Source of the DNA: Chelatococcus asaccharovorans | GTDB lineage: Bacteria > Pseudomonadota > Alphaproteobacteria > Rhizobiales > Beijerinckiaceae | Direction: 5' to 3' | DNA length: 64,000 nucleotides | NCBI RefSeq assembly: GCF_003201475.1 | Contig: NZ_QJJK01000002.1 | Coordinates: 248,001 to 312,000, forward strand | Shown: piece by piece, positions 1 to 64,000 of the stretch | Numbering within the stretch: the first letter of the stretch is position 1 | Layout: every line of letters begins with the position of its first letter | Notes under the pieces: model-generated | What the model was told of the DNA's origin: nothing | Seen by the model: the letters and a program-made list of their open reading frames with translations, nothing else | Databases searched by the model: none | Translations under genes and position numbers: made by a program

Positions 1-895
1 CCGGCGTCCGCTGGTCCGCCGGGAAGAGCTGCGTGCCGACCTCCGCAAAGCGCGCCTGCACGTTCTTGTCATCCAGCGCCTGCAGCAGCGCCTTGTTGAG
101 CGTCGCCACCACCTCGGGCGGGGTCCCCGCCGGCGCATAAAGGCCGTGCCAGATGGTGAACGCGAAGTCCTTCAGTCCTGCCTCCTGCAATGTCGGCAAG
201 TCTTTCAGAACCGGGAGCCGCTCTTTCGAGGTAACCGCGAAACCCTTGACGGTGTTACCCTCGATCTGCGGGACGGCGGTGGTCGACTGGTCGCAGAGAA
301 CGTCCACCTGTCCGCTCATCAGATCATTCATGGCCGGGCCGGTGCCCCGGTAGGCGACCTGCGTGAACGTGACCCCGAGTGCCTTCTGCAGAAGCAATGT
401 GCAGAGATGCGAATTCGACCCGACGCCGGCATGGGCAATCGTCGCCTTCATGCCATCCGCCTTCAGCTTGGCGATGAGCGCGGCCGCGTCATTGGCCGGA
501 TAGTCCTTCTTCGACATCAGCACCATGGGCCCGGAATTGACGAGCCCGAGAGGCGCGAAGGCCGTCATCGTATCGTAGGTGAGCTTGGGATAGAGCGAAG
601 CGCCTGCAGCAAGTGCCACGTGGTGGATCAGGAGCGTATATCCATCGGGATCGGCCTTGGCGGCGCGTGCCGCGCCCGCGGTACCGCCCGCCCCGGCGAC
701 ATTCTCGATCACCACCTGCTGTCCCAGGGACTGCGACATGGACTGGCCGACGAGGCGCGCGATCGCATCGCTCGGACCACCGGCCGCGAAGGGCACGATC
801 AGGGTGATGGAGCGTGCTGGATAGGTTTCTGCATGGAGCGCGCCGCTGGAAAGGACCAGTGCAGCGGCCGCGATGGCTCTCGTCAGTATTCGCAT
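1..895 (-). CDS. Tripartite tricarboxylate transporter substrate-binding protein (Bug/TctC family), 3' end cut by window
   Basis: Periplasmic solute-binding protein of the Bug family, which delivers small carboxylates or other metabolites to TctAB-type transporters. About 298 residues are visible; the family is usually near 320, so roughly 25 C-terminal residues lie outside the window. The start at 895 is followed by a signal peptide (MRILTRAIAAAALVLSSGA, cleavage near LHAE), then the family hallmark YPARSITLIVPFAAGGPSD and, later, the segment GLYAPAGTPPEVVATLN. A GGGAGGAAA ribosome site lies about 9 bases upstream. No TctA or TctB gene is visible, which is common for Bug proteins. It is divergent from a GntR regulator gene, a plausible controller. 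The ligand cannot be read from sequence. Confidence 0.9.
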   Translation of the reverse strand, partial: MRILTRAIAAAALVLSSGALHAETYPARSITLIVPFAAGGPSDAIARLVGQSMSQSLGQQVVIENVAGAGGTAGAARAAKADPDGYTLLIHHVALAAGASLYPKLTYDTMTAFAPLGLVNSGPMVLMSKKDYPANDAAALIAKLKADGMKATIAHAGVGSNSHLCTLLLQKALGVTFTQVAYRGTGPAMNDLMSGQVDVLCDQSTTAVPQIEGNTVKGFAVTSKERLPVLKDLPTLQEAGLKDFAFTIWHGLYAPAGTPPEVVATLNKALLQALDDKNVQARFAEVGTQLFPADQRTP

Positions 896-1030
896 GGGTT
901 CGTTTCCTCCCGCCTCGTTTGAGCGTTGCATTTGCGTCAGATGCGCGTGTGCACGATCCGTCCGCCAGACTGTCGCTGGCTTGTGACGTCAGGCCCGATC
1001 GCCTGTCAGCCTTCTGCGGGCCGGACGATA

Positions 1031-1054
1031 ATATAACAGATATCTTATATAACA
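1031..1054. promoter_or_regulatory. Possible operator/promoter element: direct repeat ATATAACA x2
   Basis: AT-rich island in the tctC-gntR intergenic region. ATATAACA occurs at 1031-1038 and again at 1047-1054, 16 bp apart, and ATATAA/TTATAT (1031-1036/1045-1050) also form a small dyad. Inference: promoter and/or binding site controlling the divergent tctC gene. Confidence 0.35.
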
Positions 1055-1121
1055 CTAGCGGTCGGCCTGAGAGCTTCATGCCGTGCATTTCCAAATTTAC
1101 TGATCGAAATGAGAGATCATG

Positions 1122-1198
1122 TAGTGGAGCGAATTTGACATGTGAGTCCCGCCTGACATGAGGCTCCAGATCAAATGTCAAATTCAAAAGCTCCACTA
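1122..1198. repeat. Long bulged inverted repeat, copy 1
   Basis: Outer arms TAGTGGAGC (1122-1130) and GCTCCACTA (1190-1198); inner arms AATTTGACAT (1132-1141) and ATGTCAAATT (1175-1184). One base bulges on the left and five on the right; the loop is 33 nt. Copy 2 at 1214-1288 has the same plan in the opposite orientation, with compensatory changes in both stems. No coding sequence overlaps it. Confidence 0.85.
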
Positions 1199-1213
1199 AA
1201 ACCATTAATTTGC

Positions 1214-1288
1214 TAGTGGTTCTCTTGACTCCGACATTGGCTCCAAGGCCCGTATCAGGCGGATGCAAATGTCGGAGCAGAACCACTA
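1214..1288. repeat. Long bulged inverted repeat, copy 2 (opposite orientation)
   Basis: Outer arms TAGTGGTTCT (1214-1223) and AGAACCACTA (1279-1288); inner arms CTCCGACATT (1229-1238) and AATGTCGGAG (1268-1277). Five bases bulge on the left and one on the right, the mirror image of copy 1. Its reverse-complemented loop shares CCGCCTGA and flanking bases with the loop of copy 1. Confidence 0.85.
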
Positions 1289-1294
1289 GTGTTG

Positions 1295-1322
1295 CGCTTA
1301 TCGTTGTGAGGGACGATAAGCG
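1295..1322. repeat. Short perfect inverted repeat
   Basis: CGCTTATCGT (1295-1304) and ACGATAAGCG (1313-1322) with an 8-nt loop, directly after the two long hairpins and about 190 bp before the gntR start. It could be an operator or an end of the same repeat array; no run of T follows. Confidence 0.6.
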
Positions 1323-1508
1323 TGCGCTGCTTCGCCTGGACGGCCAGCTCTGCTATAAGATAGAAGAGTTATTGAACCGCCGCCCCACTCGCCTGTCTCC
1401 GGGTGGGACGGGCCGGAAGCCGGGACGGAGCGGAGTGCCAAGTTTGACGAACCTGTGCGGCGTCGCCCAACGGCTCGCCCCCATCGCGCCGGCGCTGGCC
1501 CACCGCCG

Positions 1509-2243
1509 ATGACACGCATTCTGGATCAGACAGAAGTCCTCGGCTTCCGGCCGCTCTATCGCCAGGTCCGCGACCGGCTCATCCGCAATCTGGTCGACGG
1601 TGTATGGGCTCCGGGCGAGGCGCTGCCCAGCGAAATGCAGCTCGCGGCGGATCTCGGCGTGAGCCAGGGCACCGTGCGCAAGGCGCTCGACGCCATGGCG
1701 GCCGAAAATCTCGTCGTCCGTCGCCAGGGCCGCGGCACTTTCGTCGCGCGCCATGATGAAGAGCGTATCCTCTTCCAGTTCTTCAAGCTTGTCCCCGACA
1801 GCGGCGTACCGAGCTTTCCCGATAGCCGGGTACTTTCCCTGTCCCAGGGTCGTGCCGACGCCAATGAGCGCTCGCTGCTCGCCTTGACGCCGGGCAGCAA
1901 GGTCATCCGCATCAAACGTGTGCGATCAATAGAGGACCGGCCGGTCATTGCGGAGACGATCAGCCTGCCCGCAGCGCTCTTCCCCGATCTCGCCGGCATG
2001 GCGGTCCCGAACAACCTCTATGGCCTCTATGCCATGCACTATGGCATCACCATTGCCAATACGCAGGAGAAGCTGAAGGCCGTCGGCGCCTCACCGGACG
2101 ATGCGGCGATCCTTGGTGTGACCCCCGGAACGCCTGTGCTGAGGATCGACCGCCTGGCGCTCGCCCTCGACAAGACACCGGTCGAAAGGCGGCTCAGCAT
2201 CTGCCTGACGCAGGACCTGCATTATCTCTCGGATTTGAGCTGA
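1509..2243 (+). CDS. GntR family transcriptional regulator, HutC subfamily
   Basis: Ligand-responsive DNA-binding regulator of 244 residues. Residues about 15-80 form the winged helix (PLYRQVRDRLIRNLVDG, then LPSEMQLAADLGVSQGTVRK), followed by a UTRA effector domain (VIRIKRVRSIEDRPVIAE and PVLRIDRLALALD). The frame is open 54 bases further upstream, but the ATG at 1509 gives the usual short N-terminus; no strong ribosome site is visible. It is divergent from the Bug-family gene and converges on the biotin carboxylase gene. Most likely target: the left-hand operon or its own promoter region, which holds repeats and an ATATAACA pair. The effector is unknown. Confidence 0.9.
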   Translation: MTRILDQTEVLGFRPLYRQVRDRLIRNLVDGVWAPGEALPSEMQLAADLGVSQGTVRKALDAMAAENLVVRRQGRGTFVARHDEERILFQFFKLVPDSGVPSFPDSRVLSLSQGRADANERSLLALTPGSKVIRIKRVRSIEDRPVIAETISLPAALFPDLAGMAVPNNLYGLYAMHYGITIANTQEKLKAVGASPDDAAILGVTPGTPVLRIDRLALALDKTPVERRLSICLTQDLHYLSDLS

Positions 2244-2260
2244 GAACAGCCCTCCGCGGG

Positions 2261-2303
2261 GACCTGCCCCCCGGGGGGGCGGGCGTGGGCGGTCGTGCCG
2301 CCC
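2261..2303. terminator. GC-rich hairpins between convergent genes
   Basis: GGGCGG (2287-2292) pairs with CCGCCC (2298-2303) over a 5-nt loop, preceded by a GCCCCCCGGGGGGGC run (2266-2280). They lie between the 3' ends of gntR and the biotin carboxylase gene and could stop transcription from both sides; there is no clear U tract. Confidence 0.45.
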
Positions 2304-2312
2304 GTGGCAGGG

Positions 2313-4187
2313 TCAGCCGTTCTTCGCGACGCGGGCCAACAGCGTTCCCTCGCTGACCTGCTCGCCCGTCATCGCCTTCAACTCGGTCACGACACCGTCG
2401 AAGGGCGCCGTGAGCCCGTGCTCCATTTTCATGGCTTCCAGCACGATGAGGCGCTCGCCCTGGCGCACCGCGTCGCCCTCCGCCACGTCGACGCTGATGA
2501 CGCGGCCGGGCATCGGCGCCAGCAGCGCGCCGTCGGACGCCGCGCCGCCCGTAGCCACATCGGCAGCCGGTGCCGCGAATGGCCAGGCCTCGCCGTCGGC
2601 GAACAGCACACGCGTGCCGTCGGGCATCACCGCGACAGTGTCGCCGTCCGCCGGGCCATCCTGATCGAGGATCACGCGATGCCCTTTCCCGGCGACCGTC
2701 ACCGCGACCGTGCGCTGCGCCGGCGCCGCCATGCGGAAGCCCGTCAGCGCCGTCCAGGGTCCTCCGTCGCCCGGCTCAAGCAGCGCACGCGCGGCCGCCT
2801 GCAGAATGCCGGCGTCGGGCTCGCCGCCCGGCACGAGACGATCGGCGTGGCGCTCGATGAAGCCGGTATCAACCCGGCCAGCCGCAAAATCGGCATCATC
2901 GAGACAGCGCGCGAGGAAAGCGGCATTGGTTCGGACCGGCCAGACTTCCACCGACCGGCAGGCCTCGGCCAGAGTGGCCTGCACGGCGCGCCGTTCCGGC
3001 CCATGGGCGATGAGCTTGGCGATCATCGGATCGTAGTAGGGCGTCACCGCCCCGCCCTCCTCGACGCCACTGTCGACGCGCACCGTCGCCGGCAGGTGGA
3101 GACGATCGAGCCGTCCCGTTGACGGCAGAAAGCCGGTGGCCGGATTTTCGGCGTAAAGCCGCGCCTCCATCGCCCAGCCGCGAATGGCAAGGTCGTCCTG
3201 GCGCAGCGGCAGCGGCTCGCCAGCGGCGACCCTGAGCTGCCATTCCACCAGATCCTGACCCGTGATCGCCTCGGTCACGGGATGCTCCACCTGCAACCGG
3301 GTATTCATTTCCATGAACCAGATGCGATCGGCCCGCAGGCCCGCGGAAGCATCCGCGATGAACTCGATCGTTCCGGCGCCGACATAATCGACCGCCCGTG
3401 CCGCCGTCACCGCGGCCGTACAGATCGCCGCACGCGTTGCCGCGTCCATGCCGGGGGCGGGCGCCTCCTCGATGACCTTCTGATGGCGCCGCTGCAGGGA
3501 GCAATCGCGCTCGAACAAATGCACCACATGGCCGTGGCTGTCGCCGAAGACCTGCACCTCGATATGGCGGGGATTGAGTACGTATTTCTCGATGAGGACG
3601 CGGTCGTCGCCGAAGGCCGCGGCCGCCTCGCGCCGGCAGGCCGCAAGCTCTGCCGCGAAATCCGCTGCCGCATTGACGCGGCGCATGCCCTTGCCGCCGC
3701 CGCCCGCGACCGCCTTGATCAGCACGGGGTAGCCGATCGCATCCGCTTCAGCCTTGAGGCGTTTTTCGTCCTGGTCCTCACCGAGATAGCCCGGCGTCAC
3801 CGGCACACCGGCTGCCTGCATCAGGCTCTTGGCGGCATCCTTCAGACCCATGGCCCGGATCGCCGTGGCGGGGGCGCCCACCCAGACGAGCCCCGCCGCG
3901 ACGACCGCCTCCGCGAATCCGGCATTCTCGGAGAGAAAGCCGTAACCCGGATGGATCGCGGCGGCCCCTGCCGCCTCTGCGGCCGCGATGATCTTCGCGC
4001 CATCGAGATAGCTCTCGCGTGCCGGCGCCGGCCCGATGCAGATGGCCGTGTCGGCCTCGCGCACGAAGGGCATGGCGGCGTCGACATCGGAGTGGACGGC
4101 AATGGTGCGGATGCCGAGGCGGCGCGCGGTGCGGATGATGCGGCGGGCAATCTCCCCGCGATTGGCAATGAGAAGGCTCTCGAACAT
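2313..4187 (-). CDS. mccA: Biotin carboxylase / biotin carrier subunit of an acyl-CoA carboxylase, methylcrotonyl-CoA carboxylase alpha type
   Basis: ATP-dependent carboxylation of its own biotin, which then passes CO2 to the partner subunit. The 624 residues hold an N-terminal biotin carboxylase domain (MFESLLIANRGEIARRI), an ATP-grasp domain with a glycine-rich loop GGGGKGMRRV near 160, the motifs RDCSLQRRHQKVIEEAP and EMNTRLQVEHPVTE, and a C-terminal biotinyl domain with EAMKMEH, whose biotin lysine is K587. The gene starts 3 bp after the carboxyltransferase stop, so the two form an operon. MCC in leucine breakdown is the best guess; geranoyl- or another branched acyl-CoA is possible, because no isovaleryl-CoA dehydrogenase or HMG-CoA lyase gene is visible. 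Confidence 0.9.
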   Translation of the reverse strand: MFESLLIANRGEIARRIIRTARRLGIRTIAVHSDVDAAMPFVREADTAICIGPAPARESYLDGAKIIAAAEAAGAAAIHPGYGFLSENAGFAEAVVAAGLVWVGAPATAIRAMGLKDAAKSLMQAAGVPVTPGYLGEDQDEKRLKAEADAIGYPVLIKAVAGGGGKGMRRVNAAADFAAELAACRREAAAAFGDDRVLIEKYVLNPRHIEVQVFGDSHGHVVHLFERDCSLQRRHQKVIEEAPAPGMDAATRAAICTAAVTAARAVDYVGAGTIEFIADASAGLRADRIWFMEMNTRLQVEHPVTEAITGQDLVEWQLRVAAGEPLPLRQDDLAIRGWAMEARLYAENPATGFLPSTGRLDRLHLPATVRVDSGVEEGGAVTPYYDPMIAKLIAHGPERRAVQATLAEACRSVEVWPVRTNAAFLARCLDDADFAAGRVDTGFIERHADRLVPGGEPDAGILQAAARALLEPGDGGPWTALTGFRMAAPAQRTVAVTVAGKGHRVILDQDGPADGDTVAVMPDGTRVLFADGEAWPFAAPAADVATGGAASDGALLAPMPGRVISVDVAEGDAVRQGERLIVLEAMKMEHGLTAPFDGVVTELKAMTGEQVSEGTLLARVAKNG

Positions 4188-4190
4188 CAG

Positions 4191-5801
4191 CTACATCCGG
4201 AAGAGGCCGAAGCGCGGCTCGCGCGGGATGGGGGCGTTGAGCGTCGCCGCGAGGGCAAGCCCCAGCACGTCGCGCGTCTCGACGGGATCGATGATGCCGT
4301 CGTCCCAGAGCCGCGCCGTCGCGTAATAGGGATTGCCCTCGGCCTCATAGCGCTCGCGGACAGGGGCCTTGAAGGCGTCCTCCTCCTCGGCCGACCATGT
4401 GCCGCCATTGGCCTCCAGCGCGTCGCGGCGAATGGTGGCGAGCACGGAGGCCGCCTGCTCGCCGCCCATGACGCTGATGCGGCTGTTCGGCCAGGAGAAC
4501 AGGAACCGTGGCCCGTAGGCGCGGCCGCACATGCCGTAATTGCCCGCGCCGAAGGAGCCGCCGATCAGCACCGTGATCTTCGGCACGGTCGCCGTCGCGA
4601 CAGCCGTCACCAGCTTCGCGCCGTCCTTGGCGATGCCGCCGGCCTCATATTTGCCGCCGACCATGAAGCCGGAAATGTTCTGCAGGAAGAGAAGCGGCAC
4701 GCGGCGCTTGCAGGCGAGCTCGATGAAATGCGCGCCCTTGAGGGCGCTTTCCGAGAAGAGCACGCCGTTATTGGCGAGGATCGCAACCGGCATGCCCCAG
4801 ATCCGCGCAAAGCCGCAGACGAGGGTCGTGCCGTAAAGCGGCTTGAACTCATGCATCTCGGAGCCGTCGACGATCCGCGCGATGATCTCGCGCACGTCGT
4901 AAGGCGCACGCACATCCATCGGCACGATTCCGTAGATATCGTCCGGATCGTGGCGCGGCGGGCGCGGCGCGGCGATGTCGATATCGAGCGTCTTGACGCT
5001 GTTGAGGGTCGCGGCGATCTCACGCACCATGAGCAGCGCATGCTCATCGTTCTCGGCCACATGATCCACCACCCCGGACCGGCGACCATGGGTGTCGGCG
5101 CCGCCGAGCTCTTCCGCCGAGATGACCTCGCCGGTCGCCGCCTTCACCAGCGGCGGTCCGGCCAGAAAAATCGTGCCCTGATTGCGCACGATCACCGTCT
5201 CGTCCGACATCGCCGGCACATAGGCGCCACCCGCGGTGCAACTCCCCATCACGCAGGCAATCTGGGGTATGCCCTCGGCCGACATCGTCGCCTGATTGTA
5301 GAAAATGCGCCCGAAATGCTCGCGATCGGGAAACACCTCGGCCTGATGCGGCAGGTTGGCGCCGCCGGAATCGACCAGGTAGATGCAGGGCAAGCGGTTC
5401 TCCCGGGCGATCTCCTGGGCGCGCAGGTGTTTCTTCACCGTCATCGGGAAGTAGGCGCCGCCTTTCACGGTGGCATCATTGGCGACGATCATCGCCTCGC
5501 GTCCGGCGATCCGTCCAACCCCGGCGATCAGGCCGGCACCGGGCGCCTCCCCGCCATAGAGGCCATTGGCGGCGAGCCCGCCGATCTCCAGGAAAGGCGA
5601 GCCTGCATCGACGAGCCTGTCCACGCGGTCGCGCGGAAGGAGCTTGCCCCGCGCCACATGCCGCTCGCGGGCACTGTCCGGCCCGCCACGGGCTGCTGCC
5701 GCGATCCTGGCGCGGAGCTCGTCGGCAAGCGCACGGTTGTGGGCGGCGTTGCGGCGGAAGGTCTCGCTGTCGCGATCGACCGAGGTCGCGAGTGTCGTCA
5801 T
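4191..5801 (-). CDS. mccB: Acyl-CoA carboxylase carboxyltransferase subunit, methylcrotonyl-CoA carboxylase beta type
   Basis: Moves the carboxyl group from carboxybiotin to an acyl-CoA. The crotonase-like fold motifs are present: [19 protein letters not shown] (the DSGGANLP form typical of MCC beta), then [16 protein letters not shown] and the second half with [16 protein letters not shown]. The chosen ATG (5801) begins [15 protein letters not shown], matching the usual family N-terminus and giving 536 residues. An in-frame ATG 12 bases earlier (5813) abuts a GAGGGAG sequence and remains an alternative. The gene is followed at once by the biotin carboxylase gene. About 115 bp separate it from pxpC upstream, so it may be co-transcribed with pxpBC. 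Confidence 0.9.
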
Positions 5802-5927
5802 CAGCCGCACCATCTCCCTCTTTCACGGCGTGTCGTCCTGGCGTGCTGTCGTGCCCCGGCCGCGTTTCCCGGCAAGTTTGCGCCGGCTTGTAAAATCACG
5901 CCACTGAAATTGCGGGGGCCGGCGTTC

Positions 5928-6962
5928 CTAAGGGTTCACCGCCGGGTCACGCGCGTCGACCACGCCGCTGATGAGGTTGAGCCCGAGCAATCGGCGCGAA
6001 TCGAGGTCCGGCTGGGCGGGCTTCAACCGGCTCGCCAGGGCAGCGATGCGCGCGCGATACTGACGGGCGAGCCGGACAGCCTCCTCATGCGCGATGGCCC
6101 GGAACGTCACCTCGCTGCCGGGAACGCACTGCGCGAGACGATCGAGATCGGCACTGATCACCGTCGCGATCTTGGGATAGCCGCCGGTTGTCTGGCGGTC
6201 GCGCATCAGCACGATCGGCTGGCCATGGCCCGGGACCTGCACATGGCCGCAGACGATGCCGTCGGAGACGATATTGTGGCCGCGCGCGGCGATGAGCGCC
6301 GGCCCTTCCAGCTGATAGCCCATGCGGTCGATGCGCGCCGACACGCGGTAACACTCGCCGAGGAAGCGGGCGATGGTATCGGGCGCGAAATAGTCATCCT
6401 GCGGCCCGAGGACGACGCGGATCGGCCCGTCCGCACGAGACAGACCATCGGTCAGGCCATCGATCAGAACCTGGGGCGCGACATGTCCGGCCGCCGCACA
6501 GGGCAGGCGATCGCCGGCGGCCAGGGGGCGACCGACCATTCCCCCCATGCCCGAGCGGCGATGCAGCGCGATGCTGCCGAGTTCCGGCGCGACGTCGAAA
6601 CCACCCGCGACCGCCAGATAGGCAAAAAGCCCCGTGCGGCAGGGGCTCACGGTCAGCCTGTCCCCCTCACGCACCAGGGTGGAGGTGAACGGCGCCACGG
6701 GATGGCCTTGAACGGAGAGCGTCGCACCGCCACCGGCGAGCGATACCAGCAGAGGGCCGTCCGCGCAGGTCAGGGAACCTCCCTGCGCCATGAACTCGAC
6801 CGCGCCGGTCTCCGCGCCATTGCCGACGAGCACATTGGCAGCCGCGAGCGCCAATCGGTCCATCGCACCTGCCGGCGACACGCCGAAACGCTGGTAGCCA
6901 TACCGTCCCCCATCCTGAAAGGATGTTGCCGGCCCGCAGTCGCGCATCATGAGAGCGCTCAC
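5928..6962 (-). CDS. pxpC: Biotin-dependent carboxyltransferase-family protein, 5-oxoprolinase subunit C-like (KipA/YbgK)
   Basis: 344 residues of the PxpC/KipA family (allophanate-hydrolase subunit 2-like). The characteristic start CGPATSFQDGGRYGYQRFG is followed by GVSPAGAMDRLALAAAN, and by RDRQTTGGYPKIATV near residue 250. In known systems PxpC works with PxpB and PxpA to hydrolyse 5-oxoproline with ATP. Its ATG overlaps the pxpB stop by 4 bp (ATGA), so the two are coupled. No pxpA (LamB/YcsF) gene is present nearby; the next genes are acyl-CoA carboxylase subunits. It may therefore belong to a different ATP-dependent lactam or amide hydrolase, or use a pxpA elsewhere. Confidence 0.85.
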   Translation of the reverse strand: MSALMMRDCGPATSFQDGGRYGYQRFGVSPAGAMDRLALAAANVLVGNGAETGAVEFMAQGGSLTCADGPLLVSLAGGGATLSVQGHPVAPFTSTLVREGDRLTVSPCRTGLFAYLAVAGGFDVAPELGSIALHRRSGMGGMVGRPLAAGDRLPCAAAGHVAPQVLIDGLTDGLSRADGPIRVVLGPQDDYFAPDTIARFLGECYRVSARIDRMGYQLEGPALIAARGHNIVSDGIVCGHVQVPGHGQPIVLMRDRQTTGGYPKIATVISADLDRLAQCVPGSEVTFRAIAHEEAVRLARQYRARIAALASRLKPAQPDLDSRRLLGLNLISGVVDARDPAVNP

Positions 6963-7711
6963 GACGCCACCATGTCGGCAACCGGTTCGCCGGCAGCGGC
7001 CGCCTTGTCGAGCACCCGCCAGTGGTCCTCGGCGATGGGCTCAAACACGATTTCATCACCCGACGCGATGAGAAAGGCCGGATCGCGACCGGGATGGTAC
7101 GGCCGGACGGGCGTGCGGCCCAAGAGATGCCAGCCGCTCGGCCCTGCGATGGAGCTGATCGCAGCCTGGGCACCACCGATGATGACCGAACTCGCGGGTA
7201 TAAGCGGACGCGGGTCTGACCGCCGCGGCGTCGCGAGCCGGGGGTCGAGGCCGCCGAGATAGGTGAAGCCGGGCATGAAGCCGATCATGTAGACCCGATA
7301 GACGGGCGCGCAATGGGCGTCGATCAAAGCGGATGGCGAGAGGCCGTGCCGGGCTGCGACATCCGCGAGATCCACGCCGAATGCACCGCCATAGACAACC
7401 GGAATGCGCCACCGCCGCACGGCTTCGCCGGTGGGCGGCAAATTGGCCGCCATCGCCAGGAGATCGGCCGCGAGCGCTTCAGGATCCGCAATGACCGGAT
7501 CGATGTGGACGAGCAGCGAGCGATAGGTCGGCACCGTTTCGAGAACGCCGGCGACGGGGTGCGCCGTGAGCTCGGCATCCAGCGCCAGAACCTTGGCGTT
7601 GAGATCGGGATCGATCGTTTCCCCGAATTCGATCGTCAGCGCCGTATCGCCGCAGGGACGCACGCGCGGATAGGCGCCATGCCCTGCGGCCCCGCGGCTC
7701 TCGCGCCCCAT
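6959..7711 (-). CDS. pxpB: 5-oxoprolinase subunit B-like protein (KipI/YbgJ)
   Basis: About 250 residues of the PxpB/KipI (allophanate hydrolase subunit 1) family. It has RVRPCGDTALTIEFG at the start, ETVPTYRSLLVHIDP in the middle, and IGFMPGFTYLGGLDPRL with PRSDPR-like residues before a GWHLLGRTP C-terminal part. The frame is open further upstream, but the ATG at 7711 begins just before the conserved region and lies one base after the stop of the truncated LysR gene. It forms an operon with pxpC by a 4-bp overlap. Expected role: cytoplasmic partner of PxpC in ATP-dependent ring opening of 5-oxoproline or a similar lactam. Confidence 0.85.
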   Translation of the reverse strand: MGRESRGAAGHGAYPRVRPCGDTALTIEFGETIDPDLNAKVLALDAELTAHPVAGVLETVPTYRSLLVHIDPVIADPEALAADLLAMAANLPPTGEAVRRWRIPVVYGGAFGVDLADVAARHGLSPSALIDAHCAPVYRVYMIGFMPGFTYLGGLDPRLATPRRSDPRPLIPASSVIIGGAQAAISSIAGPSGWHLLGRTPVRPYHPGRDPAFLIASGDEIVFEPIAEDHWRVLDKAAAAGEPVADMVAS

Positions 7712-7712
7712 A

Positions 7713-8150
7713 TCACGCGCCCTGGTCGATGGGGGCGAGCCTCGCGCCCCTGCACATGGGCAACGCGACACGGCCACGCGCCGGAGCGGCGCCCACCACG
7801 GGAATGACCGTCAGGATGCCTGAACCCACACACATTTGGGCGCGACCGAGGGCGGTGATCGAAACGCCTGCACCCGCAGCCAGAAATCCCGCCAATACAT
7901 GCATGGAATTCGTCTCTATCATTGGCGTGCAGGTCAAACCCACGTCCTCCCGTGCCGCGTCGAAGATGGCCCGGCTGCCGCCAAAAGCTGTCGGGGCAGC
8001 GATAGGATAGTCCAGGGGGTCGCGCAAGATGCTCGCCCCGGCCATCCCGACAGCTGACGCGCGTGCCCTTACGACCGGGATCACCGGCACAAAGCCGGGG
8101 GATGACGCCAGCGATGTCTGGCGTCTCAATCCGAACGGAACGCTCTCGGG
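7713..8150 (-). pseudogene. Truncated LysR-family regulator, effector-domain remnant
   Basis: The open frame encodes part of a LysR substrate-binding domain: DPLDYPIAAPTAFGGSRAIF, then ETNSMHVLAGFLAAGAGVSI and RGRVALPMCRGARLAP. The N-terminal winged helix and first half of the effector domain are absent. Upstream, the same frame runs straight into the stop codon TAG (8151-8153) of the L,D-transpeptidase gene. The 3' end stops 1 bp before pxpB, so the original gene was probably the local regulator in front of pxpBC. A deletion removed its 5' part. The C-terminus is also about 20 residues shorter than usual. No plausible ATG exists before residue 30 of the fragment, and function is unlikely. 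Confidence 0.7.
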
Positions 8151-9269
8151 CTATCGGATCGCGCTGGTGACCTCGACGCCGTCGAGGAATTCGACAGGGA
8201 CACCCGGCTCGATGAGCTTGACCAGTTCCTCCGCATCCCAATTGGTCAGCCTGATGCAGCCGTGGCTATTCGTCTTGTCGATGCGGCTCGGTTCCGGCGT
8301 TCCGTGGATGCCGTAGGTTGGCTTGTCCAACCCGATCCAGACCGACCCGACGGGGTTGTTCGGCCCTGGCGCAATGCGCAGCGCCTTGGTGTTGTCGCCC
8401 TGCTGGAAATTCACCGCGGGGCGATACCAATATTCCGGATTGACCGCGACGGCTCCCACAAGGTGAACCCCGGTGGGAGATGGCAGGTCCCGGCTGCCGA
8501 TGGTCGCGGGATAGGCGACGACCAGTTCACCGGCACCGCCGTAGCCAAGGAGCTGCTTGGTCGACTTGTCCGCGACCAGTCTGGCGACCTTGGCGCGGGG
8601 CTTTTTCTGGCGAACATCGGCAACGACGATCGTCTCGCCCGGCGCCTGGAACGTCGCGCCCGGATTGAGGCGCCGGAGCAGGTCCTCGTCCATGTGGAAT
8701 TTCTCGGCGAGCAGTTCCACGGGGCCACGGTAGCCGAGCCGGTAGAGCGTCGCCAACTCGGCATAGTCCTTCGGCATATCCGGCACGAACGGCCCGGCGA
8801 CATCCTCCACCTTGATCGCATAGGTCATCAGCGGCGGCTCGGCGCTCTCCCGCTCCAGCGCTTCCCAGATCGCCTGGTTGAGGACGCCGTTCACGGGCAG
8901 GTTCCGCATGGCCTGGAAGGCGGCAATGGCCTTCGCGACATTGCTGCCGAGATGCCCGTCGATCACCCCCGGAGATGCATGGGCCCGATCAAGCATAATC
9001 TGCAGCTTCACAATCGCGGGGCTGACCTCGGACTGCATCGGCAGCGGCCGCGGAAAGGCTGCCGCGCGCGTCACCGCGACCCATTCGTCGCGCGTCGCCG
9101 GGAGTGCCACCTTCACCGGATTTGTTGTTCCCGGCCTGTCAGAGGCCGGGGCGCCGACACCGGCGGTCTGAGCCCGATCCCGGCCAGCCTCGGGCGCCGC
9201 CAAAGCTGGCATGCCGGAGAACAAGGCACCGGAGATGAGCGCAAGGGCGACACTCGAACGCATAGTCAT
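8151..9269 (-). CDS. L,D-transpeptidase with peptidoglycan-binding domain (YkuD family)
   Basis: Exported cell-wall enzyme of 372 residues forming 3-3 cross-links or attaching proteins to peptidoglycan. A signal peptide (SSVALALISGALFSGMPALA) is followed by a proline-rich linker, a PG_binding_1 domain at about 85-150 (VIDGHLGSNVAKAIAAFQAM), a LysM-like middle stretch (LAEKFHMDEDLLRRLNPGA), and the YkuD catalytic domain from about 215. The active-site signature is intact: GIHGTPEPSRIDKTNSHGCI, with H336 and C338. It is probably transcribed alone. The gene upstream of its neighbour pxpB has been deleted up to its stop codon. The exact start (9269 or 9263) is uncertain. Confidence 0.92.
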   Translation of the reverse strand: MTMRSSVALALISGALFSGMPALAAPEAGRDRAQTAGVGAPASDRPGTTNPVKVALPATRDEWVAVTRAAAFPRPLPMQSEVSPAIVKLQIMLDRAHASPGVIDGHLGSNVAKAIAAFQAMRNLPVNGVLNQAIWEALERESAEPPLMTYAIKVEDVAGPFVPDMPKDYAELATLYRLGYRGPVELLAEKFHMDEDLLRRLNPGATFQAPGETIVVADVRQKKPRAKVARLVADKSTKQLLGYGGAGELVVAYPATIGSRDLPSPTGVHLVGAVAVNPEYWYRPAVNFQQGDNTKALRIAPGPNNPVGSVWIGLDKPTYGIHGTPEPSRIDKTNSHGCIRLTNWDAEELVKLIEPGVPVEFLDGVEVTSAIR

Positions 9270-9459
9270 TCACACCCTACCGATACGCGTCGCGACCAGC
9301 CGCGGGGCGAAATGCGGACAACATCCGGCATCTGCCGCTGCGGGCGATCGGAACTTAGCGCATAGGGTTTAAAAGGGATTGAACGCCACGACAGGATGCA
9401 GCCGCAGTTCCCATCGCGTCGGATTCGCTCCCGACACCGGATACTCCCGAACATGACAT

Positions 9460-9506
9460 GGAAAGGGACCCAGAGGCATGGGGGCATGACCGCCAGGTCC
9501 CTTTCC
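9460..9506. repeat. 11-bp inverted repeat in the 400-bp gap upstream of the transpeptidase gene
   Basis: GGAAAGGGACC (9460-9470) and GGTCCCTTTCC (9496-9506) are perfect complements around a 25-nt loop. The stretch 9270-9669 holds no credible gene, only this and two further dyads. Confidence 0.7.
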
Positions 9507-9525
9507 TGGCCGGCGCAGCCGGCCA
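9507..9525. repeat. Perfect hairpin, 8-bp stem and 3-nt loop
   Basis: TGGCCGGC-GCA-GCCGGCCA, immediately adjoining the preceding inverted repeat. No U tract follows on either strand. Confidence 0.7.
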
Positions 9526-9584
9526 CGCGCAGAGGGAAGAAGAACAACGGCTATCGTCTTCAGACCCTCAAGGCGAAGAAGGCA

Positions 9585-9614
9585 TCAGGGCCCTCCGGGC
9601 GGCATGCGCCCTGA
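9585..9614. terminator. Inverted repeat downstream of the SDR remnant, possible terminator
   Basis: TCAGGGC (9585-9591) and GCCCTGA (9608-9614) flank a GC-rich loop, about 55 bp past the stop of the minus-strand SDR remnant. It could have been the terminator of that gene. Confidence 0.35.
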
Positions 9615-9669
9615 CATGACCTGAGTTGCGGGAGAGCGCGCGGCCAATCATCACGGCTCATGTGGTCGT

Positions 9670-9786
9670 CTAGCCGCCGTTGACGAGGATCGTCTGTCCG
9701 GTCATCCACAGACCTTCCGAGACGAGGAAGCGGATATCGCCGCCAGCGATGACCAAAGCCTTACCTTTGACAGCGTGATCGGTCAT
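9670..9786 (-). pseudogene. Short-chain dehydrogenase remnant with internal in-frame deletion (38 codons)
   Basis: The reading frame from ATG 9786 to TAG 9670 translates as a normal SDR start (MTDHAVKGKALVIAGG, like the usual GK.alVtGg strand) fused directly to a normal SDR end (DIRFLVSEGLWMTGQTILVN then GG and stop; compare RFLaSe..wiTGQtI.vdGG). The middle of a usual 245-residue protein, including the Ser-Tyr-Lys active site, is missing. It is divergent from an intact LysR gene at 9926, the common arrangement for a LysR-controlled SDR. It is too short to fold as a Rossmann enzyme, so it is called a deletion pseudogene. Confidence 0.8.
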
Positions 9787-9881
9787 GACAATCGGATTCC
9801 TTCACCAACAGACGGCCGAATGTCCGCCGCCGCATGTGAGAGAGGATATCGTCTAGGATCAGCTGATAAAGTCGCGCATTT

Positions 9882-9896
9882 TGACATAAGCTGTCA
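9882..9896. promoter_or_regulatory. Palindrome overlapping a -35-like box, probable LysR binding site
   Basis: TGACA-TAAGC-TGTCA lies 30 bp before the LysR start and overlaps TTGACA (9881-9886). Position and symmetry suit an autoregulatory LysR site facing the divergent SDR remnant. Confidence 0.45.
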
Positions 9897-9925
9897 GAAA
9901 TCACGAACAATAGGAACCATCGTCC

Positions 9926-10885
9926 GTGGACCGTATCGAGCTTTTCCGCATCTTCACGCGGGTGGTCGAATGTTCGAGTTTCACCCGAGCGGCCGGCACG
10001 CTCGGCCTGCCGCGCTCTTCCGTATCAGCGGCGGTCATCGAGCTCGAGGGACGGGTGGGAGCACGCCTTCTCCATCGCACGACGCGCAAGGTTTCCCCGA
10101 CGCAGGATGGCCTCGACTTCTACAAGCGGTGCCAGCGTCTTGTCGCCGATGTGCAAGAGACTGAGAATTTGTTTCGCCAGACGCATGCGGGTCTGACGGG
10201 CAAGCTGCGGATAGACGTTCCCGGACGCATCGGACGTCTCATCGTCGCTCCGGCGCTGCCGGATTTTCTCGATCGGCACCCAGGCATCGATATCGATCTT
10301 GGCGTCACCGATCGCGCTATGGATCTCGTGGAGGACAGCATCGACTGCGTCCTGCGCGTCGGCAACCTGAGCGACTCAGGTCTGATCGCCCGGCCCATCG
10401 GCAGGCTGCCGCTCATCAACGTCGCCAGCCCCGCTTATCTCGATCGCTGCGGCGTGCCGCGGTCGCCTGAGGATCTCGCCGGCCACTGGGCCGTCAATTA
10501 TGCGTCGCCTTCCACCGGCCGGGTTGAAGATTGGGAGTGGGTCGAGGGCGATGCGCTACGTGCCATGCCCATGCGCGGCCGTGTCACCGTGAACAGCGCG
10601 GAAGGCTATATCGCGTGTTGCCTCGCCGGGCTTGGGCTGATTCAAGTTCCCGCTTATGACGTCCGGTATCATATCGATGCCGGCGAACTCATCGCCGTGA
10701 TGCCGGAGCATTGCGCCGAGCCGATGCCCATGACGTTGCTCTACCCGCACCGTCAGCACTTGTCCCGGCGGCTTGCGGTCTTCGCAGATTGGCTCGAAGT
10801 CCTGCTGAGACGCGAACTCCTCGCGGAGGATCGCACGCACCGTGGGCGCGTGCGCGATCAAGCACATCCTCGCTCCGAGGAATAG
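9926..10885 (+). CDS. LysR family transcriptional regulator
   Basis: 319-residue LysR regulator. Residues 1-60 form the winged helix (ELFRIFTRVVECSSFTRAAG, then LPRSSVSAAVIELEGRVGAR), followed by an effector domain with GKLRIDVPGRIGRLIVAPAL and AYDVRYHIDAGELIAVMPEH, resembling the CrgA/DmlR branch. The start is GTG (9926). The divergent gene that it probably controlled is now a 38-codon SDR remnant, so its present target is unclear. A palindrome overlaps its own -35 region, suggesting autoregulation. A second SDR gene lies 33 bp downstream on the opposite strand, converging on it. Confidence 0.9.
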   Translation: MDRIELFRIFTRVVECSSFTRAAGTLGLPRSSVSAAVIELEGRVGARLLHRTTRKVSPTQDGLDFYKRCQRLVADVQETENLFRQTHAGLTGKLRIDVPGRIGRLIVAPALPDFLDRHPGIDIDLGVTDRAMDLVEDSIDCVLRVGNLSDSGLIARPIGRLPLINVASPAYLDRCGVPRSPEDLAGHWAVNYASPSTGRVEDWEWVEGDALRAMPMRGRVTVNSAEGYIACCLAGLGLIQVPAYDVRYHIDAGELIAVMPEHCAEPMPMTLLYPHRQHLSRRLAVFADWLEVLLRRELLAEDRTHRGRVRDQAHPRSEE

Positions 10886-10917
10886 CCGCGAGCGGCGGCG
10901 CCGGCCTCACAGGCGCC

Positions 10918-11667
10918 TCAGTAGGTCGCGCGTCCGCCGGAGACGTCGAACACGCCACCGGTGGTGAAGGAGCATTCGTCAGAGGCGAGCCAGCAGATCA
11001 ACGCAGCCACTTCCTCGATCTGGCCAAAGCGCCCCATGGGAATCTTCGACAGCATGAAGTCGATATGGGACTGGCTCATCTGGTCGAAGATGGCGGTGCG
11101 CACGGCCGCCGGCGTCACGCAGTTGACGGTGACCCCGCTCTTGGCGAGCTCCTTGCCGAGCGATTTGGTGAGCCCGATCACGCCGGCCTTGGAGGCGCTG
11201 TAGGCAGGAGCGTTGGGGTTGCCCTCCTTGCCGGCGATGGAGGCGATGTTGACGATGCGCCCGTAGCTCTTCTCGAGCATGAAGGGCACCACGGCCTTGT
11301 CGCAATAGAAGAGCCCGTTGAGGTTGATGTCGATCACCCGCCGCCAGTCCTCCACCGGATAGGTCCAGGTGGTGGTGTTGGGGCCGGTGATGCCGGCGCT
11401 TGCGACCAGGATGTCGATGCCGCCGAATGTGTCAGCGGTGGTTTTCGCCGCTGCTTCGACAGCCTCCCAGTCCGACACGTCGAGCGCGATGCCGAGGCTC
11501 GCGCTGCCCAGCGTCGCCGTGGCGGCCGCGATGGCGGCCGGGTCGCGATCCCAGAGGGCGACCTTGCCGCCCTCGGCGGCGATGCGGCTCGCCACCGCAA
11601 GGCCGATGCCCGCGGCGCCGCCGGTGACGACCGCGGTGCGGCCCGAGAAACGTGTTGGATCGGTCAT
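10918..11667 (-). CDS. SDR family NAD(P)-dependent oxidoreductase
   Basis: 249-residue classical short-chain dehydrogenase. The cofactor motif TGGAAGIG is at residues 15-22, the NAG-like strand is VASAG (88-92), and the catalytic residues are S143, Y156 and K160 (APAYSASKAG). The C-terminus has the usual FTTGGVFDVSGGRATY. The segment GKEGNPNAPAYSASK resembles dehydrogenases of sugar-acid pathways and FabG-like enzymes; the substrate cannot be settled here. The start at 11667 follows GGAGAAAAAGTG, a good ribosome site, and is preferred over an upstream in-frame ATG. It is divergent from an IclR regulator gene, with a dyad between the two. Confidence 0.9.
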   Translation of the reverse strand: MTDPTRFSGRTAVVTGGAAGIGLAVASRIAAEGGKVALWDRDPAAIAAATATLGSASLGIALDVSDWEAVEAAAKTTADTFGGIDILVASAGITGPNTTTWTYPVEDWRRVIDINLNGLFYCDKAVVPFMLEKSYGRIVNIASIAGKEGNPNAPAYSASKAGVIGLTKSLGKELAKSGVTVNCVTPAAVRTAIFDQMSQSHIDFMLSKIPMGRFGQIEEVAALICWLASDECSFTTGGVFDVSGGRATY

Positions 11668-11747
11668 CACTTTTTCTCCCATGCGAGCATTGCGCCATGG
11701 CGATGACATTGGATGGCGTTATCGGCCCTCTGTATCACCGCCATTTT

Positions 11748-11766
11748 AATACCAACATATGGTATT
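11748..11766. promoter_or_regulatory. Dyad AATACC-N7-GGTATT, probable IclR operator
   Basis: The AT-rich stretch between the divergent SDR and IclR genes contains perfect 6-bp arms at 11748-11753 and 11761-11766. The second arm overlaps an additional ATATG/CATAT pair (11757-11777 region). Inferred shared operator. Confidence 0.5.
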
Positions 11767-11903
11767 TTATTTCATATTGTGGGATAATAAGAAGCTGAAT
11801 CACAGCGATGTCAAGAAGCATTGTCGATTCAGGAACCCTGCGAGGCCTCGGGGGAGACCCGTGCAACGTATGGGGCGTTAGACGTGAGGAGGCTGAACGA
11901 TCG

Positions 11904-12770
11904 ATGCGGAAGCCCTTATCAACCGGCTCGCGAGAGAGCAGCGCTGAGCCCGGCCGGACGAAAGAGCACCGGCCGGAGATCCACAGCACCCAGGGCGCCC
12001 AAACGCTCATGCGGGGGCTCGACGTGCTGGAAGCGATTGCGGCCGGCGCCACGGATCTTCCCGCGCTCGCAAAGACACTCGGCACCACGCGCACGACCAC
12101 GCACCGCCTCGCGTCCGCGCTCGTCGATCGTCGCTATCTCAATTTTACACCGCGCGAAGGCTACAGCCTGGGACCAAAGCTGCTCGAACTCGGCTTTCAG
12201 GCGCGGCGTGACATGCCCCTGAGCAAGACAGCCCATCGTCACCTCGTGCGCCTGGCAGAGCAAACGCTCGACACGGTCCAGTTAGGCATCCTGGATGACG
12301 GCGTCGTCTTTTACATCGACAAGGTGCCTGGCCAGCGCCGGTTTGAAATCCGCTCCACCATCGGCGATCGCCGCCCGGTGTGGTCAACCGGCCTCGGCAA
12401 GGCGCTCGTGCTCGACATGGACGAAGCGCGGTGGGCCGGCTTCTTCGACGCGCGCGGCGCCGGCCTGCCTCCGCCAACCCTCGAAGCGCGGGAAACCTTT
12501 CTTGAACAGATGCGGACCTATGCGCGAGCGGGGGTGGCCTACGATCTCGAGGAATCGGAACCGCAGCTGCGCTGCGTGGCAGCGCCGATCAGGGACGCCA
12601 GCGGCGCCATCGTGGCGGCGGTCAGCGTATCCAGTATCGCCCAGTACATGCAGCCGGAGCGGATGCAGACGCTTTCCCGTGACGTATTGGAGACGGCAAT
12701 GACCATCAGTTCCGCATTGGGCTGGCGCGCGTCGGGCGGTCCGGTTGCGGACGATCAACGGCCTGAATAG
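11904..12770 (+). CDS. IclR family transcriptional regulator
   Basis: About 288 residues. An N-terminal HTH (GAQTLMRGLDVLEAIAAGA, then LAKTLGTTRTTTHRLASALV) is followed by the IclR effector domain (LGPKLLELGFQARRDMPLSK; VPGQRRFEIRSTIGDRRPVW; GKALVLDM). The frame is open to 11808; I chose the ATG at 11904 because GAGGAGG lies 11 bases upstream and the first 32 codons of the longer version look non-coding. It is divergent from the SDR gene, the most likely target. A YeeE-type transporter pair follows 100 bp downstream on the same strand but is probably separate. Confidence 0.88.
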   Translation: MRKPLSTGSRESSAEPGRTKEHRPEIHSTQGAQTLMRGLDVLEAIAAGATDLPALAKTLGTTRTTTHRLASALVDRRYLNFTPREGYSLGPKLLELGFQARRDMPLSKTAHRHLVRLAEQTLDTVQLGILDDGVVFYIDKVPGQRRFEIRSTIGDRRPVWSTGLGKALVLDMDEARWAGFFDARGAGLPPPTLEARETFLEQMRTYARAGVAYDLEESEPQLRCVAAPIRDASGAIVAAVSVSSIAQYMQPERMQTLSRDVLETAMTISSALGWRASGGPVADDQRPE

Positions 12771-12816
12771 GCTCGTCCGCCCGATACAGGCCTCGGAGCC
12801 AATGTCAGGCCTGAAT

Positions 12817-12834
12817 TTCCTTCCGCCGAAGGAA
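12817..12834. promoter_or_regulatory. Hairpin/dyad upstream of the YeeE pair
   Basis: TTCCTTC-CGCC-GAAGGAA, 7-bp perfect arms, 36 bp before the GTG start of the first YeeE gene and 47 bp after the IclR stop. It could be a terminator for iclR or an operator for the transporter; no U tract. Confidence 0.4.
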
Positions 12835-12869
12835 CCACCATACACATCCGCCGACGGGAGCATCATCAG

Positions 12870-13295
12870 GTGGCAACTGAATTCACGCCGATCGCCTCAT
12901 TTCTTGGTGGCACGATGATTGGACTGTCGGCGGTGCTGCTGATGCTCTTCGCGGGGCGCATCGCCGGCATCAGCGGCATCGCGGCACGGCTGCTGCCGCC
13001 CTATGGCGATAGTCGTCCGACCGGACGCCTGGCCTTTGTCGCGGGCCTCATTCTCGCCCCGCTGGCCTATGCCGCGGTGGCTGGCAGCCTGCCGGCCCCG
13101 ACGATTGCCGCCAGCCCATCTGTCCTGGTGGTCGCCGGGCTTCTCGTCGGCTTCGGTTCGGTCTGGGGCCAGGGTTGCACCTCCGGCCACGGTGTTTGCG
13201 GGCTCGCCCGCCTGTCGCCGCGTTCGATGGTCGCAACAGCCGTTTTCATGGCCGTCGCCATCATCACCGTCTTTCTGACGCGTCACATCTTGTAA
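12870..13295 (+). CDS. YeeE/YedE family membrane protein, N-terminal half (TsuA/PmpA-like)
   Basis: 141-residue membrane protein with about four hydrophobic segments, starting at GTG 12870 behind CGGGAG. It carries the family motif [18 protein letters not shown] near residues 102-119, whose cysteines are part of the sulfur-compound path in the TsuA (YeeE) thiosulfate transporter. Full-length YeeE proteins fuse two such halves; here they are two genes, as in PmpA/PmpB. Together with the next gene, 5 bp downstream, it should form one transporter for thiosulfate or a similar sulfur compound. No sulfur-oxidation enzyme or rhodanese is adjacent, so the substrate stays an inference. Confidence 0.85.
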
Positions 13296-13300
13296 GAGCC

Positions 13301-13756
13301 ATGGCTATTCTGCTGCAATTCCTCACCGGCCTCATCTTTGGCCTCGGCCTCATCGTCGCCGGCATGGCCGACCCGGCGAAGGTCCTGAACTTCCTCGATC
13401 TCACCGGCACCTGGGACCCGAGCCTCGCCTTCGTCATGGCCGGCGCCATCGCGGTGACCTTCTTCGGCTTCCGGCTCGCCCTGCGCCGCCCGCAGCCGAT
13501 CCTTGCGAAGCGCTTCCATCTGCCGACCGCGAGCGGCGTCGACGCCCGTGTCGTCGTCGGTCCGGCGATCTTCGGCATCGGCTGGGGGCTGTCAGGTCTC
13601 TGCCCGGGGCCGGCGCTCACCTTGCTCGGGTTTGGGCTGCCTTCGGCCTTCATCTTTGTCGCCGCGATGGCGGCTGGCATGGCCATCGCGCGCTGGCGCG
13701 ATGGGAGGCAGGCGGCGGACGTCTCCGGGCCGCAGCGGGCGCCACACCAGACCTGA
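13301..13756 (+). CDS. YeeE/YedE family membrane protein, C-terminal half (PmpB-like)
   Basis: 151-residue membrane protein. It begins MAILLQFLTGLIFGLGLIVA and has the conserved GMADPAKVLNFLDLTGTWDP, followed by the second-half motif GIGWGLSGLCPGPAL near residue 97. The cysteine in GLCPGPAL is the counterpart of the cysteine motif in the first half. A longer in-frame ORF from 13175 overlaps the previous gene and is rejected; the ATG at 13301 fits the family start. It is co-transcribed with the first half and forms a heterodimeric sulfur-compound channel by analogy with fused YeeE. Confidence 0.87.
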   Translation: MAILLQFLTGLIFGLGLIVAGMADPAKVLNFLDLTGTWDPSLAFVMAGAIAVTFFGFRLALRRPQPILAKRFHLPTASGVDARVVVGPAIFGIGWGLSGLCPGPALTLLGFGLPSAFIFVAAMAAGMAIARWRDGRQAADVSGPQRAPHQT

Positions 13757-13779
13757 CGGGCCTGCGCCGCAAAAAGGAT

Positions 13780-13804
13780 AAGGGCAGCACATCGTGCCGC
13801 CCTT
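13780..13804. terminator. Bidirectional terminator between convergent operons
   Basis: AAGGGC-A-GCAC (13780-13790), loop ATC, GTGC-C-GCCCTT (13794-13804): a 10-bp stem with one mismatch. AAAAAGGATA on its left gives a U-rich tail for the minus-strand operon. It separates the YeeE pair from the dipeptide-type ABC operon. Confidence 0.65.
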
Positions 13805-13840
13805 TCCGACCGTGAACAGGCGTGTGAGACCTGAGGACGC

Positions 13841-15376
13841 CTATTTGACCTCGGTGTCCTCGACGGTGATGCCCGACTGGAAGGTCAGGAAGCCCGGAAT
13901 ATTGGTGAAACCCTTGACGGTCTTGCGCAGGCCGAAGCTCTGGTCGCGCCACATCAGATAAACGAAAGGTGACAACTCGAGGGCGCGATCGACGAACTGG
14001 CCATAGATCTTCTCGCGCTCCGCGGGGTCGAGCGTCACACGGCCCTTGTCGAGCAATGCGTTGATCGTCGGATCGTCGAAATAGGCCGAGTTGTTCAGGC
14101 GCACGAGTTGCTTGCCGCCGTAGAAGAAATTGCTCAGCCAGTCCGCATCGGCGATATCGCCGGCGGTACCGGCCACCAGGAAGTCATAGTCGCCGGCGTT
14201 GTTCTTGGCGATGCGGCCGGACCAGTCCGGCAGGTCGAGCGTGACCTTGATGCCGATCTTGGCAAGTTCCGCCTGCACGGCAACGGCGGTGTTGTTGTGG
14301 AAGCCGTATTGCGAGGTCGACAGAAGCCGGGCCTGGAAGCCGTCGGGATAGCCAGCTTTCGCCAGGAGATCCTTGGCCTTCTGTATATTGTGGCTGAAGT
14401 AGTTCGCCTTGTCTTTGGAATAGCCGAGATAGCCTTCCGGAATGGCGATGCCGAACAGCGGCGTGCCGCGGCCGTTGAAGGCCGTGTTGATGATCGCCGA
14501 GCGGTCGATGGCATAGGCGATCGCCTGGCGCACTTCCGGCTTGGAGAACGGCTCGAACTTGGTGTTGAACTGCAACATCATGAACGGACCGGAGGTGCTC
14601 GCAAGCTTCAGATCGGGATTGGCCTCGATCGCGGCGGCATCCTTCCACGGCACGTAGTCGATGATGTCCACGTCGCCCGACTTCAGCGCATTCACGCGCG
14701 TGTTCTCGTCGCCGTAGAACACATAATGCACGTCATCGAGATGTGGCTTGCCCTGCTTGTAATAGCCGTCGAACTTTTCAACCGTGAGCTCGCGGCCACG
14801 CTCCCAGTTGGCGAATTTGAACGGCCCGGCGCCGATCGGGGTGGCGTTGGGATCGTTGGCATGCTGCTTGAGCCAGGCCGCCGGGACGATCGCCGATTCC
14901 GGCAGGGCGAGATAATGGATCAACGGCACGAACGGCTTCGCCAGCGTCAGCTTGACGGTCTTCGCATCAGGCGTTTCGATGGTGTCGATGATGCCGATTT
15001 CGTTCCGATAGGTTGCCTTGCTGTCGGGTGCCTTGATGCGCTCGAGCGATGCCTTGACGTCCGCGGCGGTCACCGGCGATCCGTCGTGAAATTTGGCGTC
15101 GCGCAGCTTGAAGGTATAGGTCAGCGCATCCGGCGAGACATCGTAGAACGCCGCCAGCTCGTTCGACAGCTTCCCGTCGGCGCCGTAATTGACGAGCCCG
15201 CGATGGATGGCCAGTCGAATGGTGCGCGCCGGCGTGCCGGCGTTGATGGTTGTGTCGAGCGTCGAAGGCTCGCCCGAGAGACCGAAATAGAGCGTGCCGC
15301 CGTCGGCCGCGAAGGCCTGGCTGATGGCAAGGCTCGATGCGAGCGCGAACAGCGCTCCCAGGACCCGCTTCTTCAT
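13841..15376 (-). CDS. ABC transporter substrate-binding protein, peptide/nickel/opine family 5 (DppA/OppA-like)
   Basis: Periplasmic binding protein of about 511 residues. A signal peptide (KKRVLGALFALASSLAISQA) is followed by the cluster-C fold: GGTLYFGLSGEPSTLD, FKLRDAKFHDGSPVTAADVK (the signature of family 5) and NTKFEPFSKPEVRQAIAYAI. The start at 15376 gives a proper signal peptide; the ORF extends 45 bases further upstream without support. It is the last gene of the operon hyuA-hyuB-frlB-frlD-ABC. Members of this family bind peptides, opines, glutathione and Amadori compounds; the neighbours point to a glycated amino acid. Confidence 0.9.
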   Translation of the reverse strand: MKKRVLGALFALASSLAISQAFAADGGTLYFGLSGEPSTLDTTINAGTPARTIRLAIHRGLVNYGADGKLSNELAAFYDVSPDALTYTFKLRDAKFHDGSPVTAADVKASLERIKAPDSKATYRNEIGIIDTIETPDAKTVKLTLAKPFVPLIHYLALPESAIVPAAWLKQHANDPNATPIGAGPFKFANWERGRELTVEKFDGYYKQGKPHLDDVHYVFYGDENTRVNALKSGDVDIIDYVPWKDAAAIEANPDLKLASTSGPFMMLQFNTKFEPFSKPEVRQAIAYAIDRSAIINTAFNGRGTPLFGIAIPEGYLGYSKDKANYFSHNIQKAKDLLAKAGYPDGFQARLLSTSQYGFHNNTAVAVQAELAKIGIKVTLDLPDWSGRIAKNNAGDYDFLVAGTAGDIADADWLSNFFYGGKQLVRLNNSAYFDDPTINALLDKGRVTLDPAEREKIYGQFVDRALELSPFVYLMWRDQSFGLRKTVKGFTNIPGFLTFQSGITVEDTEVK

Positions 15377-15426
15377 GATGCTACCCCTTGCTGGTGTTAT
15401 GGTTCCGCATGCTTGTTCCATGGCGG

Positions 15427-16263
15427 CTATTCCTCCCTGAGCCGTGGATCGAGGGTGTCGCGCAGCCGGTCTCCCAGGACGTTGATGGAGAGCACGGTCA
15501 GCGCGAGAAGAAGCGAAGGCCAGATCGCATACATCGGGTGCTGGCTGAGATAGCCGCGTGCCGTGCCGATCATCTGCCCCCAGGACGGCTCCGGCGGCAC
15601 GATGCCGAGACCGAGGAAGCTCAGGCCGGATTCGAGCAGGATGGCGGCCGCCACGGTCAGGGTCGCCTGCACGACCAGCGGCGACAGGATGTTCGGCAGG
15701 ATGGCGACACGCACCACGCGCTGCACCGAGGCGCCCATCGCGTGCTCGGCCTCCATGAATTCCTGCCGCGTGACCTGCAATGTCGCGGAATGGGCGACGC
15801 GGGCGAAATGCGGGATATAGAGAACGCCGATCACCACCGCGAGGCTGAAGACCCCGCTTTCCCAGAAGCCGACGGCAAGCAGCGCCAGCAGGATCGGCGG
15901 GAAGCTCAACATGATGTCGACGCCGCGCATGATGATGAACGACAGGGCCGGCCGGCTATAGGCCCCGGCGATGCCGAGGAGGGTTCCGAAAAAGCCGGCG
16001 ATCACCGTCGCCCCGATCGCCACCAGCATGGTCGGCCGCACGCCGATCAGAAGTCGGCTCAGGAGATCGCGGCCGAACTCATCGGTGCCGAGCCAATGCG
16101 CGGCGGAGCTGCCCTGGTTCACCGCGGACGGATTGATGGCGTAGGGGTTCTGCGGCGCGAGCCACGTGCCGAAGATGGCAACGAAGACAACCGCGCCCAG
16201 GATCGCAAGGCTCGCCGCGAAGGCCGGCTGGCTGCGCGATAGGCTGAGGAGCCTGCCCGTCAT
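15427..16263 (-). CDS. ABC transporter permease, DppC/OppC type
   Basis: 278-residue inner-membrane permease with about six membrane segments. It has the N-terminal extension typical of DppC (FGTWLAPQNPYAINPSAVNQ, then WLGTDEFGRDLLSRLLIGVR) and the EAA loop MEAEHAMGASVQRVVRVAIL followed by PNILSPL. Its start overlaps the stop of the DppB-type permease by 4 bp. It forms the membrane channel with that protein, energised by the fused ATPase of the same operon. Confidence 0.92.
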   Translation of the reverse strand: MTGRLLSLSRSQPAFAASLAILGAVVFVAIFGTWLAPQNPYAINPSAVNQGSSAAHWLGTDEFGRDLLSRLLIGVRPTMLVAIGATVIAGFFGTLLGIAGAYSRPALSFIIMRGVDIMLSFPPILLALLAVGFWESGVFSLAVVIGVLYIPHFARVAHSATLQVTRQEFMEAEHAMGASVQRVVRVAILPNILSPLVVQATLTVAAAILLESGLSFLGLGIVPPEPSWGQMIGTARGYLSQHPMYAIWPSLLLALTVLSINVLGDRLRDTLDPRLREE

Positions 16264-17237
16264 GAGCGCCTCCTGCGGATGCGCGGATCGAGCAGGCTGT
16301 AGAAGAGCTCGACGACCAGATTGATGAGGATGAACAAGGCAGCGATCGCCAGCATGGAACCCTGCACCAGCGGATAGTTGCGGGCGGAGACCGCGCTGAC
16401 GAGAAGCGTGCTGAGGCCCGGCCAGTTGAACATCGCCTCAACGAGGACGGTGCCACCCATCAGATTGCCGAGCTGCAGGCCGATGATCGTGACGATCGGA
16501 ATGGCCGCATTGCGCAGCACATGCTGCCAGATGATGCGATGCTCGGACATGCCCTTGGCCCGGAGCGCGCGCACGAAGTCACGGCCGAGGATCTCGAGCA
16601 TCGAGGAGCGGGTCATGCGCGCGATCGACGCGGCCAGGCCGAAGCCGAGCGCGAACGCCGGCAGGGCGAGCTTGCGGAAATGCTCGACCACGTTGCGCGA
16701 GATATCGGTATAGCCGCTCGCCGGCAGCCAGCCGAGCTGAATGCTGAAGAACAGCACGAGCAGCGTCCCCAGGATATAAACCGGAACCGAGATGCCGATC
16801 GTGGCGATCGAGGTCAGGACCGTGTCGCGCAGGGAACCGCGCTTCAGCGCCGCCGCAATCCCAAGCGGAACCCCGATCAGCGCCGCCACGATGATGGCGG
16901 CAAAAGCCAGTTCAAGCGTGCGCGGCAGGTTGCTCGTGACATATTTCGCAACCGGATAGCCGTTGGTCAGCGACTTGCCGAAGTCGAGATGCAGCGCGTT
17001 CCAGAGCCAGACGAAATACTGGCTGATCACCGGCTGGTCCAGGCCGAGCTGGCCGCGCATCGCGGCGACCGCCTCGGGCGAGGGGTTGCTCTCGGCGCCG
17101 AGCAGGAGCAGGACCGGATCTCCCGGCATGATATACATCACCGAGAAGATCAGCGTCGCGACCAGCCAAAGCTGGACGAAGGCCGTCAGCAGCTTGCGGC
17201 CCACGAGGACAAGAGCACCCGAAAGCGTCGCGTTCAT
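16260..17237 (-). CDS. ABC transporter permease, DppB/OppB type
   Basis: 325-residue permease. It has the DppB hallmarks IMPGDPVLLLLGAESNPSPE near the N-terminus, LGLDQPVISQYFVWLWNALH, and the EAA loop DFVRALRAKGMSEHRIIWQH followed by VLRNA. About six membrane segments. Its start overlaps the stop of the ATPase gene by 4 bp, as does its end with the DppC-type gene, so the three are translationally coupled. Confidence 0.92.
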   Translation of the reverse strand: MNATLSGALVLVGRKLLTAFVQLWLVATLIFSVMYIMPGDPVLLLLGAESNPSPEAVAAMRGQLGLDQPVISQYFVWLWNALHLDFGKSLTNGYPVAKYVTSNLPRTLELAFAAIIVAALIGVPLGIAAALKRGSLRDTVLTSIATIGISVPVYILGTLLVLFFSIQLGWLPASGYTDISRNVVEHFRKLALPAFALGFGLAASIARMTRSSMLEILGRDFVRALRAKGMSEHRIIWQHVLRNAAIPIVTIIGLQLGNLMGGTVLVEAMFNWPGLSTLLVSAVSARNYPLVQGSMLAIAALFILINLVVELFYSLLDPRIRRRRS

Positions 17238-18937
17238 GCCCGTCCCCTCCTCGCGCGCTCAGCGCCGACGGTGGGAACCGCATCGAGAAGAAGGCGCGTA
17301 TAGGCGTGCTGCGGCGCCGCGAAAATCGCCTCGGCAGGTCCTGCCTCGACGATGCGTCCCTTCTGCATGACGGCGATCGTGTCACTGATGTGCTCGACCA
17401 CCGACAGGTCGTGCGAAATGAAGAGATAGGTCAGGTCGAACTCAACCTGCAGGTCCTTGAGCAGGTTCAGGACCTGCGCCTGGACCGACACATCGAGTGC
17501 CGAGACGGCTTCATCGCAGATGACGAGCGACGGCTTGAGCGCGAGCGCGCGGGCAACCGCGATGCGCTGGCGCTGGCCGCCGGAGAACTCATGCGGATAT
17601 TTGGCGGCCGCTGCGCGCGGCAGGCCGACGGCGTCGAGCAGTTGCAGAACATGCTTGCTGCGCTCGGCCGGCGTGCCCTCCTCGAAGATCGCCAGGGGAG
17701 CCCCGATCAGGTCCGCCACAGTCTGCCGCGGGTTCAAGGAGCCATAGGGGTTCTGGAAGACCATCGCGATCTCGCGGCGGAACGGACGCATGGCCCGCTC
17801 GGACAGCCGCGCGATATCCTGGCCCTTGAACAGGATCTGCCCGGAATCGGGATTGGACAGGCGCATGATCGCCCGCGACAGCGTCGTCTTCCCGCAGCCG
17901 GACTCGCCGACGAGCCCCAGGGTCGTGCGCGGCGCGATCGAGAAGCTCACACCGTCCACCGCATGCATGGCGACGGCAGCCGCCAGCGGCGTCGGCTTCA
18001 CCCAATAGGACTTGCGCAGGTCCTTGAGCTCGAGAAGCGGGTGCGGATCAACCGCAACCGGCACGTCGCCCCCGGCTGGCCGCGTGCGCGGCTGCGGCCT
18101 GACGCTGCGGACATTGCCCGCCGCGTCCCGCTCGATAACGGGCAGGCGCTCCTGCCGCAGCCCGAGCGACGGCATGGAGTCGATCAGCGCCTTGGTATAG
18201 TCGTTCTGGGGATTGGTGAAGAGGTCAGGGGTGGCCGCCTCCTCCATCAGTTCGCCGGCATACATGACGGCGACGCGATCGGCGACTTCATAGATCACGC
18301 CGAGATCATGGGTGATCAACAGGATGGCGGCGCCGACTTCCGCGTTGAGCCCACGCAACAGGTCCAGCACCTGCTTCTGGACGGTCACGTCCAGCGCCGT
18401 GGTCGGCTCGTCGGCGATGATGATGCGCGGCTTGCAGGACACCGCCATCGCGATCATGACCCGCTGGCATTGCCCGCCCGAGAGCTCATGCGGAAAGGCA
18501 CGCATGCAACGGGCCGGATCCGGGATATGGACCTTCTCCAGGAGCGCGAGGGCTTTGCGGCGGGCGGCCGCCTTGCCGATGCGCTCATGCAGCAGGATCG
18601 CCTCGACGATCTGGTCGCCGCAGGTGAAGATGGGGTCCAGCGATGCCATCGGGTCCTGGAAGATCATCGCCACATGGCCGCCGCGCAGCCTGCGCAATTC
18701 GGCCGGCGTGCACTTGATGAGGTCCACGCCGTCGACCAGCACCTCACCGCGCGTGACAACGGCGTTCGGCGGCAACAGACCCATGACGCCGAGCGACGTG
18801 AGGGTCTTGCCGCTGCCGCTCTCCCCGACCAGGCCGAGGATCTCACCGGGCCTGATGGTGAAGCTGACGTCACGCACGGCGGGTTTGAGACCCGCTGCGG
18901 TCTTGAAAGCGATGGAGAGGTTCCTGATCTCGAGCAT
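17234..18937 (-). CDS. Fused double ATP-binding protein of a dipeptide-type ABC transporter
   Basis: 567 residues containing two ATPase domains, equivalent to DppD plus DppF in one chain (GsiA-like). First domain: Walker A GESGSGKTLTSL, signature LSGGQCQR, Walker B IIIADEPTTALD. Second domain, from about 290: Walker A GESGCGKTTLSR, signature FSGGQRQRIAVARALA, Walker B LVICDEAVSALD. The first domain ends with the oligopeptide-transporter C-terminal motif. It drives uptake through the two permeases that follow. The gene starts 12 bp after the sugar kinase stop. Confidence 0.92.
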   Translation of the reverse strand: MLEIRNLSIAFKTAAGLKPAVRDVSFTIRPGEILGLVGESGSGKTLTSLGVMGLLPPNAVVTRGEVLVDGVDLIKCTPAELRRLRGGHVAMIFQDPMASLDPIFTCGDQIVEAILLHERIGKAAARRKALALLEKVHIPDPARCMRAFPHELSGGQCQRVMIAMAVSCKPRIIIADEPTTALDVTVQKQVLDLLRGLNAEVGAAILLITHDLGVIYEVADRVAVMYAGELMEEAATPDLFTNPQNDYTKALIDSMPSLGLRQERLPVIERDAAGNVRSVRPQPRTRPAGGDVPVAVDPHPLLELKDLRKSYWVKPTPLAAAVAMHAVDGVSFSIAPRTTLGLVGESGCGKTTLSRAIMRLSNPDSGQILFKGQDIARLSERAMRPFRREIAMVFQNPYGSLNPRQTVADLIGAPLAIFEEGTPAERSKHVLQLLDAVGLPRAAAAKYPHEFSGGQRQRIAVARALALKPSLVICDEAVSALDVSVQAQVLNLLKDLQVEFDLTYLFISHDLSVVEHISDTIAVMQKGRIVEAGPAEAIFAAPQHAYTRLLLDAVPTVGAERARRGRA

Positions 18938-18949
18938 CGCGCCTCCGCC

Positions 18950-19840
18950 TCACGTCAGCGTTTCGGCGTCGATGGGCGCGGCATGGCCGAACGCACCCTC
19001 GATCCGGCAGATCCGCGCCGCGAACTGGGCGCCATGGCCGAGCGCCGCGCGCAGGACATCCGGCGGCGGACGCATCCCCCGGCGCCAGCCGGAGGCGATG
19101 AGCGCCAGCATAGTGGCCGTTATGAAGGCGTCACCGGCGCCGAGCGTATCCACCACGTCCGTCGGCTCCGGCACGACCGTGATGAAGTGCTCACCATCAT
19201 AGGCGATCGCGCCCTCTGCGCCGAGCGTCGCCAGGGCGAGGCCACAGCCCTGGGCCACGGTCTCGCGCAGCGCGAGCATCGCGCGCTCGCGACCGACGTC
19301 CCCGGCCGACAGCGCCGCGAAATCGAGATGAGGAGCGACCGGGGCAATCAGATCATCCACCTGCCAGCGGTAGGAGAAGTCGTAGGACAGGAGCGCGCAG
19401 GCCGGACGCAGCACAGCGAGCTGCGGATTGAGGTGGCTGTAGCAGCTCGTATGTACCAGCGCGAAGGTCGCGAGATAGTCGAGATCGGCCGCATCCGGCA
19501 CGAAGGGATGTTCGCGCGCGACGCCGCCCCGGTTGGAGAACACGAACTCGCGGTTTCCGTCGACGATCCGCACATCCGCATGGCCGTTCGCGCCTTCGAC
19601 GACACGGCAATGCGGGGTCGGTATCGCGAGAGCCTCGAGCGTGTCCCGGACATGGCGGGCCGCCCGGTCCGTTCCAAACGTCCCGAGATAGGCTGCGTCG
19701 GCGCCGAGCATCTTCGCATAGGCCGCGAAATTCAGCGCATTGCCGCCGGGATACATGACCCCAGCGTTGAGATAGCGATCGACGACATTGTCGCCGAGCC
19801 CCAGCACCCGCAACCCGCGCAGCTCGTCACGTCCGGTCAT
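18950..19840 (-). CDS. frlD: PfkB-family sugar kinase, fructoselysine 6-kinase (FrlD)-like
   Basis: 296-residue ribokinase-fold kinase. It starts LGLGDNVVDRYLNAGVMYPG then GNALNFAAYAKMLGADAAY, matching the GDN.vD.Y and GGNA.N.A form of FrlD rather than plain ribokinases. It has LLSYDFSYRW and PHLDFAALSAGD as in FrlD, and the catalytic anion-hole motif DTLGAGDAF near residue 233. Known FrlD phosphorylates carbon 6 of fructoselysine, after which FrlB splits it. Its partner FrlB-like gene is directly upstream. AGGAGG precedes the start at a good distance. The amino acid part of the natural substrate is not known. Confidence 0.85.
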   Translation of the reverse strand: MTGRDELRGLRVLGLGDNVVDRYLNAGVMYPGGNALNFAAYAKMLGADAAYLGTFGTDRAARHVRDTLEALAIPTPHCRVVEGANGHADVRIVDGNREFVFSNRGGVAREHPFVPDAADLDYLATFALVHTSCYSHLNPQLAVLRPACALLSYDFSYRWQVDDLIAPVAPHLDFAALSAGDVGRERAMLALRETVAQGCGLALATLGAEGAIAYDGEHFITVVPEPTDVVDTLGAGDAFITATMLALIASGWRRGMRPPPDVLRAALGHGAQFAARICRIEGAFGHAAPIDAETLT

Positions 19841-19954
19841 GCCGGCCTCCTGACCGCTGGTCGAAGAGGCAGGCGCCCGCCCGCAAGCCGCTGTCCACGC
19901 GATGCGGCATGCGCGCGCGGTGGTCCGGCAAGAGTGCTGGCGGGCGCTTCGCCA

Positions 19955-21010
19955 TCAGTAATCGACCTTCCACATATAGCGGCGCACCGAGAGCGGATGC
20001 TCGCGCAGCACCGAAAGCGTATGGGCGAACCAGTACCAGGTGACGCCGATGACGAAAGGCGACAGAAGCGGCGATACGTCCTCGTAGCGGCCGGCGTCGA
20101 AGGTGATGATCTTGTCCGTCACGCGGCGGGTGAATTTCAGCGCGCGCTGGTCGATCTTGCGGTTCTCGCCATTGTCCATGAGGAAGATATAGGCCATGTC
20201 CGCGTCGGCGACCTCGAATGGCCCGTGGCGGAACTCGCCGGAATGGATGTCGGAGGCGTCGAGCCACAGCATCTCGTTGAAGATGCAGATCGAATACTGG
20301 TAGTTGAGCGCCGAGAGAATGCCGCTAGAAAGAACATAATAGATGTTCTCGTCCTTGTAGCGGCGGGCGAGCTCCATGCCGCGCTCGCGCTCGGCATCCT
20401 TGATCTCGTGCAGGCGGGCCGGCATTGCCTCGAGGTCGCGCAGAAGACGCGCACCAACCGGATTGCCGAGATATTTCAGGAGATGCGCCGCGAAGAGATA
20501 GGCGACCAGGGTCTTCGGCATGCCCGGCAGTTCACGGCTGTAGGGCAGCAGGTGATCGCAGATCTTGGCCAGCCCGCTCTCATGGCCCGACGTCAGGGCG
20601 ACAGTGACCGCGCCGGTCGTCTTGGCCCAGCGCGCGGCAACAACGGTGTCTTCGGTCTCGCCGTTATGCGAGGTGAGCAGCACCACGGCCTTCTCGTTGA
20701 CGGGCTTGGGGCGCCGTGTCTCGAACTCCGTCGCATTGATGCGCTCGATGCGCAGATCACAGTATTTGTCGAGGATATACTTGACGGGCTCAATGTAGGA
20801 ATTGGAGCCGCCGGCGCCGACGAGATAGACGGATTCGATCTCGCGCGACGAGAAGATCGCGTTCACGAGCGTCTCGGCGACCGGGTTGCCGTCGCGGAAC
20901 GCCATCTCCAGGACGCCCTTGAGATAGTCCCCCTCCAGATAGTTGGGATTGGGCGCAGACTTGATCTCTGCGTCGCTCGGCGTCAGGTTTTCGAGGGCCA
21001 TGTCAGTCAT
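19955..21010 (-). CDS. frlB: SIS-domain deglycase, fructosamine-6-phosphate deglycase (FrlB/FraB)-like
   Basis: 351 residues with two SIS domains. The phosphosugar-binding motif SHNGETEDTV lies near residue 115, the first SIS strand YLVGAGGSNSYIEPVKYIL near 62, and DIHSGEFRHGPFEVADADMA near 255, matching the E-x-x-HGP(F)E stretch of FrlB. FrlB-type enzymes convert 6-phosphofructosyl-amines to glucose 6-phosphate and the free amine. Its ATG overlaps the hyuB stop by 4 bp. Together with the kinase this makes a complete two-step deglycation route. A general glucosamine-6-P isomerase-type SIS is less likely, given the kinase partner. Confidence 0.85.
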   Translation of the reverse strand: MTDMALENLTPSDAEIKSAPNPNYLEGDYLKGVLEMAFRDGNPVAETLVNAIFSSREIESVYLVGAGGSNSYIEPVKYILDKYCDLRIERINATEFETRRPKPVNEKAVVLLTSHNGETEDTVVAARWAKTTGAVTVALTSGHESGLAKICDHLLPYSRELPGMPKTLVAYLFAAHLLKYLGNPVGARLLRDLEAMPARLHEIKDAERERGMELARRYKDENIYYVLSSGILSALNYQYSICIFNEMLWLDASDIHSGEFRHGPFEVADADMAYIFLMDNGENRKIDQRALKFTRRVTDKIITFDAGRYEDVSPLLSPFVIGVTWYWFAHTLSVLREHPLSVRRYMWKVDY

Positions 21011-22641
21011 TCTCCAGAGGCTTCAGGTCGGGACGCGCGACCGAAGCCACCACCGCCCGGCGTTTGCAGGAACAGGCTGTCCCCGCGGTTCATGAGGATG
21101 TTGGTGATCGAGATGTCGTATTCGGTTGTCTTGCCGTCCACCGTCCCGAACTTGAGATGGGCCACCTCGCCGGCGCCGCCGCCGAAAACGCCGTCCGCGG
21201 GCGTCCGCAGACCCTCGCTGGAGGCATTGGCGCGGATGCCGTCGGTCATCGCGACGACCTCGCGGATGATGCCCATGCCGCCGACGGTATGCCCCTCGCC
21301 GCCCGAGCCATCGGCCAGCGCGTAGCGGCGGACCATGAGCGGATATTCGATCTCGAGCGCCTCGGCCGGCAGGTTCGACGTATTGGTGATATGCACCTGG
21401 ATGCCGTTCATCCCGTCATGGGTCAGGCTCGCGCCCGCGCCGCCCCCCACCGTCTCGAGATAGACGAAGTTGCCTTCACGCATCTTGTGCGGGCCGAAGA
21501 AGATCATCGTCGCATTCATGTCGGCGGACGAGGCGAAGACCTTTTCCTTCGGCAGGACATCGGCGAAGGCCTGGAAGATCGCACGCACAACCCGCTGGCA
21601 ACTCGTGGAGCGGATGCCGACGGCGGCCGGGAACTTCGGCCGTACGAGCGTGCCCTCCTCCGCCACGATGGTGACGGGAAGCGCCATGCCCTCGTTCGGC
21701 GGCAGCGTCGGGTCGAGCAGGGCCTTGATGGTGTAGTAGCAGGTGGCATCAAGCGCCGTCTTCGGGATGTTGACGGCGCCGCGCGCCTGCACGTCGGTGC
21801 CGGTGAAGTCGAAGGTGATGCCGTCCTCCTCGACCTTGATGGCGACCTGGATACGGCAGGGCTCATGGCCCACGCCGTCGCCATCGATGAAGGCCTCGCC
21901 GGTGTAGACCCCGTCCGGCAGGTCCTTGATGCGCTTGCGCAGACGGCTTTCCGAATAGGCGATGAGATCGTCGACCGCCCTCTCGACCGTCGCGATGCCG
22001 AACTGGTCGGCGAGCGCCACCAGCTTGCGCCGGCCGATCTCGTTGGTGGCGATCTGCACCTTGAGATCCAGCACGCGCTCCAGCGGATCGCGGCTGTTGG
22101 TGCTGATCAGCTTGACGATCTGCTCGTCGAGCACGCCTTCGCGCGCGATCTTCAATACGGGGATGCGCAGGCCCTCGGCGAAGATGCTGGTCTGGCTCGG
22201 ATCGCAGGAGCCCGGCACGCCGCCGCCGACGTCGGAATGATGGCCGAGATTGGCTGCGAAGAAGCAAAGCCGCCCGTCGTGGAAGACCGGCGTCAGAATG
22301 GAGATGTCGGGCGTATGCGAACCGCCGGCGAGATAGGGATCGTTGCAGATGAAGGCGTCACCCGGCCGGATGTCCTCGGGCTTGAAATTCTCCAGCACCG
22401 CGGCCACGCCGCCCTGGAGCGAGCCGAGATGCACGGGGATGTGCGAGGCCTGCACGATCAGGCGGCCCTTGCCGTCGAACAGGCCGACGGAGCAGTCCTT
22501 GCGCTCCTTGATATTGGTGGAGAAGGAGGAGCGGACGAGGCTGAGGCCCATCTCGTCGGTGATCGACATGAACCGGTTGGAGTAGACCTCCATCTCGATG
22601 GCGTCGAACTCGCGCGGAGGCTTGACGTGCTGCTGCATCAC
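21007..22641 (-). CDS. Hydantoinase B / oxoprolinase family protein (HyuB)
   Basis: 544 residues of the HyuB family. It has MEVYSNRFMSITDEMGLSLV at the start, CNDPYLAGGSHTPDISILTP and FFAANLGHHSDVGGGVPGS (the metal- and substrate-contacting GHH..DVGG segment), and NIPKTALDATCYYTIKALLD. The usual C-terminal GGGFG is present (FLQTPGGGGFG). With HyuA it should perform ATP-dependent hydrolysis of a cyclic or linear amide (hydantoin, 5-oxoproline and similar). It overlaps hyuA by 4 bp upstream and the deglycase gene by 4 bp downstream, so it belongs to the same operon and most likely the same pathway. Confidence 0.9.
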   Translation of the reverse strand: MMQQHVKPPREFDAIEMEVYSNRFMSITDEMGLSLVRSSFSTNIKERKDCSVGLFDGKGRLIVQASHIPVHLGSLQGGVAAVLENFKPEDIRPGDAFICNDPYLAGGSHTPDISILTPVFHDGRLCFFAANLGHHSDVGGGVPGSCDPSQTSIFAEGLRIPVLKIAREGVLDEQIVKLISTNSRDPLERVLDLKVQIATNEIGRRKLVALADQFGIATVERAVDDLIAYSESRLRKRIKDLPDGVYTGEAFIDGDGVGHEPCRIQVAIKVEEDGITFDFTGTDVQARGAVNIPKTALDATCYYTIKALLDPTLPPNEGMALPVTIVAEEGTLVRPKFPAAVGIRSTSCQRVVRAIFQAFADVLPKEKVFASSADMNATMIFFGPHKMREGNFVYLETVGGGAGASLTHDGMNGIQVHITNTSNLPAEALEIEYPLMVRRYALADGSGGEGHTVGGMGIIREVVAMTDGIRANASSEGLRTPADGVFGGGAGEVAHLKFGTVDGKTTEYDISITNILMNRGDSLFLQTPGGGGFGRASRPEASGE

Positions 22642-24683
22642 GCACGACCCTTCACAAACTTGAGGATGATGTTGCCGTAGGCGTCGACGACGCCCTCCTG
22701 GTCGGGAAGCACATAAGCCGTCGAGGTCAGTTCCTCGATAATGGCCGGCCCGGAGAAGGCCTCGCCCTGGGGCATCAGCGCGCGCTTGTAGACCGGCAGG
22801 GTCAGCCAGCCGCGCTCGGGGCCGACATAGACCTCCCGCTCACCCACCTTGGCCGCGGCGATGGAGCCCGTCGCGCTGGCCACCGTCTGCAGCGGGCGAC
22901 CGGCATGGCCGATGGCCTGGACGCGCAGGTTGACGATCTCGACCGGATGATCGTCGAGTGCATAGCCGTAGACCACTTTATGCGCCTCGGCGAAGCGGGC
23001 CGCGAAATCCTGGGCCGTGGTGAGCACGCCTTCCACGCGGATCTCGTGGTTCTGGCCGGCGTAGCGGGCTTCCACGATATGCTGCAAGGCGCGCTTGTCA
23101 TCGGGAATGGTCTCGGCCTCCAGCCATGCGCTAGCCTGTTCTTCCAGCGCGGCGACAGCCGACGTGATCTCTTCCCAGCTTTCGCCTTCCGCGCGCTTGA
23201 TCTGGGTGGAGACGAAGTCGCGCGTGACGTCGGACAACAGCACGCCGCGCGCGCACATGGTGCCCGGCGATTCCGGGATGATCACGGTCTCGAGCCCGGT
23301 CTCGGCCGCCACCAGCGCGGCGTGCAGCGGGCCTGCGCCGCCGAAGGCCATCAAGGCGAACTGCTTGAGGTCATGGCCCTTGTCCATGGACACGGCCCGG
23401 ATCGCCCGCGCCATATTGGCCACCGCGATGCGGATGATGCCCCAGGCCGTATCCTCGACACTGCGGCCGATCTTCTCGGCGACCGCGCTGACCGCCTTGA
23501 GTGCGGCCTCGCGATCGACCGGCATGGCGCCGTCGAGCAGGGCGACGGGGTTGAGCCGCTGCAGGACGATATTGGCGTCGGTGATGGTCGCCTCCGTGCC
23601 GCCCTTGCCATAGGCAGCCGGGCCGGGGACGGCGGCTGCGCTTTGCGGGCCGACCTTGAGGCCACCGGCATCGTCGAGCCAGGCGATGGAGCCGCCGCCG
23701 GCGCCGATCACGCTGACGTCGACCATGGGACAGCGGATGGAATAGCCCGCCACGTCGCGGTCGGCGGAATAGGCCGGCTTGCCGCCCGCGATCAGCGCGA
23801 CGTCGGTGGACGTGCCGCCGACGTCATAGGTGATGATGTCGGGGAAGGCGGCAGCCTTGCCGACGAGGGCCGCGCCGACGACGCCGGCCGCCGGGCCGGA
23901 CAGGCAGGTGCGCACGGGATAGTTGCGCGCCGTCTCGGTCGACATCAGGCCGCCGTTCGAATGGATGGTGTAGGGCTTTGCCTCGACGCCGGTCTTGCGC
24001 GACCGCTTCATGAAGCGGTCGAGATAGCCATCCATGCGCGGCATCAGATAGGCGTTCATCACCGTGGTGGAGATGCGCTCGTATTCGCGGAACTCGGGCA
24101 GCACGTCGCTCGACAGGCTGATGAAGACGTCGGGCAGGAATTCCCGGATGATCGCCGCGGCGCGCTGCTCATGCGCCGGGTTGCGATAGGCATGCAGGAA
24201 GCCGATCGCGATGGCCTCGACCTCCTCTTGCCTGAAGCGGCGCGCGGCAGTCGCCACGCCGTCCTCGTCAAGGGGCAAGATCACCGCGCCATCCGGGCCG
24301 AGACGCTCGGTGACTTCGAGGCGCAGGGCGCGCGCCACCAGCGGGTCGGGCTTGCGCACGCTCATGTCGAACAGATCCGGCCGGGTCTGGCGGCCGATCT
24401 CCAGCACGTCGCGGAACCCTTCCGTGGTCAGGAGACCCGTCCTGCCGCCCCGACGTTCGATGACCATGTTGGTCGCGACGGTGGTGCCGTGGCCGAAATG
24501 CACGACGTCGGCAGCCGACAGCCCGCGCTCGGGGAAGCTTGCGATGCCGGTCTCGATGGCCTCGGACGGATCATGCGGCGTCGATGACACCTTGAAATGG
24601 CGCATGGCGCCCGTTTCGTCGTCGAGCACGGTGAAATCCGTGAAGGTTCCGCCGACGTCGATGCCAACCCTGATAGTGCCCAT
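22638..24683 (-). CDS. Hydantoinase A / oxoprolinase family protein (HyuA)
   Basis: 681-residue HyuA-family ATPase subunit. An ASKHA-type phosphate loop VGIDVGGTFTDFTVLDDETG opens the protein; then FGHGTTVATNMVIERRG, SGPAAGVVGAALVGK, the second phosphate motif YDVGGTSTDVALIAGG, and AFGGAGPLHA. ATP is thought to activate the amide carbonyl while HyuB completes hydrolysis. The start at 24683 (MGTIRVGID) is preferred over an upstream in-frame ATG because it fits the family. It is the first gene of the operon, facing a LysR gene across 148 bp. Acetone carboxylase beta is a relative, but the short length and neighbours favour a hydrolase. Confidence 0.9.
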   Translation of the reverse strand: MGTIRVGIDVGGTFTDFTVLDDETGAMRHFKVSSTPHDPSEAIETGIASFPERGLSAADVVHFGHGTTVATNMVIERRGGRTGLLTTEGFRDVLEIGRQTRPDLFDMSVRKPDPLVARALRLEVTERLGPDGAVILPLDEDGVATAARRFRQEEVEAIAIGFLHAYRNPAHEQRAAAIIREFLPDVFISLSSDVLPEFREYERISTTVMNAYLMPRMDGYLDRFMKRSRKTGVEAKPYTIHSNGGLMSTETARNYPVRTCLSGPAAGVVGAALVGKAAAFPDIITYDVGGTSTDVALIAGGKPAYSADRDVAGYSIRCPMVDVSVIGAGGGSIAWLDDAGGLKVGPQSAAAVPGPAAYGKGGTEATITDANIVLQRLNPVALLDGAMPVDREAALKAVSAVAEKIGRSVEDTAWGIIRIAVANMARAIRAVSMDKGHDLKQFALMAFGGAGPLHAALVAAETGLETVIIPESPGTMCARGVLLSDVTRDFVSTQIKRAEGESWEEITSAVAALEEQASAWLEAETIPDDKRALQHIVEARYAGQNHEIRVEGVLTTAQDFAARFAEAHKVVYGYALDDHPVEIVNLRVQAIGHAGRPLQTVASATGSIAAAKVGEREVYVGPERGWLTLPVYKRALMPQGEAFSGPAIIEELTSTAYVLPDQEGVVDAYGNIILKFVKGRA

Positions 24684-24793
24684 GATGATGCGGCTTCGTC
24701 TTTCCGGCGGCCGGGACAGCCGCCCTCTCCGTTGATCACCCACACTGTAGGAGGGGCTTCCCTATCCCGTAAAATTCAATTATTCGAGCTTTC

Positions 24794-24810
24794 CATTCCA
24801 TAATGGAATG
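24794..24810. promoter_or_regulatory. Perfect 17-bp palindrome CATTCCAT-A-ATGGAATG, probable LysR box
   Basis: It contains T-N11-A (TTCCATAATGGAA), the classic LysR half-site geometry. It sits between divergent hyuA and lysR, and overlaps the first of three ATG codons just upstream of the preferred lysR start. Confidence 0.65.
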
Positions 24811-24831
24811 ATGATGGAGGCTTTGCGAAGC

Positions 24832-25779
24832 ATGCGCCGGATCAAGCTGCGCCACCTCGATACCCTCGCGGCCTTCATGAAGACGGGCTCGGTCACGGAA
24901 GCCGCACAGGTCCTCCACACGACCCAGCCGAACGCCAGTAAATCATTGAAGCAGCTTGAGGATTTCGCGGGCGTGCGGCTGTTCGAGCGCCGGGCCGGGC
25001 GGCTGCGCCCGACGCCGGAGGCCGAGCTCCTCTTCACCCACGCCGCCCGGCTGATGGACGAGCTGACGGTTTTCGAGAATCTGTCCCTCGACCTGACGAC
25101 GATGGCGCAGGGTTACGTCAATATCGGCATCCTGTCGGCCTTCAGCACGGCGCTCATCCCGATGGCGATGGAGCGTTTCAACAGCCAGTATCCCGGCATC
25201 CAGGTGCAGGTCGACCTGCTCGATTCCGACAAGATTCACAGCTACGTGAGCCGCGGAAACTACGACTTCGGCCTCGTCCACCACCCCGAGCACGAATCGG
25301 ACCTGATGACCCAGACGCTGAAGACCGCGTCGATGGTGTGCATCATGCCCAACGCGCATGAGCTTTCCAAACACCGCATCATCCTGGCGAGCGATCTGGC
25401 CGGGCAGCCCTTCGTCACCTATCCGCGGTCCGTGCCCTTTGGTGCCGCGATCTTCCGCTCGCTGTCCAACGAAGGCGTGCGGCCCTCCAACTACCTGATA
25501 TCCAACCAGAGCCAGTTGATACGCCGGCTGGTGGAGCGCGGGCGGGGCGTGGCGCTGGTCGACCATTTTTCGGTCTGGGATGCCGGCGAATTCGACCACA
25601 TCGCCGTGCGCCAGTTCGAGCCGCGCATTCCCGTCTCGATCGGCATGATCATTCCGAAACGCCGACCGCTGTCACTCGCAGCCCAGACCTTCGTGAACGT
25701 GTTGAAGGACGTGCTCACCCCCGAGGCCCTTTCGCCGCCCGGCACACCGAAGTCTGCCGAAGTCGGCGATGGACTATGA
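24832..25779 (+). CDS. LysR family transcriptional regulator of the Amadori/hydantoinase operon
   Basis: About 315 residues. Winged helix at 1-60 (LRHLDTLAAFMKTGSVTEAA then TTQPNASKSLKQLEDFAGVR), with the effector domain following (GYVNIGILSAFSTALIPMAM; QSQLIRRLVERGRGVALVDH). It resembles the opine regulators OccR/NocR in layout. Earlier in-frame ATGs exist at 24808, 24811 and 24814, but GGAGG at 24816-24820 is well spaced for the ATG at 24832, and the 24794-24810 palindrome would otherwise lie in the coding sequence. It is divergent from hyuA and is the likely activator of the operon down to the binding protein gene. Confidence 0.9.
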   Translation: MRRIKLRHLDTLAAFMKTGSVTEAAQVLHTTQPNASKSLKQLEDFAGVRLFERRAGRLRPTPEAELLFTHAARLMDELTVFENLSLDLTTMAQGYVNIGILSAFSTALIPMAMERFNSQYPGIQVQVDLLDSDKIHSYVSRGNYDFGLVHHPEHESDLMTQTLKTASMVCIMPNAHELSKHRIILASDLAGQPFVTYPRSVPFGAAIFRSLSNEGVRPSNYLISNQSQLIRRLVERGRGVALVDHFSVWDAGEFDHIAVRQFEPRIPVSIGMIIPKRRPLSLAAQTFVNVLKDVLTPEALSPPGTPKSAEVGDGL

Positions 25780-25794
25780 TACGGGCATACATTT

Positions 25795-25915
25795 AACGAC
25801 AAATAAAATAATGCGTAAATATTAATATACTCATCCAATTTCCAGTTCTATTATTATAGTTAAGCGAATAAAATAAAATCTATATTCATTTCTTGCAAAA
25901 AAATAATCTTGAAAT
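25795..25915. other. AT-rich intergenic island between LysR and acxR
   Basis: About 120 bp of strongly AT-rich sequence (many AATAA and TATTA runs) in an otherwise very GC-rich window. The 443-bp gap 25780-26222 shows no credible gene. It may hold the acxR promoter, IHF or H-NS-like protein sites; no clear -24/-12 element is seen. Confidence 0.55.
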
Positions 25916-26222
25916 AGGCATCTCCGGCGCGCGGCTGGGCCCGCCGCCTGCCGACCCCGGCTGCCCCGGCCGGACGGCCAGCTTGCAGGATGCCTATGCG
26001 CTGTGCATAGTCTGCCCCAAGCGGGCCGGAGAAGCCCACGGACAAAGGACATGCAAAGGGGACATGCAAGCGGCGTCGACCGACCCGGAAACAGCGTTCC
26101 GCCATGGCTGCTCCGGCATCCAGGCCTGGCTTGTAAGCTGGTTCCGAGCCCGGTGATGCGGCCTGCCTGCCATCGTCGTCCTTAGCAGCGCTTAAGCCGT
26201 TGTCGGTCATCGGGAGGGACGC

Positions 26223-28160
26223 ATGAACAGACAGCGCGAAATGCGTCACGCGTGGGAGGCGTTCCTCGGCAAGGGGGAAGCCCCTCCCGGGCTCCCTTCT
26301 GCCCTTGTCGCATCCTGGATGCGCTCACGCGCGCTGGGCGTCAGCACGTCGCGTCGCGAGGCTCCCATCTCCACCGAGCCGGAAATCTACCGGCGACGGT
26401 CTATCAGCAAAGCCCTCCTGTCGGCCGCACGCCCCGCGCTGAACCGCTCCGGCCTGTTTCTCGCCGAAGCATCGTCGATGATGATCCTGACCGATGCCAG
26501 CGGCTTCATCGTCGAGACCGCGGGCGACCCGCGTATCGTGGACAATGGCCGCCGCAACCATCTCGAGACCGGCGGGCGCTGGGACGAGGCGGTCATCGGC
26601 ACCAATGCCATCGGCACGGCCCTCGTCGACGGGAAGCCGACCGAGATCCGCGGAGCCGCCCATTTCTGCGAGGATGTCCAGCGCTGGACATGCGCCGCCA
26701 CGCCCGTCCGCCATCCCCTGGATGGCGAGATCCTCGGCGTTGTCGATATCTCCGGGCCGGTTGCGCATTTCAATCCGCAGAGCCTGGCGCTCGCCATGTC
26801 CATCGGCCAGGAGATCGAGGCAACCCTTGGGCAGGCAGCCCGCACCGAGCATGAGCTCCTCCTGCGCGGCTTCGTCTCCAAACGGTCGATCTGGTTGAGC
26901 GAGGACATCCTCGTCATCGACAAGCGCGGTTTCGTCGTCCACGCCGCCGAAGGCGCCCGCCGGCGGCTGGATGCAGACCCGGACGGCCTCAAGCGCGAGT
27001 TGCGGCAAATCATCGGTTCGACCGCGCGGGACGACTGGGAGGAGAATTGCCGCCGGCGCTTTCCCAATGCCAGCGTGGAGATCGTGCAGAACGAGGGCGA
27101 CGCGATCGGCTGCCTCATCGTCCTGCATCGCCCGCGCGGCCGGCCTGCCGCACCGCAGCCGAAGGAGACCGTCGAGCCTGGCCTGGGCTTCGACAGCATC
27201 CTTGGTGGAAGCACGGCCATCGCGGAAGCGCGGACGCGGGCCCGCAAGCTTGGCGCCAACAGCCTGCCGATCCTGATCGAGGGCGAGACCGGCGTCGGCA
27301 AGGAGCTGTTCGCCCGCGCGATCAAGAGCGCCGGGCCCGCCGCTGACGGCCCCTTCGTGCCGCTCAATTGCGGTGGCATGCCACGGGATCTGATCGCCAG
27401 CGAGCTGTTCGGCTATGCCAAGGGCGCCTTCACCGGCGCCGATGCCAACGGCCGGGCCGGCCGGATCGAGCAGGCCGACGGCGGCGTACTCTGCCTCGAC
27501 GAGATCGGCGAGATGCCGCTCGATCTGCAATCCTATCTGCTGCGCGTGCTGGAGGACGGGATCGTCTATCGTATCGGCGAAGCCGTGGGACGGCGTGTCG
27601 ATATCCGCATCCTGTCCATGACCAATCGCGACCTCGGCGCGGAGGTAGAGGCCGGGCGCTTCCGGCGTGACCTCTATTACCGCATCGCAGCCGCACGGCT
27701 GCGCATTCCGCCGCTGCGCGAGCGGCGGGAGGATATAGCCACGCTCGCGCTCAGCTTCGCAGCGAAGGCGGCGGGACGGCTCGGCAGGCCAGCGCCGGAC
27801 TTCGCGCCCGCGCTGCTCGAACGCCTCACCGCCCATGATTGGCCGGGCAATGCCCGCGAACTGCGCAACGTCGTCGACGCCATGGTCGCCTTGGCCGAGA
27901 CCGATCGGCTCGAATGCGCCGACCTGCCGCCGGAGCTTGCGCTGGGTCCCGCGCCTGGCACGCAGTCTACCCCGCGGGCGGCAGCGCCGCGTCCCGCCGC
28001 GAAGGCCGATCTGCGCGCGGCCGAGCGCGCCGCCATCCTTGCCCAGGTCGAGGCTTGCGGCGGCAATCTGACCGAAGCTGCGAAACGCCTCGGCATCGCG
28101 CGGTCAACCCTCTATCTCAAGCTCGCCGAATATCGGGCCGCGCCGTCGTCCGAACGATGA
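26223..28160 (+). CDS. acxR: Sigma-54-dependent activator of acetone carboxylase (AcxR)
   Basis: 645-residue enhancer-binding protein. It has an N-terminal GAF-like sensor region (about 60-220), then an AAA+ domain from about 325 with Walker [11 protein letters not shown] near 353-360, the sigma-54 contact loop GAFTGA at 401-406, and Walker [14 protein letters not shown] Fis-type HTH ends the protein ([20 protein letters not shown]). The start follows GGGAGGGAC. It lies directly upstream of acxABC, as acxR does in Xanthobacter, and the intergenic region has a sigma-54 promoter and two dyads, so it should sense acetone (or a related ketone or secondary alcohol) and activate acxA. Confidence 0.9.
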
Positions 28161-28165
28161 CGCGA

Positions 28166-28213
28166 CGTCCGTCGATCGGACGGACCAGCCGTCCGGCGTC
28201 CGACGATCGGACG
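28166..28213. promoter_or_regulatory. Two AcxR upstream activator sites
   Basis: CGTCCG-N5-CGGACG occurs twice, at 28166-28182 (spacer TCGAT) and 28197-28213 (spacer ACGAT). Centres are 31 bp apart, about three helical turns, so both face the same side. They lie about 80-140 bp upstream of the -12 GC. Extra half-sites CGTCCG (28147-28152) and CGGACG (28219-28224) flank them. Confidence 0.75.
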
Positions 28214-28290
28214 GTGTGCGGACGCGAATAGCGACCTTCGCACATGCGGCAAGCGACTGGAAAATTTGAAGCCGCCACCCAGCGAGGGTG

Positions 28291-28307
28291 TTGGCACGCT
28301 CCCTGCC
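28291..28307 (+). promoter_or_regulatory. Sigma-54 promoter of acxABC
   Basis: TTGGCACGCTCCCTGCC matches TGGCACG-N4-TTGC closely, with GG at 28293-28294 and GC at 28305-28306 exactly 10 bases apart. The start site is expected near 28318, about 40 bases before the acxA GTG. Confidence 0.85.
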
Positions 28308-28358
28308 CTCCTTTTGATACCGGCTCGTCAGAGGCCGACCTCACAAAGGAGGACGCTC

Positions 28359-30512
28359 GTGAACATCCATACGCCCACCGAAAGAAGCGTGCAGGTGCTC
28401 GGCATCGATGCCGGCGGCACCATGACCGATACCTTTTTTGTCGATTCCGACGGTGATTTCGTCGTCGGCAAGGCCCAGAGCACCCCGCAGAACGAGGCGC
28501 TCGGCCTGATCGCCTCCAGCGAGGACGGCCTCGGAGCCTGGGGCCTGTCGCTCGATGCAGCGCTGAAGCAGCTCCAGACCGGCGTCTATTCCGGCACCGC
28601 GATGCTCAATCGTGTGGTCCAGCGCAAGGGATTGCGGTGCGGCCTCATCGTCAATCGCGGCATGGAGGATTTCCACCGCATGGGCCGGGCGATCCAGGCC
28701 TATCTCGGCTACGCCTATGAAGACCGCATCCACCTCAACACCCATCGCTATGATCCGCCGCTGGTGCCGCGCAACCTGACGCGCGGCGTCATCGAGCGTG
28801 TCGACATGTCGGGGACGGTCGTCATCCCCCTGCGGGAGGAGACCGCGCGTGAAGCGGCGCGCGAACTGATTGCGGCCGATGTCGAAGGCATCGTCATCAG
28901 CCTGCTGCATTCCTACAAGAACCCCGATCACGAACGCCGGGTGCGCGATATCGTGACGGAAGAAATCGCAGAAAGCGGCAAGTCGATCCCGGTCTTCGCC
29001 TCCGCGGATTACTATCCCGTGCGCAAGGAAACGCATCGCACGAACACGACTATTCTCGAGGGTTATGCGGCCGAGCCATCACGCCAGACGCTGAAGAAGA
29101 TCTCCGACGCCTTCAAGGAGCATGGCACGAAGTTCGACTTCCGGGTGATGGCGACGCACGGCGGCACGATCTCCTGGAAAGCCAAGGAGCTCGCCCGCAC
29201 CATCGTCTCCGGGCCGATCGGCGGCGTCATCGGCGCCAAATATCTCGGCGAGGTGCTGGGCTACAACAACATCGCCTGTTCCGACATCGGCGGCACATCC
29301 TTCGACGTGGCCCTGATCACCCAGGGCGAACTGACGATCAAGAACGATCCGGACATGGCGCGGCTCGTCTTGTCGCTGCCTCTCGTCGCCATGGACTCGG
29401 TCGGTGCCGGCGCCGGATCCTTCATCCGGCTCGATCCCTATACCAAGGCGATCAAGCTCGGCCCGGACTCGGCCGGTTACCGGGTCGGCGTCTGCTGGAA
29501 GGAAAGCGGCATCGAAACGGTGACGATCTCCGACTGCCACATGGTGCTCGGCTATCTCAACCCGGACAACTTCCTCGGTGGCGCGGTGAAGCTCGACCGG
29601 CAGCGCTCGGTTGATGCCATCAAGGTACAACTCGCCGATCCGCTCGGTCTCTCCGTCGAAGATGCGGCGGCCGGCGTCATCGAACTGCTCGATTCCGACC
29701 TGCGCGACTACCTGCGCTCGATGATCTCCGGCAAAGGTTACTCGCCCCAGAGCTTCGTGTGCTTCTCCTATGGCGGGGCCGGACCCGTCCACACCTATGG
29801 CTATACGGAAGGGCTCGGTTTCGAGGACGTCATCGTCCCGGCCTGGGCGGCCGGCTTCTCGGCCTTCGGCTGCGCTGCGGCTGATTTCGAGTATCGCTAC
29901 GACAAGTCGCTCGACATCAACCTCGCGCCGGATGCGCCAGCCGCGCAACGCGAAGCTGCAGCAAAGACATTGCAAGCCGCATGGGAGGAATTGACCAGGA
30001 ACGTGCTCGAGGAATTCAAGCTCAACGGCTACGAACCTGAGCAGGTGACACTGACTCCCGGCTACCGCATGCAGTATCGCGGCCAGCTCAACGACCTCGA
30101 GATCGAATCGCCGCTCGGCAATGCCGGCACGGCCGATGATTGGGAGCAACTCCAGGACGCGTTCAACGCCACCTATGGCCGCGTCTATGCCGCCTCGGCG
30201 CGCTCGCCCGAACTCGGCTATTCCGTGACTGGCGCCATCATGCGCGGCGCGGTGCCGATCCCCAAGCCGAAGATCCCGAAGGAGCCGCTCGAAGGCGAGA
30301 CCCCGCCCGAGGACGCAAAAACCGGCACACGCAAGTTCTACCGCAAGAAGCGCTGGGTCGATGCACAGCTCTACCGCATGGAGGCCCTGCGCCCGGGCAA
30401 CCGTGTCACCGGTCCCGCAATCATCGAATCCGACGCCACCACCTTCGTCGTTCCCGACGGCTTCGAGACCTTCCTGGACGGACATCGCCTCTTCCACCTG
30501 AGGGAAGTCTGA
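28359..30512 (+). CDS. acxA: Acetone carboxylase beta subunit
   Basis: HyuA-family subunit of the alpha2-beta2-gamma2 acetone carboxylase, which binds ATP and phosphorylates acetone/bicarbonate on the way to acetoacetate. From the GTG at 28359 it has 717 residues (about 78 kDa, the size known for this subunit). The phosphate loop is LGIDAGGTMTDTFFVDSDG at 14-32; the second ASKHA motif is CSDIGGTSFDVALITQGE; the C-terminal part ends EAL-rich with RPGNRVTGPAIIESDATTF. AAGGAGG lies 6 bases before the GTG, which decides the start although the frame is open to 28266. It follows the sigma-54 promoter and is first in the operon acxABC. Confidence 0.93.
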   Translation: MNIHTPTERSVQVLGIDAGGTMTDTFFVDSDGDFVVGKAQSTPQNEALGLIASSEDGLGAWGLSLDAALKQLQTGVYSGTAMLNRVVQRKGLRCGLIVNRGMEDFHRMGRAIQAYLGYAYEDRIHLNTHRYDPPLVPRNLTRGVIERVDMSGTVVIPLREETAREAARELIAADVEGIVISLLHSYKNPDHERRVRDIVTEEIAESGKSIPVFASADYYPVRKETHRTNTTILEGYAAEPSRQTLKKISDAFKEHGTKFDFRVMATHGGTISWKAKELARTIVSGPIGGVIGAKYLGEVLGYNNIACSDIGGTSFDVALITQGELTIKNDPDMARLVLSLPLVAMDSVGAGAGSFIRLDPYTKAIKLGPDSAGYRVGVCWKESGIETVTISDCHMVLGYLNPDNFLGGAVKLDRQRSVDAIKVQLADPLGLSVEDAAAGVIELLDSDLRDYLRSMISGKGYSPQSFVCFSYGGAGPVHTYGYTEGLGFEDVIVPAWAAGFSAFGCAAADFEYRYDKSLDINLAPDAPAAQREAAAKTLQAAWEELTRNVLEEFKLNGYEPEQVTLTPGYRMQYRGQLNDLEIESPLGNAGTADDWEQLQDAFNATYGRVYAASARSPELGYSVTGAIMRGAVPIPKPKIPKEPLEGETPPEDAKTGTRKFYRKKRWVDAQLYRMEALRPGNRVTGPAIIESDATTFVVPDGFETFLDGHRLFHLREV

Positions 30513-30550
30513 CCGGTCCCAGAACGCGCAAAATCCGAAGGAATACGATC

Positions 30551-32881
30551 ATGAACGTCAATGTTCGAGAGAAAGACCTCGCCTCGACGACGCGCGGCAT
30601 CGTGCGCGGCGGTGAGACGCTCAAGGAGCACCGCGACCGCCTGATGGAGGCGACCAAGCGGACGAAGCACTACGCAGGCCTGGAGACGATGGAGCTGCGC
30701 GACAGCCAGCCCATCCTCTACAACAAGCTGTTCTCGCGTCTGCGCGCCGGCGTCGTCGACGCCCGCGAAACCGCCAAGAAGATCGCGGCTTCCCCGATCG
30801 TCGAGCAGGAAGGCGAACTCTGCTTCACCCTCTATAACGCGGCGGGCGACAGCATCCTGACCTCGACCGGCATCATCATCCATGTCGGGACCATGGGGGC
30901 CGCGATCAAATACATGATCGAAAACGGCTGGGAAAGTAACCCCGGCGTCAGGGACAAGGATATCTTCTGCAACAACGACTCCCTGATCGGAAACGTTCAT
31001 CCTTGCGATATCCATACCATCGTCCCGATCTTCTGGGAGGGCGAATTGATCGGCTGGGTCGGCGGCGTCACCCACGTCATCGACACCGGCGCCGTCGGGC
31101 CTGGCTCGATGGCGACGGGGCAGGTGCAGCGCTTCGGCGACGGCTACTCCATCACCTGCCGCAAGGTGGGCGAGAACGACACGCTGTTCCGCGACTGGCT
31201 GCACGAGAGCCAGCGCATGGTGCGCACCACGCGCTACTGGATGCTCGACGAACGCACCCGCATCGCCGGCTGTCACATGATCCGCAAACTGGTCGAGGAG
31301 GTGATTTCCGAGGAGGGCATCGACGCCTATTGGAAATTCGCCTACGAGGCCGTCGAGCATGGCCGGCTCGGATTGCAGAACCGCATCAAGGCGATGACCA
31401 TCCCCGGCACCTACCGGCAGGTCGGCTTCGTCGACGTGCCCTATGCGCATGAGGACGTGCGGGTTCCCTCCGATTTCGCAAAGCTCGACACGATCATGCA
31501 TGCGCCGTCCGAGATCACCATTCGGGGCGATGGCACATGGCGCCTCGATTTCGAGGGGGCGAGCCGCTGGGGCTGGCATACCTACAATGCCCATCAGGTC
31601 TCGTTCACCTCGGGCATCTGGGTGATGATGACCCAGACGCTAATCCCCTCCGAGATGATCAACGACGGCGCGGCCTATGGCACCGAGTTCCGCCTGCCGA
31701 AAGGCACCTGGATGAACCCGGACGACCGGCGCGTCGCCTTCTCCTATTCCTGGCACTTCCTGGTCTCGGCCTGGACGGCGCTGTGGCGGGGATTGTCGCG
31801 CTCCTATTTCGGGCGCGGTTATCTCGAGGAGGTCAATGCCGGCAACGCCAATACGTCGAACTGGCTGCAGGGCGGCGGCTTCAACCAGTATGACGAGATC
31901 CACGCCGTGAACTCGTTCGAATGCGCCGCCAACGGCACCGGGGCGACCGCCGTCAGCGACGGCCTCAGCCACGCCGCCGCGATCTGGAACCCGGAAGGCG
32001 ACATGGGCGACATGGAGATCTGGGAGCTGGCCGAGCCGCTCGTCTATCTCGGCCGCCAGATCAAGGCGTCTTCCGGCGGCGCCGGCAAATATCGCGGCGG
32101 CTGCGGCTTCGAGAGCCTGCGTCTGGTCTGGAATGCCAAGGACTGGACCATGTTCTTCATGGGCAACGGTCACATCTCCTCCGACTGGGGACTGATGGGC
32201 GGCTATCCCGCGGCGTCCGGCTATCGCTTCGCCGCGCATAACACGGGGCTGAAAGACCTGATCGCTGAGGGCAAGCCCATCCCGCTCGGCGGCGACACCG
32301 ATCCCGAGCATCCGGTCTGGGACGGGCTCCTGAAGGATGCCCTCATCAAACGCGACAAACAGGCCATCACCACCGAGGAAATGTTTGCCGACTATGATCT
32401 CTACCTCAATTCCATGCGCGGCGGGCCGGGCTTCGGCGATCCGATCGACCGCGAGCCGCAATCGGTGGTCGACGATCTCAACGGTGGCTATCTGCTCGAG
32501 CGCTTCGCCTCCCAGGTCTACGGCGTGGTGGCGAAGAAGGGCGCCGACGGGGCCTTCGTGCTCGACACGGCGGCCACCGACAAGCGACGCAAGGCCATCC
32601 GCAAGGAGCGGATCGCCATGTCCGTGCCGACCGCGACATGGCTGAAGGGCGAGCGCGAGAAGATTGTCGCCAAACAAGCGGCGACCCAGGTCCAGCAGAT
32701 GTTCGCGGCGTCCTTCAAGCTCGGTCCGCGTTTCGAGAAGGATTTCCGGACGTTCTGGAACCTGCCCGCAAGCTGGAGCCTGACCGAGGAGGAGATCGGC
32801 ATCCCGCACTACGGCTCGCATTACTCCATGGACGTCTCCGAACTGCCCGACGTCAAGACGGTGCAATTCGTCGAGGAGTGA
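30551..32881 (+). CDS. acxB: Acetone carboxylase alpha subunit (manganese-containing)
   Basis: HyuB-family subunit of 776 residues from ATG 30551, behind AAGGA. This is the Mn site of acetone carboxylase, where enolate carboxylation takes place. The Mn ligands known from the Xanthobacter structure (His150, Asp153, His175) are at the same positions here: NVHPCDIHTIV gives H150 and D153, and GGVTHVIDTG gives H175. The long C-terminal domain (NAGNANTSNWLQGGGFNQYD etc.) is specific to acetone carboxylase and absent from hydantoinases. It lies 38 bp after acxA and 75 bp before acxC, with a hairpin in between. An upstream open extension to 30140 overlaps acxA and is rejected. Confidence 0.95.
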   Translation: MNVNVREKDLASTTRGIVRGGETLKEHRDRLMEATKRTKHYAGLETMELRDSQPILYNKLFSRLRAGVVDARETAKKIAASPIVEQEGELCFTLYNAAGDSILTSTGIIIHVGTMGAAIKYMIENGWESNPGVRDKDIFCNNDSLIGNVHPCDIHTIVPIFWEGELIGWVGGVTHVIDTGAVGPGSMATGQVQRFGDGYSITCRKVGENDTLFRDWLHESQRMVRTTRYWMLDERTRIAGCHMIRKLVEEVISEEGIDAYWKFAYEAVEHGRLGLQNRIKAMTIPGTYRQVGFVDVPYAHEDVRVPSDFAKLDTIMHAPSEITIRGDGTWRLDFEGASRWGWHTYNAHQVSFTSGIWVMMTQTLIPSEMINDGAAYGTEFRLPKGTWMNPDDRRVAFSYSWHFLVSAWTALWRGLSRSYFGRGYLEEVNAGNANTSNWLQGGGFNQYDEIHAVNSFECAANGTGATAVSDGLSHAAAIWNPEGDMGDMEIWELAEPLVYLGRQIKASSGGAGKYRGGCGFESLRLVWNAKDWTMFFMGNGHISSDWGLMGGYPAASGYRFAAHNTGLKDLIAEGKPIPLGGDTDPEHPVWDGLLKDALIKRDKQAITTEEMFADYDLYLNSMRGGPGFGDPIDREPQSVVDDLNGGYLLERFASQVYGVVAKKGADGAFVLDTAATDKRRKAIRKERIAMSVPTATWLKGEREKIVAKQAATQVQQMFAASFKLGPRFEKDFRTFWNLPASWSLTEEEIGIPHYGSHYSMDVSELPDVKTVQFVEE

Positions 32882-32888
32882 TGAAGGC

Positions 32889-32916
32889 GCCGGGCCGGCT
32901 TCACGCGCGGCCCGGC
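32889..32916 (+). other. Intercistronic hairpin between acxB and acxC
   Basis: GCCGGGCCG (32889-32897) and CGGCCCGGC (32908-32916), perfect 9-bp stem with a 10-nt loop, just after the acxB stop. It could stabilise the upstream mRNA or tune acxC output. Confidence 0.6.
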
Positions 32917-32956
32917 TTGCCCGCCCGTTCAACAATCAACATTTGAGGAAACAGCC

Positions 32957-33466
32957 ATGGCCTATACCCGCGCCAAGATCGCCGATCTCGTCGACGGCAA
33001 GATCGACCACGACACGCTCCACCAGATGCTCTCCACCCCGAAGGATCCGGAACGCTTCGCGACCTATATCGAGATCCTGCAGGACCGCGTGCCCTGGGAC
33101 GACCGCATCGTGCTGCCACTGGGGCCGAAGCTCTACATCGTCCAGCTCAAGACGTCGAAGCAATGGATGATCCGCTGCGAATGCGGCCATGACTTCTGCG
33201 GCTGGCGCGAGAACTGGAAGCTGCATGCGCGCATCCATGTTCGCGACACGCCGGAAAAGCTGGAACAGATCTATCCGCGGCTGATGGCGCCCACCTCGAC
33301 CTGGCAGGTGCTGCGCGAATACTACTGTCCGGAATGCGGAACGCTGCATGATGTGGAGGCGCCGACCCCCTGGTATCCGGTGATCCGTGACTTCGAGCCG
33401 GACATCGACACCTTCTACAAGGACTGGCTCGGCCTGCAAGTTCCCGAGCGCGCCGAGGCGGCTTAA
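32957..33466 (+). CDS. acxC: Acetone carboxylase gamma subunit
   Basis: 169-residue small subunit. It starts MAYTRAKIADLVDGKIDHD and carries two cysteine pairs suited to a structural zinc site: RCECGHDFCGW (C74, C76, C81) and YYCPECGTL (C124, C127). Length and sequence fit AcxC of about 19-20 kDa, found only with acetone carboxylase. GAGGAAA precedes the ATG at a good distance. Last gene of acxABC, followed by a terminator-like hairpin and the convergent MOSC gene. Confidence 0.94.
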   Translation: MAYTRAKIADLVDGKIDHDTLHQMLSTPKDPERFATYIEILQDRVPWDDRIVLPLGPKLYIVQLKTSKQWMIRCECGHDFCGWRENWKLHARIHVRDTPEKLEQIYPRLMAPTSTWQVLREYYCPECGTLHDVEAPTPWYPVIRDFEPDIDTFYKDWLGLQVPERAEAA

Positions 33467-33474
33467 GGCTATCG

Positions 33475-33503
33475 CGGGCGCGGTGAAGTCATCGCCGCGC
33501 CCG
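33475..33503. terminator. Terminator-like hairpin after acxC
   Basis: CGGGCGCGG (33475-33483) and CCGCGCCCG (33495-33503), perfect 9-bp stem, 8 bp after the acxC stop and before the convergent MOSC gene. No U tract. Confidence 0.55.
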
Positions 33504-33556
33504 GGGTGCTGCGCCCGCCGCATGGCGAGCACCATGCCTGAACGTGGCCCGCCGCA

Positions 33557-34261
33557 TTATTCCGTTCGGGCCGGCGCCGGCCCGAACAGGCGCGACGTCC
33601 AATCCTCCACCGCACGCGTCGCGAGACGGCGCTCGGCAAGCCGCTGCCAGCTCTCCGGCAAGCCCGGCAGATCGGCCATCGCCGTCAATTCGGCGTCGTC
33701 CAGCGGCGTGACATAGAGCAGCCGCCACAGCCGCCTGATCGTCCATTCCGGCCAGTGACGATCAAGCAGCACGAGGCTGTCGCCCGGTCCGACCTGTCCC
33801 GGCTCGATGACGCGATAGTACCAGCCCGTTCTGCCGCTCGCCTGCACACGCGACGCCATGTCGTCGACGCCGAAACGGATATTGAGCTTCCAGCAGGGCT
33901 GCCGCCCCTGGGAGACCTCGACCACGGCACCGCCCAGCCGGAAGACGTCCCCAACCGCCACCGCAGCCTCATCGAGGCCCGAGATCGAGAGGTTCTCGCC
34001 GAAGGCGCCGGGCCGGGCGAGCAGGGGCATGGGCCCGATCTCGCGGCGCCAAGCCTCATAATGCGCGAAGGGATAGTGGTGGACGGCCTTGTCCGGTCCG
34101 CCGTGATGCCGCCGGTCTCCCTGCGCGTCACCCTCGAAACCGCCAAATCCCAGTTGCAGCGGGGCGTCCACGGGGCGCTTGTCGATGCCGCTTGGGGTGT
34201 CGGTCTGCCCGAGCGGCCGAACAGGGCCGACAAGCAGATTGTCGAGGCGCAACTTCATCAT
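33557..34261 (-). CDS. MOSC domain protein (YiiM-like)
   Basis: 234 residues. The MOSC domain holds GDAQGDRRHHGGPDKAVHHY, FGENLSISGLDEAAVAVGDV and the conserved cysteine motif QGRQPCWKLNIRFG; a YiiM-type helical C-terminal domain follows (RRLWRLLYVTPLDDAELTAM). MOSC proteins handle molybdenum-cofactor sulfur or use the cofactor to reduce N-hydroxylated compounds. It lies beside the molybdenum hydroxylase genes on the opposite strand, divergent from the FAD subunit gene 441 bp away, which suits a supporting role, although YiiM-like genes also occur alone. Confidence 0.87.
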   Translation of the reverse strand: MMKLRLDNLLVGPVRPLGQTDTPSGIDKRPVDAPLQLGFGGFEGDAQGDRRHHGGPDKAVHHYPFAHYEAWRREIGPMPLLARPGAFGENLSISGLDEAAVAVGDVFRLGGAVVEVSQGRQPCWKLNIRFGVDDMASRVQASGRTGWYYRVIEPGQVGPGDSLVLLDRHWPEWTIRRLWRLLYVTPLDDAELTAMADLPGLPESWQRLAERRLATRAVEDWTSRLFGPAPARTE

Positions 34262-34531
34262 AAAGGCTCATATGGTCACCGCAGCACCATAGAGGGAGCA
34301 TCGCCATCGGTCACCTGTGGCTTCTCGGCCTTATGCCTTGCAAACGGTTGAGATCCCCGGAACGCATCGCCACGACAGCACGGGGACGCGCTGCTGTTTT
34401 AAGGACTATTCACAATTTTTGATTGCGCGTCGAGACGCCGCGCGCCGCCGATGCCGTCGTAACGCTCTGAAACTCCGGATATTCGGGCATTGGAACGCCG
34501 GACGATGAATTTTATTCTGTTTCAATTCGCC

Positions 34532-34559
34532 TTGCTTATATTCAAAAAGCCCATAGGAT
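34532..34559 (+). promoter_or_regulatory. Possible sigma-70 promoter of the molybdenum hydroxylase operon
   Basis: TTGCTT (34532-34537), 16-nt spacer, TAGGAT (34554-34559) in an AT-rich part of the 441-bp gap 34262-34702. The start codon of the first gene is 143 bp downstream; no gene is seen in the gap. Confidence 0.35.
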
Positions 34560-34702
34560 AGAATTATCAGAATGGACGTGCGATCGCGCGCCGCGAAGGC
34601 CGGGGCTCGCACGGCTTGCACCATGAACGAAACGGGCCGCCCGGCACGCGCCGGAGGGAGTGGGATGCTGCCTGCGCCATCATTCGGGACCGAATAAGAC
34701 TC

Positions 34703-35557
34703 ATGAAGCCTGCGTCATTCGACTACATCAGACCGGGATCACGCGCCGAAATCCTCGCCGCCCTCGCCGCCCACGGTGATGACGGGAAGATCCTGGCGGG
34801 CGGCCAGAGCCTGGTCGCAGCGATGAATTTTCGTCTGGCGCGCCCCGAAGTGCTCATCGACATCAACGGGACGAAAGACCTCGATTACCTCCAGCCGTCC
34901 GGCGACAGCCTTGCGATCGGCGCGTTGACGCGTCACGCGGCCTTCCACAAGCCGGTGGTCGATGGCCCGCTTGGCCCGTTGCTGGCCAAGGTCGTCCGGA
35001 ACATTGCGCATTATCCCATCCGTCAGCGCGGCACCTTCACCGGAAGCCTCGCGCATGCCGATCCGGCGTCCGAATGGTGCCTGGTCGCGACGACGCTTGA
35101 CGCCGAGATGCTCATCGTCAACGCCGAAGGCGAACGGCGCTGCCGCGCCGGGGATTTCTTCAAGGGGACCTTCACCACGGCCGTCGGCGCGCAGGATCTT
35201 CTGGCCGAAGTCCGGCTGCCCTTGCTCGACGACGGCTGGCGCAGCGGCTTCTACGAATTCTCGCGGCGAGCGGGTGATTTCGCGCTGGCGATGTCGCTCG
35301 CCGCGCTCAAGTTGGAGAACGGACGCATCACTGAGGCGCGGCTCGGCGTCGGCGGCGTGGCCGACCGGGCAATCCGATTGCACGCCCTCGAAAACGAGCT
35401 CGCCGGCAAGGCTCCGTCGCGCGAATTGTTCGAGGATGTGGCGGCCTCAGCGAAAGCCGCGATCAAGCCGAGCGAAGATATCCACGCCTCCGCCGATTAT
35501 CGCCGCGACCTCATCCGCACCGTCGTTCTCAGGGCCTTGACGGAGGCCGCGGCATGA
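34703..35557 (+). CDS. Molybdenum hydroxylase FAD-binding subunit (CoxM/XdhB-like)
   Basis: 284-residue medium subunit that passes electrons from the Fe-S subunit to an acceptor through FAD. The start MKPASFDYIRPGSRAEILAA is followed by the FAD motifs GGQSLVAAMNFRLARP and IRQRGTFTGSLAHADPASEW (the TxGGxxAxAdPa type, here TFTGSLAHADPA), and the CO-dehydrogenase-like C-terminal domain from about 175. The frame is open to 34616, but the ATG at 34703 matches the family start. Its stop overlaps the start of the first large subunit gene. First gene of the plus-strand operon. Confidence 0.92.
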   Translation: MKPASFDYIRPGSRAEILAALAAHGDDGKILAGGQSLVAAMNFRLARPEVLIDINGTKDLDYLQPSGDSLAIGALTRHAAFHKPVVDGPLGPLLAKVVRNIAHYPIRQRGTFTGSLAHADPASEWCLVATTLDAEMLIVNAEGERRCRAGDFFKGTFTTAVGAQDLLAEVRLPLLDDGWRSGFYEFSRRAGDFALAMSLAALKLENGRITEARLGVGGVADRAIRLHALENELAGKAPSRELFEDVAASAKAAIKPSEDIHASADYRRDLIRTVVLRALTEAAA

Positions 35558-37869
35558 GCTGGATCGGCCGATCCCTGCCGCGGCTCGAAGACCCCTCGCT
35601 CCTGATGGGGCGCGGGCGCTATGTCGCGGACCTCGCGCGCGGGGCAGCGTCGGTAAAATTCGTGCGCAGCCCGGTTGCCGCCGGGCGCATCCTCAGCATC
35701 GACGTGCCAGACGGCGAACTCGTCTTCACGGCAGCGGATCTCGACGGCGTGAAGCCGATCTGTCCCATCCTGCACCGGCCGGACTATATCGCGGTCGAAC
35801 AGCCCATATTGGCCAAGGACAGGGTGATGTTCTGCGGCCAGGCGCTGGCTGTCGTGGTCGCGGAGGACCAGGGCCTGGCGGAGGATCTCGCCGAAGAGGT
35901 CTATGCCGACATCGACGCCGAGGATGCGATCGTCGATATGGAGGCAGCGCTTGCCGAAGGCGCGGTGGCGGTCCACGCCCACGCACCGGGCAATGTCCTC
36001 GTCGAGGGGGTGCTGCGCAGCCCCGGCCTCGACGCTGCCTTCGCGGATGCGGCCGAGATCGTCACACTTGACCTGCGCTCCGGCCGGCAGTCGGCGATGC
36101 CGCTGGAAGGGCGCGGTGGCGTGGCGCAGTACGACCGGATTTCCGGGCGTGTGACGCTCTACGCTTCGGTGCAGATGCCGCATATGCTGCGGACGGGTCT
36201 TGCCGACGTGCTGCAGATCCCGGAAGCGGATCTCAGGGTCGTCGCCCCGGATGTCGGCGGCGGCTTCGGGCAGAAGATGTCGCTGTTTCCCGAATATGTG
36301 GCACTCGTCTGGCTCGCGCGAAAGCTCGAGCGCGACGTCGCCTGGATCGAGGATCGCCGCGAGAACTTCCTGGCGTCCTCCCACAGCCGCGACCAGTCCT
36401 TCCATGTGCGCGGCGCCTTCGCGAAAGATGGTACGCTGCTCGGCATCGACGCCGACCTGAAAAGCAATGTCGGCGCCTTCTCCTGTTATCCCGTGACCTG
36501 CGGCGTGGAGCCGCTGATGGCGCTGGCCGAACTGCCAGGCCCCTACAAGGTGCCGGAATATGGCGTCCGCTCGCGCGGCGTCACCACCAACACGGGCATG
36601 ATGGCGCCCTATCGCGGCGTCTCAAGGCCCATGCTGACGCTCACCATGGAGCGCATGATGGATGTCGCGGCCAGGCGGCTCGGTATCGATCCGATTGAAA
36701 TCCGCCGCCGCAACCTCATCGACAGCTTCCCGCACCGCTCGCCGACCGGTCTCGTCTATGACGAGGGCAGCTACAAGGAAGCCATGGACCGGGCCGTCGC
36801 GGCGATCGATCTCACAGGCTTCCGCGCCCGGCAGAAGGAGGCACGCGCCGCGGGACGGTATCTCGGCATCGGCTTTTCCGTGTTCAGCGAACGCACCGGC
36901 TACGGCACGCCGGCTTATGCCGCGCGCGGCATGAACATCGTGCCCGGCTATGAGATCGTCTCCTGCGCGATGGATCCCTCCGGTTTCGTCGAGGCGCGGA
37001 TCGGCTCCTCGCCGCACGGGCAAGGTTTGAAGACGGCACTCGCCCAGCTCATCGCAGACGAGCTCGGCGTCGAGCCGGGCAAAATCAAGGTCTTCTCCGG
37101 GGATACCGACGCGACGCCCTATGGCTGGGGCACCTTCGCCAGCCGCTCGATGGTGATCGCGGGTGGAGCCTGCAAGCTCGCCGCCGGCAAGGTCGCCACC
37201 AGGCTGCGCTCCGTCGCGGCGGTCATGATGCAGGCCAGTGAGGACCATATCGTGCTGGAGGACGGGCTGGCCCGTGTCACGGGGACGAACCAGTCTCTGC
37301 CAATTCCCGAGGTCGCACGCGCCGCCTACCACCAGAGCCATCGGTTCCCTCAATCGGGACCGGGCCTGATCGAGAACGCGACCTACGATCCCGGCGGCAC
37401 ATTCTCAAATGCCTGCCATGCCTGCATCGTCGAGGTCGATATAGAAACCGGCGGCGTCAAGATCGAGCGGTTCATCGTCGCCGAGGATGCCGGCCTCCTG
37501 ATCAATCCGATGATCGTCGACGGCCAGATTCACGGCGGCGTCGCGCAAGGCATCGCCAATGCGCTGTTCGAGGAGTTGATCTACGACGAGACGGGCAATC
37601 TGCTCACCGTTTCGCTCGCCGATTATCTTCCGCCCACGATGGCCGAGGTCCCGACAATCGAGATCGAGCATCTGGAGACGGTTTCCGACGCCACGATCAC
37701 GAAGGCCAAAGGTGTCGGCGAGGGCGGCGCCATCGGCGCGCCGGCCGCGATCATCAATGCCATGGTCGATGCGCTGTCGCCCTTCGGTATCGAGATCGTC
37801 CGGATGCCAGCCACCCCGCAATATATCCGCAAGCTGATCCGCGAGGCCGAACGAGACGCCCATGGCTAA
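35554..37869 (+). CDS. Molybdopterin-binding large subunit 1 of a molybdenum hydroxylase
   Basis: 771 residues, xanthine dehydrogenase/CO dehydrogenase large-subunit family. Cofactor-binding loops are in place: VGGGFGQKMSLFPEYVALVW near 232-251, PYRGVSRPMLTLTMERMMDV (the AYRG-type active-site loop) and SSPHGQGLKTALAQLIADEL. The catalytic glutamate is E723 in KGVGEGGAIGAP. The active-site loop has no CoxL-type cysteine motif, so it is not a CO dehydrogenase. It starts 4 bp inside the FAD subunit gene and ends 8 bp into the Fe-S subunit gene. It should hydroxylate an aromatic or N-heterocyclic carbon with water as oxygen source. Confidence 0.92.
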   Translation: MSWIGRSLPRLEDPSLLMGRGRYVADLARGAASVKFVRSPVAAGRILSIDVPDGELVFTAADLDGVKPICPILHRPDYIAVEQPILAKDRVMFCGQALAVVVAEDQGLAEDLAEEVYADIDAEDAIVDMEAALAEGAVAVHAHAPGNVLVEGVLRSPGLDAAFADAAEIVTLDLRSGRQSAMPLEGRGGVAQYDRISGRVTLYASVQMPHMLRTGLADVLQIPEADLRVVAPDVGGGFGQKMSLFPEYVALVWLARKLERDVAWIEDRRENFLASSHSRDQSFHVRGAFAKDGTLLGIDADLKSNVGAFSCYPVTCGVEPLMALAELPGPYKVPEYGVRSRGVTTNTGMMAPYRGVSRPMLTLTMERMMDVAARRLGIDPIEIRRRNLIDSFPHRSPTGLVYDEGSYKEAMDRAVAAIDLTGFRARQKEARAAGRYLGIGFSVFSERTGYGTPAYAARGMNIVPGYEIVSCAMDPSGFVEARIGSSPHGQGLKTALAQLIADELGVEPGKIKVFSGDTDATPYGWGTFASRSMVIAGGACKLAAGKVATRLRSVAAVMMQASEDHIVLEDGLARVTGTNQSLPIPEVARAAYHQSHRFPQSGPGLIENATYDPGGTFSNACHACIVEVDIETGGVKIERFIVAEDAGLLINPMIVDGQIHGGVAQGIANALFEELIYDETGNLLTVSLADYLPPTMAEVPTIEIEHLETVSDATITKAKGVGEGGAIGAPAAIINAMVDALSPFGIEIVRMPATPQYIRKLIREAERDAHG

Positions 37870-38359
37870 CAAGCATGTCATCACGCTCATCGTGAACGGC
37901 AAGGATTACACCCTGTCCGTGGAGGCGCGGCGGACACTCGCCGATGCCCTGCGCGACGATTGCGGGCTCACGGGGACGCATCTGGGTTGCGAGCATGGCG
38001 TCTGCGGCGCCTGCACGGTTCTGGTCGATGACAAGCCGGTGCGCTCCTGCCTGATGTTCGCGGTGCAGGCAGAGGGTTGCTCCGTACGAACCGTCGAAGG
38101 CCTGGCGAAGGGTGACGCGCTGCATCTCCTGCAGAAGGCCTTCTGGGAGAACCACGGGCTGCAATGCGGCTTCTGCACGCCGGGCTTCCTGATGCTGGCC
38201 GCGGGCGCGCTTGAGGCCGACCCGGACCTGAGCGAGGAAGAGATCCGCGATATCCTGTCGTCGAACCTCTGCCGCTGCACCGGCTACCAGAACATCATCA
38301 AGTCCGTCTGTCTTGCTGCAAACGAGATGCGTGCATGTCCGCCATCGGCCGATCGCTGA
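37862..38359 (+). CDS. [2Fe-2S] subunit of a molybdenum hydroxylase (CoxS-like)
   Basis: 165 residues with two [2Fe-2S] clusters: plant-type ligands C43, C48, C51 and C63 (GCEHGVCGACTVLV) and the second cluster with C102, C105, C137 and C139 (QCGFCTPGFLML and NLCRCTGYQNI). The gene overlaps both neighbouring large-subunit genes, 8 bp at the start and 25 bp at the end. It is the only Fe-S subunit here, so both large subunits must share it or the second must use a partner elsewhere. Confidence 0.95.
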   Translation: MANKHVITLIVNGKDYTLSVEARRTLADALRDDCGLTGTHLGCEHGVCGACTVLVDDKPVRSCLMFAVQAEGCSVRTVEGLAKGDALHLLQKAFWENHGLQCGFCTPGFLMLAAGALEADPDLSEEEIRDILSSNLCRCTGYQNIIKSVCLAANEMRACPPSADR

Positions 38360-40599
38360 AGCGGCTGGAGGATCGCCCGCTCCTGACCGGGGACGGGTGT
38401 TTCGCCGCCGACAACCGCGCCGATGGTCAGGTGCATATGCGCATCGTGCGCTCGCCCATCGCCTTCGGCCGCATCCTTGATATCGAGACGGACGAAGCGA
38501 AGGCGCTTCCCGGCGTGATTGCCGTATGGACGGCCGCCGATATTGCCGATCTTCCGCCGATCGACTTTCGCATGACGCGCATTGCCGGCCTCGAGCCCTA
38601 TCGGCAGCATGTTCTGGCGCGCGACTATGTGCGCTATGTCGGTGATCCCGTTGCGGTTGTGTTCGCCGACAATCCCTATATCGCCGAGGATGCAGCCGAA
38701 CTCGTCTTCTGCGATATCGAGGAGGAGACGCCCTGCCTCGATGCAACCGCGGACCCGGTCGCCTTCATGCCGGAACGCGATCCCGCGCTTTTGAGCGAGG
38801 CGGCGGTCATCACCAAATCCTACGGCGACATGGAGGCCGCCTTCGCGGGCGCGGCCGCCATCATCGAGATGGAACTGAAGGTCGGGCGCCATACGGGCGT
38901 GCCGCTGGAGACGCGCGGAGCACTCGCCGTGCGCGACCCGGAAACGGGTGTGCTCACCATGTATGGCGCGGCGAAGGTGCCGCATTACAACCGGGACAGC
39001 ATCGCCCGCATGCTCGGGCTGGAGCCGGAGCAGGTGCGGCTGAGCGAGGGCCATGTCGGCGGCGGCTTCGGCATTCGCGGCGAGCTCTATCCGGAGGACG
39101 TTCTGGTCTGCGCCGCCGCCTGCCGGCTCGGCGTGCCCGTCAAATGGGTGGAGGACCGGCGCGAACATCTCATGGCGGCCAATCACTCGCGCGACCAGGT
39201 GCATCGCATCAAGGCGGCCGTCGATGCGAATGGCTTCGTACGTGGGCTCGTGGACACCTTCTATACCGACCAGGGCGGCTATGTCCGCACCCACGGCGGC
39301 ACGGTGTCAGATCTCGCTGCAGCGCTTCTCCCGGGGCCTTATCTGATCCCGGCCTATCACGTCGAAGGCCATATCCGGCTGACCAACAAGACACCGTCCG
39401 GCACCTATCGCGCGCCCGGCCGCTACGAGACCACCTTCGTCCGCGAGCGGCTGATGGATGCCATCGCCGCCAGGCTCGGCCTCGATCCGATGGAGGTGCG
39501 CCGGGTCAACCTCATTCCCGAGGATCGGATGCCGTTCGACCGCGGCATCGAGGCGCTCGGCACCCATGTGCTCTATGATTCGGGCAAGTATCACGACCTG
39601 CTCGATCGCACCCTGACCCGTATCGGCTATCAGGACCTCAAGGCTGATCTGGCCCGCAGGCGCGTGGCCGGCGAAGCTGTCGGCCTCGGCATTGCCTTCT
39701 TCGTCGAGAAGAGCGGCCTTGGCCCGCATGATCTCGTGACAATGGCGGTCCAGCCCGATGATACGATCGAGATCGTCACCGGCGCGGCATCCGTCGGCCA
39801 GGGCGTTGAGACCGCGATGGCGCAGATCTGCAGCGACGTGCTCGGCGTGCCGATCGAACGCATCCGCGTCATCCATGGCCAGACCGATCGCATTGCCATC
39901 GGCTTCGGCGCCTTCGCCTCCCGCGTCACGGTGATGACGGGCTCGGCCGTGAAGATCGCCGCCGAAGCGCTCAGGGATAAGGCGATCGCACTTGCCGCGC
40001 CCCTGCTGCAGGCCGATGTCCGCACGCTCACGCTCGAAATGGGATGCGTGGTGTCCCGCGATTCGGGTGCAACGATCGGACTTGCCGAAATCGTCGCACA
40101 ATCCGGCAAGGACCTCGACGCCGAGGGCCTCTTTCGCGCCGATCACATGAACTATCCCTACGGCATTCACGTCGCGCAGGTGCGCGTGGACGAAGCCGTC
40201 TCAGGCATTCAGGTGGAGCGCTATCTCGTCGCCTATGACGTCGGGCGCGCGATCAATCCGATGCTGATCGAGGGGCAGATCGTCGGCGCGGCCGCGCAAG
40301 GCATCGGCGGCGCGCTTCTCGAGGAGTTCATCTACAACGAGGAAGGCCAGCCGCTCGCCACAAGCTTTGCCGACTATCTTATGCCGACCTGCCACGAAAT
40401 GCCGCCGGTCGAGGTGCTGCTGCGCGAGGATGCGCCGAGCCCCCAGAACCCGCTCGGCGTCAAAGGCGCCGGCGAAGGCGGCATCACAGCTGTCGGCGCG
40501 GCCATCGCGGCGGCCGTCGACGACGCGCTCGGCAGGCCGGGGCTGATTACGAGCCTGCCGATTTCACCGCGCCGCCTTCATGCCCTGCTGCGACGGTGA
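38335..40599 (+). CDS. Molybdopterin-binding large subunit 2 of a molybdenum hydroxylase
   Basis: 754 residues, same family as large subunit 1 but clearly different in sequence. Motifs: GGGFGIRGELYPEDVLVCAA from about residue 242, GTYRAPGRYETTFVRERLMD, ASVGQGVETAMAQICSDVLG, and catalytic E714 in KGAGEGGITAVG. All key positions are intact, so it is not a decaying copy. It begins inside the Fe-S subunit gene by 25 bp and ends the run of hydroxylase genes. It may oxidise a second position or a second intermediate, or alternate with subunit 1 on the shared electron-transfer subunits. Confidence 0.92.
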   Translation: MSAIGRSLKRLEDRPLLTGDGCFAADNRADGQVHMRIVRSPIAFGRILDIETDEAKALPGVIAVWTAADIADLPPIDFRMTRIAGLEPYRQHVLARDYVRYVGDPVAVVFADNPYIAEDAAELVFCDIEEETPCLDATADPVAFMPERDPALLSEAAVITKSYGDMEAAFAGAAAIIEMELKVGRHTGVPLETRGALAVRDPETGVLTMYGAAKVPHYNRDSIARMLGLEPEQVRLSEGHVGGGFGIRGELYPEDVLVCAAACRLGVPVKWVEDRREHLMAANHSRDQVHRIKAAVDANGFVRGLVDTFYTDQGGYVRTHGGTVSDLAAALLPGPYLIPAYHVEGHIRLTNKTPSGTYRAPGRYETTFVRERLMDAIAARLGLDPMEVRRVNLIPEDRMPFDRGIEALGTHVLYDSGKYHDLLDRTLTRIGYQDLKADLARRRVAGEAVGLGIAFFVEKSGLGPHDLVTMAVQPDDTIEIVTGAASVGQGVETAMAQICSDVLGVPIERIRVIHGQTDRIAIGFGAFASRVTVMTGSAVKIAAEALRDKAIALAAPLLQADVRTLTLEMGCVVSRDSGATIGLAEIVAQSGKDLDAEGLFRADHMNYPYGIHVAQVRVDEAVSGIQVERYLVAYDVGRAINPMLIEGQIVGAAAQGIGGALLEEFIYNEEGQPLATSFADYLMPTCHEMPPVEVLLREDAPSPQNPLGVKGAGEGGITAVGAAIAAAVDDALGRPGLITSLPISPRRLHALLRR

Positions 40600-40620
40600 C
40601 ATGCTGGATGTCGATTGGCC

Positions 40621-41241
40621 CTAATCGCGCTGCAGATTGATCCAGAGGGTGCGAACTTGTTCCTTGCCATGGTTCCAGATGCGGTGGGGGCGGCGCGAAC
40701 TGTAAGAGATGAGGTCGCCGCCCTCCACCACATGCAAGAGCCCGTCGACCTCGACGGTGAGCTTGCCCTCGAGGACGAAGCCGTATTCGAAACCGTCGTG
40801 CGTGATTGGCTTTTCGGTCGCGCCCGTATGCGGCGCGTATTCGTTGATGGCGATGGAGATGCCCCGCGCGCGATCCTCCTTGATCAGCCTGCGGATCACA
40901 TGAGCCGCCGTCTCGATGACACGCTGCTCGGAACTCGTGACGACGAGTTTCTCGTCGTCCACAGCCTGATCGACGATGAAATCCGACATCTGCACGCCCA
41001 GCGCGCTGGCGATCACGATCAGCGACCCGATCGAAGGGGAAGCCCGACCGCGCTCGACCAGGCTGAGCATCGACGCGCTCAGCCCGCAGGCATCCGCAAG
41101 CGCCTGCAACGTCATATTGCGCGCCTGCCGCACATCGCGAATGCGAAGCCCGATTGCCGCGAGCGTACTGGCGGTCGTCCCAGCGGGATCGTCCTGGGGG
41201 GTCAGCGAAGGCTCACTCACGATGTCCGTATCCTTGATCAT
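40621..41241 (-). CDS. XRE-family regulator with C-terminal cupin domain
   Basis: About 206 residues. HTH_3 domain at about 25-80 (LRIRDVRQARNMTLQALADA then CGLSASMLSLVERGRASPSI), and a cupin_2 domain in the C-terminal half (FEYGFVLEGKLTVEVDGLLH then VVEGGDLISYSSRRPHRIWN). This layout (PuuR/SutR-like) is typical of repressors or activators of amine and amino acid metabolism, with the cupin as effector site. It is divergent from the tandem cupin genes and converges on large subunit 2. The start is uncertain: 41241 is chosen, and the frame is open to 41310. A palindrome lies before the divergent gene. Confidence 0.88.
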   Translation of the reverse strand: MIKDTDIVSEPSLTPQDDPAGTTASTLAAIGLRIRDVRQARNMTLQALADACGLSASMLSLVERGRASPSIGSLIVIASALGVQMSDFIVDQAVDDEKLVVTSSEQRVIETAAHVIRRLIKEDRARGISIAINEYAPHTGATEKPITHDGFEYGFVLEGKLTVEVDGLLHVVEGGDLISYSSRRPHRIWNHGKEQVRTLWINLQRD

Positions 41242-41321
41242 TTGACAGTCGTCGTCACCGGCGCACAGCGAGCGGCGAATAGCACTTGCACGGCGGTCGA
41301 TTTTGATCATACTAAAATATG

Positions 41322-41334
41322 TGAATAATATTCA
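41322..41334. promoter_or_regulatory. Palindrome TGAATA-A-TATTCA, probable operator
   Basis: Perfect 6-bp arms in the AT-rich gap between the XRE-cupin regulator and the first cupin gene, one base before the ATG at 41336. Position suggests repression of the cupin-amidase genes. Confidence 0.45.
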
Positions 41335-41335
41335 A

Positions 41336-41761
41336 ATGGAAACTCGAGCCGTGGCTTGCCCCCCATCCCATAACACAGTCCGCGTTTTGAACAGCGCGGC
41401 CGACTGTCCCGACCTCCCGATCGTGGTCGGTTCAGGCCGCGCCAAAGTGGTGATGTGGCCCGGCAACGGCGCCATCCACCGGACCTTTCACGTGATCGAG
41501 CTGGAGCAGAACGACAAGACGATCGACCTCGCGCATCCGTCCGACAGCGCCTATTACGTCGCCGCCGGCTCCGGCGTCATCGCCGATCTCGTCTCCGGCG
41601 AGCGCATGCCGCTCATCGAGGGCGCGATGGTGCATATCGACAAGGGCGACCGTTACCGCTTCGAAGCTACCGCAACGGCCGGCCTCAAGCTGATAGGCGG
41701 CCCCTGCCCCGCCGACCCGCAGCTCTATGCGCATCTCGCCAAGGCCGGGGAGACCGTGTGA
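41336..41761 (+). CDS. Cupin-domain protein without visible metal ligands
   Basis: About 141 residues of a single beta-barrel (KVVMWPGNGAIHRTFHVIEL, then SAYYVAAGSGVIADLVSGER and GAMVHIDKGDRYRF, ending GGPCPADPQLYAHL). It aligns along its whole length with the next gene, but where that protein has HVH and a later HVPVGVKH, this one has AHPSDS and HIDKGDRY, so at least part of the metal site is lost. Its stop overlaps the next ATG by one base (TGATG). Role unknown: perhaps a structural partner of the second cupin. The ATG at 41336 is used; a TTG at 41303 is the alternative. Confidence 0.75.
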   Translation: METRAVACPPSHNTVRVLNSAADCPDLPIVVGSGRAKVVMWPGNGAIHRTFHVIELEQNDKTIDLAHPSDSAYYVAAGSGVIADLVSGERMPLIEGAMVHIDKGDRYRFEATATAGLKLIGGPCPADPQLYAHLAKAGETV

Positions 41762-42159
41762 TGGCCATCAGGATTTTTCATCGCGACACGCCCTCGTTGC
41801 GCCTTCCGCTGATCTCCAAAGACGCACGCTTCGTCATATGGCCAGGCACCGGCGCTTGGCACGCGAATCTGAACTATGTGCGGCTGGAAGCCGGCGAAGC
41901 CAATACGCCGCATGTCCATACGATCTCGGAGGATACGATCTTTATCCTTCAGGGCGAGGGCACCGCTTACGACTATACGAACGACATCGAGCTAACGTTT
42001 CACGCGGGCTGCGTGGTGCATGTGCCCGTTGGGGTCAAACATGCCATCGCCGCCGACCGGGGCGTCGAGGTGGTGAGTGTCGGCGGCCCAAGCCCGGCGG
42101 ATGTGCCATTGCTCAAGGCGGTCGGCGCCTTGCCGGCAGATGCGGAACCGCCGGCATGA
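41761..42159 (+). CDS. Cupin-domain protein with intact metal site
   Basis: 132 residues. FVIWPGTGAWHANLNYVRLE, then NTPHVHTISEDTIFILQGEG (cupin motif 1 with HxH and E) and CVVHVPVGVKHAI (motif 2 with the last His). It ends with VGGPSPADVPLLKAV, mirroring the preceding paralogue. Cupins of this size act as isomerases, dioxygenases or sugar/amide-binding proteins; no specific reaction can be named. It is translationally coupled on both sides, to the paralogue and to the amidase gene (ATGA). Confidence 0.82.
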   Translation: MAIRIFHRDTPSLRLPLISKDARFVIWPGTGAWHANLNYVRLEAGEANTPHVHTISEDTIFILQGEGTAYDYTNDIELTFHAGCVVHVPVGVKHAIAADRGVEVVSVGGPSPADVPLLKAVGALPADAEPPA

Positions 42160-43004
42160 CTTTCCCGGTCGCGGTCGTTCAGTTCACAGCCATGCCCGGG
42201 CGAGCGCTGGAGAACCGGGCGCGCAGCCTGCAACTGATCGAGAATGCGGCCGCCGACGGCGCGCGCGTCATCGTGCTGCCCGAGCTCGCGGTCTCCGGAT
42301 ACACGCTGAACCCTGACGATCTCGCAGCCGCGGCCGAACCGTTGGACGGGCCGACCCTGGCCGCCTGGACTGCGGCTGCCAAGCGCCTCGGCGTGGTGAT
42401 CGCCGGCGGCTTCTGTGAGAGCGACGGAGACCGTCTCTACAATTCCGCGCTGCTTGTCGGGCCGGATGGCCTCCTGCTGCATTACCGGAAGCTCCATCTC
42501 TTCGACGGCGAGAAGCTCATCTTCACGCCGGGAGATCGAGGCCTCACCGTCGCCACCACGCCTTTTGGCCGTATCGGGCTGTGCGTCTGCTATGATCTGC
42601 GCTTCGTCGAAGTGATGCGTGCGCTGGCGCTGCAGGGCGCCGAGCTCATCGCGGTGCCGACGGCCTGGGTGCGCGGCTTCGACAAGGTCGATCGCGACGG
42701 CGACGGCCTCATCGGCCAGGCGCGCGGCGCGATCGTGCAGGCCAATCTCAATCAGGTCTATATCGCTTGCGCCTCACAGGGCGGGGAAGCGGGCGACATC
42801 GCCTTTCTCGGCTCGTCGCTTGTGGCGGACCCCTATGGGCGCATCCTGGCGGGCCCTCTGGCGCAGGACACCGAGGCCGCGGCCATCGCGCCCATGGACC
42901 CCGCCATCGCTCAGGCCGCATTGGTGCGGAGCGAGCGGGTGAAGCCGCGAGAGGACAGACGAACCGATGTCTATGGCGTGACGCTTGGAGGACGAATGCT
43001 CTGA
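42156..43004 (+). CDS. Carbon-nitrogen hydrolase (nitrilase superfamily amidase)
   Basis: 282 residues with the complete catalytic triad: E43 (VLPELAVSGY), K112 (HYRKLHLFDGEKLIF) and C145 (GLCVCYDLRF). The C-x-C-Y-D-L-R-F form and the FDGEKLIF segment point to an amidase or carbamoylase branch rather than a true nitrilase. It probably hydrolyses a linear amide or N-carbamoyl intermediate. Start at 42156 overlaps the cupin stop by 4 bp. It is followed by a 278-bp gap (43005-43282) in which I see no gene or strong dyad. Confidence 0.9.
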   Translation: MTFPVAVVQFTAMPGRALENRARSLQLIENAAADGARVIVLPELAVSGYTLNPDDLAAAAEPLDGPTLAAWTAAAKRLGVVIAGGFCESDGDRLYNSALLVGPDGLLLHYRKLHLFDGEKLIFTPGDRGLTVATTPFGRIGLCVCYDLRFVEVMRALALQGAELIAVPTAWVRGFDKVDRDGDGLIGQARGAIVQANLNQVYIACASQGGEAGDIAFLGSSLVADPYGRILAGPLAQDTEAAAIAPMDPAIAQAALVRSERVKPREDRRTDVYGVTLGGRML

Positions 43005-43282
43005 TGTGATCCGGATCCACCTTACGGAACGGATCTGCAAGCAAATCCTGGCGCCGGACTGTGTGTATCACGCCACTCGTTAGTGGCGCGATCGATTCCA
43101 GAGGAACGTAATTCGACGCCGAAGGCTCGGGATATCATCGGGCCACTTGCCAATATTTCCATTATTCGACCGGGGGCTTCGAACACCAGCGGCCGGCGCG
43201 CTGCCACGCCGTCATCAGGCACGCCGATGACCGCGCATGACGCAGTTCATTGTCCCCGCCGTTCTCTGAGGAGGTATCAGCC

Positions 43283-43906
43283 ATGAAGATCGCACAGGAA
43301 TTCACCGTGGCACGTCCGATGCCTGCCGTATGGAGCTTTTTCCACGACATCCCCAATGTCGCACGTTGCCTGCCCGGCGCGGAGTATCTCGGCCCGAAGG
43401 AGGGCGGCAAGCATACCGGCAAGGTCTCATCCAAGATCGGCCCTTTCCAGGCGAGTTTCGAGGGTGAGGCCGATGTCGTCTATGACGACGACGCCAAGTC
43501 AGTCCATGTCGAAGGCAAGGGCGTCGACAAGAAAGGCGCGAGCCGTGGCAAGATGATCATGGATTGCCGCCTCTTCGCCGAAGAAGACAAGACGAAGGTC
43601 GTCGTCGACGCCGACGTGCAACTCTCCGGCGCGATCGCGCAGTTCGGCCGGACAGGCATCATCACCGAGGTCGCCAACGTGCTCATCGCCGACTTCGTCC
43701 GCAACGCCGAGGCGGCGCTGGCGGCTGACAATACGGCTGACATGGCCGCTGCGCCAACCCCCGCTTCGGCGCAGGAACCCGAGACGGCACGCGGCGCCGC
43801 CCCGTCGTCGGCCCAGACGGTCGCCAAGCCGATCAGCGGCTTCGGCCTGATGGTCGCCGTCCTGAAATCCTGGCTCGCGTCGCTGTTCGGGCGCCGGGCT
43901 CACTAA
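43283..43906 (+). CDS. CoxG-like SRPBCC protein, molybdenum hydroxylase accessory
   Basis: 207 residues. The SRPBCC domain of the CoxG type has KIAQEFTVARPMPAVWSFFH, PNVARCLPGAEYLGPKEGG, and ADVQLSGAIAQFGRTGIITE. After an Ala/Pro-rich linker, the C-terminus holds a short hydrophobic segment (FGLMVAVLKSWLASLFGR) that may anchor to the membrane. CoxG recruits CO dehydrogenase to the membrane in carboxidotrophs, and its relatives accompany other molybdenum hydroxylases. Its presence supports the same functional unit as the hydroxylase genes. GAGGAGG precedes ATG 43283. Confidence 0.87.
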   Translation: MKIAQEFTVARPMPAVWSFFHDIPNVARCLPGAEYLGPKEGGKHTGKVSSKIGPFQASFEGEADVVYDDDAKSVHVEGKGVDKKGASRGKMIMDCRLFAEEDKTKVVVDADVQLSGAIAQFGRTGIITEVANVLIADFVRNAEAALAADNTADMAAAPTPASAQEPETARGAAPSSAQTVAKPISGFGLMVAVLKSWLASLFGRRAH

Positions 43907-43989
43907 GCTTTTCAACGCATCGTCTTCGCGCAAACCGGCTTTTACGTCGCGCGAACGGGCTCTCATCCTATCCTAGCTGGAGACAACCG

Positions 43990-44880
43990 ATGAAGATCAT
44001 CGACCTTTCCCATCTCATGAATGTCCATACGCCGGGCTGGGTGGGTTATGCGGGCAACAAGATGTACTATGCCCAGAACCTTCAGACGATCCACATCGTC
44101 GCCCAGCGCATCGACACGGCGCTCCATGTCGGGACGCATATCGACGGCGCCATGCACGGCACCGACGGCATGGGCGACATGGCCTCCTATCCCCTCGACT
44201 TCCTGGTCGGCCCCGGAGCCGTCGTCGATGTGTCCGAGCACATGGATGACTGGGCGGTCATCACCCCTGAGATGATCGAGAGCGCGCCGGTGGATGTAAA
44301 GGACGGCGACATCCTCATCATCCACACCGGCTGGCATCGCTATTGGGAAGGCAAGCCGCAGCAGGATCTCGTCAAGTATTTCTGCATGCATCCCGGCGGC
44401 AAGCAGGAACTCCTCGACTGGATGATCGCGAAGAAGATCAAGTGGTTCGGCATCGATTGCGGTTCGGGCGACCATGCCATGAACACGACGATCCGCCGCA
44501 TGCGTCCTGATCTCGCCAAGCAGTTCGAGGAAAAGGTCCGCATGAGCTGCGATGAGTTCTTCGGCAAGAACAGCTATGTGCACAAGCGTTCCGGCCGCAA
44601 AGTCGTGGAAGACTATTTCCCCTTCCATTCGCAAGCCTTCCAGGAAGGTTTGATCCACGCCGAGAATGTCGGCGGCGATATCGAGCTCATGCTCAACCAG
44701 CGCGCAGTGATCGGCGCCTTCCCCTGGCGCTATGAAGGCCTCGAGGCCTGCCCCTGCCGCATCGTCTGCTTCCAGGGCATCCCGGAAGATGTCGAAGCCA
44801 TCGGCGACGTCGCCAAAGCCATCTTCGGTCCGCGGCAGATCGCTTCGGGCATGATGTCCGGCGGACCGGACGGGCGCTGA
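43990..44880 (+). CDS. Cyclase-family metal-dependent hydrolase
   Basis: 296 residues of the kynurenine formamidase / isatin hydrolase / putative cyclase family. It begins MKIIDLSHLMNVHTPGW and has the metal motif HVGTHIDGAMH, giving ligands H46, H50 and D52 with H56 nearby. DWMIAKKIKWFGIDCGSGDH is the usual second conserved region. The family opens lactam, imide or formamide bonds, consistent with ring opening after hydroxylation in this cluster. It lies 13 bp before the next gene. The exact ring is not evident. Confidence 0.88.
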   Translation: MKIIDLSHLMNVHTPGWVGYAGNKMYYAQNLQTIHIVAQRIDTALHVGTHIDGAMHGTDGMGDMASYPLDFLVGPGAVVDVSEHMDDWAVITPEMIESAPVDVKDGDILIIHTGWHRYWEGKPQQDLVKYFCMHPGGKQELLDWMIAKKIKWFGIDCGSGDHAMNTTIRRMRPDLAKQFEEKVRMSCDEFFGKNSYVHKRSGRKVVEDYFPFHSQAFQEGLIHAENVGGDIELMLNQRAVIGAFPWRYEGLEACPCRIVCFQGIPEDVEAIGDVAKAIFGPRQIASGMMSGGPDGR

Positions 44881-44893
44881 ACGGAGAGAGGCG

Positions 44894-45424
44894 ATGCTGA
44901 TCGGCGTTCGCGACATCGCGGAGATGACGCCCGCACAGCGCGCAGTCCACGATGCCATCGCATCCGGGCCACGCGCCGGGGTTCCACTGCCGTTCCTGGC
45001 CATGCTCGACGTGCCGGATCTCGCGCATGCGATCCAGTCGGTGGGCGCGGCGATCCGTTTCTCAGGCGCGTTGCCCGCGCCGTGGCGCGAGGTGGCGATT
45101 CTCGCCACCGCGGCTGCGTTCGGCTCCGGCTACGAGTGGGACTACCATCTCCCCATCGCGCGCGACCTGGGCGTGGCGGAAGCGACGATAAGCGCCGCCG
45201 CATCGGGGCGTCCGGAGGATGCTGCCACGCGCGAAGACCATGCCATTATAGCGCTCTGCCGCGACGCTGTCTTGAACAGCAAAGTCGATCAGGACAGGCT
45301 CAAGGAATTGGTCGGGTATGTCGGCGCCGCGGCGGCAAGCGAGCTCGTTGCGATCGCCGGTTACTATCAGTTGCTTGCGTTGTTTCTTGCGGCAGGCGCG
45401 CTCGATCACCCCGTTCAGCTCTGA
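44894..45424 (+). CDS. Carboxymuconolactone decarboxylase family protein
   Basis: 176-residue helical protein with the CMD core FSGALPAPWREVAILATAAA and GSGYEWDYHLPIARDLGVAE, including the E-W-x-x-H residues of that family. No CxxC is present, so AhpD-type peroxidase activity is unlikely. It may be a decarboxylase, a lactone-processing enzyme or an accessory protein for a pathway intermediate. GGAGAGAG precedes ATG 44894. Last gene of the plus-strand hydroxylase cluster, ending at a hairpin. Confidence 0.82.
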   Translation: MLIGVRDIAEMTPAQRAVHDAIASGPRAGVPLPFLAMLDVPDLAHAIQSVGAAIRFSGALPAPWREVAILATAAAFGSGYEWDYHLPIARDLGVAEATISAAASGRPEDAATREDHAIIALCRDAVLNSKVDQDRLKELVGYVGAAAASELVAIAGYYQLLALFLAAGALDHPVQL

Positions 45425-45454
45425 AGCCGTCACAGTCGGCCAGTACAAGCCTGC

Positions 45455-45486
45455 CCGCGTCACCATGCCTGAGCGCGGTGACGCGG
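45455..45486. terminator. Bidirectional terminator-like hairpin
   Basis: CCGCGTCACC (45455-45464) and GGTGACGCGG (45477-45486), perfect 10-bp stem with a 12-nt loop, between the convergent CMD-like and ornithine-cyclodeaminase-like genes. No U tract. Confidence 0.55.
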
Positions 45487-45520
45487 CGCCTACACAACAC
45501 CCGCGATCGCCGTTGTGCGC

Positions 45521-46486
45521 TCAAGGCGTCGAGCGGACGCTCTCCGGCTTCTTATCGTCAACGAGCAGCGTCGCGGCGGCGAGATCCTCGATAGCCGTAC
45601 CGACGGATTTGAACAGCGTGATCTCAGCGTCGCTCGCTCGCCCGGCCTTCGCGCCGCTGGTCAGTTCGTGGAGATCCGCGCAGACCTCGGACGCCTGCCA
45701 TTGTCCGGCCGCGATGGGCTGGAGCAGGTCGCCCGCCTCGGCGAGCGCGCCCGCGTAGGTATCCACGAAGACCCGGCTACGCCGCACCGCCTCGTCGTCA
45801 CTCTCCCGCATCTGCGGCGTGAAGGCACCGACGAGATCGAGATGCGTGCCCGGCCGCAGGTGTTCCCCGAGAACCAGCGGGACGCTGGACGTGGTGGCGC
45901 AGCTTATGATATCGGCCTGCGCGATCGCAGCGGGTAGATCGCTGATTGCGGCGGCATCGAAGCCTTCGCCCGCCAGCCGATCGGCCAGCGACAGCGCATG
46001 CTCCGGCGTGCGTCCCCAGACCAGGACCCTCTCGATCGGCCGCACGGCGCGATGCGCCATCGGCAGATGCGCCGCGACATGGCCGGTGCCGACGATAAGC
46101 AACGTACGGCTGTCCGCGCGCGACAGATAACGCGCAGCAAGCGCAGAGGCCGCCGCCGTCCGCCTGTTCGTCAAGGCCTCGCCTTCGATCAGCGCGCGCG
46201 GCTCGCCCGTCTCGCCATCGAACAGAACATAGAGGGATGAAACGGCACCAAGGCCACGCGTGGCATTCCCGGGGAACACGGTCACAAGTTTCACGCCCAG
46301 CGCCTTGCCGCGATGCCAGGCCGGCATCGTCAGGAGGTGACCTGGCGCGGGGTCCACGCCGACGTCGTAGCTGCACCGAACGGGCATCGGCTCGCCGCCA
46401 CGCCGGAAAGCATCGGCGAGAGCTTCGATCAGCCTGGGATAGTCGAGGCCTTTCTCCACATCCGCATAAGAATAATGGCGCAGCAC
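45521..46486 (-). CDS. Ornithine cyclodeaminase / mu-crystallin family protein
   Basis: 321 residues. NAD-binding motif IVGTGHVAAH (131-140), the active-site stretch LTNRRTAAASALAARYL near 106-122, and the family motifs EVCADLHELTSGAKAGR and LFKSVGTAIEDLAAA. Family members reduce cyclic ketimines (such as pyrroline-2-carboxylate) or deaminate ornithine; ketimine reductase is at least as likely as cyclodeaminase. The GTG start at 46486 is preceded by AGGAGG. It is divergent from the FAH-HyuAB operon, sharing its 305-bp control region with the tandem palindromes, so it may act on the same substrate family. Confidence 0.87.
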   Translation of the reverse strand: MLRHYSYADVEKGLDYPRLIEALADAFRRGGEPMPVRCSYDVGVDPAPGHLLTMPAWHRGKALGVKLVTVFPGNATRGLGAVSSLYVLFDGETGEPRALIEGEALTNRRTAAASALAARYLSRADSRTLLIVGTGHVAAHLPMAHRAVRPIERVLVWGRTPEHALSLADRLAGEGFDAAAISDLPAAIAQADIISCATTSSVPLVLGEHLRPGTHLDLVGAFTPQMRESDDEAVRRSRVFVDTYAGALAEAGDLLQPIAAGQWQASEVCADLHELTSGAKAGRASDAEITLFKSVGTAIEDLAAATLLVDDKKPESVRSTP

Positions 46487-46720
46487 GCGATACGTCCTCC
46501 TGGTCGGTCCCCATCAAGCGGGAACGCCGGCGGATCCCGGGGGGAATCGCGGCGTTCCGAATGCCCGGACTGTTTCATATCAGAACGACCCGATCGGCCG
46601 CATCCTGGAAATCCGCGTCTACCAGCCGCTTCAGGCGCGATCGCTGGCGCATCGACCTCGCCCGCCCTGTCGCGAGTTGGCCCACGCGGCGGCAGCGGGC
46701 CCCGCGGCGGAAAATGGCGC

Positions 46721-46761
46721 TTGACATGCGACACGTAACGCCGTTACCGTAACGACGTTAC
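46721..46761 (+). promoter_or_regulatory. Promoter with tandem 13-bp palindromic operators
   Basis: TTGACA at 46721-46726 is followed by two perfect palindromes GTAACG-N-CGTTAC at 46735-46747 and 46749-46761, a 14-bp period. They cover the spacer, -10 region and start site, as expected for a repressor. The FAH gene starts 30 bp later. The IclR protein encoded in the operon is one candidate. Confidence 0.65.
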
Positions 46762-46791
46762 TGATAATCATCCAAAACCTGGGAGGGCTAT

Positions 46792-47643
46792 ATGCGCCTT
46801 GGCTTGGCCGAGATTGACGGCGTGCGTGCGTTGGTCGCTCTTCGCGATGGCGTTGTCGTCCGCCCTGGTGGCGGGCTACCAGCCGATCCACTCGCGATCC
46901 TCATCGACCTGTCGCTCAGGGCAAAGGCCAGCGCGGCGATTGCGAGCGCGCCAGCCGTTGATCCCGCATCAATGCGACTCCTGCCGCCATTGGCGGAATT
47001 CGGCAAGATCATATGTGTGGGGCTGAACTATGCGGATCACGCAGCTGAAAGCCCCTATGATCGGCCGAAGTTTCCGGTCTTCTTCCTGCGCGTGGATACC
47101 GGCATTATTGGGCCGAATGATCCGATTATACGTCCTCTGATTTCTGATCATCTCGACTTTGAAGCCGAACTGGCTGTTGTTCTCGGGAGCGGTGGGCGGC
47201 GTATCGCGGAGGAACAGGCGCTCGGTCACGTCGCAGCCTACACCGTGTTCAACGATGGCTCGATCCGCGACTGGCAGTTCAAGGGGCCGCAATGGACGCT
47301 CGGAAAGAACTTTGACAACACTGCGCCGATCGGTCCCTTCCTCGTGTCGTCCGACGCGGTGCCCACGGACGGAAAAGGCCTCAGAATTACCACGCGCCTG
47401 AATGACGAGATCGTCCAGGACGCCAATACAAATGACCTTCTTTTCCCCATACCGGAGCTGATCGCACGTGTATCCGAAGCGATGACGCTCAAACCCGGCG
47501 ATATCATCGTCACCGGGACCCCCGCCGGCGTCGGCTTTGCCCGCAAGCCGCCCTTGTTCATGAAGGCCGGCGACGTCTGCGAGGTCGAAGTCGAGGGCAT
47601 CGGCAAGCTCGTCAATCCGATCGTCGACGAGGCCGCATCGTGA
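46792..47643 (+). CDS. Fumarylacetoacetate hydrolase family protein
   Basis: 283 residues of the FAH/HpcE family. It has KIICVGLNYADHAAES, the metal-binding stretch HLDFEAELAVVLG (acidic ligands), GKNFDNTAPIGPFLVSSD and the C-terminal GTPAGVGFARKPPLFMKAGD. Members hydrolyse C-C bonds of 2,4-diketoacids or act as hydratases/decarboxylases (for example ketodeoxy-sugar-acid or acylpyruvate enzymes). GGGAGGG lies 7 bases before ATG 46792. First gene of the 11-gene operon; its stop overlaps the hyuA GTG. Confidence 0.9.
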   Translation: MRLGLAEIDGVRALVALRDGVVVRPGGGLPADPLAILIDLSLRAKASAAIASAPAVDPASMRLLPPLAEFGKIICVGLNYADHAAESPYDRPKFPVFFLRVDTGIIGPNDPIIRPLISDHLDFEAELAVVLGSGGRRIAEEQALGHVAAYTVFNDGSIRDWQFKGPQWTLGKNFDNTAPIGPFLVSSDAVPTDGKGLRITTRLNDEIVQDANTNDLLFPIPELIARVSEAMTLKPGDIIVTGTPAGVGFARKPPLFMKAGDVCEVEVEGIGKLVNPIVDEAAS

Positions 47644-49733
47644 GCGGGGATGTAAAATCCGGTAGAGATGCGGGTGACCTGCGTATCGCTGCAGATGTCG
47701 GCGGCACATTCACGGACGTGGCCGTTTTCGACGAAGCAACCGGCGCAATCCGTCTGGGCAAGACCCTGACGACACCGGCGAGCCTCATTGCGGGCATGAA
47801 CCGCGGCGTGGAAAAGGCCGGCGCACAATTTGCCGACGCCGGCTTGTTCCTGCACGGCACCACGGTCGCCATCAACGCACTTCTTGAACGCAAGGGCGCA
47901 CGCACCGCCCTTGTCACGACGAAGGGCTTCCGGGACATCTATGAGATTGGCCGGATCAACCGGCCCGAAGCCTATAACCTGTTCTTTCGCAAGCATCGGC
48001 CGCTGGTCGAGCGCGCCCTGCGCATCGAGGTCGACGAGCGTCTGGACGCGGCCGGGGACATCCTGCGGCCACTCGACGACGCCGAGGTGGAACGCGTCGC
48101 TGGCGTGCTGCGCGACGAGAAGGTGGAAGCGGTGGCAATCCTCTTCCTGCATTCCTACCGCAATCCGGCCCACGAAATCCGTGCGCGTGACCTGCTCAGT
48201 GCCATGTTACCGGGTGTTTTCGTCACGGCTTCGCATGAACTCTCACAGGAATATCGCGAATTCGAGCGGTCGTCGACAGTTGCGGCGAATGCTTACGTCG
48301 GCCCGCGGGTCATGCGTTATCTCGCGGAAGCCGAGGATGTACTGGACAGCGTCGATTTCACCGGCAAATTTCTCATCGTCCAGTCCACCGGCGGCCTCTA
48401 TGACGCAGCACAGGCCAGCCGCGAGTGCATCCGCATGCTGGAATCGGGCCCGGCAGCGGGCGTCATCGGCACCCGCGCCCTCTGCGCCGAAATCGGCCTC
48501 GGCAACGTCATCGCCTTTGATATGGGCGGTACGACAGCCAAGGCCGGCGTCATTCTCGACGGCGCCGAACTGACGGCTAATCAGGTCATGGTGGGCGGTT
48601 ACGCGGAAGGATTGCCGATCCAGATCCCGATGATCGACATCGAGGAGGTCGGCACCGGCGGCGGCTCGATCGCCCGTGCGGTGCACGGCCAGATGCGGGT
48701 CGGGCCAGACAGCGCCGGCGCCGTGCCCGGCCCCGTCTGCTACGGCGGAGGTGGCAGCGAGCCGACCGTCACGGACGCCAATCTCCTGCTCGGGCGACTC
48801 GCACCCGATCTGTTTCTGGGCGGCGAAATGCAGCTCGACGTCGAGGGCGCGCGCCGCGCCATGGATGAGCGCGTGGCGCGTCCGCTCGGCCTCACGACCG
48901 CCGAGGCGGCCGACGGCGTTATCCGCATCGCGGTCACCCAGATGGCGAATGTCGTCAAACGCGTGACGACCGCGCGCGGGCTGGACGCGCGCGATTTCGC
49001 CATGGTCGCCTATGGCGGGGCGGGGCCGCTTCATGCGGTGCTCGTGGCACGCGAACTCCAGATTCCGCGCGTCATCATTCCCAATGCACCGGGCCATTTT
49101 TCCGCCTACGGAATGCTGGTCAGTGACCTGCGCCGTGATTTCGTGCGCACGCTCTTCGCCCGGCTCACGGAAGCTCCCTTCGACGTATTCGATGCGATTT
49201 TCAAAGAAATGGAGCATCAGGGACGAGAGGAAATCGAGGCAGCGGCTCCCGGGAAGCTGGAGATTCAGCTCAAATATGCAGCCGACATGCGCTATGTCGG
49301 CCAGGAACATGCGGTCACGGTGGAAGTACCGGTTGACGCCTTCGCGCGCAGGGATTCTGCCGCGATCAAGACCGCGTTCGATGCCGTGCATGCAGCGCGA
49401 TACGGCTATTCCTCGCAGGACGAGCAGGCGGAAATTGTCAGCCTGCGCCTCTCGGCAATCGGCCATATCGTCAAACCATCGCTGGCAGCAGTGCCGGAAG
49501 CACAACATGGCATCGATGCGGCGCTGATCGGGATCCGCGTGGTCGATTTCGGCGCGCTCGGCGGTCGCCATGACACCCCGGTCTACGACCGCGCCAGGCT
49601 TGCCGCCGGCCATCGCATCACCGGCCCTGCGCTGATCCAGGAATATGCCTCGACCACCGTCCTGCCGCCGGGCGACGTTGCCCGGGTCGACACGCAGGGC
49701 AATCTCGACGTCGCGGTGGAGGTCGGCTCATGA
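47640..49733 (+). CDS. Hydantoinase A / oxoprolinase family protein (HyuA)
   Basis: 697 residues with the ASKHA loop IAADVGGTFTDVAVFDEATG, HGTTVAINALLERKGARTAL, FDMGGTTAKAGVILDGAEL and AYGGAGPLHAVLVARELQIP. ATP-binding half of an ATP-dependent hydantoinase, oxoprolinase or carboxylase, acting with the next gene. It starts at GTG 47640, overlapping the FAH stop (GTGA), and overlaps hyuB by 4 bp. It is a different lineage from the 22.6-24.7 kb copy: the FDMGGTTAKAG form is distinct from the YDVGGTSTDVA form there. Confidence 0.9.
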   Translation: MSGDVKSGRDAGDLRIAADVGGTFTDVAVFDEATGAIRLGKTLTTPASLIAGMNRGVEKAGAQFADAGLFLHGTTVAINALLERKGARTALVTTKGFRDIYEIGRINRPEAYNLFFRKHRPLVERALRIEVDERLDAAGDILRPLDDAEVERVAGVLRDEKVEAVAILFLHSYRNPAHEIRARDLLSAMLPGVFVTASHELSQEYREFERSSTVAANAYVGPRVMRYLAEAEDVLDSVDFTGKFLIVQSTGGLYDAAQASRECIRMLESGPAAGVIGTRALCAEIGLGNVIAFDMGGTTAKAGVILDGAELTANQVMVGGYAEGLPIQIPMIDIEEVGTGGGSIARAVHGQMRVGPDSAGAVPGPVCYGGGGSEPTVTDANLLLGRLAPDLFLGGEMQLDVEGARRAMDERVARPLGLTTAEAADGVIRIAVTQMANVVKRVTTARGLDARDFAMVAYGGAGPLHAVLVARELQIPRVIIPNAPGHFSAYGMLVSDLRRDFVRTLFARLTEAPFDVFDAIFKEMEHQGREEIEAAAPGKLEIQLKYAADMRYVGQEHAVTVEVPVDAFARRDSAAIKTAFDAVHAARYGYSSQDEQAEIVSLRLSAIGHIVKPSLAAVPEAQHGIDAALIGIRVVDFGALGGRHDTPVYDRARLAAGHRITGPALIQEYASTTVLPPGDVARVDTQGNLDVAVEVGS

Positions 49734-51622
49734 GCACGTCATACAAAGGTCCCGATCCGGTCACGACTGAGATCATCCGCAACGGCTTCATCGCTGCAAC
49801 TGAAGAGATGAAGACGAACCTGATGCGGACGGCGTATAACATGATCATCTACGAGGCGCTCGACTTCACGGTCGGTCTCTTCGATCGCCATGGCAACACC
49901 GTGTCGATCGGCCTCGGCCTGCCGATGTTCATCCGGGGCATGAGCGAGACGATCAAGGCGAAGCTGGCACATTTCGGTGCGGACGGCATCGCGCCGGGCG
50001 ACGTGCTCCTCACCAACGACGCCTATACGACCGGCAGCCATCTCAACCACATGACATTCTCCGTGCCGATCTTCCACGACGGCCGATTGATCGGCTTCTC
50101 GGCCTGCATGGCCCATTGGCAGGATATCGGCGGCACCCTCGACGGGATGACGACCGACATCTTTTCCGAAGGCTTGCAAATGCCTCTCGTCAAGGCGTGG
50201 CGGGCAGGCGTCCCGAACGAGGAGATCCTGTCGATCATCCGCATGAACGTCCGCCTGCCCGAGCGGGCAATGGGTGACCTGAAGGCGCAGGTGGCCGCCG
50301 TCAGGACGGGCGAGAAACGCTTCCTCGAACTCGTCGCCAAATATGGTGAGGCGGCTGTCGACGGCGCCATCGCATCGATCTTCGACCATGGCGAGGCGGT
50401 GGCGCGCGCAAGCGTCGCGCAGATCCCGGATGGCGTCTATGAAGCGGAAAGCTTCATGGACGACGACGGCATCGAAGCTGGTCGCCGTATACCGATCCGC
50501 GTCAAGGTGACGGTGGCGGGCGATGCGATGACCATCGACCTGACGGATGTCGGCGCCCAGGTCCGCGGGTTCTACAATTCCGGCGAAACGGCCGGGCGCT
50601 CTGCCGCCCAGGTCGCCTTCAAATGTCTGACCTCGGGGCTGGAACTCCCGGTGAATGACGGCGCTTTCCGCAACCTCACGATCGTGCTGCCGGCGGGTCG
50701 GGTCGTGTCGGCGGAGCGTCCCGCGCCAATGCGCTGGTGGATGACCTATCCCATGACGGTGGTCGACACCATCTTCAAGGCGCTGGCGCCGGCGGTTCCG
50801 ACCCGCGTGATTGCCGGGCATCACGCCGATCTCGTGATTGCCTCGATCAATGGCCGGCAGCCCCGTGACAATCAGCTCTATCTCTATCTCGGCGGCCTGA
50901 TCGGTGGCGGCTGGGGCGCGAAAATGGGCGAGGACGGCATGAGCGCAACCGTCGCGATCAACGACGGTGACACCCACAACGGTCCCTCGGAACAAGTGGA
51001 GGCGAAATATCCGCTGATCGTGGAACGTTACGCCTTACGTGAGGACTCAGGCGGCGCCGGCAAATATCGCGGAGGTCTTGGCACGGAACAGGTCGTGCGC
51101 GCCCGCCACGACATCATGTTCAATGCCCAGATCGATCGTGTCGACTGCCGACCGTGGGGCCTTTTCGGCGGCCTGTCGGCACTCGGCAACGAGGTCCGGC
51201 TCGAGCGCGACGGTGAAGTCGAGCGCTTTCCGACCGGCAAGGTCCTCTCGCAGAAGCTCACCGCGGGCGACGTCTACACGGTGTGCTCGGGCGGCGGAGG
51301 CGGTTTCGGGTCACCGCTCGAGCGCAATCTCGCCGACCTCGAAAACGACGTCCGGCAGGGTTATGTCTCGCAAAAGGCCGCGGCCGAGTTCTACGGTGCT
51401 GTCTTCGACAAGGACGGCCGCATCGATCGCGACGCAACGGCGCTCCGGCGCGCCGACATGAGGCGGCGTGGCCTGCCGAAGGATCGCCCCTTCGCGACAG
51501 AGGATCATTCCGACTGGGGCGGCTGTCCCTATTGCGATAGGATGCTTTGGCCGCATCCCGAAGCCGAGCAGATGGCCCGCGAAGCGGCCGCCAACGGACT
51601 GAGCCGGTGGCGATGCTGCTAG
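49730..51622 (+). CDS. Hydantoinase B / oxoprolinase family protein with cysteine-rich C-terminal extension
   Basis: 630 residues. HyuB core: ATEEMKTNLMRTAYNMIIYE, TNDAYTTGSHLNHMTFSVPI, FSACMAHWQDIGGTLDGMT (usual GHH..D replaced by AHW..D), and GDVYTVCSGGGGGFGSPLER at 510-530. After the core, about 38 extra residues hold CPYC (C599, C602) and end with CC (C629, C630). That tail and the altered metal region set it apart from hydantoinases and from the 544-residue copy at 21-22.6 kb. Substrate unknown. It is coupled to hyuA and followed 15 bp later by IclR. Confidence 0.88.
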   Translation: MSTSYKGPDPVTTEIIRNGFIAATEEMKTNLMRTAYNMIIYEALDFTVGLFDRHGNTVSIGLGLPMFIRGMSETIKAKLAHFGADGIAPGDVLLTNDAYTTGSHLNHMTFSVPIFHDGRLIGFSACMAHWQDIGGTLDGMTTDIFSEGLQMPLVKAWRAGVPNEEILSIIRMNVRLPERAMGDLKAQVAAVRTGEKRFLELVAKYGEAAVDGAIASIFDHGEAVARASVAQIPDGVYEAESFMDDDGIEAGRRIPIRVKVTVAGDAMTIDLTDVGAQVRGFYNSGETAGRSAAQVAFKCLTSGLELPVNDGAFRNLTIVLPAGRVVSAERPAPMRWWMTYPMTVVDTIFKALAPAVPTRVIAGHHADLVIASINGRQPRDNQLYLYLGGLIGGGWGAKMGEDGMSATVAINDGDTHNGPSEQVEAKYPLIVERYALREDSGGAGKYRGGLGTEQVVRARHDIMFNAQIDRVDCRPWGLFGGLSALGNEVRLERDGEVERFPTGKVLSQKLTAGDVYTVCSGGGGGFGSPLERNLADLENDVRQGYVSQKAAAEFYGAVFDKDGRIDRDATALRRADMRRRGLPKDRPFATEDHSDWGGCPYCDRMLWPHPEAEQMAREAAANGLSRWRCC

Positions 51623-51636
51623 ACGGAGACATGTGG

Positions 51637-52497
51637 ATGCGAAGTGTTGGTGCAGGCGAGCGGCGGGCGGCGGAGCGGTCTGGCGAGGATACGATCCTTG
51701 CCGTGGCGCGCGCTCTCGATCTGATCGAGCTCCTTTCCAGTTCCTCCGATGGAATGAGCCTTGCCGAGATTTCGCGCGAACTGGAGCTCAATAAGGCCAT
51801 TATTGTACGGCTGCTCGATACGCTGGAGCATGCGGGCTATATCTGGCGCGACGATCGCGTGCAGCGCTTTTACTTGACCTATCGTGTGAGTAACATCGGC
51901 CTTCGCCATCTTCAGACCAGCCGGCTACTCGACCAATGCGCGGCAGTTCTGAAGTCGCTGGCCGAGGAGAGCGGCGAACTCGTCCGCCTCGCCGTCGTCG
52001 AGCCGGGTGGCGACAAGCTGACCTGGGTCCATCTCGTCTCGGGCGCCAAACGCACGCTGCAGATCGACCCGAACTATTCGCTGGAGATCAGCCTCCATAC
52101 GCACGCGATTGCCAAGGCCTGGCTTTCGACCATGCCGATCGAACGCGCGATGGCGCTGATCGCGGCCCAGGGCATCGAGGCGCGTACGCAGTACAGCAAG
52201 ACCGACCCGGAGGTGATCCGCGACGATCTTGAACAGGCGGCACGGCGGGGCTTCGCCGGCTCCTTCGAGGAGAACGAGATCGGCATCAGCGCGATCGCCG
52301 CGCCGATCTGGGCCGACACGCTCCAGGACGGCCGCGAATGCGTCGGTGCCGTCAGCCTCGCCGCGCCCACCAACCGCACGACGCGGGAAGACCTTGAGGC
52401 CTGGGGCCCGGCCCTCATCCGCACCACCGAGCAGCTCGGCCGGATCTGGCCGCTCGAGGCCCGCGCCCGATCCGGGCCTTTCCCGCAACGCTTTTGA
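51637..52497 (+). CDS. IclR family transcriptional regulator encoded inside the operon
   Basis: About 286 residues. HTH (ARALDLIELLSSSSDGMSLA; ISRELELNKAIIVRLLDTLE) and IclR effector domain (VVEPGGDKLTWVHLVSGAKR; RRGFAGSFEENEIGISAIAA). The start is ambiguous: ATG at 51637 has GGAG at a proper 8-base distance, while 51631 and 51613 are closer or overlap hyuB. The gene sits between hyuB and the lyase gene on the same strand, so it is probably made with the operon and controls it. The tandem palindromes at 46735-46761 are the obvious candidate target. Confidence 0.88.
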   Translation: MRSVGAGERRAAERSGEDTILAVARALDLIELLSSSSDGMSLAEISRELELNKAIIVRLLDTLEHAGYIWRDDRVQRFYLTYRVSNIGLRHLQTSRLLDQCAAVLKSLAEESGELVRLAVVEPGGDKLTWVHLVSGAKRTLQIDPNYSLEISLHTHAIAKAWLSTMPIERAMALIAAQGIEARTQYSKTDPEVIRDDLEQAARRGFAGSFEENEIGISAIAAPIWADTLQDGRECVGAVSLAAPTNRTTREDLEAWGPALIRTTEQLGRIWPLEARARSGPFPQRF

Positions 52498-52508
52498 GGA
52501 GGATGCAC

Positions 52509-53465
52509 ATGCCGCGTTTCGCGAACGACTTGCCGGCCGGCGTCATCCCGGCCGTGCTGCTGCCCTTCCATGACGACCTGTCGATCGATGAGGCAAGCTT
52601 CAAGGCCCATCTCAATGACGTCGCGGCGGTTGCGGGCGTCTCGGCCATCACCTTGAACGCACACTCGACCGAGGTCGCCTCCTGCAGCGCCGACGAGCAG
52701 CGCCGGATCATGGAGATCGGCGCCGAGACCGTCGGCGACCGCCTGCCGATCGTTCACGGCATATGGGCGGACGGCAGCCTGGAGGCCGCCGCCATCGCCC
52801 GCCGCGCCACGGCGGGGGGCGCATCCGCCCTGCTCGTTTTCCCGCCCGCGCCGTTCACGCTCGGCCAGACCGAGGCGATGGTTCTCGCGCATTTCCACCG
52901 GATCGCCGATGCGAGCGACCTGCCGCTCATCGCCTTCCAGTATCCGCGAACGACCGGCCAGGGCTATCCGCTCGCGACATTGCACAAGCTCGCCGATGAA
53001 ATTCCGACCTTGCGCGCCATCAAGGACTGGACACCGATCGTGCCGCAGCATGAGGAAACGATCCGCGCGTTGCAGGGGCGCGATCGGCCCGTCAACGTGC
53101 TGTCCACCAACAGTGCGTGGCTCCTGTCCTCGCTCGTTCTGGGCTGTAACGGTCTTCTGTCGGGCTCGGGCAGCGTCATCGCCGATCTGCAGGCCAGGCT
53201 GTTCCAAGCCGTCCAGTCGAACGACCTCGCCGAGGCGCGCCGCCTGAACGACCGCATCCATCCGCTCGCACGCGCCTTCTACGCAGAGCCCTTCGTCGAT
53301 ATGCACAATCGCATGAAGGAGGCGCTCGTACTGCTTGGCAAGCTGCCGCGCGCGGTGGTGCGGCCGCCGCTTGTCAAGCTTTCCAACGACGAAATCGCCG
53401 GTATTCGCGCGGTCTTGCTGGAATCCGGACTGCTGGGGGGGACGCGGGAGGGCCGCGCCGCCTGA
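52509..53465 (+). CDS. Dihydrodipicolinate synthase family (DapA/NanA-type) lyase or dehydratase
   Basis: 318-residue class I aldolase-fold protein. The Schiff-base lysine is K172 (RAIKDWTPI) and the catalytic tyrosine is Y145 (FQYPRTTGQG). The usual GTTGE loop is replaced by NAHSTEVASC, so it is unlikely to be a lysine-pathway DapA. Members of this branch split or dehydrate 2-keto-acid compounds. The ATG at 52509 has GAGGAGG 6 bases upstream; the earlier ATG at 52503 abuts that site. With FAH-family and HyuAB enzymes it suggests stepwise breakdown of a cyclic or amide compound to pyruvate-like products. Confidence 0.85.
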   Translation: MPRFANDLPAGVIPAVLLPFHDDLSIDEASFKAHLNDVAAVAGVSAITLNAHSTEVASCSADEQRRIMEIGAETVGDRLPIVHGIWADGSLEAAAIARRATAGGASALLVFPPAPFTLGQTEAMVLAHFHRIADASDLPLIAFQYPRTTGQGYPLATLHKLADEIPTLRAIKDWTPIVPQHEETIRALQGRDRPVNVLSTNSAWLLSSLVLGCNGLLSGSGSVIADLQARLFQAVQSNDLAEARRLNDRIHPLARAFYAEPFVDMHNRMKEALVLLGKLPRAVVRPPLVKLSNDEIAGIRAVLLESGLLGGTREGRAA

Positions 53466-53521
53466 CAGCTTCAACCGGCGACCGGCCGAAAGAGCGCGGC
53501 GCCACCTGGGGAGAGACACAT

Positions 53522-54709
53522 ATGAGCATGGTTCTGAGATCAGTGGCGCTCGCGCTGCTCGCTGGTACCGCGTCACTGGCCGCACAGGCCGAGGAAAAGC
53601 CTCCCGTCAAGATTGGCTTCGTTACCGAACTAACGGGCCCATGGTCGTTCTTCGGTACAAGTTGCGTCGCGGGTCTGAAACTTGCCGAACAACAGATCAA
53701 TACATCCGGCAAACGGCGTATCGACTTTGTCATAACCGACAATCAGACGAATCCGGCGCAAGCCGTCGCCGCCTCGCGCTCACTCGATGTGCAGGACAAG
53801 GTCCTCGCCCTCTCCGGCCCGACGAGCTCCGACACCGGCCTCGCCCAATATGGCTATGCCGAGCAGAACAAGGTTCCCTTCATCGCCCCCGTGGCTGCCT
53901 TCCCGCAGCTCACGAAGCCGGGCACGCGCTATACCTTCCGTCTGGAGCCCAACGCCGCCGGCTGGGGCTACGCCATTGCCAAATTCGTGGAGCAACGCAA
54001 GCCGGGTGCCAAAATTGCGCTGATCTACTCCGACTATGCGCTCATGCGGGCTATCACGGCCGGCCTCAAATATCAGGCGCCGCTCTCCAAACTGAATATT
54101 GTCGCCGATATCGTCTTTCCCCAGGGCGCCAACGACGCAACCGTGCAGGCGGCGCAGGTGCTGGCCGCCCAGCCTGACTATGTCTTCGTCTCAGGCGCTG
54201 GCGGCTTTGACAATACGATTACCAATCAGCTCCTCGACCTCGGCATCAAGCCGGAGCAGATCATCCATCCCTTCGGCATCACCACGCAGGTCATCAACTG
54301 GGGGAAGCGCTCCGTCGGCTCGTTCTACGGCACGTTCTTCGATTCCAATCTCGACGCCTTGACCACCGAAGGAAAGACCTTCGTCGAACAGTTCACCGCG
54401 CAGAACGGGCGTCCTCCCTCCTATGTCGAGAATTTCTGCTACGTCACCGCGAATGTCATTCGCGAAGTGATCGACAAGAACCCCGATGTCGCCGATGACC
54501 GTGAGAAATTCCGCGATGCGATGTCGGCCTTGAAGACCAAGGAGACGACGTCGGGCATCCCGATCGAGTTCGACAAGAATGGCGCGCGCAAGGAGTATAT
54601 CTACTTCATGCAGATCCAGGACGTCGGCGAGAAGAGCTATAAGGCCAAGCAGACCTTCTATACGGAATGGGATCCGGAAGTCATCCCTGTCTATACACTC
54701 GTGAAGTGA
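53522..54709 (+). CDS. Branched-chain-type ABC transporter substrate-binding protein (LivJ/K-like)
   Basis: 395 residues, type I periplasmic binding protein of the Leu/Ile/Val group. Signal peptide SVALALLAGTASLAAQA, then KIGFVTELTGPWSFFGTSC and FVITDNQTNPAQAVAASRSL, ending HIGG-free with TEWDPEVIPVYTLVK. The family binds amino acids, amides, urea and aromatic acids, so the ligand is not fixed by family. GGGGAGAG precedes ATG 53522. It is followed by a stem-loop before the permease gene, which would favour higher expression of this protein. Confidence 0.9.
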   Translation: MSMVLRSVALALLAGTASLAAQAEEKPPVKIGFVTELTGPWSFFGTSCVAGLKLAEQQINTSGKRRIDFVITDNQTNPAQAVAASRSLDVQDKVLALSGPTSSDTGLAQYGYAEQNKVPFIAPVAAFPQLTKPGTRYTFRLEPNAAGWGYAIAKFVEQRKPGAKIALIYSDYALMRAITAGLKYQAPLSKLNIVADIVFPQGANDATVQAAQVLAAQPDYVFVSGAGGFDNTITNQLLDLGIKPEQIIHPFGITTQVINWGKRSVGSFYGTFFDSNLDALTTEGKTFVEQFTAQNGRPPSYVENFCYVTANVIREVIDKNPDVADDREKFRDAMSALKTKETTSGIPIEFDKNGARKEYIYFMQIQDVGEKSYKAKQTFYTEWDPEVIPVYTLVK

Positions 54710-54715
54710 TCGCCG

Positions 54716-54741
54716 CGCCGCCGGCACGATAGCCGGTGGCG
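54716..54741 (+). other. Stem-loop after the binding-protein gene
   Basis: CGCCGCCGGC (54716-54725, with one G-U pair) pairs with GCCGGTGGCG (54732-54741) around ACGATA, 7 bp after the stop. Likely a 3' stabiliser or attenuator that sets binding protein above permease levels. Confidence 0.55.
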
Positions 54742-54810
54742 TCCACCGGACGCTGGATCCCGCGACGATGCGCGCGGGACTGCGTATCACGGACCATGTT
54801 GGATGGGGCA

Positions 54811-55692
54811 ATGTCTAACGCCAACCTGATCATTCTTCTGTCAACGCTCTCAACAGGCCTTATACTCGGCGCGATCTTCGCCCTGGTCGCGGCGGGCGTG
54901 ACGATCGTCTATGGCAGCATCTGGATGCCGAATGCCGCCAATGGACAGTTCTTCGTTCTGGCGGCACTCTTCGGCTGGACGATGACGGTCGGCTGGGGGC
55001 TCAGTCCCTGGGTCGCCGCGCTCCTCGTGATCGGCCTGTCCGTACCGCTCTCGTATATTCTCGAAATACTGCTGATCCGTCGTTTCTACGACGTGCCGAA
55101 CCGCAATATTTCCTATTTTGTCCTGAGCCTCGGCATCACGCAGATCCTCGCAGGGATCTATGCGATCACCTACGGGCGCTGGAGCGATCAGTTCCAGCTC
55201 CCGCCGCTTGTCGGCGGCATCACGCTGATCGGCCCCTTCCCCATCGCCAACAACCGGCTCATGGTTCTGGCGATCGCCCTGGCCATCCTCGCCGCGCTCT
55301 TCATCCTCCTGCGTTTCCACCGCTATGGCCGGGCGCTGCGCGCCGTCTTCCAGAACCGGGAGGCGGCCACATTGCGCGGCGTCAACGTCCGAGCCATCTA
55401 CAGCCTGTCCTTCATCCTCGGCAATGCGGTGATTTTCGCCGGCGGCGTCCTCTTTGCACTCGCCTATTCCTTCGATCTCACCGTCGCCTGGACGATGGCG
55501 ATCACGGCCTTCGCCATCATGATCATCGGCGGGCCCGGCTCCGTGCTGGGTGCCGTCGTGGTCGGCATGGTATTCGGCTTCACGCAGGCGATCGTCTCGA
55601 TTTTCGCAAGTCCCACCATCGCGGCCTTTTCCTATCTCGGCGCGATGCTGCTGATCCTGCTTTTCAAGCCCTCGGGGGTTTTCGCACGATGA
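54811..55692 (+). CDS. Branched-chain-type ABC transporter permease (LivH-like)
   Basis: About 293 residues with eight or so membrane segments. It has GAIFALVAAGVTIVYGSIWM and the LivH loop REAATLRGVNVRAIYSLSFI (EAA-like), then FAIMIIGGPGSVLGAVVVGM. The start is 54811 or 54796 (both ATG); GGATGGGG lies just upstream of 54811. It forms the membrane pair with the LivM-like protein that overlaps it by 4 bp. Confidence 0.9.
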   Translation: MSNANLIILLSTLSTGLILGAIFALVAAGVTIVYGSIWMPNAANGQFFVLAALFGWTMTVGWGLSPWVAALLVIGLSVPLSYILEILLIRRFYDVPNRNISYFVLSLGITQILAGIYAITYGRWSDQFQLPPLVGGITLIGPFPIANNRLMVLAIALAILAALFILLRFHRYGRALRAVFQNREAATLRGVNVRAIYSLSFILGNAVIFAGGVLFALAYSFDLTVAWTMAITAFAIMIIGGPGSVLGAVVVGMVFGFTQAIVSIFASPTIAAFSYLGAMLLILLFKPSGVFAR

Positions 55693-56702
55693 CGGCTATG
55701 CCTGCCGAAAACACACCGCGCGGCCTTGCGGTTCACTGGCCCCTTGCCGCCTTCACCGTGGCCGCCGTGCTGGTGCCCACACTTCTTTCGGGCAACCGCT
55801 ATCTCGCCTTTGTCGCCGGCATGACGCTGCTTCACATCCTGTGGGCGACCGGCATGAACCTGCTCTATGGTTACACAGGGCTCATGCCGCTGATGTTCGC
55901 GGGTCTTGCCGGTATCAGCGCCTATTTCGTGGTGAACCTTACATCGATCGGCTGGTCGTTCTGGCTGGCCTTGCCTGTCGGGACGCTCGCGGCGTCTGTC
56001 GCCGGCACGATCCTCGGACTGCCGTCTCTCCGGCTTAAGGGGTTTTACTTCACGCTGTGCTCGCTCGTCATCCAGACCGTTATCACGCTCGGCTTCGTTT
56101 ATTTCGCCAGCATCACGAACGGCGACACCGGCATCTCACAAATACCGCGTCCCTCGATCCCCGGCGGCGGGGAGCTCACCGGCCTCGGCTATGAAATCGT
56201 CATTGCCGTCATGGCCGCGATCGGCATTGCGGTTCTGATGCTGATCGTACGCTCGCCCTTTGGGCGCCGCCTTGCGGCGATACGCGAGGACGACGGCCTT
56301 GCAGAGACGCTCGGCATCAACGTCACCTACCAGAAACTGGCCGCCTTCTTCATAGGCTCCCTCTATGCGGGTGTCGGCGGCGCGCTCTACGCTCCCTATA
56401 TCGGCTTCATATCGCCGCGGTCGTTCGATGTGCTGATCTCGATGAATATCTGGCTGATGGTTGCGTTCGGCGGCCGCGGAACGATCTGGGGTCCGGTATT
56501 CGGCGCGATGCTGCTGGCGCCCATTCCGTTCCTTTTGCAGGATTACTATACCGTGAAGGATATCCTCTATGGCGTCCTGATCATTGCGGTCACCATCCTC
56601 ATGCCGGGAGGCCTCGCGAGCGGCTTCAGGCGCAAGGTGCCGAAAGCGGCAGTCGCGCAGGACATCCCCGCGCGTCGGCTCGACCCGAGGAGGGCGGCAT
56701 GA
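55689..56702 (+). CDS. Branched-chain-type ABC transporter permease (LivM-like)
   Basis: 337 residues, polytopic. NLLYGYTGLMPLMFAGLAGI is the usual LivM start of transmembrane part, then LGLPSLRLKGFYFTLCSLVI, and the EAA-type loop FGRRLAAIREDDGLAETLGI. The C-terminus carries RRKVPKAAVAQDIPARRLDP. Coupled by 4-bp overlaps to the LivH-like gene before it and the ATPase gene after it. Confidence 0.92.
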   Translation: MTAMPAENTPRGLAVHWPLAAFTVAAVLVPTLLSGNRYLAFVAGMTLLHILWATGMNLLYGYTGLMPLMFAGLAGISAYFVVNLTSIGWSFWLALPVGTLAASVAGTILGLPSLRLKGFYFTLCSLVIQTVITLGFVYFASITNGDTGISQIPRPSIPGGGELTGLGYEIVIAVMAAIGIAVLMLIVRSPFGRRLAAIREDDGLAETLGINVTYQKLAAFFIGSLYAGVGGALYAPYIGFISPRSFDVLISMNIWLMVAFGGRGTIWGPVFGAMLLAPIPFLLQDYYTVKDILYGVLIIAVTILMPGGLASGFRRKVPKAAVAQDIPARRLDPRRAA

Positions 56703-57415
56703 GCGATGTCCTTCTCGACGTCAGAAGCTTGTCGAAGCGCTTCGGCGGTGTCGTCGCCCTGCGCAGCATCGATCTGACCCAGTATAGCGGCGAGACATTG
56801 GGGATGATCGGTCCGAACGGCTCGGGCAAGACGACCTTCGTCAATTGCATTACGGGCCATCTCAAGCCTAATTCCGGCAGTGTCGGCTTCAGCGGCCGGG
56901 CCATAACGGCACGGAAGCCTTTCGAGCTCGCCAGGGTGGGTCTCACGCGGACCTACCAGGCCGTGCGGATCTTTGGCGAACTCACCGTGGCGGAGAACAT
57001 CGCGATCGCGATGGTCGATGCCGTCGATCCGGTGTCGCCGGAGCGCTACGCGGAGCTCGCCGACTGGCTGAGAATTGCCCATCGCTTCCAGACACAGGCC
57101 GGCAGTCTTTCGCTCGATGAGCAGCGCCGGCTCGAACTCATGATGCGCCTTGTGCAACAACCGAAGCTCATCATGCTGGACGAACCCGTCGGCGGTCTGT
57201 CCTCCAGCGAGGTCAGGGCAATGATCGCGCTTCTTGCGGAGCTGAAAGCACACAGCACGATCTTCATCATCGAGCATACGATGAAGGTGATCCGCGAATT
57301 GGCCGACAAGGTCGTCGTGCTGCTCGCTGGCGAGAAGCTGGCGGAAGGTGCCCCCGCGGAGATTCTTGCGGACCAGCGGGTGATCGATCGGTATCTGGGG
57401 GGCGGAGATGCTTGA
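56699..57415 (+). CDS. Branched-chain-type ABC transporter ATP-binding protein (LivG-like)
   Basis: 238 residues. Walker A GPNGSGKTTFVNCITG near 40-55, Walker B LIMLDEPVGGLSS, and the LivG-specific RTYQAVRIFGELTVAENI. The ABC signature is unusual: LSLDEQRRLELMMRL (near 137) in place of LS-G-G/Y-G-Q. Whether this half still hydrolyses ATP normally is open, although LivF carries a standard signature. ATGA overlap with livM and 8-bp overlap with livF. Confidence 0.9.
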   Translation: MSDVLLDVRSLSKRFGGVVALRSIDLTQYSGETLGMIGPNGSGKTTFVNCITGHLKPNSGSVGFSGRAITARKPFELARVGLTRTYQAVRIFGELTVAENIAIAMVDAVDPVSPERYAELADWLRIAHRFQTQAGSLSLDEQRRLELMMRLVQQPKLIMLDEPVGGLSSSEVRAMIALLAELKAHSTIFIIEHTMKVIRELADKVVVLLAGEKLAEGAPAEILADQRVIDRYLGGGDA

Positions 57416-58106
57416 GGTTGCTAACCTGACTATCCGCTACGGCCCTTTTCTCGCGGTCGATGACCTGGCGATGAATGTCGGTGCCGGAGAAATCGTCGGA
57501 ATTGTTGGTCCCAACGGCGCCGGTAAATCCTCCGTGGTCAAGGCGATCGGTGGGCTGGTGGCGCCGAAGACCGGTGCGATCACCTTTGATGGACAAGACC
57601 TGCTCGCCGTTCCGCCCTACCAACGCATCACCCGTGGCCTGTCGATCGTGCCGGAGGGGCGCGGGCTGTTCCCCCGCATGTCGGTTGAGGAGAACCTCGT
57701 CATCGGCGCCGATGCCATAGGCGACCGCGCGCGGCGGGATCGCAACCTCGATCGCTGCTTTGAGCTGTTTCCCATTCTCAAGGAGCGCCGCTGGCAGGCG
57801 GTCGGTACGCTCTCCGGCGGACAGCAGCAGATGGTCGCCGTATCGGTCGGCCTCATGGCCGACCCCAGGCTCCTCATCCTCGACGAGCCATCGCTTGGCC
57901 TGGCGCCGATCGTCATCGGCGAGATCGGACGCGCGCTCAGGCGCCTGCGCGAGGAGGGCCTGACGGTCGCGCTGTTCGAGCAGAATGCCAAACTCACCTG
58001 CTCGGTGGCCGATCGCATCTATATTCTCGCAACAGGCGCCGTCCGCTATCACGACAATGCCGAGACGCTGCTGCAGAACCCCGAAATCCTCGATCACCTG
58101 ATGTGA
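57408..58106 (+). CDS. Branched-chain-type ABC transporter ATP-binding protein (LivF-like)
   Basis: 232 residues. Walker A GPNGAGKSSVVKAIGG, signature LSGGQQQMVAVSVGLMADPR, Walker B LLILDEPSLGLAPIVI, and the LivF stretch GLSIVPEGRGLFPRMSVEEN. It powers the LivHM-type channel with the LivG-like partner. It is followed by the amidohydrolase gene after 7 bp. Confidence 0.93.
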   Translation: MLEVANLTIRYGPFLAVDDLAMNVGAGEIVGIVGPNGAGKSSVVKAIGGLVAPKTGAITFDGQDLLAVPPYQRITRGLSIVPEGRGLFPRMSVEENLVIGADAIGDRARRDRNLDRCFELFPILKERRWQAVGTLSGGQQQMVAVSVGLMADPRLLILDEPSLGLAPIVIGEIGRALRRLREEGLTVALFEQNAKLTCSVADRIYILATGAVRYHDNAETLLQNPEILDHLM

Positions 58107-58113
58107 GCAACCC

Positions 58114-59034
58114 ATGTCAGCGCCAGCGAACACCCTGCCCATCGTCGACGCCCATCATCATATCTGGCGGCAGAAGGACCTCACCTGGCTGCAGGGCCCA
58201 AGCCAGCCCCGCATCTTCGGGGACTACGCGCCGATCAAGCGGGATTACCCGATCGACGAATATCTGACGGACATCGCAGGGACGGGGGTCGTGGCCTCGG
58301 TCTATGTGCAGACCAACTGGCCGCCGGGCGGTGCCCTCGCCGAAGTCGAATGGGTCGATGCGGAGGCGGCGCGCACCGGCTGGCCGCAGGCTATCGTCGG
58401 CTACGCGGATTTCCTCGACGATGAGGTCGTGACCCTGCTCGCGGCCCAGGCCCGTTTTCCACGTGTCCGCGGGATCCGTCAGCAGATTCATTGGCATGAG
58501 AAGACGCTGTATCGTTTCGCGGATCGGCCTGACATTGCCGATGATCCACGCTTCCGGCGCAATCTGGCAAGGCTTGCCGACCACGGCTGGCTTTTCGAAT
58601 TGCAGATCTTCACGTCCCAGATGGCCTCCGGCGCACGGCTTGCCGCGGCACTCCCGGACATCACCTTCGTCCTCGAGCACGCCGGCATGCTGGAAGATCT
58701 TTCAGATGCCGGCAAAGCCCGCTGGCGGGATGGCATGCGACGGCTTGCGGATTGTCCCAATGTCGCGACCAAGCTCTCCGGCCTCGGGACCTTCGTCCAT
58801 CGCAATGACGCCGCGCTCATCGCCGAAATCACCGCGGAAACCGTCGCGATCTTCGGTGCGGAGCGCTGCTTGTGGGGTTCGAATTTCCCGATCGAGAAGC
58901 TCTGGACAGATTATCCCAGTCTTGTCCGCTCCATCCGCGCGGCGGTGGCTGACTTGAGCGAGGGCGAACAGCGTGCCATTCTTTGCGACAACGCAGCGCG
59001 TCTCTATGGCCTTGCCGTCGCGTCGGAAATCTGA
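58114..59034 (+). CDS. Amidohydrolase family 2 (TIM-barrel metal hydrolase)
   Basis: 306 residues. It begins with the metal motif IVDAHHHIWRQKDLTWLQGP, a form seen in lactonases and PDC hydrolase-like proteins, with LEHAGMLED mid-chain and ERCLWGSNFPIEKLWTDYPS at the end. It likely hydrolyses a lactone, or a C-C or C-N bond of a pathway intermediate. Last gene of the 11-gene operon; it converges on a second amidohydrolase gene of the same family after 48 bp. Confidence 0.88.
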   Translation: MSAPANTLPIVDAHHHIWRQKDLTWLQGPSQPRIFGDYAPIKRDYPIDEYLTDIAGTGVVASVYVQTNWPPGGALAEVEWVDAEAARTGWPQAIVGYADFLDDEVVTLLAAQARFPRVRGIRQQIHWHEKTLYRFADRPDIADDPRFRRNLARLADHGWLFELQIFTSQMASGARLAAALPDITFVLEHAGMLEDLSDAGKARWRDGMRRLADCPNVATKLSGLGTFVHRNDAALIAEITAETVAIFGAERCLWGSNFPIEKLWTDYPSLVRSIRAAVADLSEGEQRAILCDNAARLYGLAVASEI

Positions 59035-59082
59035 CGGGTCTCTGCGCTGCGGGACGGAGCTGGTAAAGTTCGGCAGCCGCAC

Positions 59083-59931
59083 TCACAGACGCGCAACTGC
59101 CCCGGCCGCCGGAAACAGCGTGCGCGCCGTCGTGCCGAGGATCGCCGCACGCCCGGCCGCGTCGAGGTCCAAGCGCCGCATAAGGCGCTGCAAACGCAGG
59201 AAACTGTCGCCGTAACCGCCATGAAGCGAGGCGACCGGCCAGTTCGAGCCGGCGATAAGCCGCCCCGGCCCGAAGACGTTCAGGAGATGGCCGAGGAACG
59301 GCAGGATCGCTTCATCCGCAAGCCCTGCCTCCCCTGCCTCATGGAAGTCGCAGACCTTGCAGACCGCAGAGGTCTCACGGGCCAGCCGCTCCATCCAGCC
59401 GGCCCATGGGAACAAGACGCCGCTCGCCACCGGCGGATTGGCGGCATGATCGATGATGGCGCGTAATGCGGGACGTCGCCGGAGCGTATCGAAGACCTCC
59501 GGCAAGTGCCCCGGCCTCGCGAGAATTTCGACGATGAGATCGCGCCGCATCAGGCGATCGAGCAGGATTTGCGTGTCGGGCGCATCGAGCCAGCCGGGCG
59601 GCATCACCGGCAAAGGCAGCCGCAAACCTGCAAAGAGCGCGTTGCTCATCCAGCGGTCGAGACGCGCCTCGACATCGTCCGTGGCCGGGTCGAGAAAGCC
59701 CACGATGCCGGCGACGGGCAAGGCGCCGCGCCGCGCCTCGGCAAAGAGCCGCTCCGTCTCGTCCGCATCCTGCGCCGACGACACGAGCACGACACCGGAC
59801 ACCCCGGCATCCCGGCATAGGGGCGCCGCATCTGCCAGCCCGAACGCCCGATCGAGCCGCGGAAAGCGCTGGCGGATCCTGACGGGGAAGCCATCGCCAG
59901 GCGTCCAGCAATGGAGGTGGCAATCGATCAT
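59083..59931 (-). CDS. Amidohydrolase family 2 protein
   Basis: 282 residues. It starts MIDCHLHCWTPGDGFPVRIR (metal motif H-x-H), and has RPALRAIIDHAANPPVASGV and GPGRLIAGSNWPVASLHGGY. It belongs to the same family as the 58.1-kb gene but is distinct. The open frame runs through to 60864, but the ATG at 59931 fits the family start and the longer part overlaps a permease gene in another frame. It ends the minus-strand operon with two sugar-type permeases; a 134-bp gap upstream shows no clear signal. Confidence 0.87.
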   Translation of the reverse strand: MIDCHLHCWTPGDGFPVRIRQRFPRLDRAFGLADAAPLCRDAGVSGVVLVSSAQDADETERLFAEARRGALPVAGIVGFLDPATDDVEARLDRWMSNALFAGLRLPLPVMPPGWLDAPDTQILLDRLMRRDLIVEILARPGHLPEVFDTLRRRPALRAIIDHAANPPVASGVLFPWAGWMERLARETSAVCKVCDFHEAGEAGLADEAILPFLGHLLNVFGPGRLIAGSNWPVASLHGGYGDSFLRLQRLMRRLDLDAAGRAAILGTTARTLFPAAGAVARL

Positions 59932-60065
59932 CACAGACCTTCCGCAGTGGGGGTCGCAAGCGCGGCAACGGCCAAGCCGAGGGGCATGCCGGAAACGATC
60001 CCGCATCCACGGACAAAGTGCGTGGCGGCGTGATGGGATCAAGGGGGCGGCCGTCAGCCTCCCCG

Positions 60066-60953
60066 TCACCCCTTCACGGCGCCGGCGGCCAATCCACCGA
60101 CGATGTAACGCTGAAAGATCAGCGCAAGCAGGAATGGCGGCAACGCCGTGAGAACGCCGGCGGTCATGACATAGTCGAACTGGATTGATGCCGTATCGAC
60201 GAAGCTCGCGGTGACGACGGGAAGCGTCTTGCTGGCTGTCGTCTTGGTGAAGACGACCGCAAAGAGAAATTCGCTCCATGAGGCCATGAATGCGAGGATG
60301 GCAACGCAGGTCAATCCAGGACGGGCCAGCGGCAAGACCACATAGCGCATGGTCTGCCAGCGTGTCGCCCCATCGATGACGGCTGAGTCTTCCAATTCGA
60401 CGGGCATCGTCTTGAAATAAGCCTGCAGCAGCCAGATTGAGAACGGCACCGTCAGAATGCAATAGGCCGCGATGAGGGAGAGCGGGGTATCGATGAGGCC
60501 GAAATTGCGCATCAGCAGGAACATCGGCACCACAAGCATGATGGGGGGAAGCATGCGGCTGCCGAGATAAACCATCAGCAGCGGCAACGACCGCCTGACG
60601 TTGAGGCGCGAGAAGGCATAGGCCGCAGGCGATGCGATCAGCAGGTTGGCGAGCGCGACGCACAAGCCGACGGTCAGGCTGTTGATCATCGCGGGAAAGA
60701 TATCGAAGACGGCCGGCGCCCTGTTCTGCGCGAAGGCGATGTATTCCGGATCGCCGATGCCGAAAATGGTCGCATAGTTGCGCAGTGTCGGCGCCTGCGG
60801 AATGAAATGAGGCGGCACCGCCAGCATCTCCGCCTCCGTCATGAGACTGGTCGCGACCATCCAATACACGGGCGTGAACATGAACAGGAAGAAGAGCGCG
60901 GCCGCCGTCATGAGGCCGCAGGTTCGCAGGATGTCTGTCCGGCGAGAGATCAT
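60066..60953 (-). CDS. Carbohydrate ABC transporter permease, MalG/UgpE type
   Basis: 295 residues with about six membrane segments. It has PPHFIPQAPTLRNYATIFGI near the N-terminus, typical of CUT1 permeases, and the EAA loop LEDSAVIDGATRWQTMRYVV followed by LPLARPGL. It ends with QRYIVGGLAAGAVKG, the usual CUT1 ending. It starts 4 bp inside the stop of the MalF-type gene. No ATPase or binding protein is encoded next to it. Confidence 0.92.
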   Translation of the reverse strand: MISRRTDILRTCGLMTAAALFFLFMFTPVYWMVATSLMTEAEMLAVPPHFIPQAPTLRNYATIFGIGDPEYIAFAQNRAPAVFDIFPAMINSLTVGLCVALANLLIASPAAYAFSRLNVRRSLPLLMVYLGSRMLPPIMLVVPMFLLMRNFGLIDTPLSLIAAYCILTVPFSIWLLQAYFKTMPVELEDSAVIDGATRWQTMRYVVLPLARPGLTCVAILAFMASWSEFLFAVVFTKTTASKTLPVVTASFVDTASIQFDYVMTAGVLTALPPFLLALIFQRYIVGGLAAGAVKG

Positions 60954-61948
60954 CGGGCCAACTCCCCGCGCTTCCACAAAAGCCTGATGTAGATGATCGA
61001 CAGAGCGAAAGTCGTCAGCGCGATCAGATAGGCATAGGCATTGCCGCGTCCGAAATCCGCGAAGTTGAACGTCGTGACATAGGTCAGCCACGCCAGCACC
61101 GTCGTGCTGTCGCCGGGTCCGCCGCCGGTCAAGACGTAGATGATATCGAAGGTCCGCAGGGCCACCATGGTCTGCGTGATCAGCACGAGCAGGAGCGAAT
61201 GGCTCAACCACGGCAGGGTAATCGCCGCGAAGCGCTGAAACACGTTGGCGCCATCCATCCGGGCCGCCTCATAGAGTTCGTCCGGTATCGTCTGGAGGGC
61301 TGCCAGAACAACGAGCGAGACGAAGGGAATGTGATTCCATGCCTGCGCGACGATCAGCGCCGGCATCGCCGTGTTCACGTCCGTGAGCCAGGAGCGATAG
61401 TCATCGAGCACGCCGGCGCCAACGAGCACGGCGTTGATGAGCCCGTAGCGCCCATCGAGCAGCCACTGCCAGATGAGGCCGTTGACCACTGGCGGGACCG
61501 CCCAGGGAATGAGGATGATGGCGCGCAGCAGCGCCCGGCCGGGAAAGACCTCGTTGAGGAGCAGGGCCAACAGCGTTCCGAGGACGATCGTCATGGTGAT
61601 CGAGCCGAGCGAGAAGAGCGCCGTCGTCTGTGCGGCTCTCCAGAACTGCTCGCTGCCGAGTATGGATATGTAGTTATCAAGCCCGATGAAACGAAATCGC
61701 GCCGGCTGCCACAGGTTATACTGGTGCAGGGAGAGCAGGAACGAATAGATGATCGGGTAGAGAACAAAAGCCAGCAGCAGCAGGATGGCCGGCGTGTTGA
61801 GAGCAAAGAACAGGAAGGGCTGGGGCTCGCGTGGCGCCACCCATCGTCCCGGACCGGAGCGTGCCCGCGCGAGGCTCCACATCTTCCCGGGCTGGGCGTT
61901 TGTCGATCTGGCCAATGCTGGAAACGGATGCTCGCCCTTGACCGCCAT
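60950..61948 (-). CDS. Carbohydrate ABC transporter permease, MalF/UgpA type
   Basis: 332 residues from ATG 61948. It has the CUT1 segments FALNTPAILLLLAFVLYPII, RFIGLDNYISILGSEQFWRA and IPWAVPPVVNGLIWQWLLDG, and the EAA loop LYEAARMDGANVFQRFAAIT. Open frame extends upstream to 62107, overlapping the small ORF before it; the chosen start is 2 bp after that gene's stop. With the MalG-type partner it forms a sugar, sugar-phosphate or polyol importer whose ATPase must be encoded elsewhere. Confidence 0.9.
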   Translation of the reverse strand: MAVKGEHPFPALARSTNAQPGKMWSLARARSGPGRWVAPREPQPFLFFALNTPAILLLLAFVLYPIIYSFLLSLHQYNLWQPARFRFIGLDNYISILGSEQFWRAAQTTALFSLGSITMTIVLGTLLALLLNEVFPGRALLRAIILIPWAVPPVVNGLIWQWLLDGRYGLINAVLVGAGVLDDYRSWLTDVNTAMPALIVAQAWNHIPFVSLVVLAALQTIPDELYEAARMDGANVFQRFAAITLPWLSHSLLLVLITQTMVALRTFDIIYVLTGGGPGDSTTVLAWLTYVTTFNFADFGRGNAYAYLIALTTFALSIIYIRLLWKRGELAR

Positions 61949-61950
61949 GC

Positions 61951-62298
61951 TCAGCCTCGCAACGTGAGGTAGATGATGGCCTTCATCCGGGCGCCGTCCG
62001 GACCGTCCACCCGGCCGTTGAGCCGGAGCCAGGGCCCGACATGACTCAAGGGCAGCGACAGCAGCCCTGCCCGGTCCAGCGTGACAGGTCCCGCCTCGTG
62101 CGGGCACCAGGTCAGCCCCTCCGGGGAGATATCGGCCCTGACCGCCAGGGTGGCGCCCGCATCGGCTTCAAGCACATGGATGAACCAACGGGCCTCCGCC
62201 GCCCAGGCGGTTTCATAGGGCTCGGTCTGGAAATCGCCCGATAGCGGAACATTGCGTTCGATAACGGCCGTGAAAGCGCGAGGGAGCATCGGAATCAC
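61951..62298 (-). CDS. Small conserved-looking protein of unknown function in an ABC permease operon
   Basis: About 115 residues, no signal peptide or membrane segment. It reads PRAFTAVIERNVPLSGDFQT, then AAEARWFIHVLEADAGATLA and GPWLRLNGRVDGPDGARMKA, a mostly beta pattern with tryptophans that suggests a small carbohydrate-binding or jelly-roll-like fold. The GTG at 62298 overlaps the upstream gene stop (GTGA); the ATG at 62289 is an alternative. It lies between an unknown protein gene and the permeases, 2 bp from the latter, so it is part of the operon. I do not recognise the family. Confidence 0.7.
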   Translation of the reverse strand: MIPMLPRAFTAVIERNVPLSGDFQTEPYETAWAAEARWFIHVLEADAGATLAVRADISPEGLTWCPHEAGPVTLDRAGLLSLPLSHVGPWLRLNGRVDGPDGARMKAIIYLTLRG

Positions 62299-63230
62299 CA
62301 ATCGACGGAGACGAGGACCGAATCGAGGAACAGGAAGTTGCGGACAGCCCTATGGGTCTTCACATCGATGGTGAAGTTGAGCAGGCGCTCCAGGCCCCAG
62401 TATCCATGCTCGAAACGTGGCACCGGAATGGCGCGGAGGTCCATGATCTTGTCGTTGACCTGAAGCTCCACATTGCGCCCGGCTTCCGTATCGAACAGAT
62501 AGCGGAGATAGTGCCAATTCAACTTGGTCGGCACTTCGTTGTAGCACAGGGCCTGCTGGCCGTCGGGCACATCCGCCCAGTCGTCGGGATGCGCCACGTG
62601 ATAGTCCTGGACGGGCGCACCCCCGCTCTTCTCCATCAAGGTCGTTGTCTGCACGGAGGTCTTGTAAAGCCACTTCCGCGTAAGCTCTCCGGACGCATTC
62701 GTGTTCTGATAGCGCAGAGAGCAATGATAACGCCGGCCGTATTCGCGGTCGCAGACGTCGTTTCCGATCGTGAAATCGCCGAAATCATAGACGCTGGGAT
62801 CCACATTACCATCGGACACCTGATGGTCGGGCCTCGCGCCGATCCACTGCTCCGCCTTGAAGCAGAAATAGGTCTCGAATTGCACGAGGCCGGACTTGAC
62901 CGACGTCGCGCGCTTGATGGCAAGCGCCATATGATTGGGCCGCGGTCGCGTGGCAAGCTTCAGGGCATAGGTCCCGCTTAGCGGACCATGCGTCCCGATG
63001 TCGAAGAACGAACATGTGCTGAGCTGCGGCGGACGCATATCGGCAAGGACCGTGCGCACATGATCGAGATCACCGTCATGGTTGCCGATGAGTTCGCACC
63101 AGCCGTTCACGCCGCAGTCGAAATCGTCATGAAAGAGGATGCGCGGCAGCGGATTGAACCGGCTGAGGGCAGGATTGGCGGCAACGAGCGCCGAGCGAAG
63201 GGCGGCAGCATCAGGCATGCGATTGTCCAT
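62295..63230 (-). CDS. Protein of unknown function, possible concanavalin-like fold
   Basis: About 311 residues, no signal peptide in the chosen version. NPLPRILFHDDFDCGVNGWC, then FFDIGTHGPLSGTYALKLAT and LVQFETYFCFKAEQWIGARP resemble the fold of lectin/glucanase-type beta sandwiches (the DDFD..GvNGW start and a central sugar-binding-like face). NWHYLRYLFDTEAGRNVELQ near the end fits such a fold too. It is the first gene of the operon, divergent from GntR. It may bind or cleave the sugar moved by the permeases. Start uncertain: 63230 or 63218, neither with a good ribosome site; the frame is open to 63314. Confidence 0.7.
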   Translation of the reverse strand: MDNRMPDAAALRSALVAANPALSRFNPLPRILFHDDFDCGVNGWCELIGNHDGDLDHVRTVLADMRPPQLSTCSFFDIGTHGPLSGTYALKLATRPRPNHMALAIKRATSVKSGLVQFETYFCFKAEQWIGARPDHQVSDGNVDPSVYDFGDFTIGNDVCDREYGRRYHCSLRYQNTNASGELTRKWLYKTSVQTTTLMEKSGGAPVQDYHVAHPDDWADVPDGQQALCYNEVPTKLNWHYLRYLFDTEAGRNVELQVNDKIMDLRAIPVPRFEHGYWGLERLLNFTIDVKTHRAVRNFLFLDSVLVSVDW

Positions 63231-63265
63231 CGGGAAGGGATACACCGCAAGGAAGCTAGCGCCAC

Positions 63266-63303
63266 GCATACTTGTATGCAAGAACACAAATAATCTTGTA
63301 TGC
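63266..63303. promoter_or_regulatory. Tandem CTTGTATGC sites, probable GntR operator
   Basis: A perfect palindrome GCATAC-TT-GTATGC (63266-63279) includes CTTGTATGC at 63271-63279; a second CTTGTATGC is at 63295-63303, 24 bp further. Both lie in the 100-bp gap between divergent genes, matching FCD-type GntR half-site spacing. Confidence 0.6.
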
Positions 63304-63330
63304 TTATTTTTCACGTGCTAAAACACAGCC

Positions 63331-64000
63331 ATGATCGCCACCCCCCTCCAGACACCCGCATCGGCCTCCGTTTCGGAGGAGGTCTACCGTGCCATTCGCG
63401 GTGCTATTCTCGACCTCACGCTCGAGCCGGGGAGCACTATTTCCGAGAATGCGCTGGCCCGTGAACTCGGCGCTAGCCGCACACCCGTTCGCGAAGCCAT
63501 CCAGAGGCTCGAGCGCGACCGGCTGCTGTTCGTGTTTCCGCAACGCGGCACCGTTGTCGCGCCGCTGGATCTCGACGAGTTCCGCTCGGCCTACTTCGTC
63601 CGCTCCTCACTTGAATGCGCCGCCGCTGCTGAGGCGGCCCGGCTCGCCGGGCCGGCCGACGTGGCCCGCCTGCGCCAGCATGTCGACGCGCACACGGCCG
63701 CGCTGGCTGTCGCGGACGAAAGCACCTTCTTCGCGCTGAACGATGCCTTCCACCTGGAGATCATGACCATTGCCGGTGTTCCCAGCGTCTGGAGCGTGGT
63801 GCAGAACGCGAAGGTGCATCTGGACCGCGTGCGTATCGCCCATCTGACACGCGCGAGCACTTACCCCCTCGCGCCGATCGTCGAGGAGCATCGCCAGCTT
63901 GTTGCGGCGATTGCAGCCGGCACGCCGGATGAGGCGGCGGCCGTCATGCATGCCCATATCGCCAAGGTGCTGCATCGCGTCGACCTGTTGCGGGATCTGC
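63331..64000 (+). CDS. GntR family transcriptional regulator, FCD (FadR-like) subfamily, 3' end cut by window
   Basis: Visible 223 residues. Winged helix at about 14-75 (SEEVYRAIRGAILDLTLEPG; ENALARELGASRTPVREAIQ; RLERDRLLFVFPQRGT), followed by the FCD effector domain (DEFRSAYFVRSSLECAAAAE; FALNDAFHLEIMTIAGVPSV; IVEEHRQLVAAIAAGTPDEA). The family is usually 220-240 residues, so only a few are lost. It is divergent from the unknown-protein/permease operon, the probable target, through the tandem CTTGTATGC sites. Ligand unknown; FCD regulators often sense sugar acids or organic acids. Confidence 0.9.
   Translation, partial: MIATPLQTPASASVSEEVYRAIRGAILDLTLEPGSTISENALARELGASRTPVREAIQRLERDRLLFVFPQRGTVVAPLDLDEFRSAYFVRSSLECAAAAEAARLAGPADVARLRQHVDAHTAALAVADESTFFALNDAFHLEIMTIAGVPSVWSVVQNAKVHLDRVRIAHLTRASTYPLAPIVEEHRQLVAAIAAGTPDEAAAVMHAHIAKVLHRVDLLRDL

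What the first reader, a model, noticed from the sequence alone, without database searches (positions are those of the whole stretch)
13841..24683. Amadori-compound operon with a built-in ATP-dependent amide hydrolase
A FrlD-like kinase, a FrlB-like deglycase and a dipeptide/opine-type ABC importer are in one operon with HyuA and HyuB, all with 4-bp overlaps or short gaps between the enzymes, and an OccR-like LysR facing it. Fra/Frl loci of enterobacteria add an asparaginase (FraE) to the same kinase-deglycase core; here a HyuAB enzyme would take that place. A glycated amino acid that cyclises to a lactam, such as fructosyl-glutamine turning into a fructosyl-pyroglutamate, would need ring opening. 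The combination is not one I know as described.
Basis: inference. Interest (0 to 1): 0.78.

Follow-up and report, generated by a model that had tools for sequence, protein, structure and literature searches.

The report
Operon for eating a sugar-pyroglutamate lactam
This operon looks like a complete pathway for importing and digesting a glycated amino acid that has closed into a ring, with an ATP-driven enzyme that appears to open the ring before the sugar is removed.

Summary
A minus-strand operon (13841-24683) encodes HyuA, HyuB, a FrlB-like deglycase, a FrlD-like kinase and a four-part ABC importer; a LysR gene faces it. The same nine genes in the same order occur in 13 of 14 related genome loci and on the chrysopine-type Ti plasmid pTiChry5. 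The binding protein's closest solved relative is AgaA, named for agropinic acid, a lactam of a sugar-glutamate conjugate (ligand recalled). AgaA falls inside this operon's own SBP clade. This HyuA groups with copies that, in 4 of 5 loci, sit beside opine-oxidase-like genes. HyuAB appears to have joined kinase-deglycase pairs at least twice. Nothing here is shown biochemically. HyuAB as opener of lactam opines is already in print for other opines, and I recall that the pTiChry5 paper, which I could not read, notes Amadori-opine genes. So it is a new variant of a known kind with a directly testable substrate. The 'OccR-like' label is not supported beyond the LysR family.

The parts
22638..24683 (-). 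HyuA-like ATPase subunit of an ATP-dependent lactamase (longest ORF starts at 24743; the MGTIRVG start at 24683 is more likely)
   Evidence: Pfam Hydant_A_N, Hydantoinase_A, Hydant_A_C; best NCBIfam caprolactamase alpha 576 bits, below cut-off 1000; PDB 7hk5, 6yra
21007..22641 (-). HyuB-like metal-binding subunit
   Evidence: Pfam Hydantoinase_B 577 bits; counterparts of the CapB metal ligands Asp41, His99, Asp102, His124 present
19955..21010 (-). FrlB-like SIS-domain deglycase
   Evidence: NCBIfam fructoselysine-6-P deglycase 134.9 bits, below cut-off 430; PDB 3eua E 3.6e-49; Glu246 and His262, 16 apart
18950..19840 (-). FrlD-like PfkB kinase
   Evidence: NCBIfam fructoselysine 6-kinase 161.5 bits, below cut-off 247; DTLGAGD motif, Asp237
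17234..18937 (-). fused double ATPase of an Opp/Dpp-type importer
   Evidence: Two ABC_tran stretches, oligo_HPY; 64% identical to the octopine-Ti counterpart
16260..17237 (-). importer permease 1
   Evidence: BPD_transp_1; 74% to the octopine-Ti counterpart
15427..16263 (-). importer permease 2
   Evidence: BPD_transp_1, OppC_N; 75% to the octopine-Ti counterpart
13841..15421 (-). AgaA-family periplasmic substrate-binding protein
   Evidence: SBP_bac_5; PDB 6hlx AgaA E 3.4e-240, next best 9.2e-64; 69% to the octopine-Ti AgaA
24832..25779 (+). divergent LysR regulator (longest ORF from 24808; the conserved start and GGAGG fit 24832)
   Evidence: HTH_1 and LysR_substrate; 87-91% identical in the operons L002-L013, 67% in L015; start read
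24769..24809 (.). conserved intergenic element with palindrome ATTCCATAATGGAAT (24795-24809), likely LysR operator and promoter region
   Evidence: Alignment of 9 chosen loci; coordinates; both palindrome arms exact in 7 of 9 rows, imperfect in L005 and L015

Best explanation
It is an inducible operon for uptake and breakdown of a lactam Amadori compound, most likely N-(1-deoxyfructosyl)-5-oxoproline (fructosyl-pyroglutamate, recalled as the opine dfop). The AgaA-type importer brings in the lactam. HyuAB uses ATP to open the ring, giving fructosyl-glutamate. The FrlD-like kinase makes fructosyl-glutamate-6-phosphate. The FrlB-like deglycase splits it to glucose-6-phosphate and glutamate. Ring opening should come before deglycation, because an amide nitrogen cannot easily form the Schiff-base intermediate. 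LysR senses the substrate or an intermediate and acts at the ATTCCA-N3-TGGAAT element. Shown: gene content, order, conservation, families, active-site residues, trees. Inferred: substrate, reaction order, regulation.
For: Nine-gene unit in 13 of 14 loci and on pTiChry5. Importer: the SBP hits AgaA at 801 bits against 219 for the next PDB protein; the octopine-Ti SBP encoded near HyuAB shows no difference from 6hlx AgaA in the alignment as printed (485 residues) and falls inside the operon's SBP clade (p-AU 0.025 against a clade without it). HyuA groups (100*) with five copies, four of which lie beside opine-oxidase-like genes. HyuA near the deglycase in 19 of 32 family places against about 1.5 expected, and in 6 of 21 order/class places against about 1.0; in 24 of these 25 all four genes are on one strand. 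Catalytic residues of deglycase, kinase and HyuB kept. No AgaE-like oxidase in the fetched stretches of type-A loci, so here the sugar would leave by kinase and deglycase. Fructosyl-pyroglutamate is reported in honey, and a derivative in broccoli.
Against: No biochemical or growth data. Deglycase and kinase miss the NCBIfam cut-offs for the fructoselysine enzymes, and the type-A deglycase has a very long stem branch, so its substrate could differ. 13 of the 32 family places, and 15 of the 21 order/class places, have no HyuA nearby: kinase-deglycase pairs commonly do without it. HyuA genes are plentiful (19 of full length in this genome), and the HyuA clade of types B and C also holds two copies without a deglycase beside them, one from the window's own genome (L064). 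Of 10 plasmid records at least 99% identical in the pTiChry5 T-DNA-side SIS gene, 6 hold the operon, one a remnant and three none found. 16 of 17 type-B loci also carry an AgaE-like oxidase, so HyuAB there may serve agropinic acid; the window's genome has a 41% AgaE-like gene elsewhere (L070). The AgaA ligand, the opines of chrysopine tumours and the roles of AgaE-G are recalled, not read.
Confidence: 0.7

Rival explanations
1. A fructosyl-amino acid operon in which HyuAB is a plain 5-oxoprolinase: it clears free pyroglutamate that arises from released glutamine, not the sugar-bound lactam.
For: HyuAB homologues include 5-oxoprolinases (passages); glutamine cyclises spontaneously (general knowledge).
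Against: The genome already has a fused HyuA-HyuB oxoprolinase-like gene (L079, frame of 1202 aa), and the window has CT_A_B and CT_C_D genes. The importer is AgaA-type. This HyuA groups with copies mostly beside opine-oxidase-like genes.
Confidence: 0.12
2. The substrate is another cyclised sugar-amino acid conjugate: a spirolactone such as chrysopine, a fructosyl lactam of another amino acid, or a mannityl lactam (agropinic acid).
For: AgaA-type importer; pTiChry5 is chrysopine-type.
Against: No AgaE-like oxidase for mannityl compounds in the fetched type-A stretches; HyuAB enzymes are known for lactams rather than lactones (general knowledge); pTiChry5 has two other apparently Amadori-type gene sets beside this one.
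Confidence: 0.13
3. HyuAB is a hydantoinase for unrelated hydantoins and only shares the operon with fructosamine genes.
For: The HyuA family is large and mixed.
Against: 4-bp overlaps, conservation across bacterial families and recurrence in other layouts.
Confidence: 0.05

Closest known systems
aga region of the octopine-type Ti plasmid (NC_002377; locus L017)
   Same: AgaA importer (SBP 69%, permeases 74-75%, ATPase 64% identical) together with HyuA (47%) and HyuB (39-40%)
   Different: A FAD oxidase takes the place of kinase and deglycase; its HyuA belongs to another clade. The names AgaE-G and their roles are recalled; the record shows no such names.
Ti plasmid pTiChry5, region beside trb
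   Same: The same nine genes in the same order, 68-93% identical
   Different: There it lies on a tumour plasmid beside two other apparently Amadori-type gene sets. The window lies at 248001-312000 of contig C2, 628558 bases long, of a genome in the same family group as one matching Microvirga zambiensis.
frl/fra fructosamine operons (E. coli, Bacillus, Salmonella)
   Same: Kinase then deglycase; fra also adds an amide hydrolase, FraE (PMC9609667, passage)
   Different: FraE is a periplasmic asparaginase; here an ATP-dependent, presumably cytoplasmic HyuAB; cut-offs for the fructoselysine enzymes not met
HyuAB proposed for lactam opines on pTiEU6 and pTiS4/pTiAB2-73
   Same: HyuAB suggested to open lactam opines (passages)
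   Different: Proposed there for succinamopine lactams and rideopine lactam, not for a fructosyl lactam
Caprolactamase CapAB
   Same: ATP-dependent lactam opening; metal ligands kept
   Different: CapB's hydrophobic pocket looks more polar here (Leu38 to Glu, Val386 to Tyr, Cys411 to His), as in most of the homologues aligned

Membership tests
FrlB/FraB-type deglycase | NCBIfam equivalog cut-off (PRK11382, 430 bits) | tested here: not met
   134.9 bits
FrlB/FraB-type deglycase | SIS-domain relative with Glu and His 16 residues apart (roles of these residues recalled) | tested here: met
   Glu246/His262; loose pattern in 58 of 58 rows; 3eua E 3.6e-49
FrlD-type kinase | NCBIfam cut-off (PRK09813, 247 bits) | tested here: not met
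   161.5 bits
FrlD-type kinase | PfkB GAGD motif | tested here: met
   pattern met by 56 of 58 rows, the other two read DTCGAGD
ATP-dependent HyuAB lactamase/oxoprolinase | HyuA and HyuB Pfam domains in adjacent genes | tested here: met
ATP-dependent HyuAB lactamase/oxoprolinase | four metal ligands of CapB | tested here: met
   present in all 26 homologue rows chosen for alignment with CapB; that 6yra_B is CapB is inferred from matching residue numbers
ATP-dependent HyuAB lactamase/oxoprolinase | ATP-dependent ring opening | not testable with these tools
   needs an enzyme assay
aga (agropinic acid) operon | AgaA-family importer | tested here: met
aga (agropinic acid) operon | AgaE-like FAD oxidase (role recalled) | tested here: not met
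   no hit at E 1e-15 over 250 residues in the window or the fetched type-A loci
fra locus | FraE asparaginase | tested here: not met
   no asparaginase among the operon's Pfam hits
dfop opine catabolism | growth on or conversion of fructosyl-5-oxoproline | not testable with these tools
   needs bench work

The most novel reading that the evidence does not exclude
Degradation of Amadori lactams by kinase, deglycase and HyuAB is a widespread soil pathway assembled more than once, and agropinic-acid uptake on octopine Ti plasmids was derived from it: AgaA is a branch inside the importer clade of these operons. Part of crown-gall opine catabolism would then descend from ordinary rhizosphere use of cyclised glycated glutamine.
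Probability: 0.4. Interest if true: 0.75.

Novelty: new variant of a known kind. Interest (0 to 1): 0.6.

Why it matters
It gives a concrete gene set for breaking down a cyclised glycated amino acid, a compound reported from plant products and (as recalled) a crown-gall opine whose pathway I found assigned in none of the passages that I read. It ties two enzyme kinds together in one route, and suggests that tumour-plasmid opine uptake was recruited from a common soil pathway.

Tried and rejected
Rejected: chance adjacency (19 of 32 places against about 1.5 expected; the expectation uses this genome's HyuA density and the stretch length, a rough model, and the genomes are related). Not supported: OccR-like regulator. 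The Tistrella LysR (45%) stands before FAD oxidases and an amino-acid transporter, with no HyuAB, kinase or deglycase annotated in the stretch. Rejected as a discriminating test: the T-DNA-side SIS gene, since it is also 99% identical on NC_010929, which the operon search did not return. Group C is weak: in L085 HyuAB lies 4.8 kb away on the other strand, and L082 and L083 have a 1.4-kb gap and an AgaE-like oxidase. 'At least twice' is the simplest reading of the trees; one old pairing with HyuA replaced and lost is not excluded, and the deep branches of the deglycase tree have only 81-90% support.

Rows left out: of 56 further deglycase places in the order and class searches (own and already fetched places not counted) 21 were fetched and 35 not examined. 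One search used 47 of the 74 HyuA rows (duplicates and near-copies dropped by hand; one fused protein cut to 700 residues). Searches dropped duplicate and near-copy loci. Trees were 'quick' except those. One search aligned 26 chosen rows; one search looked at 73 HyuB rows, where the first ligand is Asp in 72, the second His in 73, the third Asp in 72; its fourth position was one residue off and is not used. The motif count used a wrong spacing and returned 0 of 58; one search repeats it with a loose pattern. Structure prediction was not run.

Literature searches: (15 papers with at least 3 of 4 terms; 'hydantoinase' counted 0 in all 15). No passage that I read describes this combination; most papers in the lists were seen as listings only, and most subscription papers are not held.
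Full report
Observation. The window holds a tight minus-strand operon: HyuA, HyuB, FrlB-like deglycase, FrlD-like kinase, fused ATPase, two permeases and a family-5 binding protein, with a LysR gene in divergent orientation.

Conservation. A scan of one genome per species for near relatives of the deglycase returned 14 loci (it needs exact short peptide words, so it finds close relatives). 13 of 14 (L002-L013, L015) carry all nine genes in the same order. L015, from an uncultured bacterium, is only 55-84% identical. L003 and L004 look like chrysopine-type plasmid copies, so the 13 are not all independent. The exception, L014 (Allorhizobium borbori), keeps the deglycase and importer but shows only distant kinase (33%), HyuA (43%) and HyuB (38-39%) copies downstream, near a gene that by eye looks GntR-like.

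Ti plasmids. In the plasmid collection 10 of 471 records with a deglycase match are 90-95% identical: six Agrobacterium plasmids and four Neorhizobium megaplasmids. pTiChry5 carries the whole operon between its trb genes and an FAD-oxidase/amino-acid-transporter set, with a further SIS-kinase set nearby. Chry5 is described as chrysopine-type (PMC6733357, passages). N-fructosyl pyroglutamate is also reported from buckwheat honey (passages), and a derivative is listed for broccoli (passage).

Importer. The SBP's closest solved protein is 6hlx AgaA, 801 bits against 219 for the next. The octopine Ti plasmid's SBP, encoded near a HyuAB pair, shows no difference from AgaA over 485 aligned residues as printed. 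In the SBP tree AgaA lies inside the type-A operon clade, with L015 outside (98*; 96/94). Forcing type A together without AgaA costs 9.7 log-likelihood units, p-AU 0.025, a test chosen after the tree was seen. Permease 1 gives the same branching, 93/90. That AgaA binds agropinic acid, a mannityl-pyroglutamate, is recalled.

HyuAB. Type-A HyuA groups at 100* with five copies. Four of these neighbour FAD oxidoreductases and (2Fe-2S) proteins, as opine oxidases do by recall; the fifth stands near a molybdopterin oxidoreductase. HyuA copies of types B and C group instead with the octopine-Ti HyuA (100*), together with two copies without a deglycase in the fetched stretch, L053 and, from the window's own genome, L064. 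The HyuB metal ligands are present in all 26 rows chosen, and the pocket looks more polar than CapB's (ligand numbers from PMC8453981, passages). In print, HyuAB has been suggested to open lactam opines on pTiEU6 (PMC6733357) and on pTiS4/pTiAB2-73 (PMC8554961).

Recurrence. Deglycase matches at E 1e-20: 32 of 397 family genomes, 46 of 397 order genomes, 3 of 385 class genomes, own genome included each time. All 32 family places outside the window's own genome were fetched; 19 have HyuA in the stretch, about 1.5 expected, and 13 have none. Of 56 further places 21 were fetched; 6 have HyuA, about 1.0 expected, and 15 have none. In 24 of these 25 loci all four genes lie on one strand. Layouts: type A as in the window; type B deglycase-kinase-HyuA-HyuB (17 loci); type C HyuA-HyuB, gap, deglycase-kinase (L082, L083; L085 is doubtful). 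The deglycase tree puts A, B and C in separate clades with HyuA-less clades between, though the deep forks have 81-90% support. The simplest reading is that the pairing arose at least twice. An important qualification: 16 of 17 type-B loci and 2 of 3 type-C loci also carry an AgaE-like oxidase, 54-60% identical, so there HyuAB may serve mannityl lactams too. The fetched type-A loci have none.

Mechanism and limits. The cleanest reading of type A is import of the lactam, HyuAB opening, phosphorylation and deglycation to glucose-6-phosphate and glutamate. Ring opening before deglycation is a chemical inference. The conserved 24769-24809 element with its ATTCCA-N3-TGGAAT palindrome (exact in 7 of 9 chosen rows) is a likely LysR site. 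Deglycase and kinase fall short of the NCBIfam cut-offs for the fructoselysine enzymes, so they are FrlB/FrlD-like rather than members of those equivalogs.

Papers. Passages only were read of PMC4231840, PMC6733357, PMC10410297, PMC8554961, PMC12632257, PMC8262997, PMC6683767, PMC9609667, PMC8453981, PMC12114437, PMC13205324 and PMC6341043. Not read, recalled only: Chilton 1995, Lyi 1999, Baek 2003, Shao 2018 and the AgaA structure paper.

Noticed in passing
window 28266-30512 and 47640-51622 (+): Two further HyuA genes in the window, the second with a HyuB; the genome shows 19 HyuA matches of about full length.
   Followed up: partly
window 2313-7777 (-): Biotin carboxylase and carboxyltransferase genes next to CT_A_B and CT_C_D genes (KipA/KipI or PxpBC likeness recalled); the first two are about 77-80% identical at DNA level on Rhizobium plasmids.
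   Followed up: no
L014 / L080 (Allorhizobium borbori): Type-A deglycase and importer without LysR, HyuAB and kinase beside them; a distant kinase-HyuA-HyuB set lies just downstream, and an upstream ORF looks transposase-like by eye.
   Followed up: partly
L103 22264-22551 (pTi_CFBP5481): Only short fragments matching the operon (3% of it) were found, among them part of a binding-protein gene near IS66 genes.
   Followed up: no
L025-L028, L033, L034, L037-L044, L094, L098: Type-B loci combine an AgaE-like oxidase, HyuAB, kinase-deglycase and, in 15 of these 16, an AgaA-like SBP, as if one locus handled both mannityl and fructosyl lactams.
   Followed up: partly
window 34616-40599 (+): Flavin and molybdopterin subunits of xanthine-dehydrogenase-type enzymes, two large subunits.
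   Followed up: no
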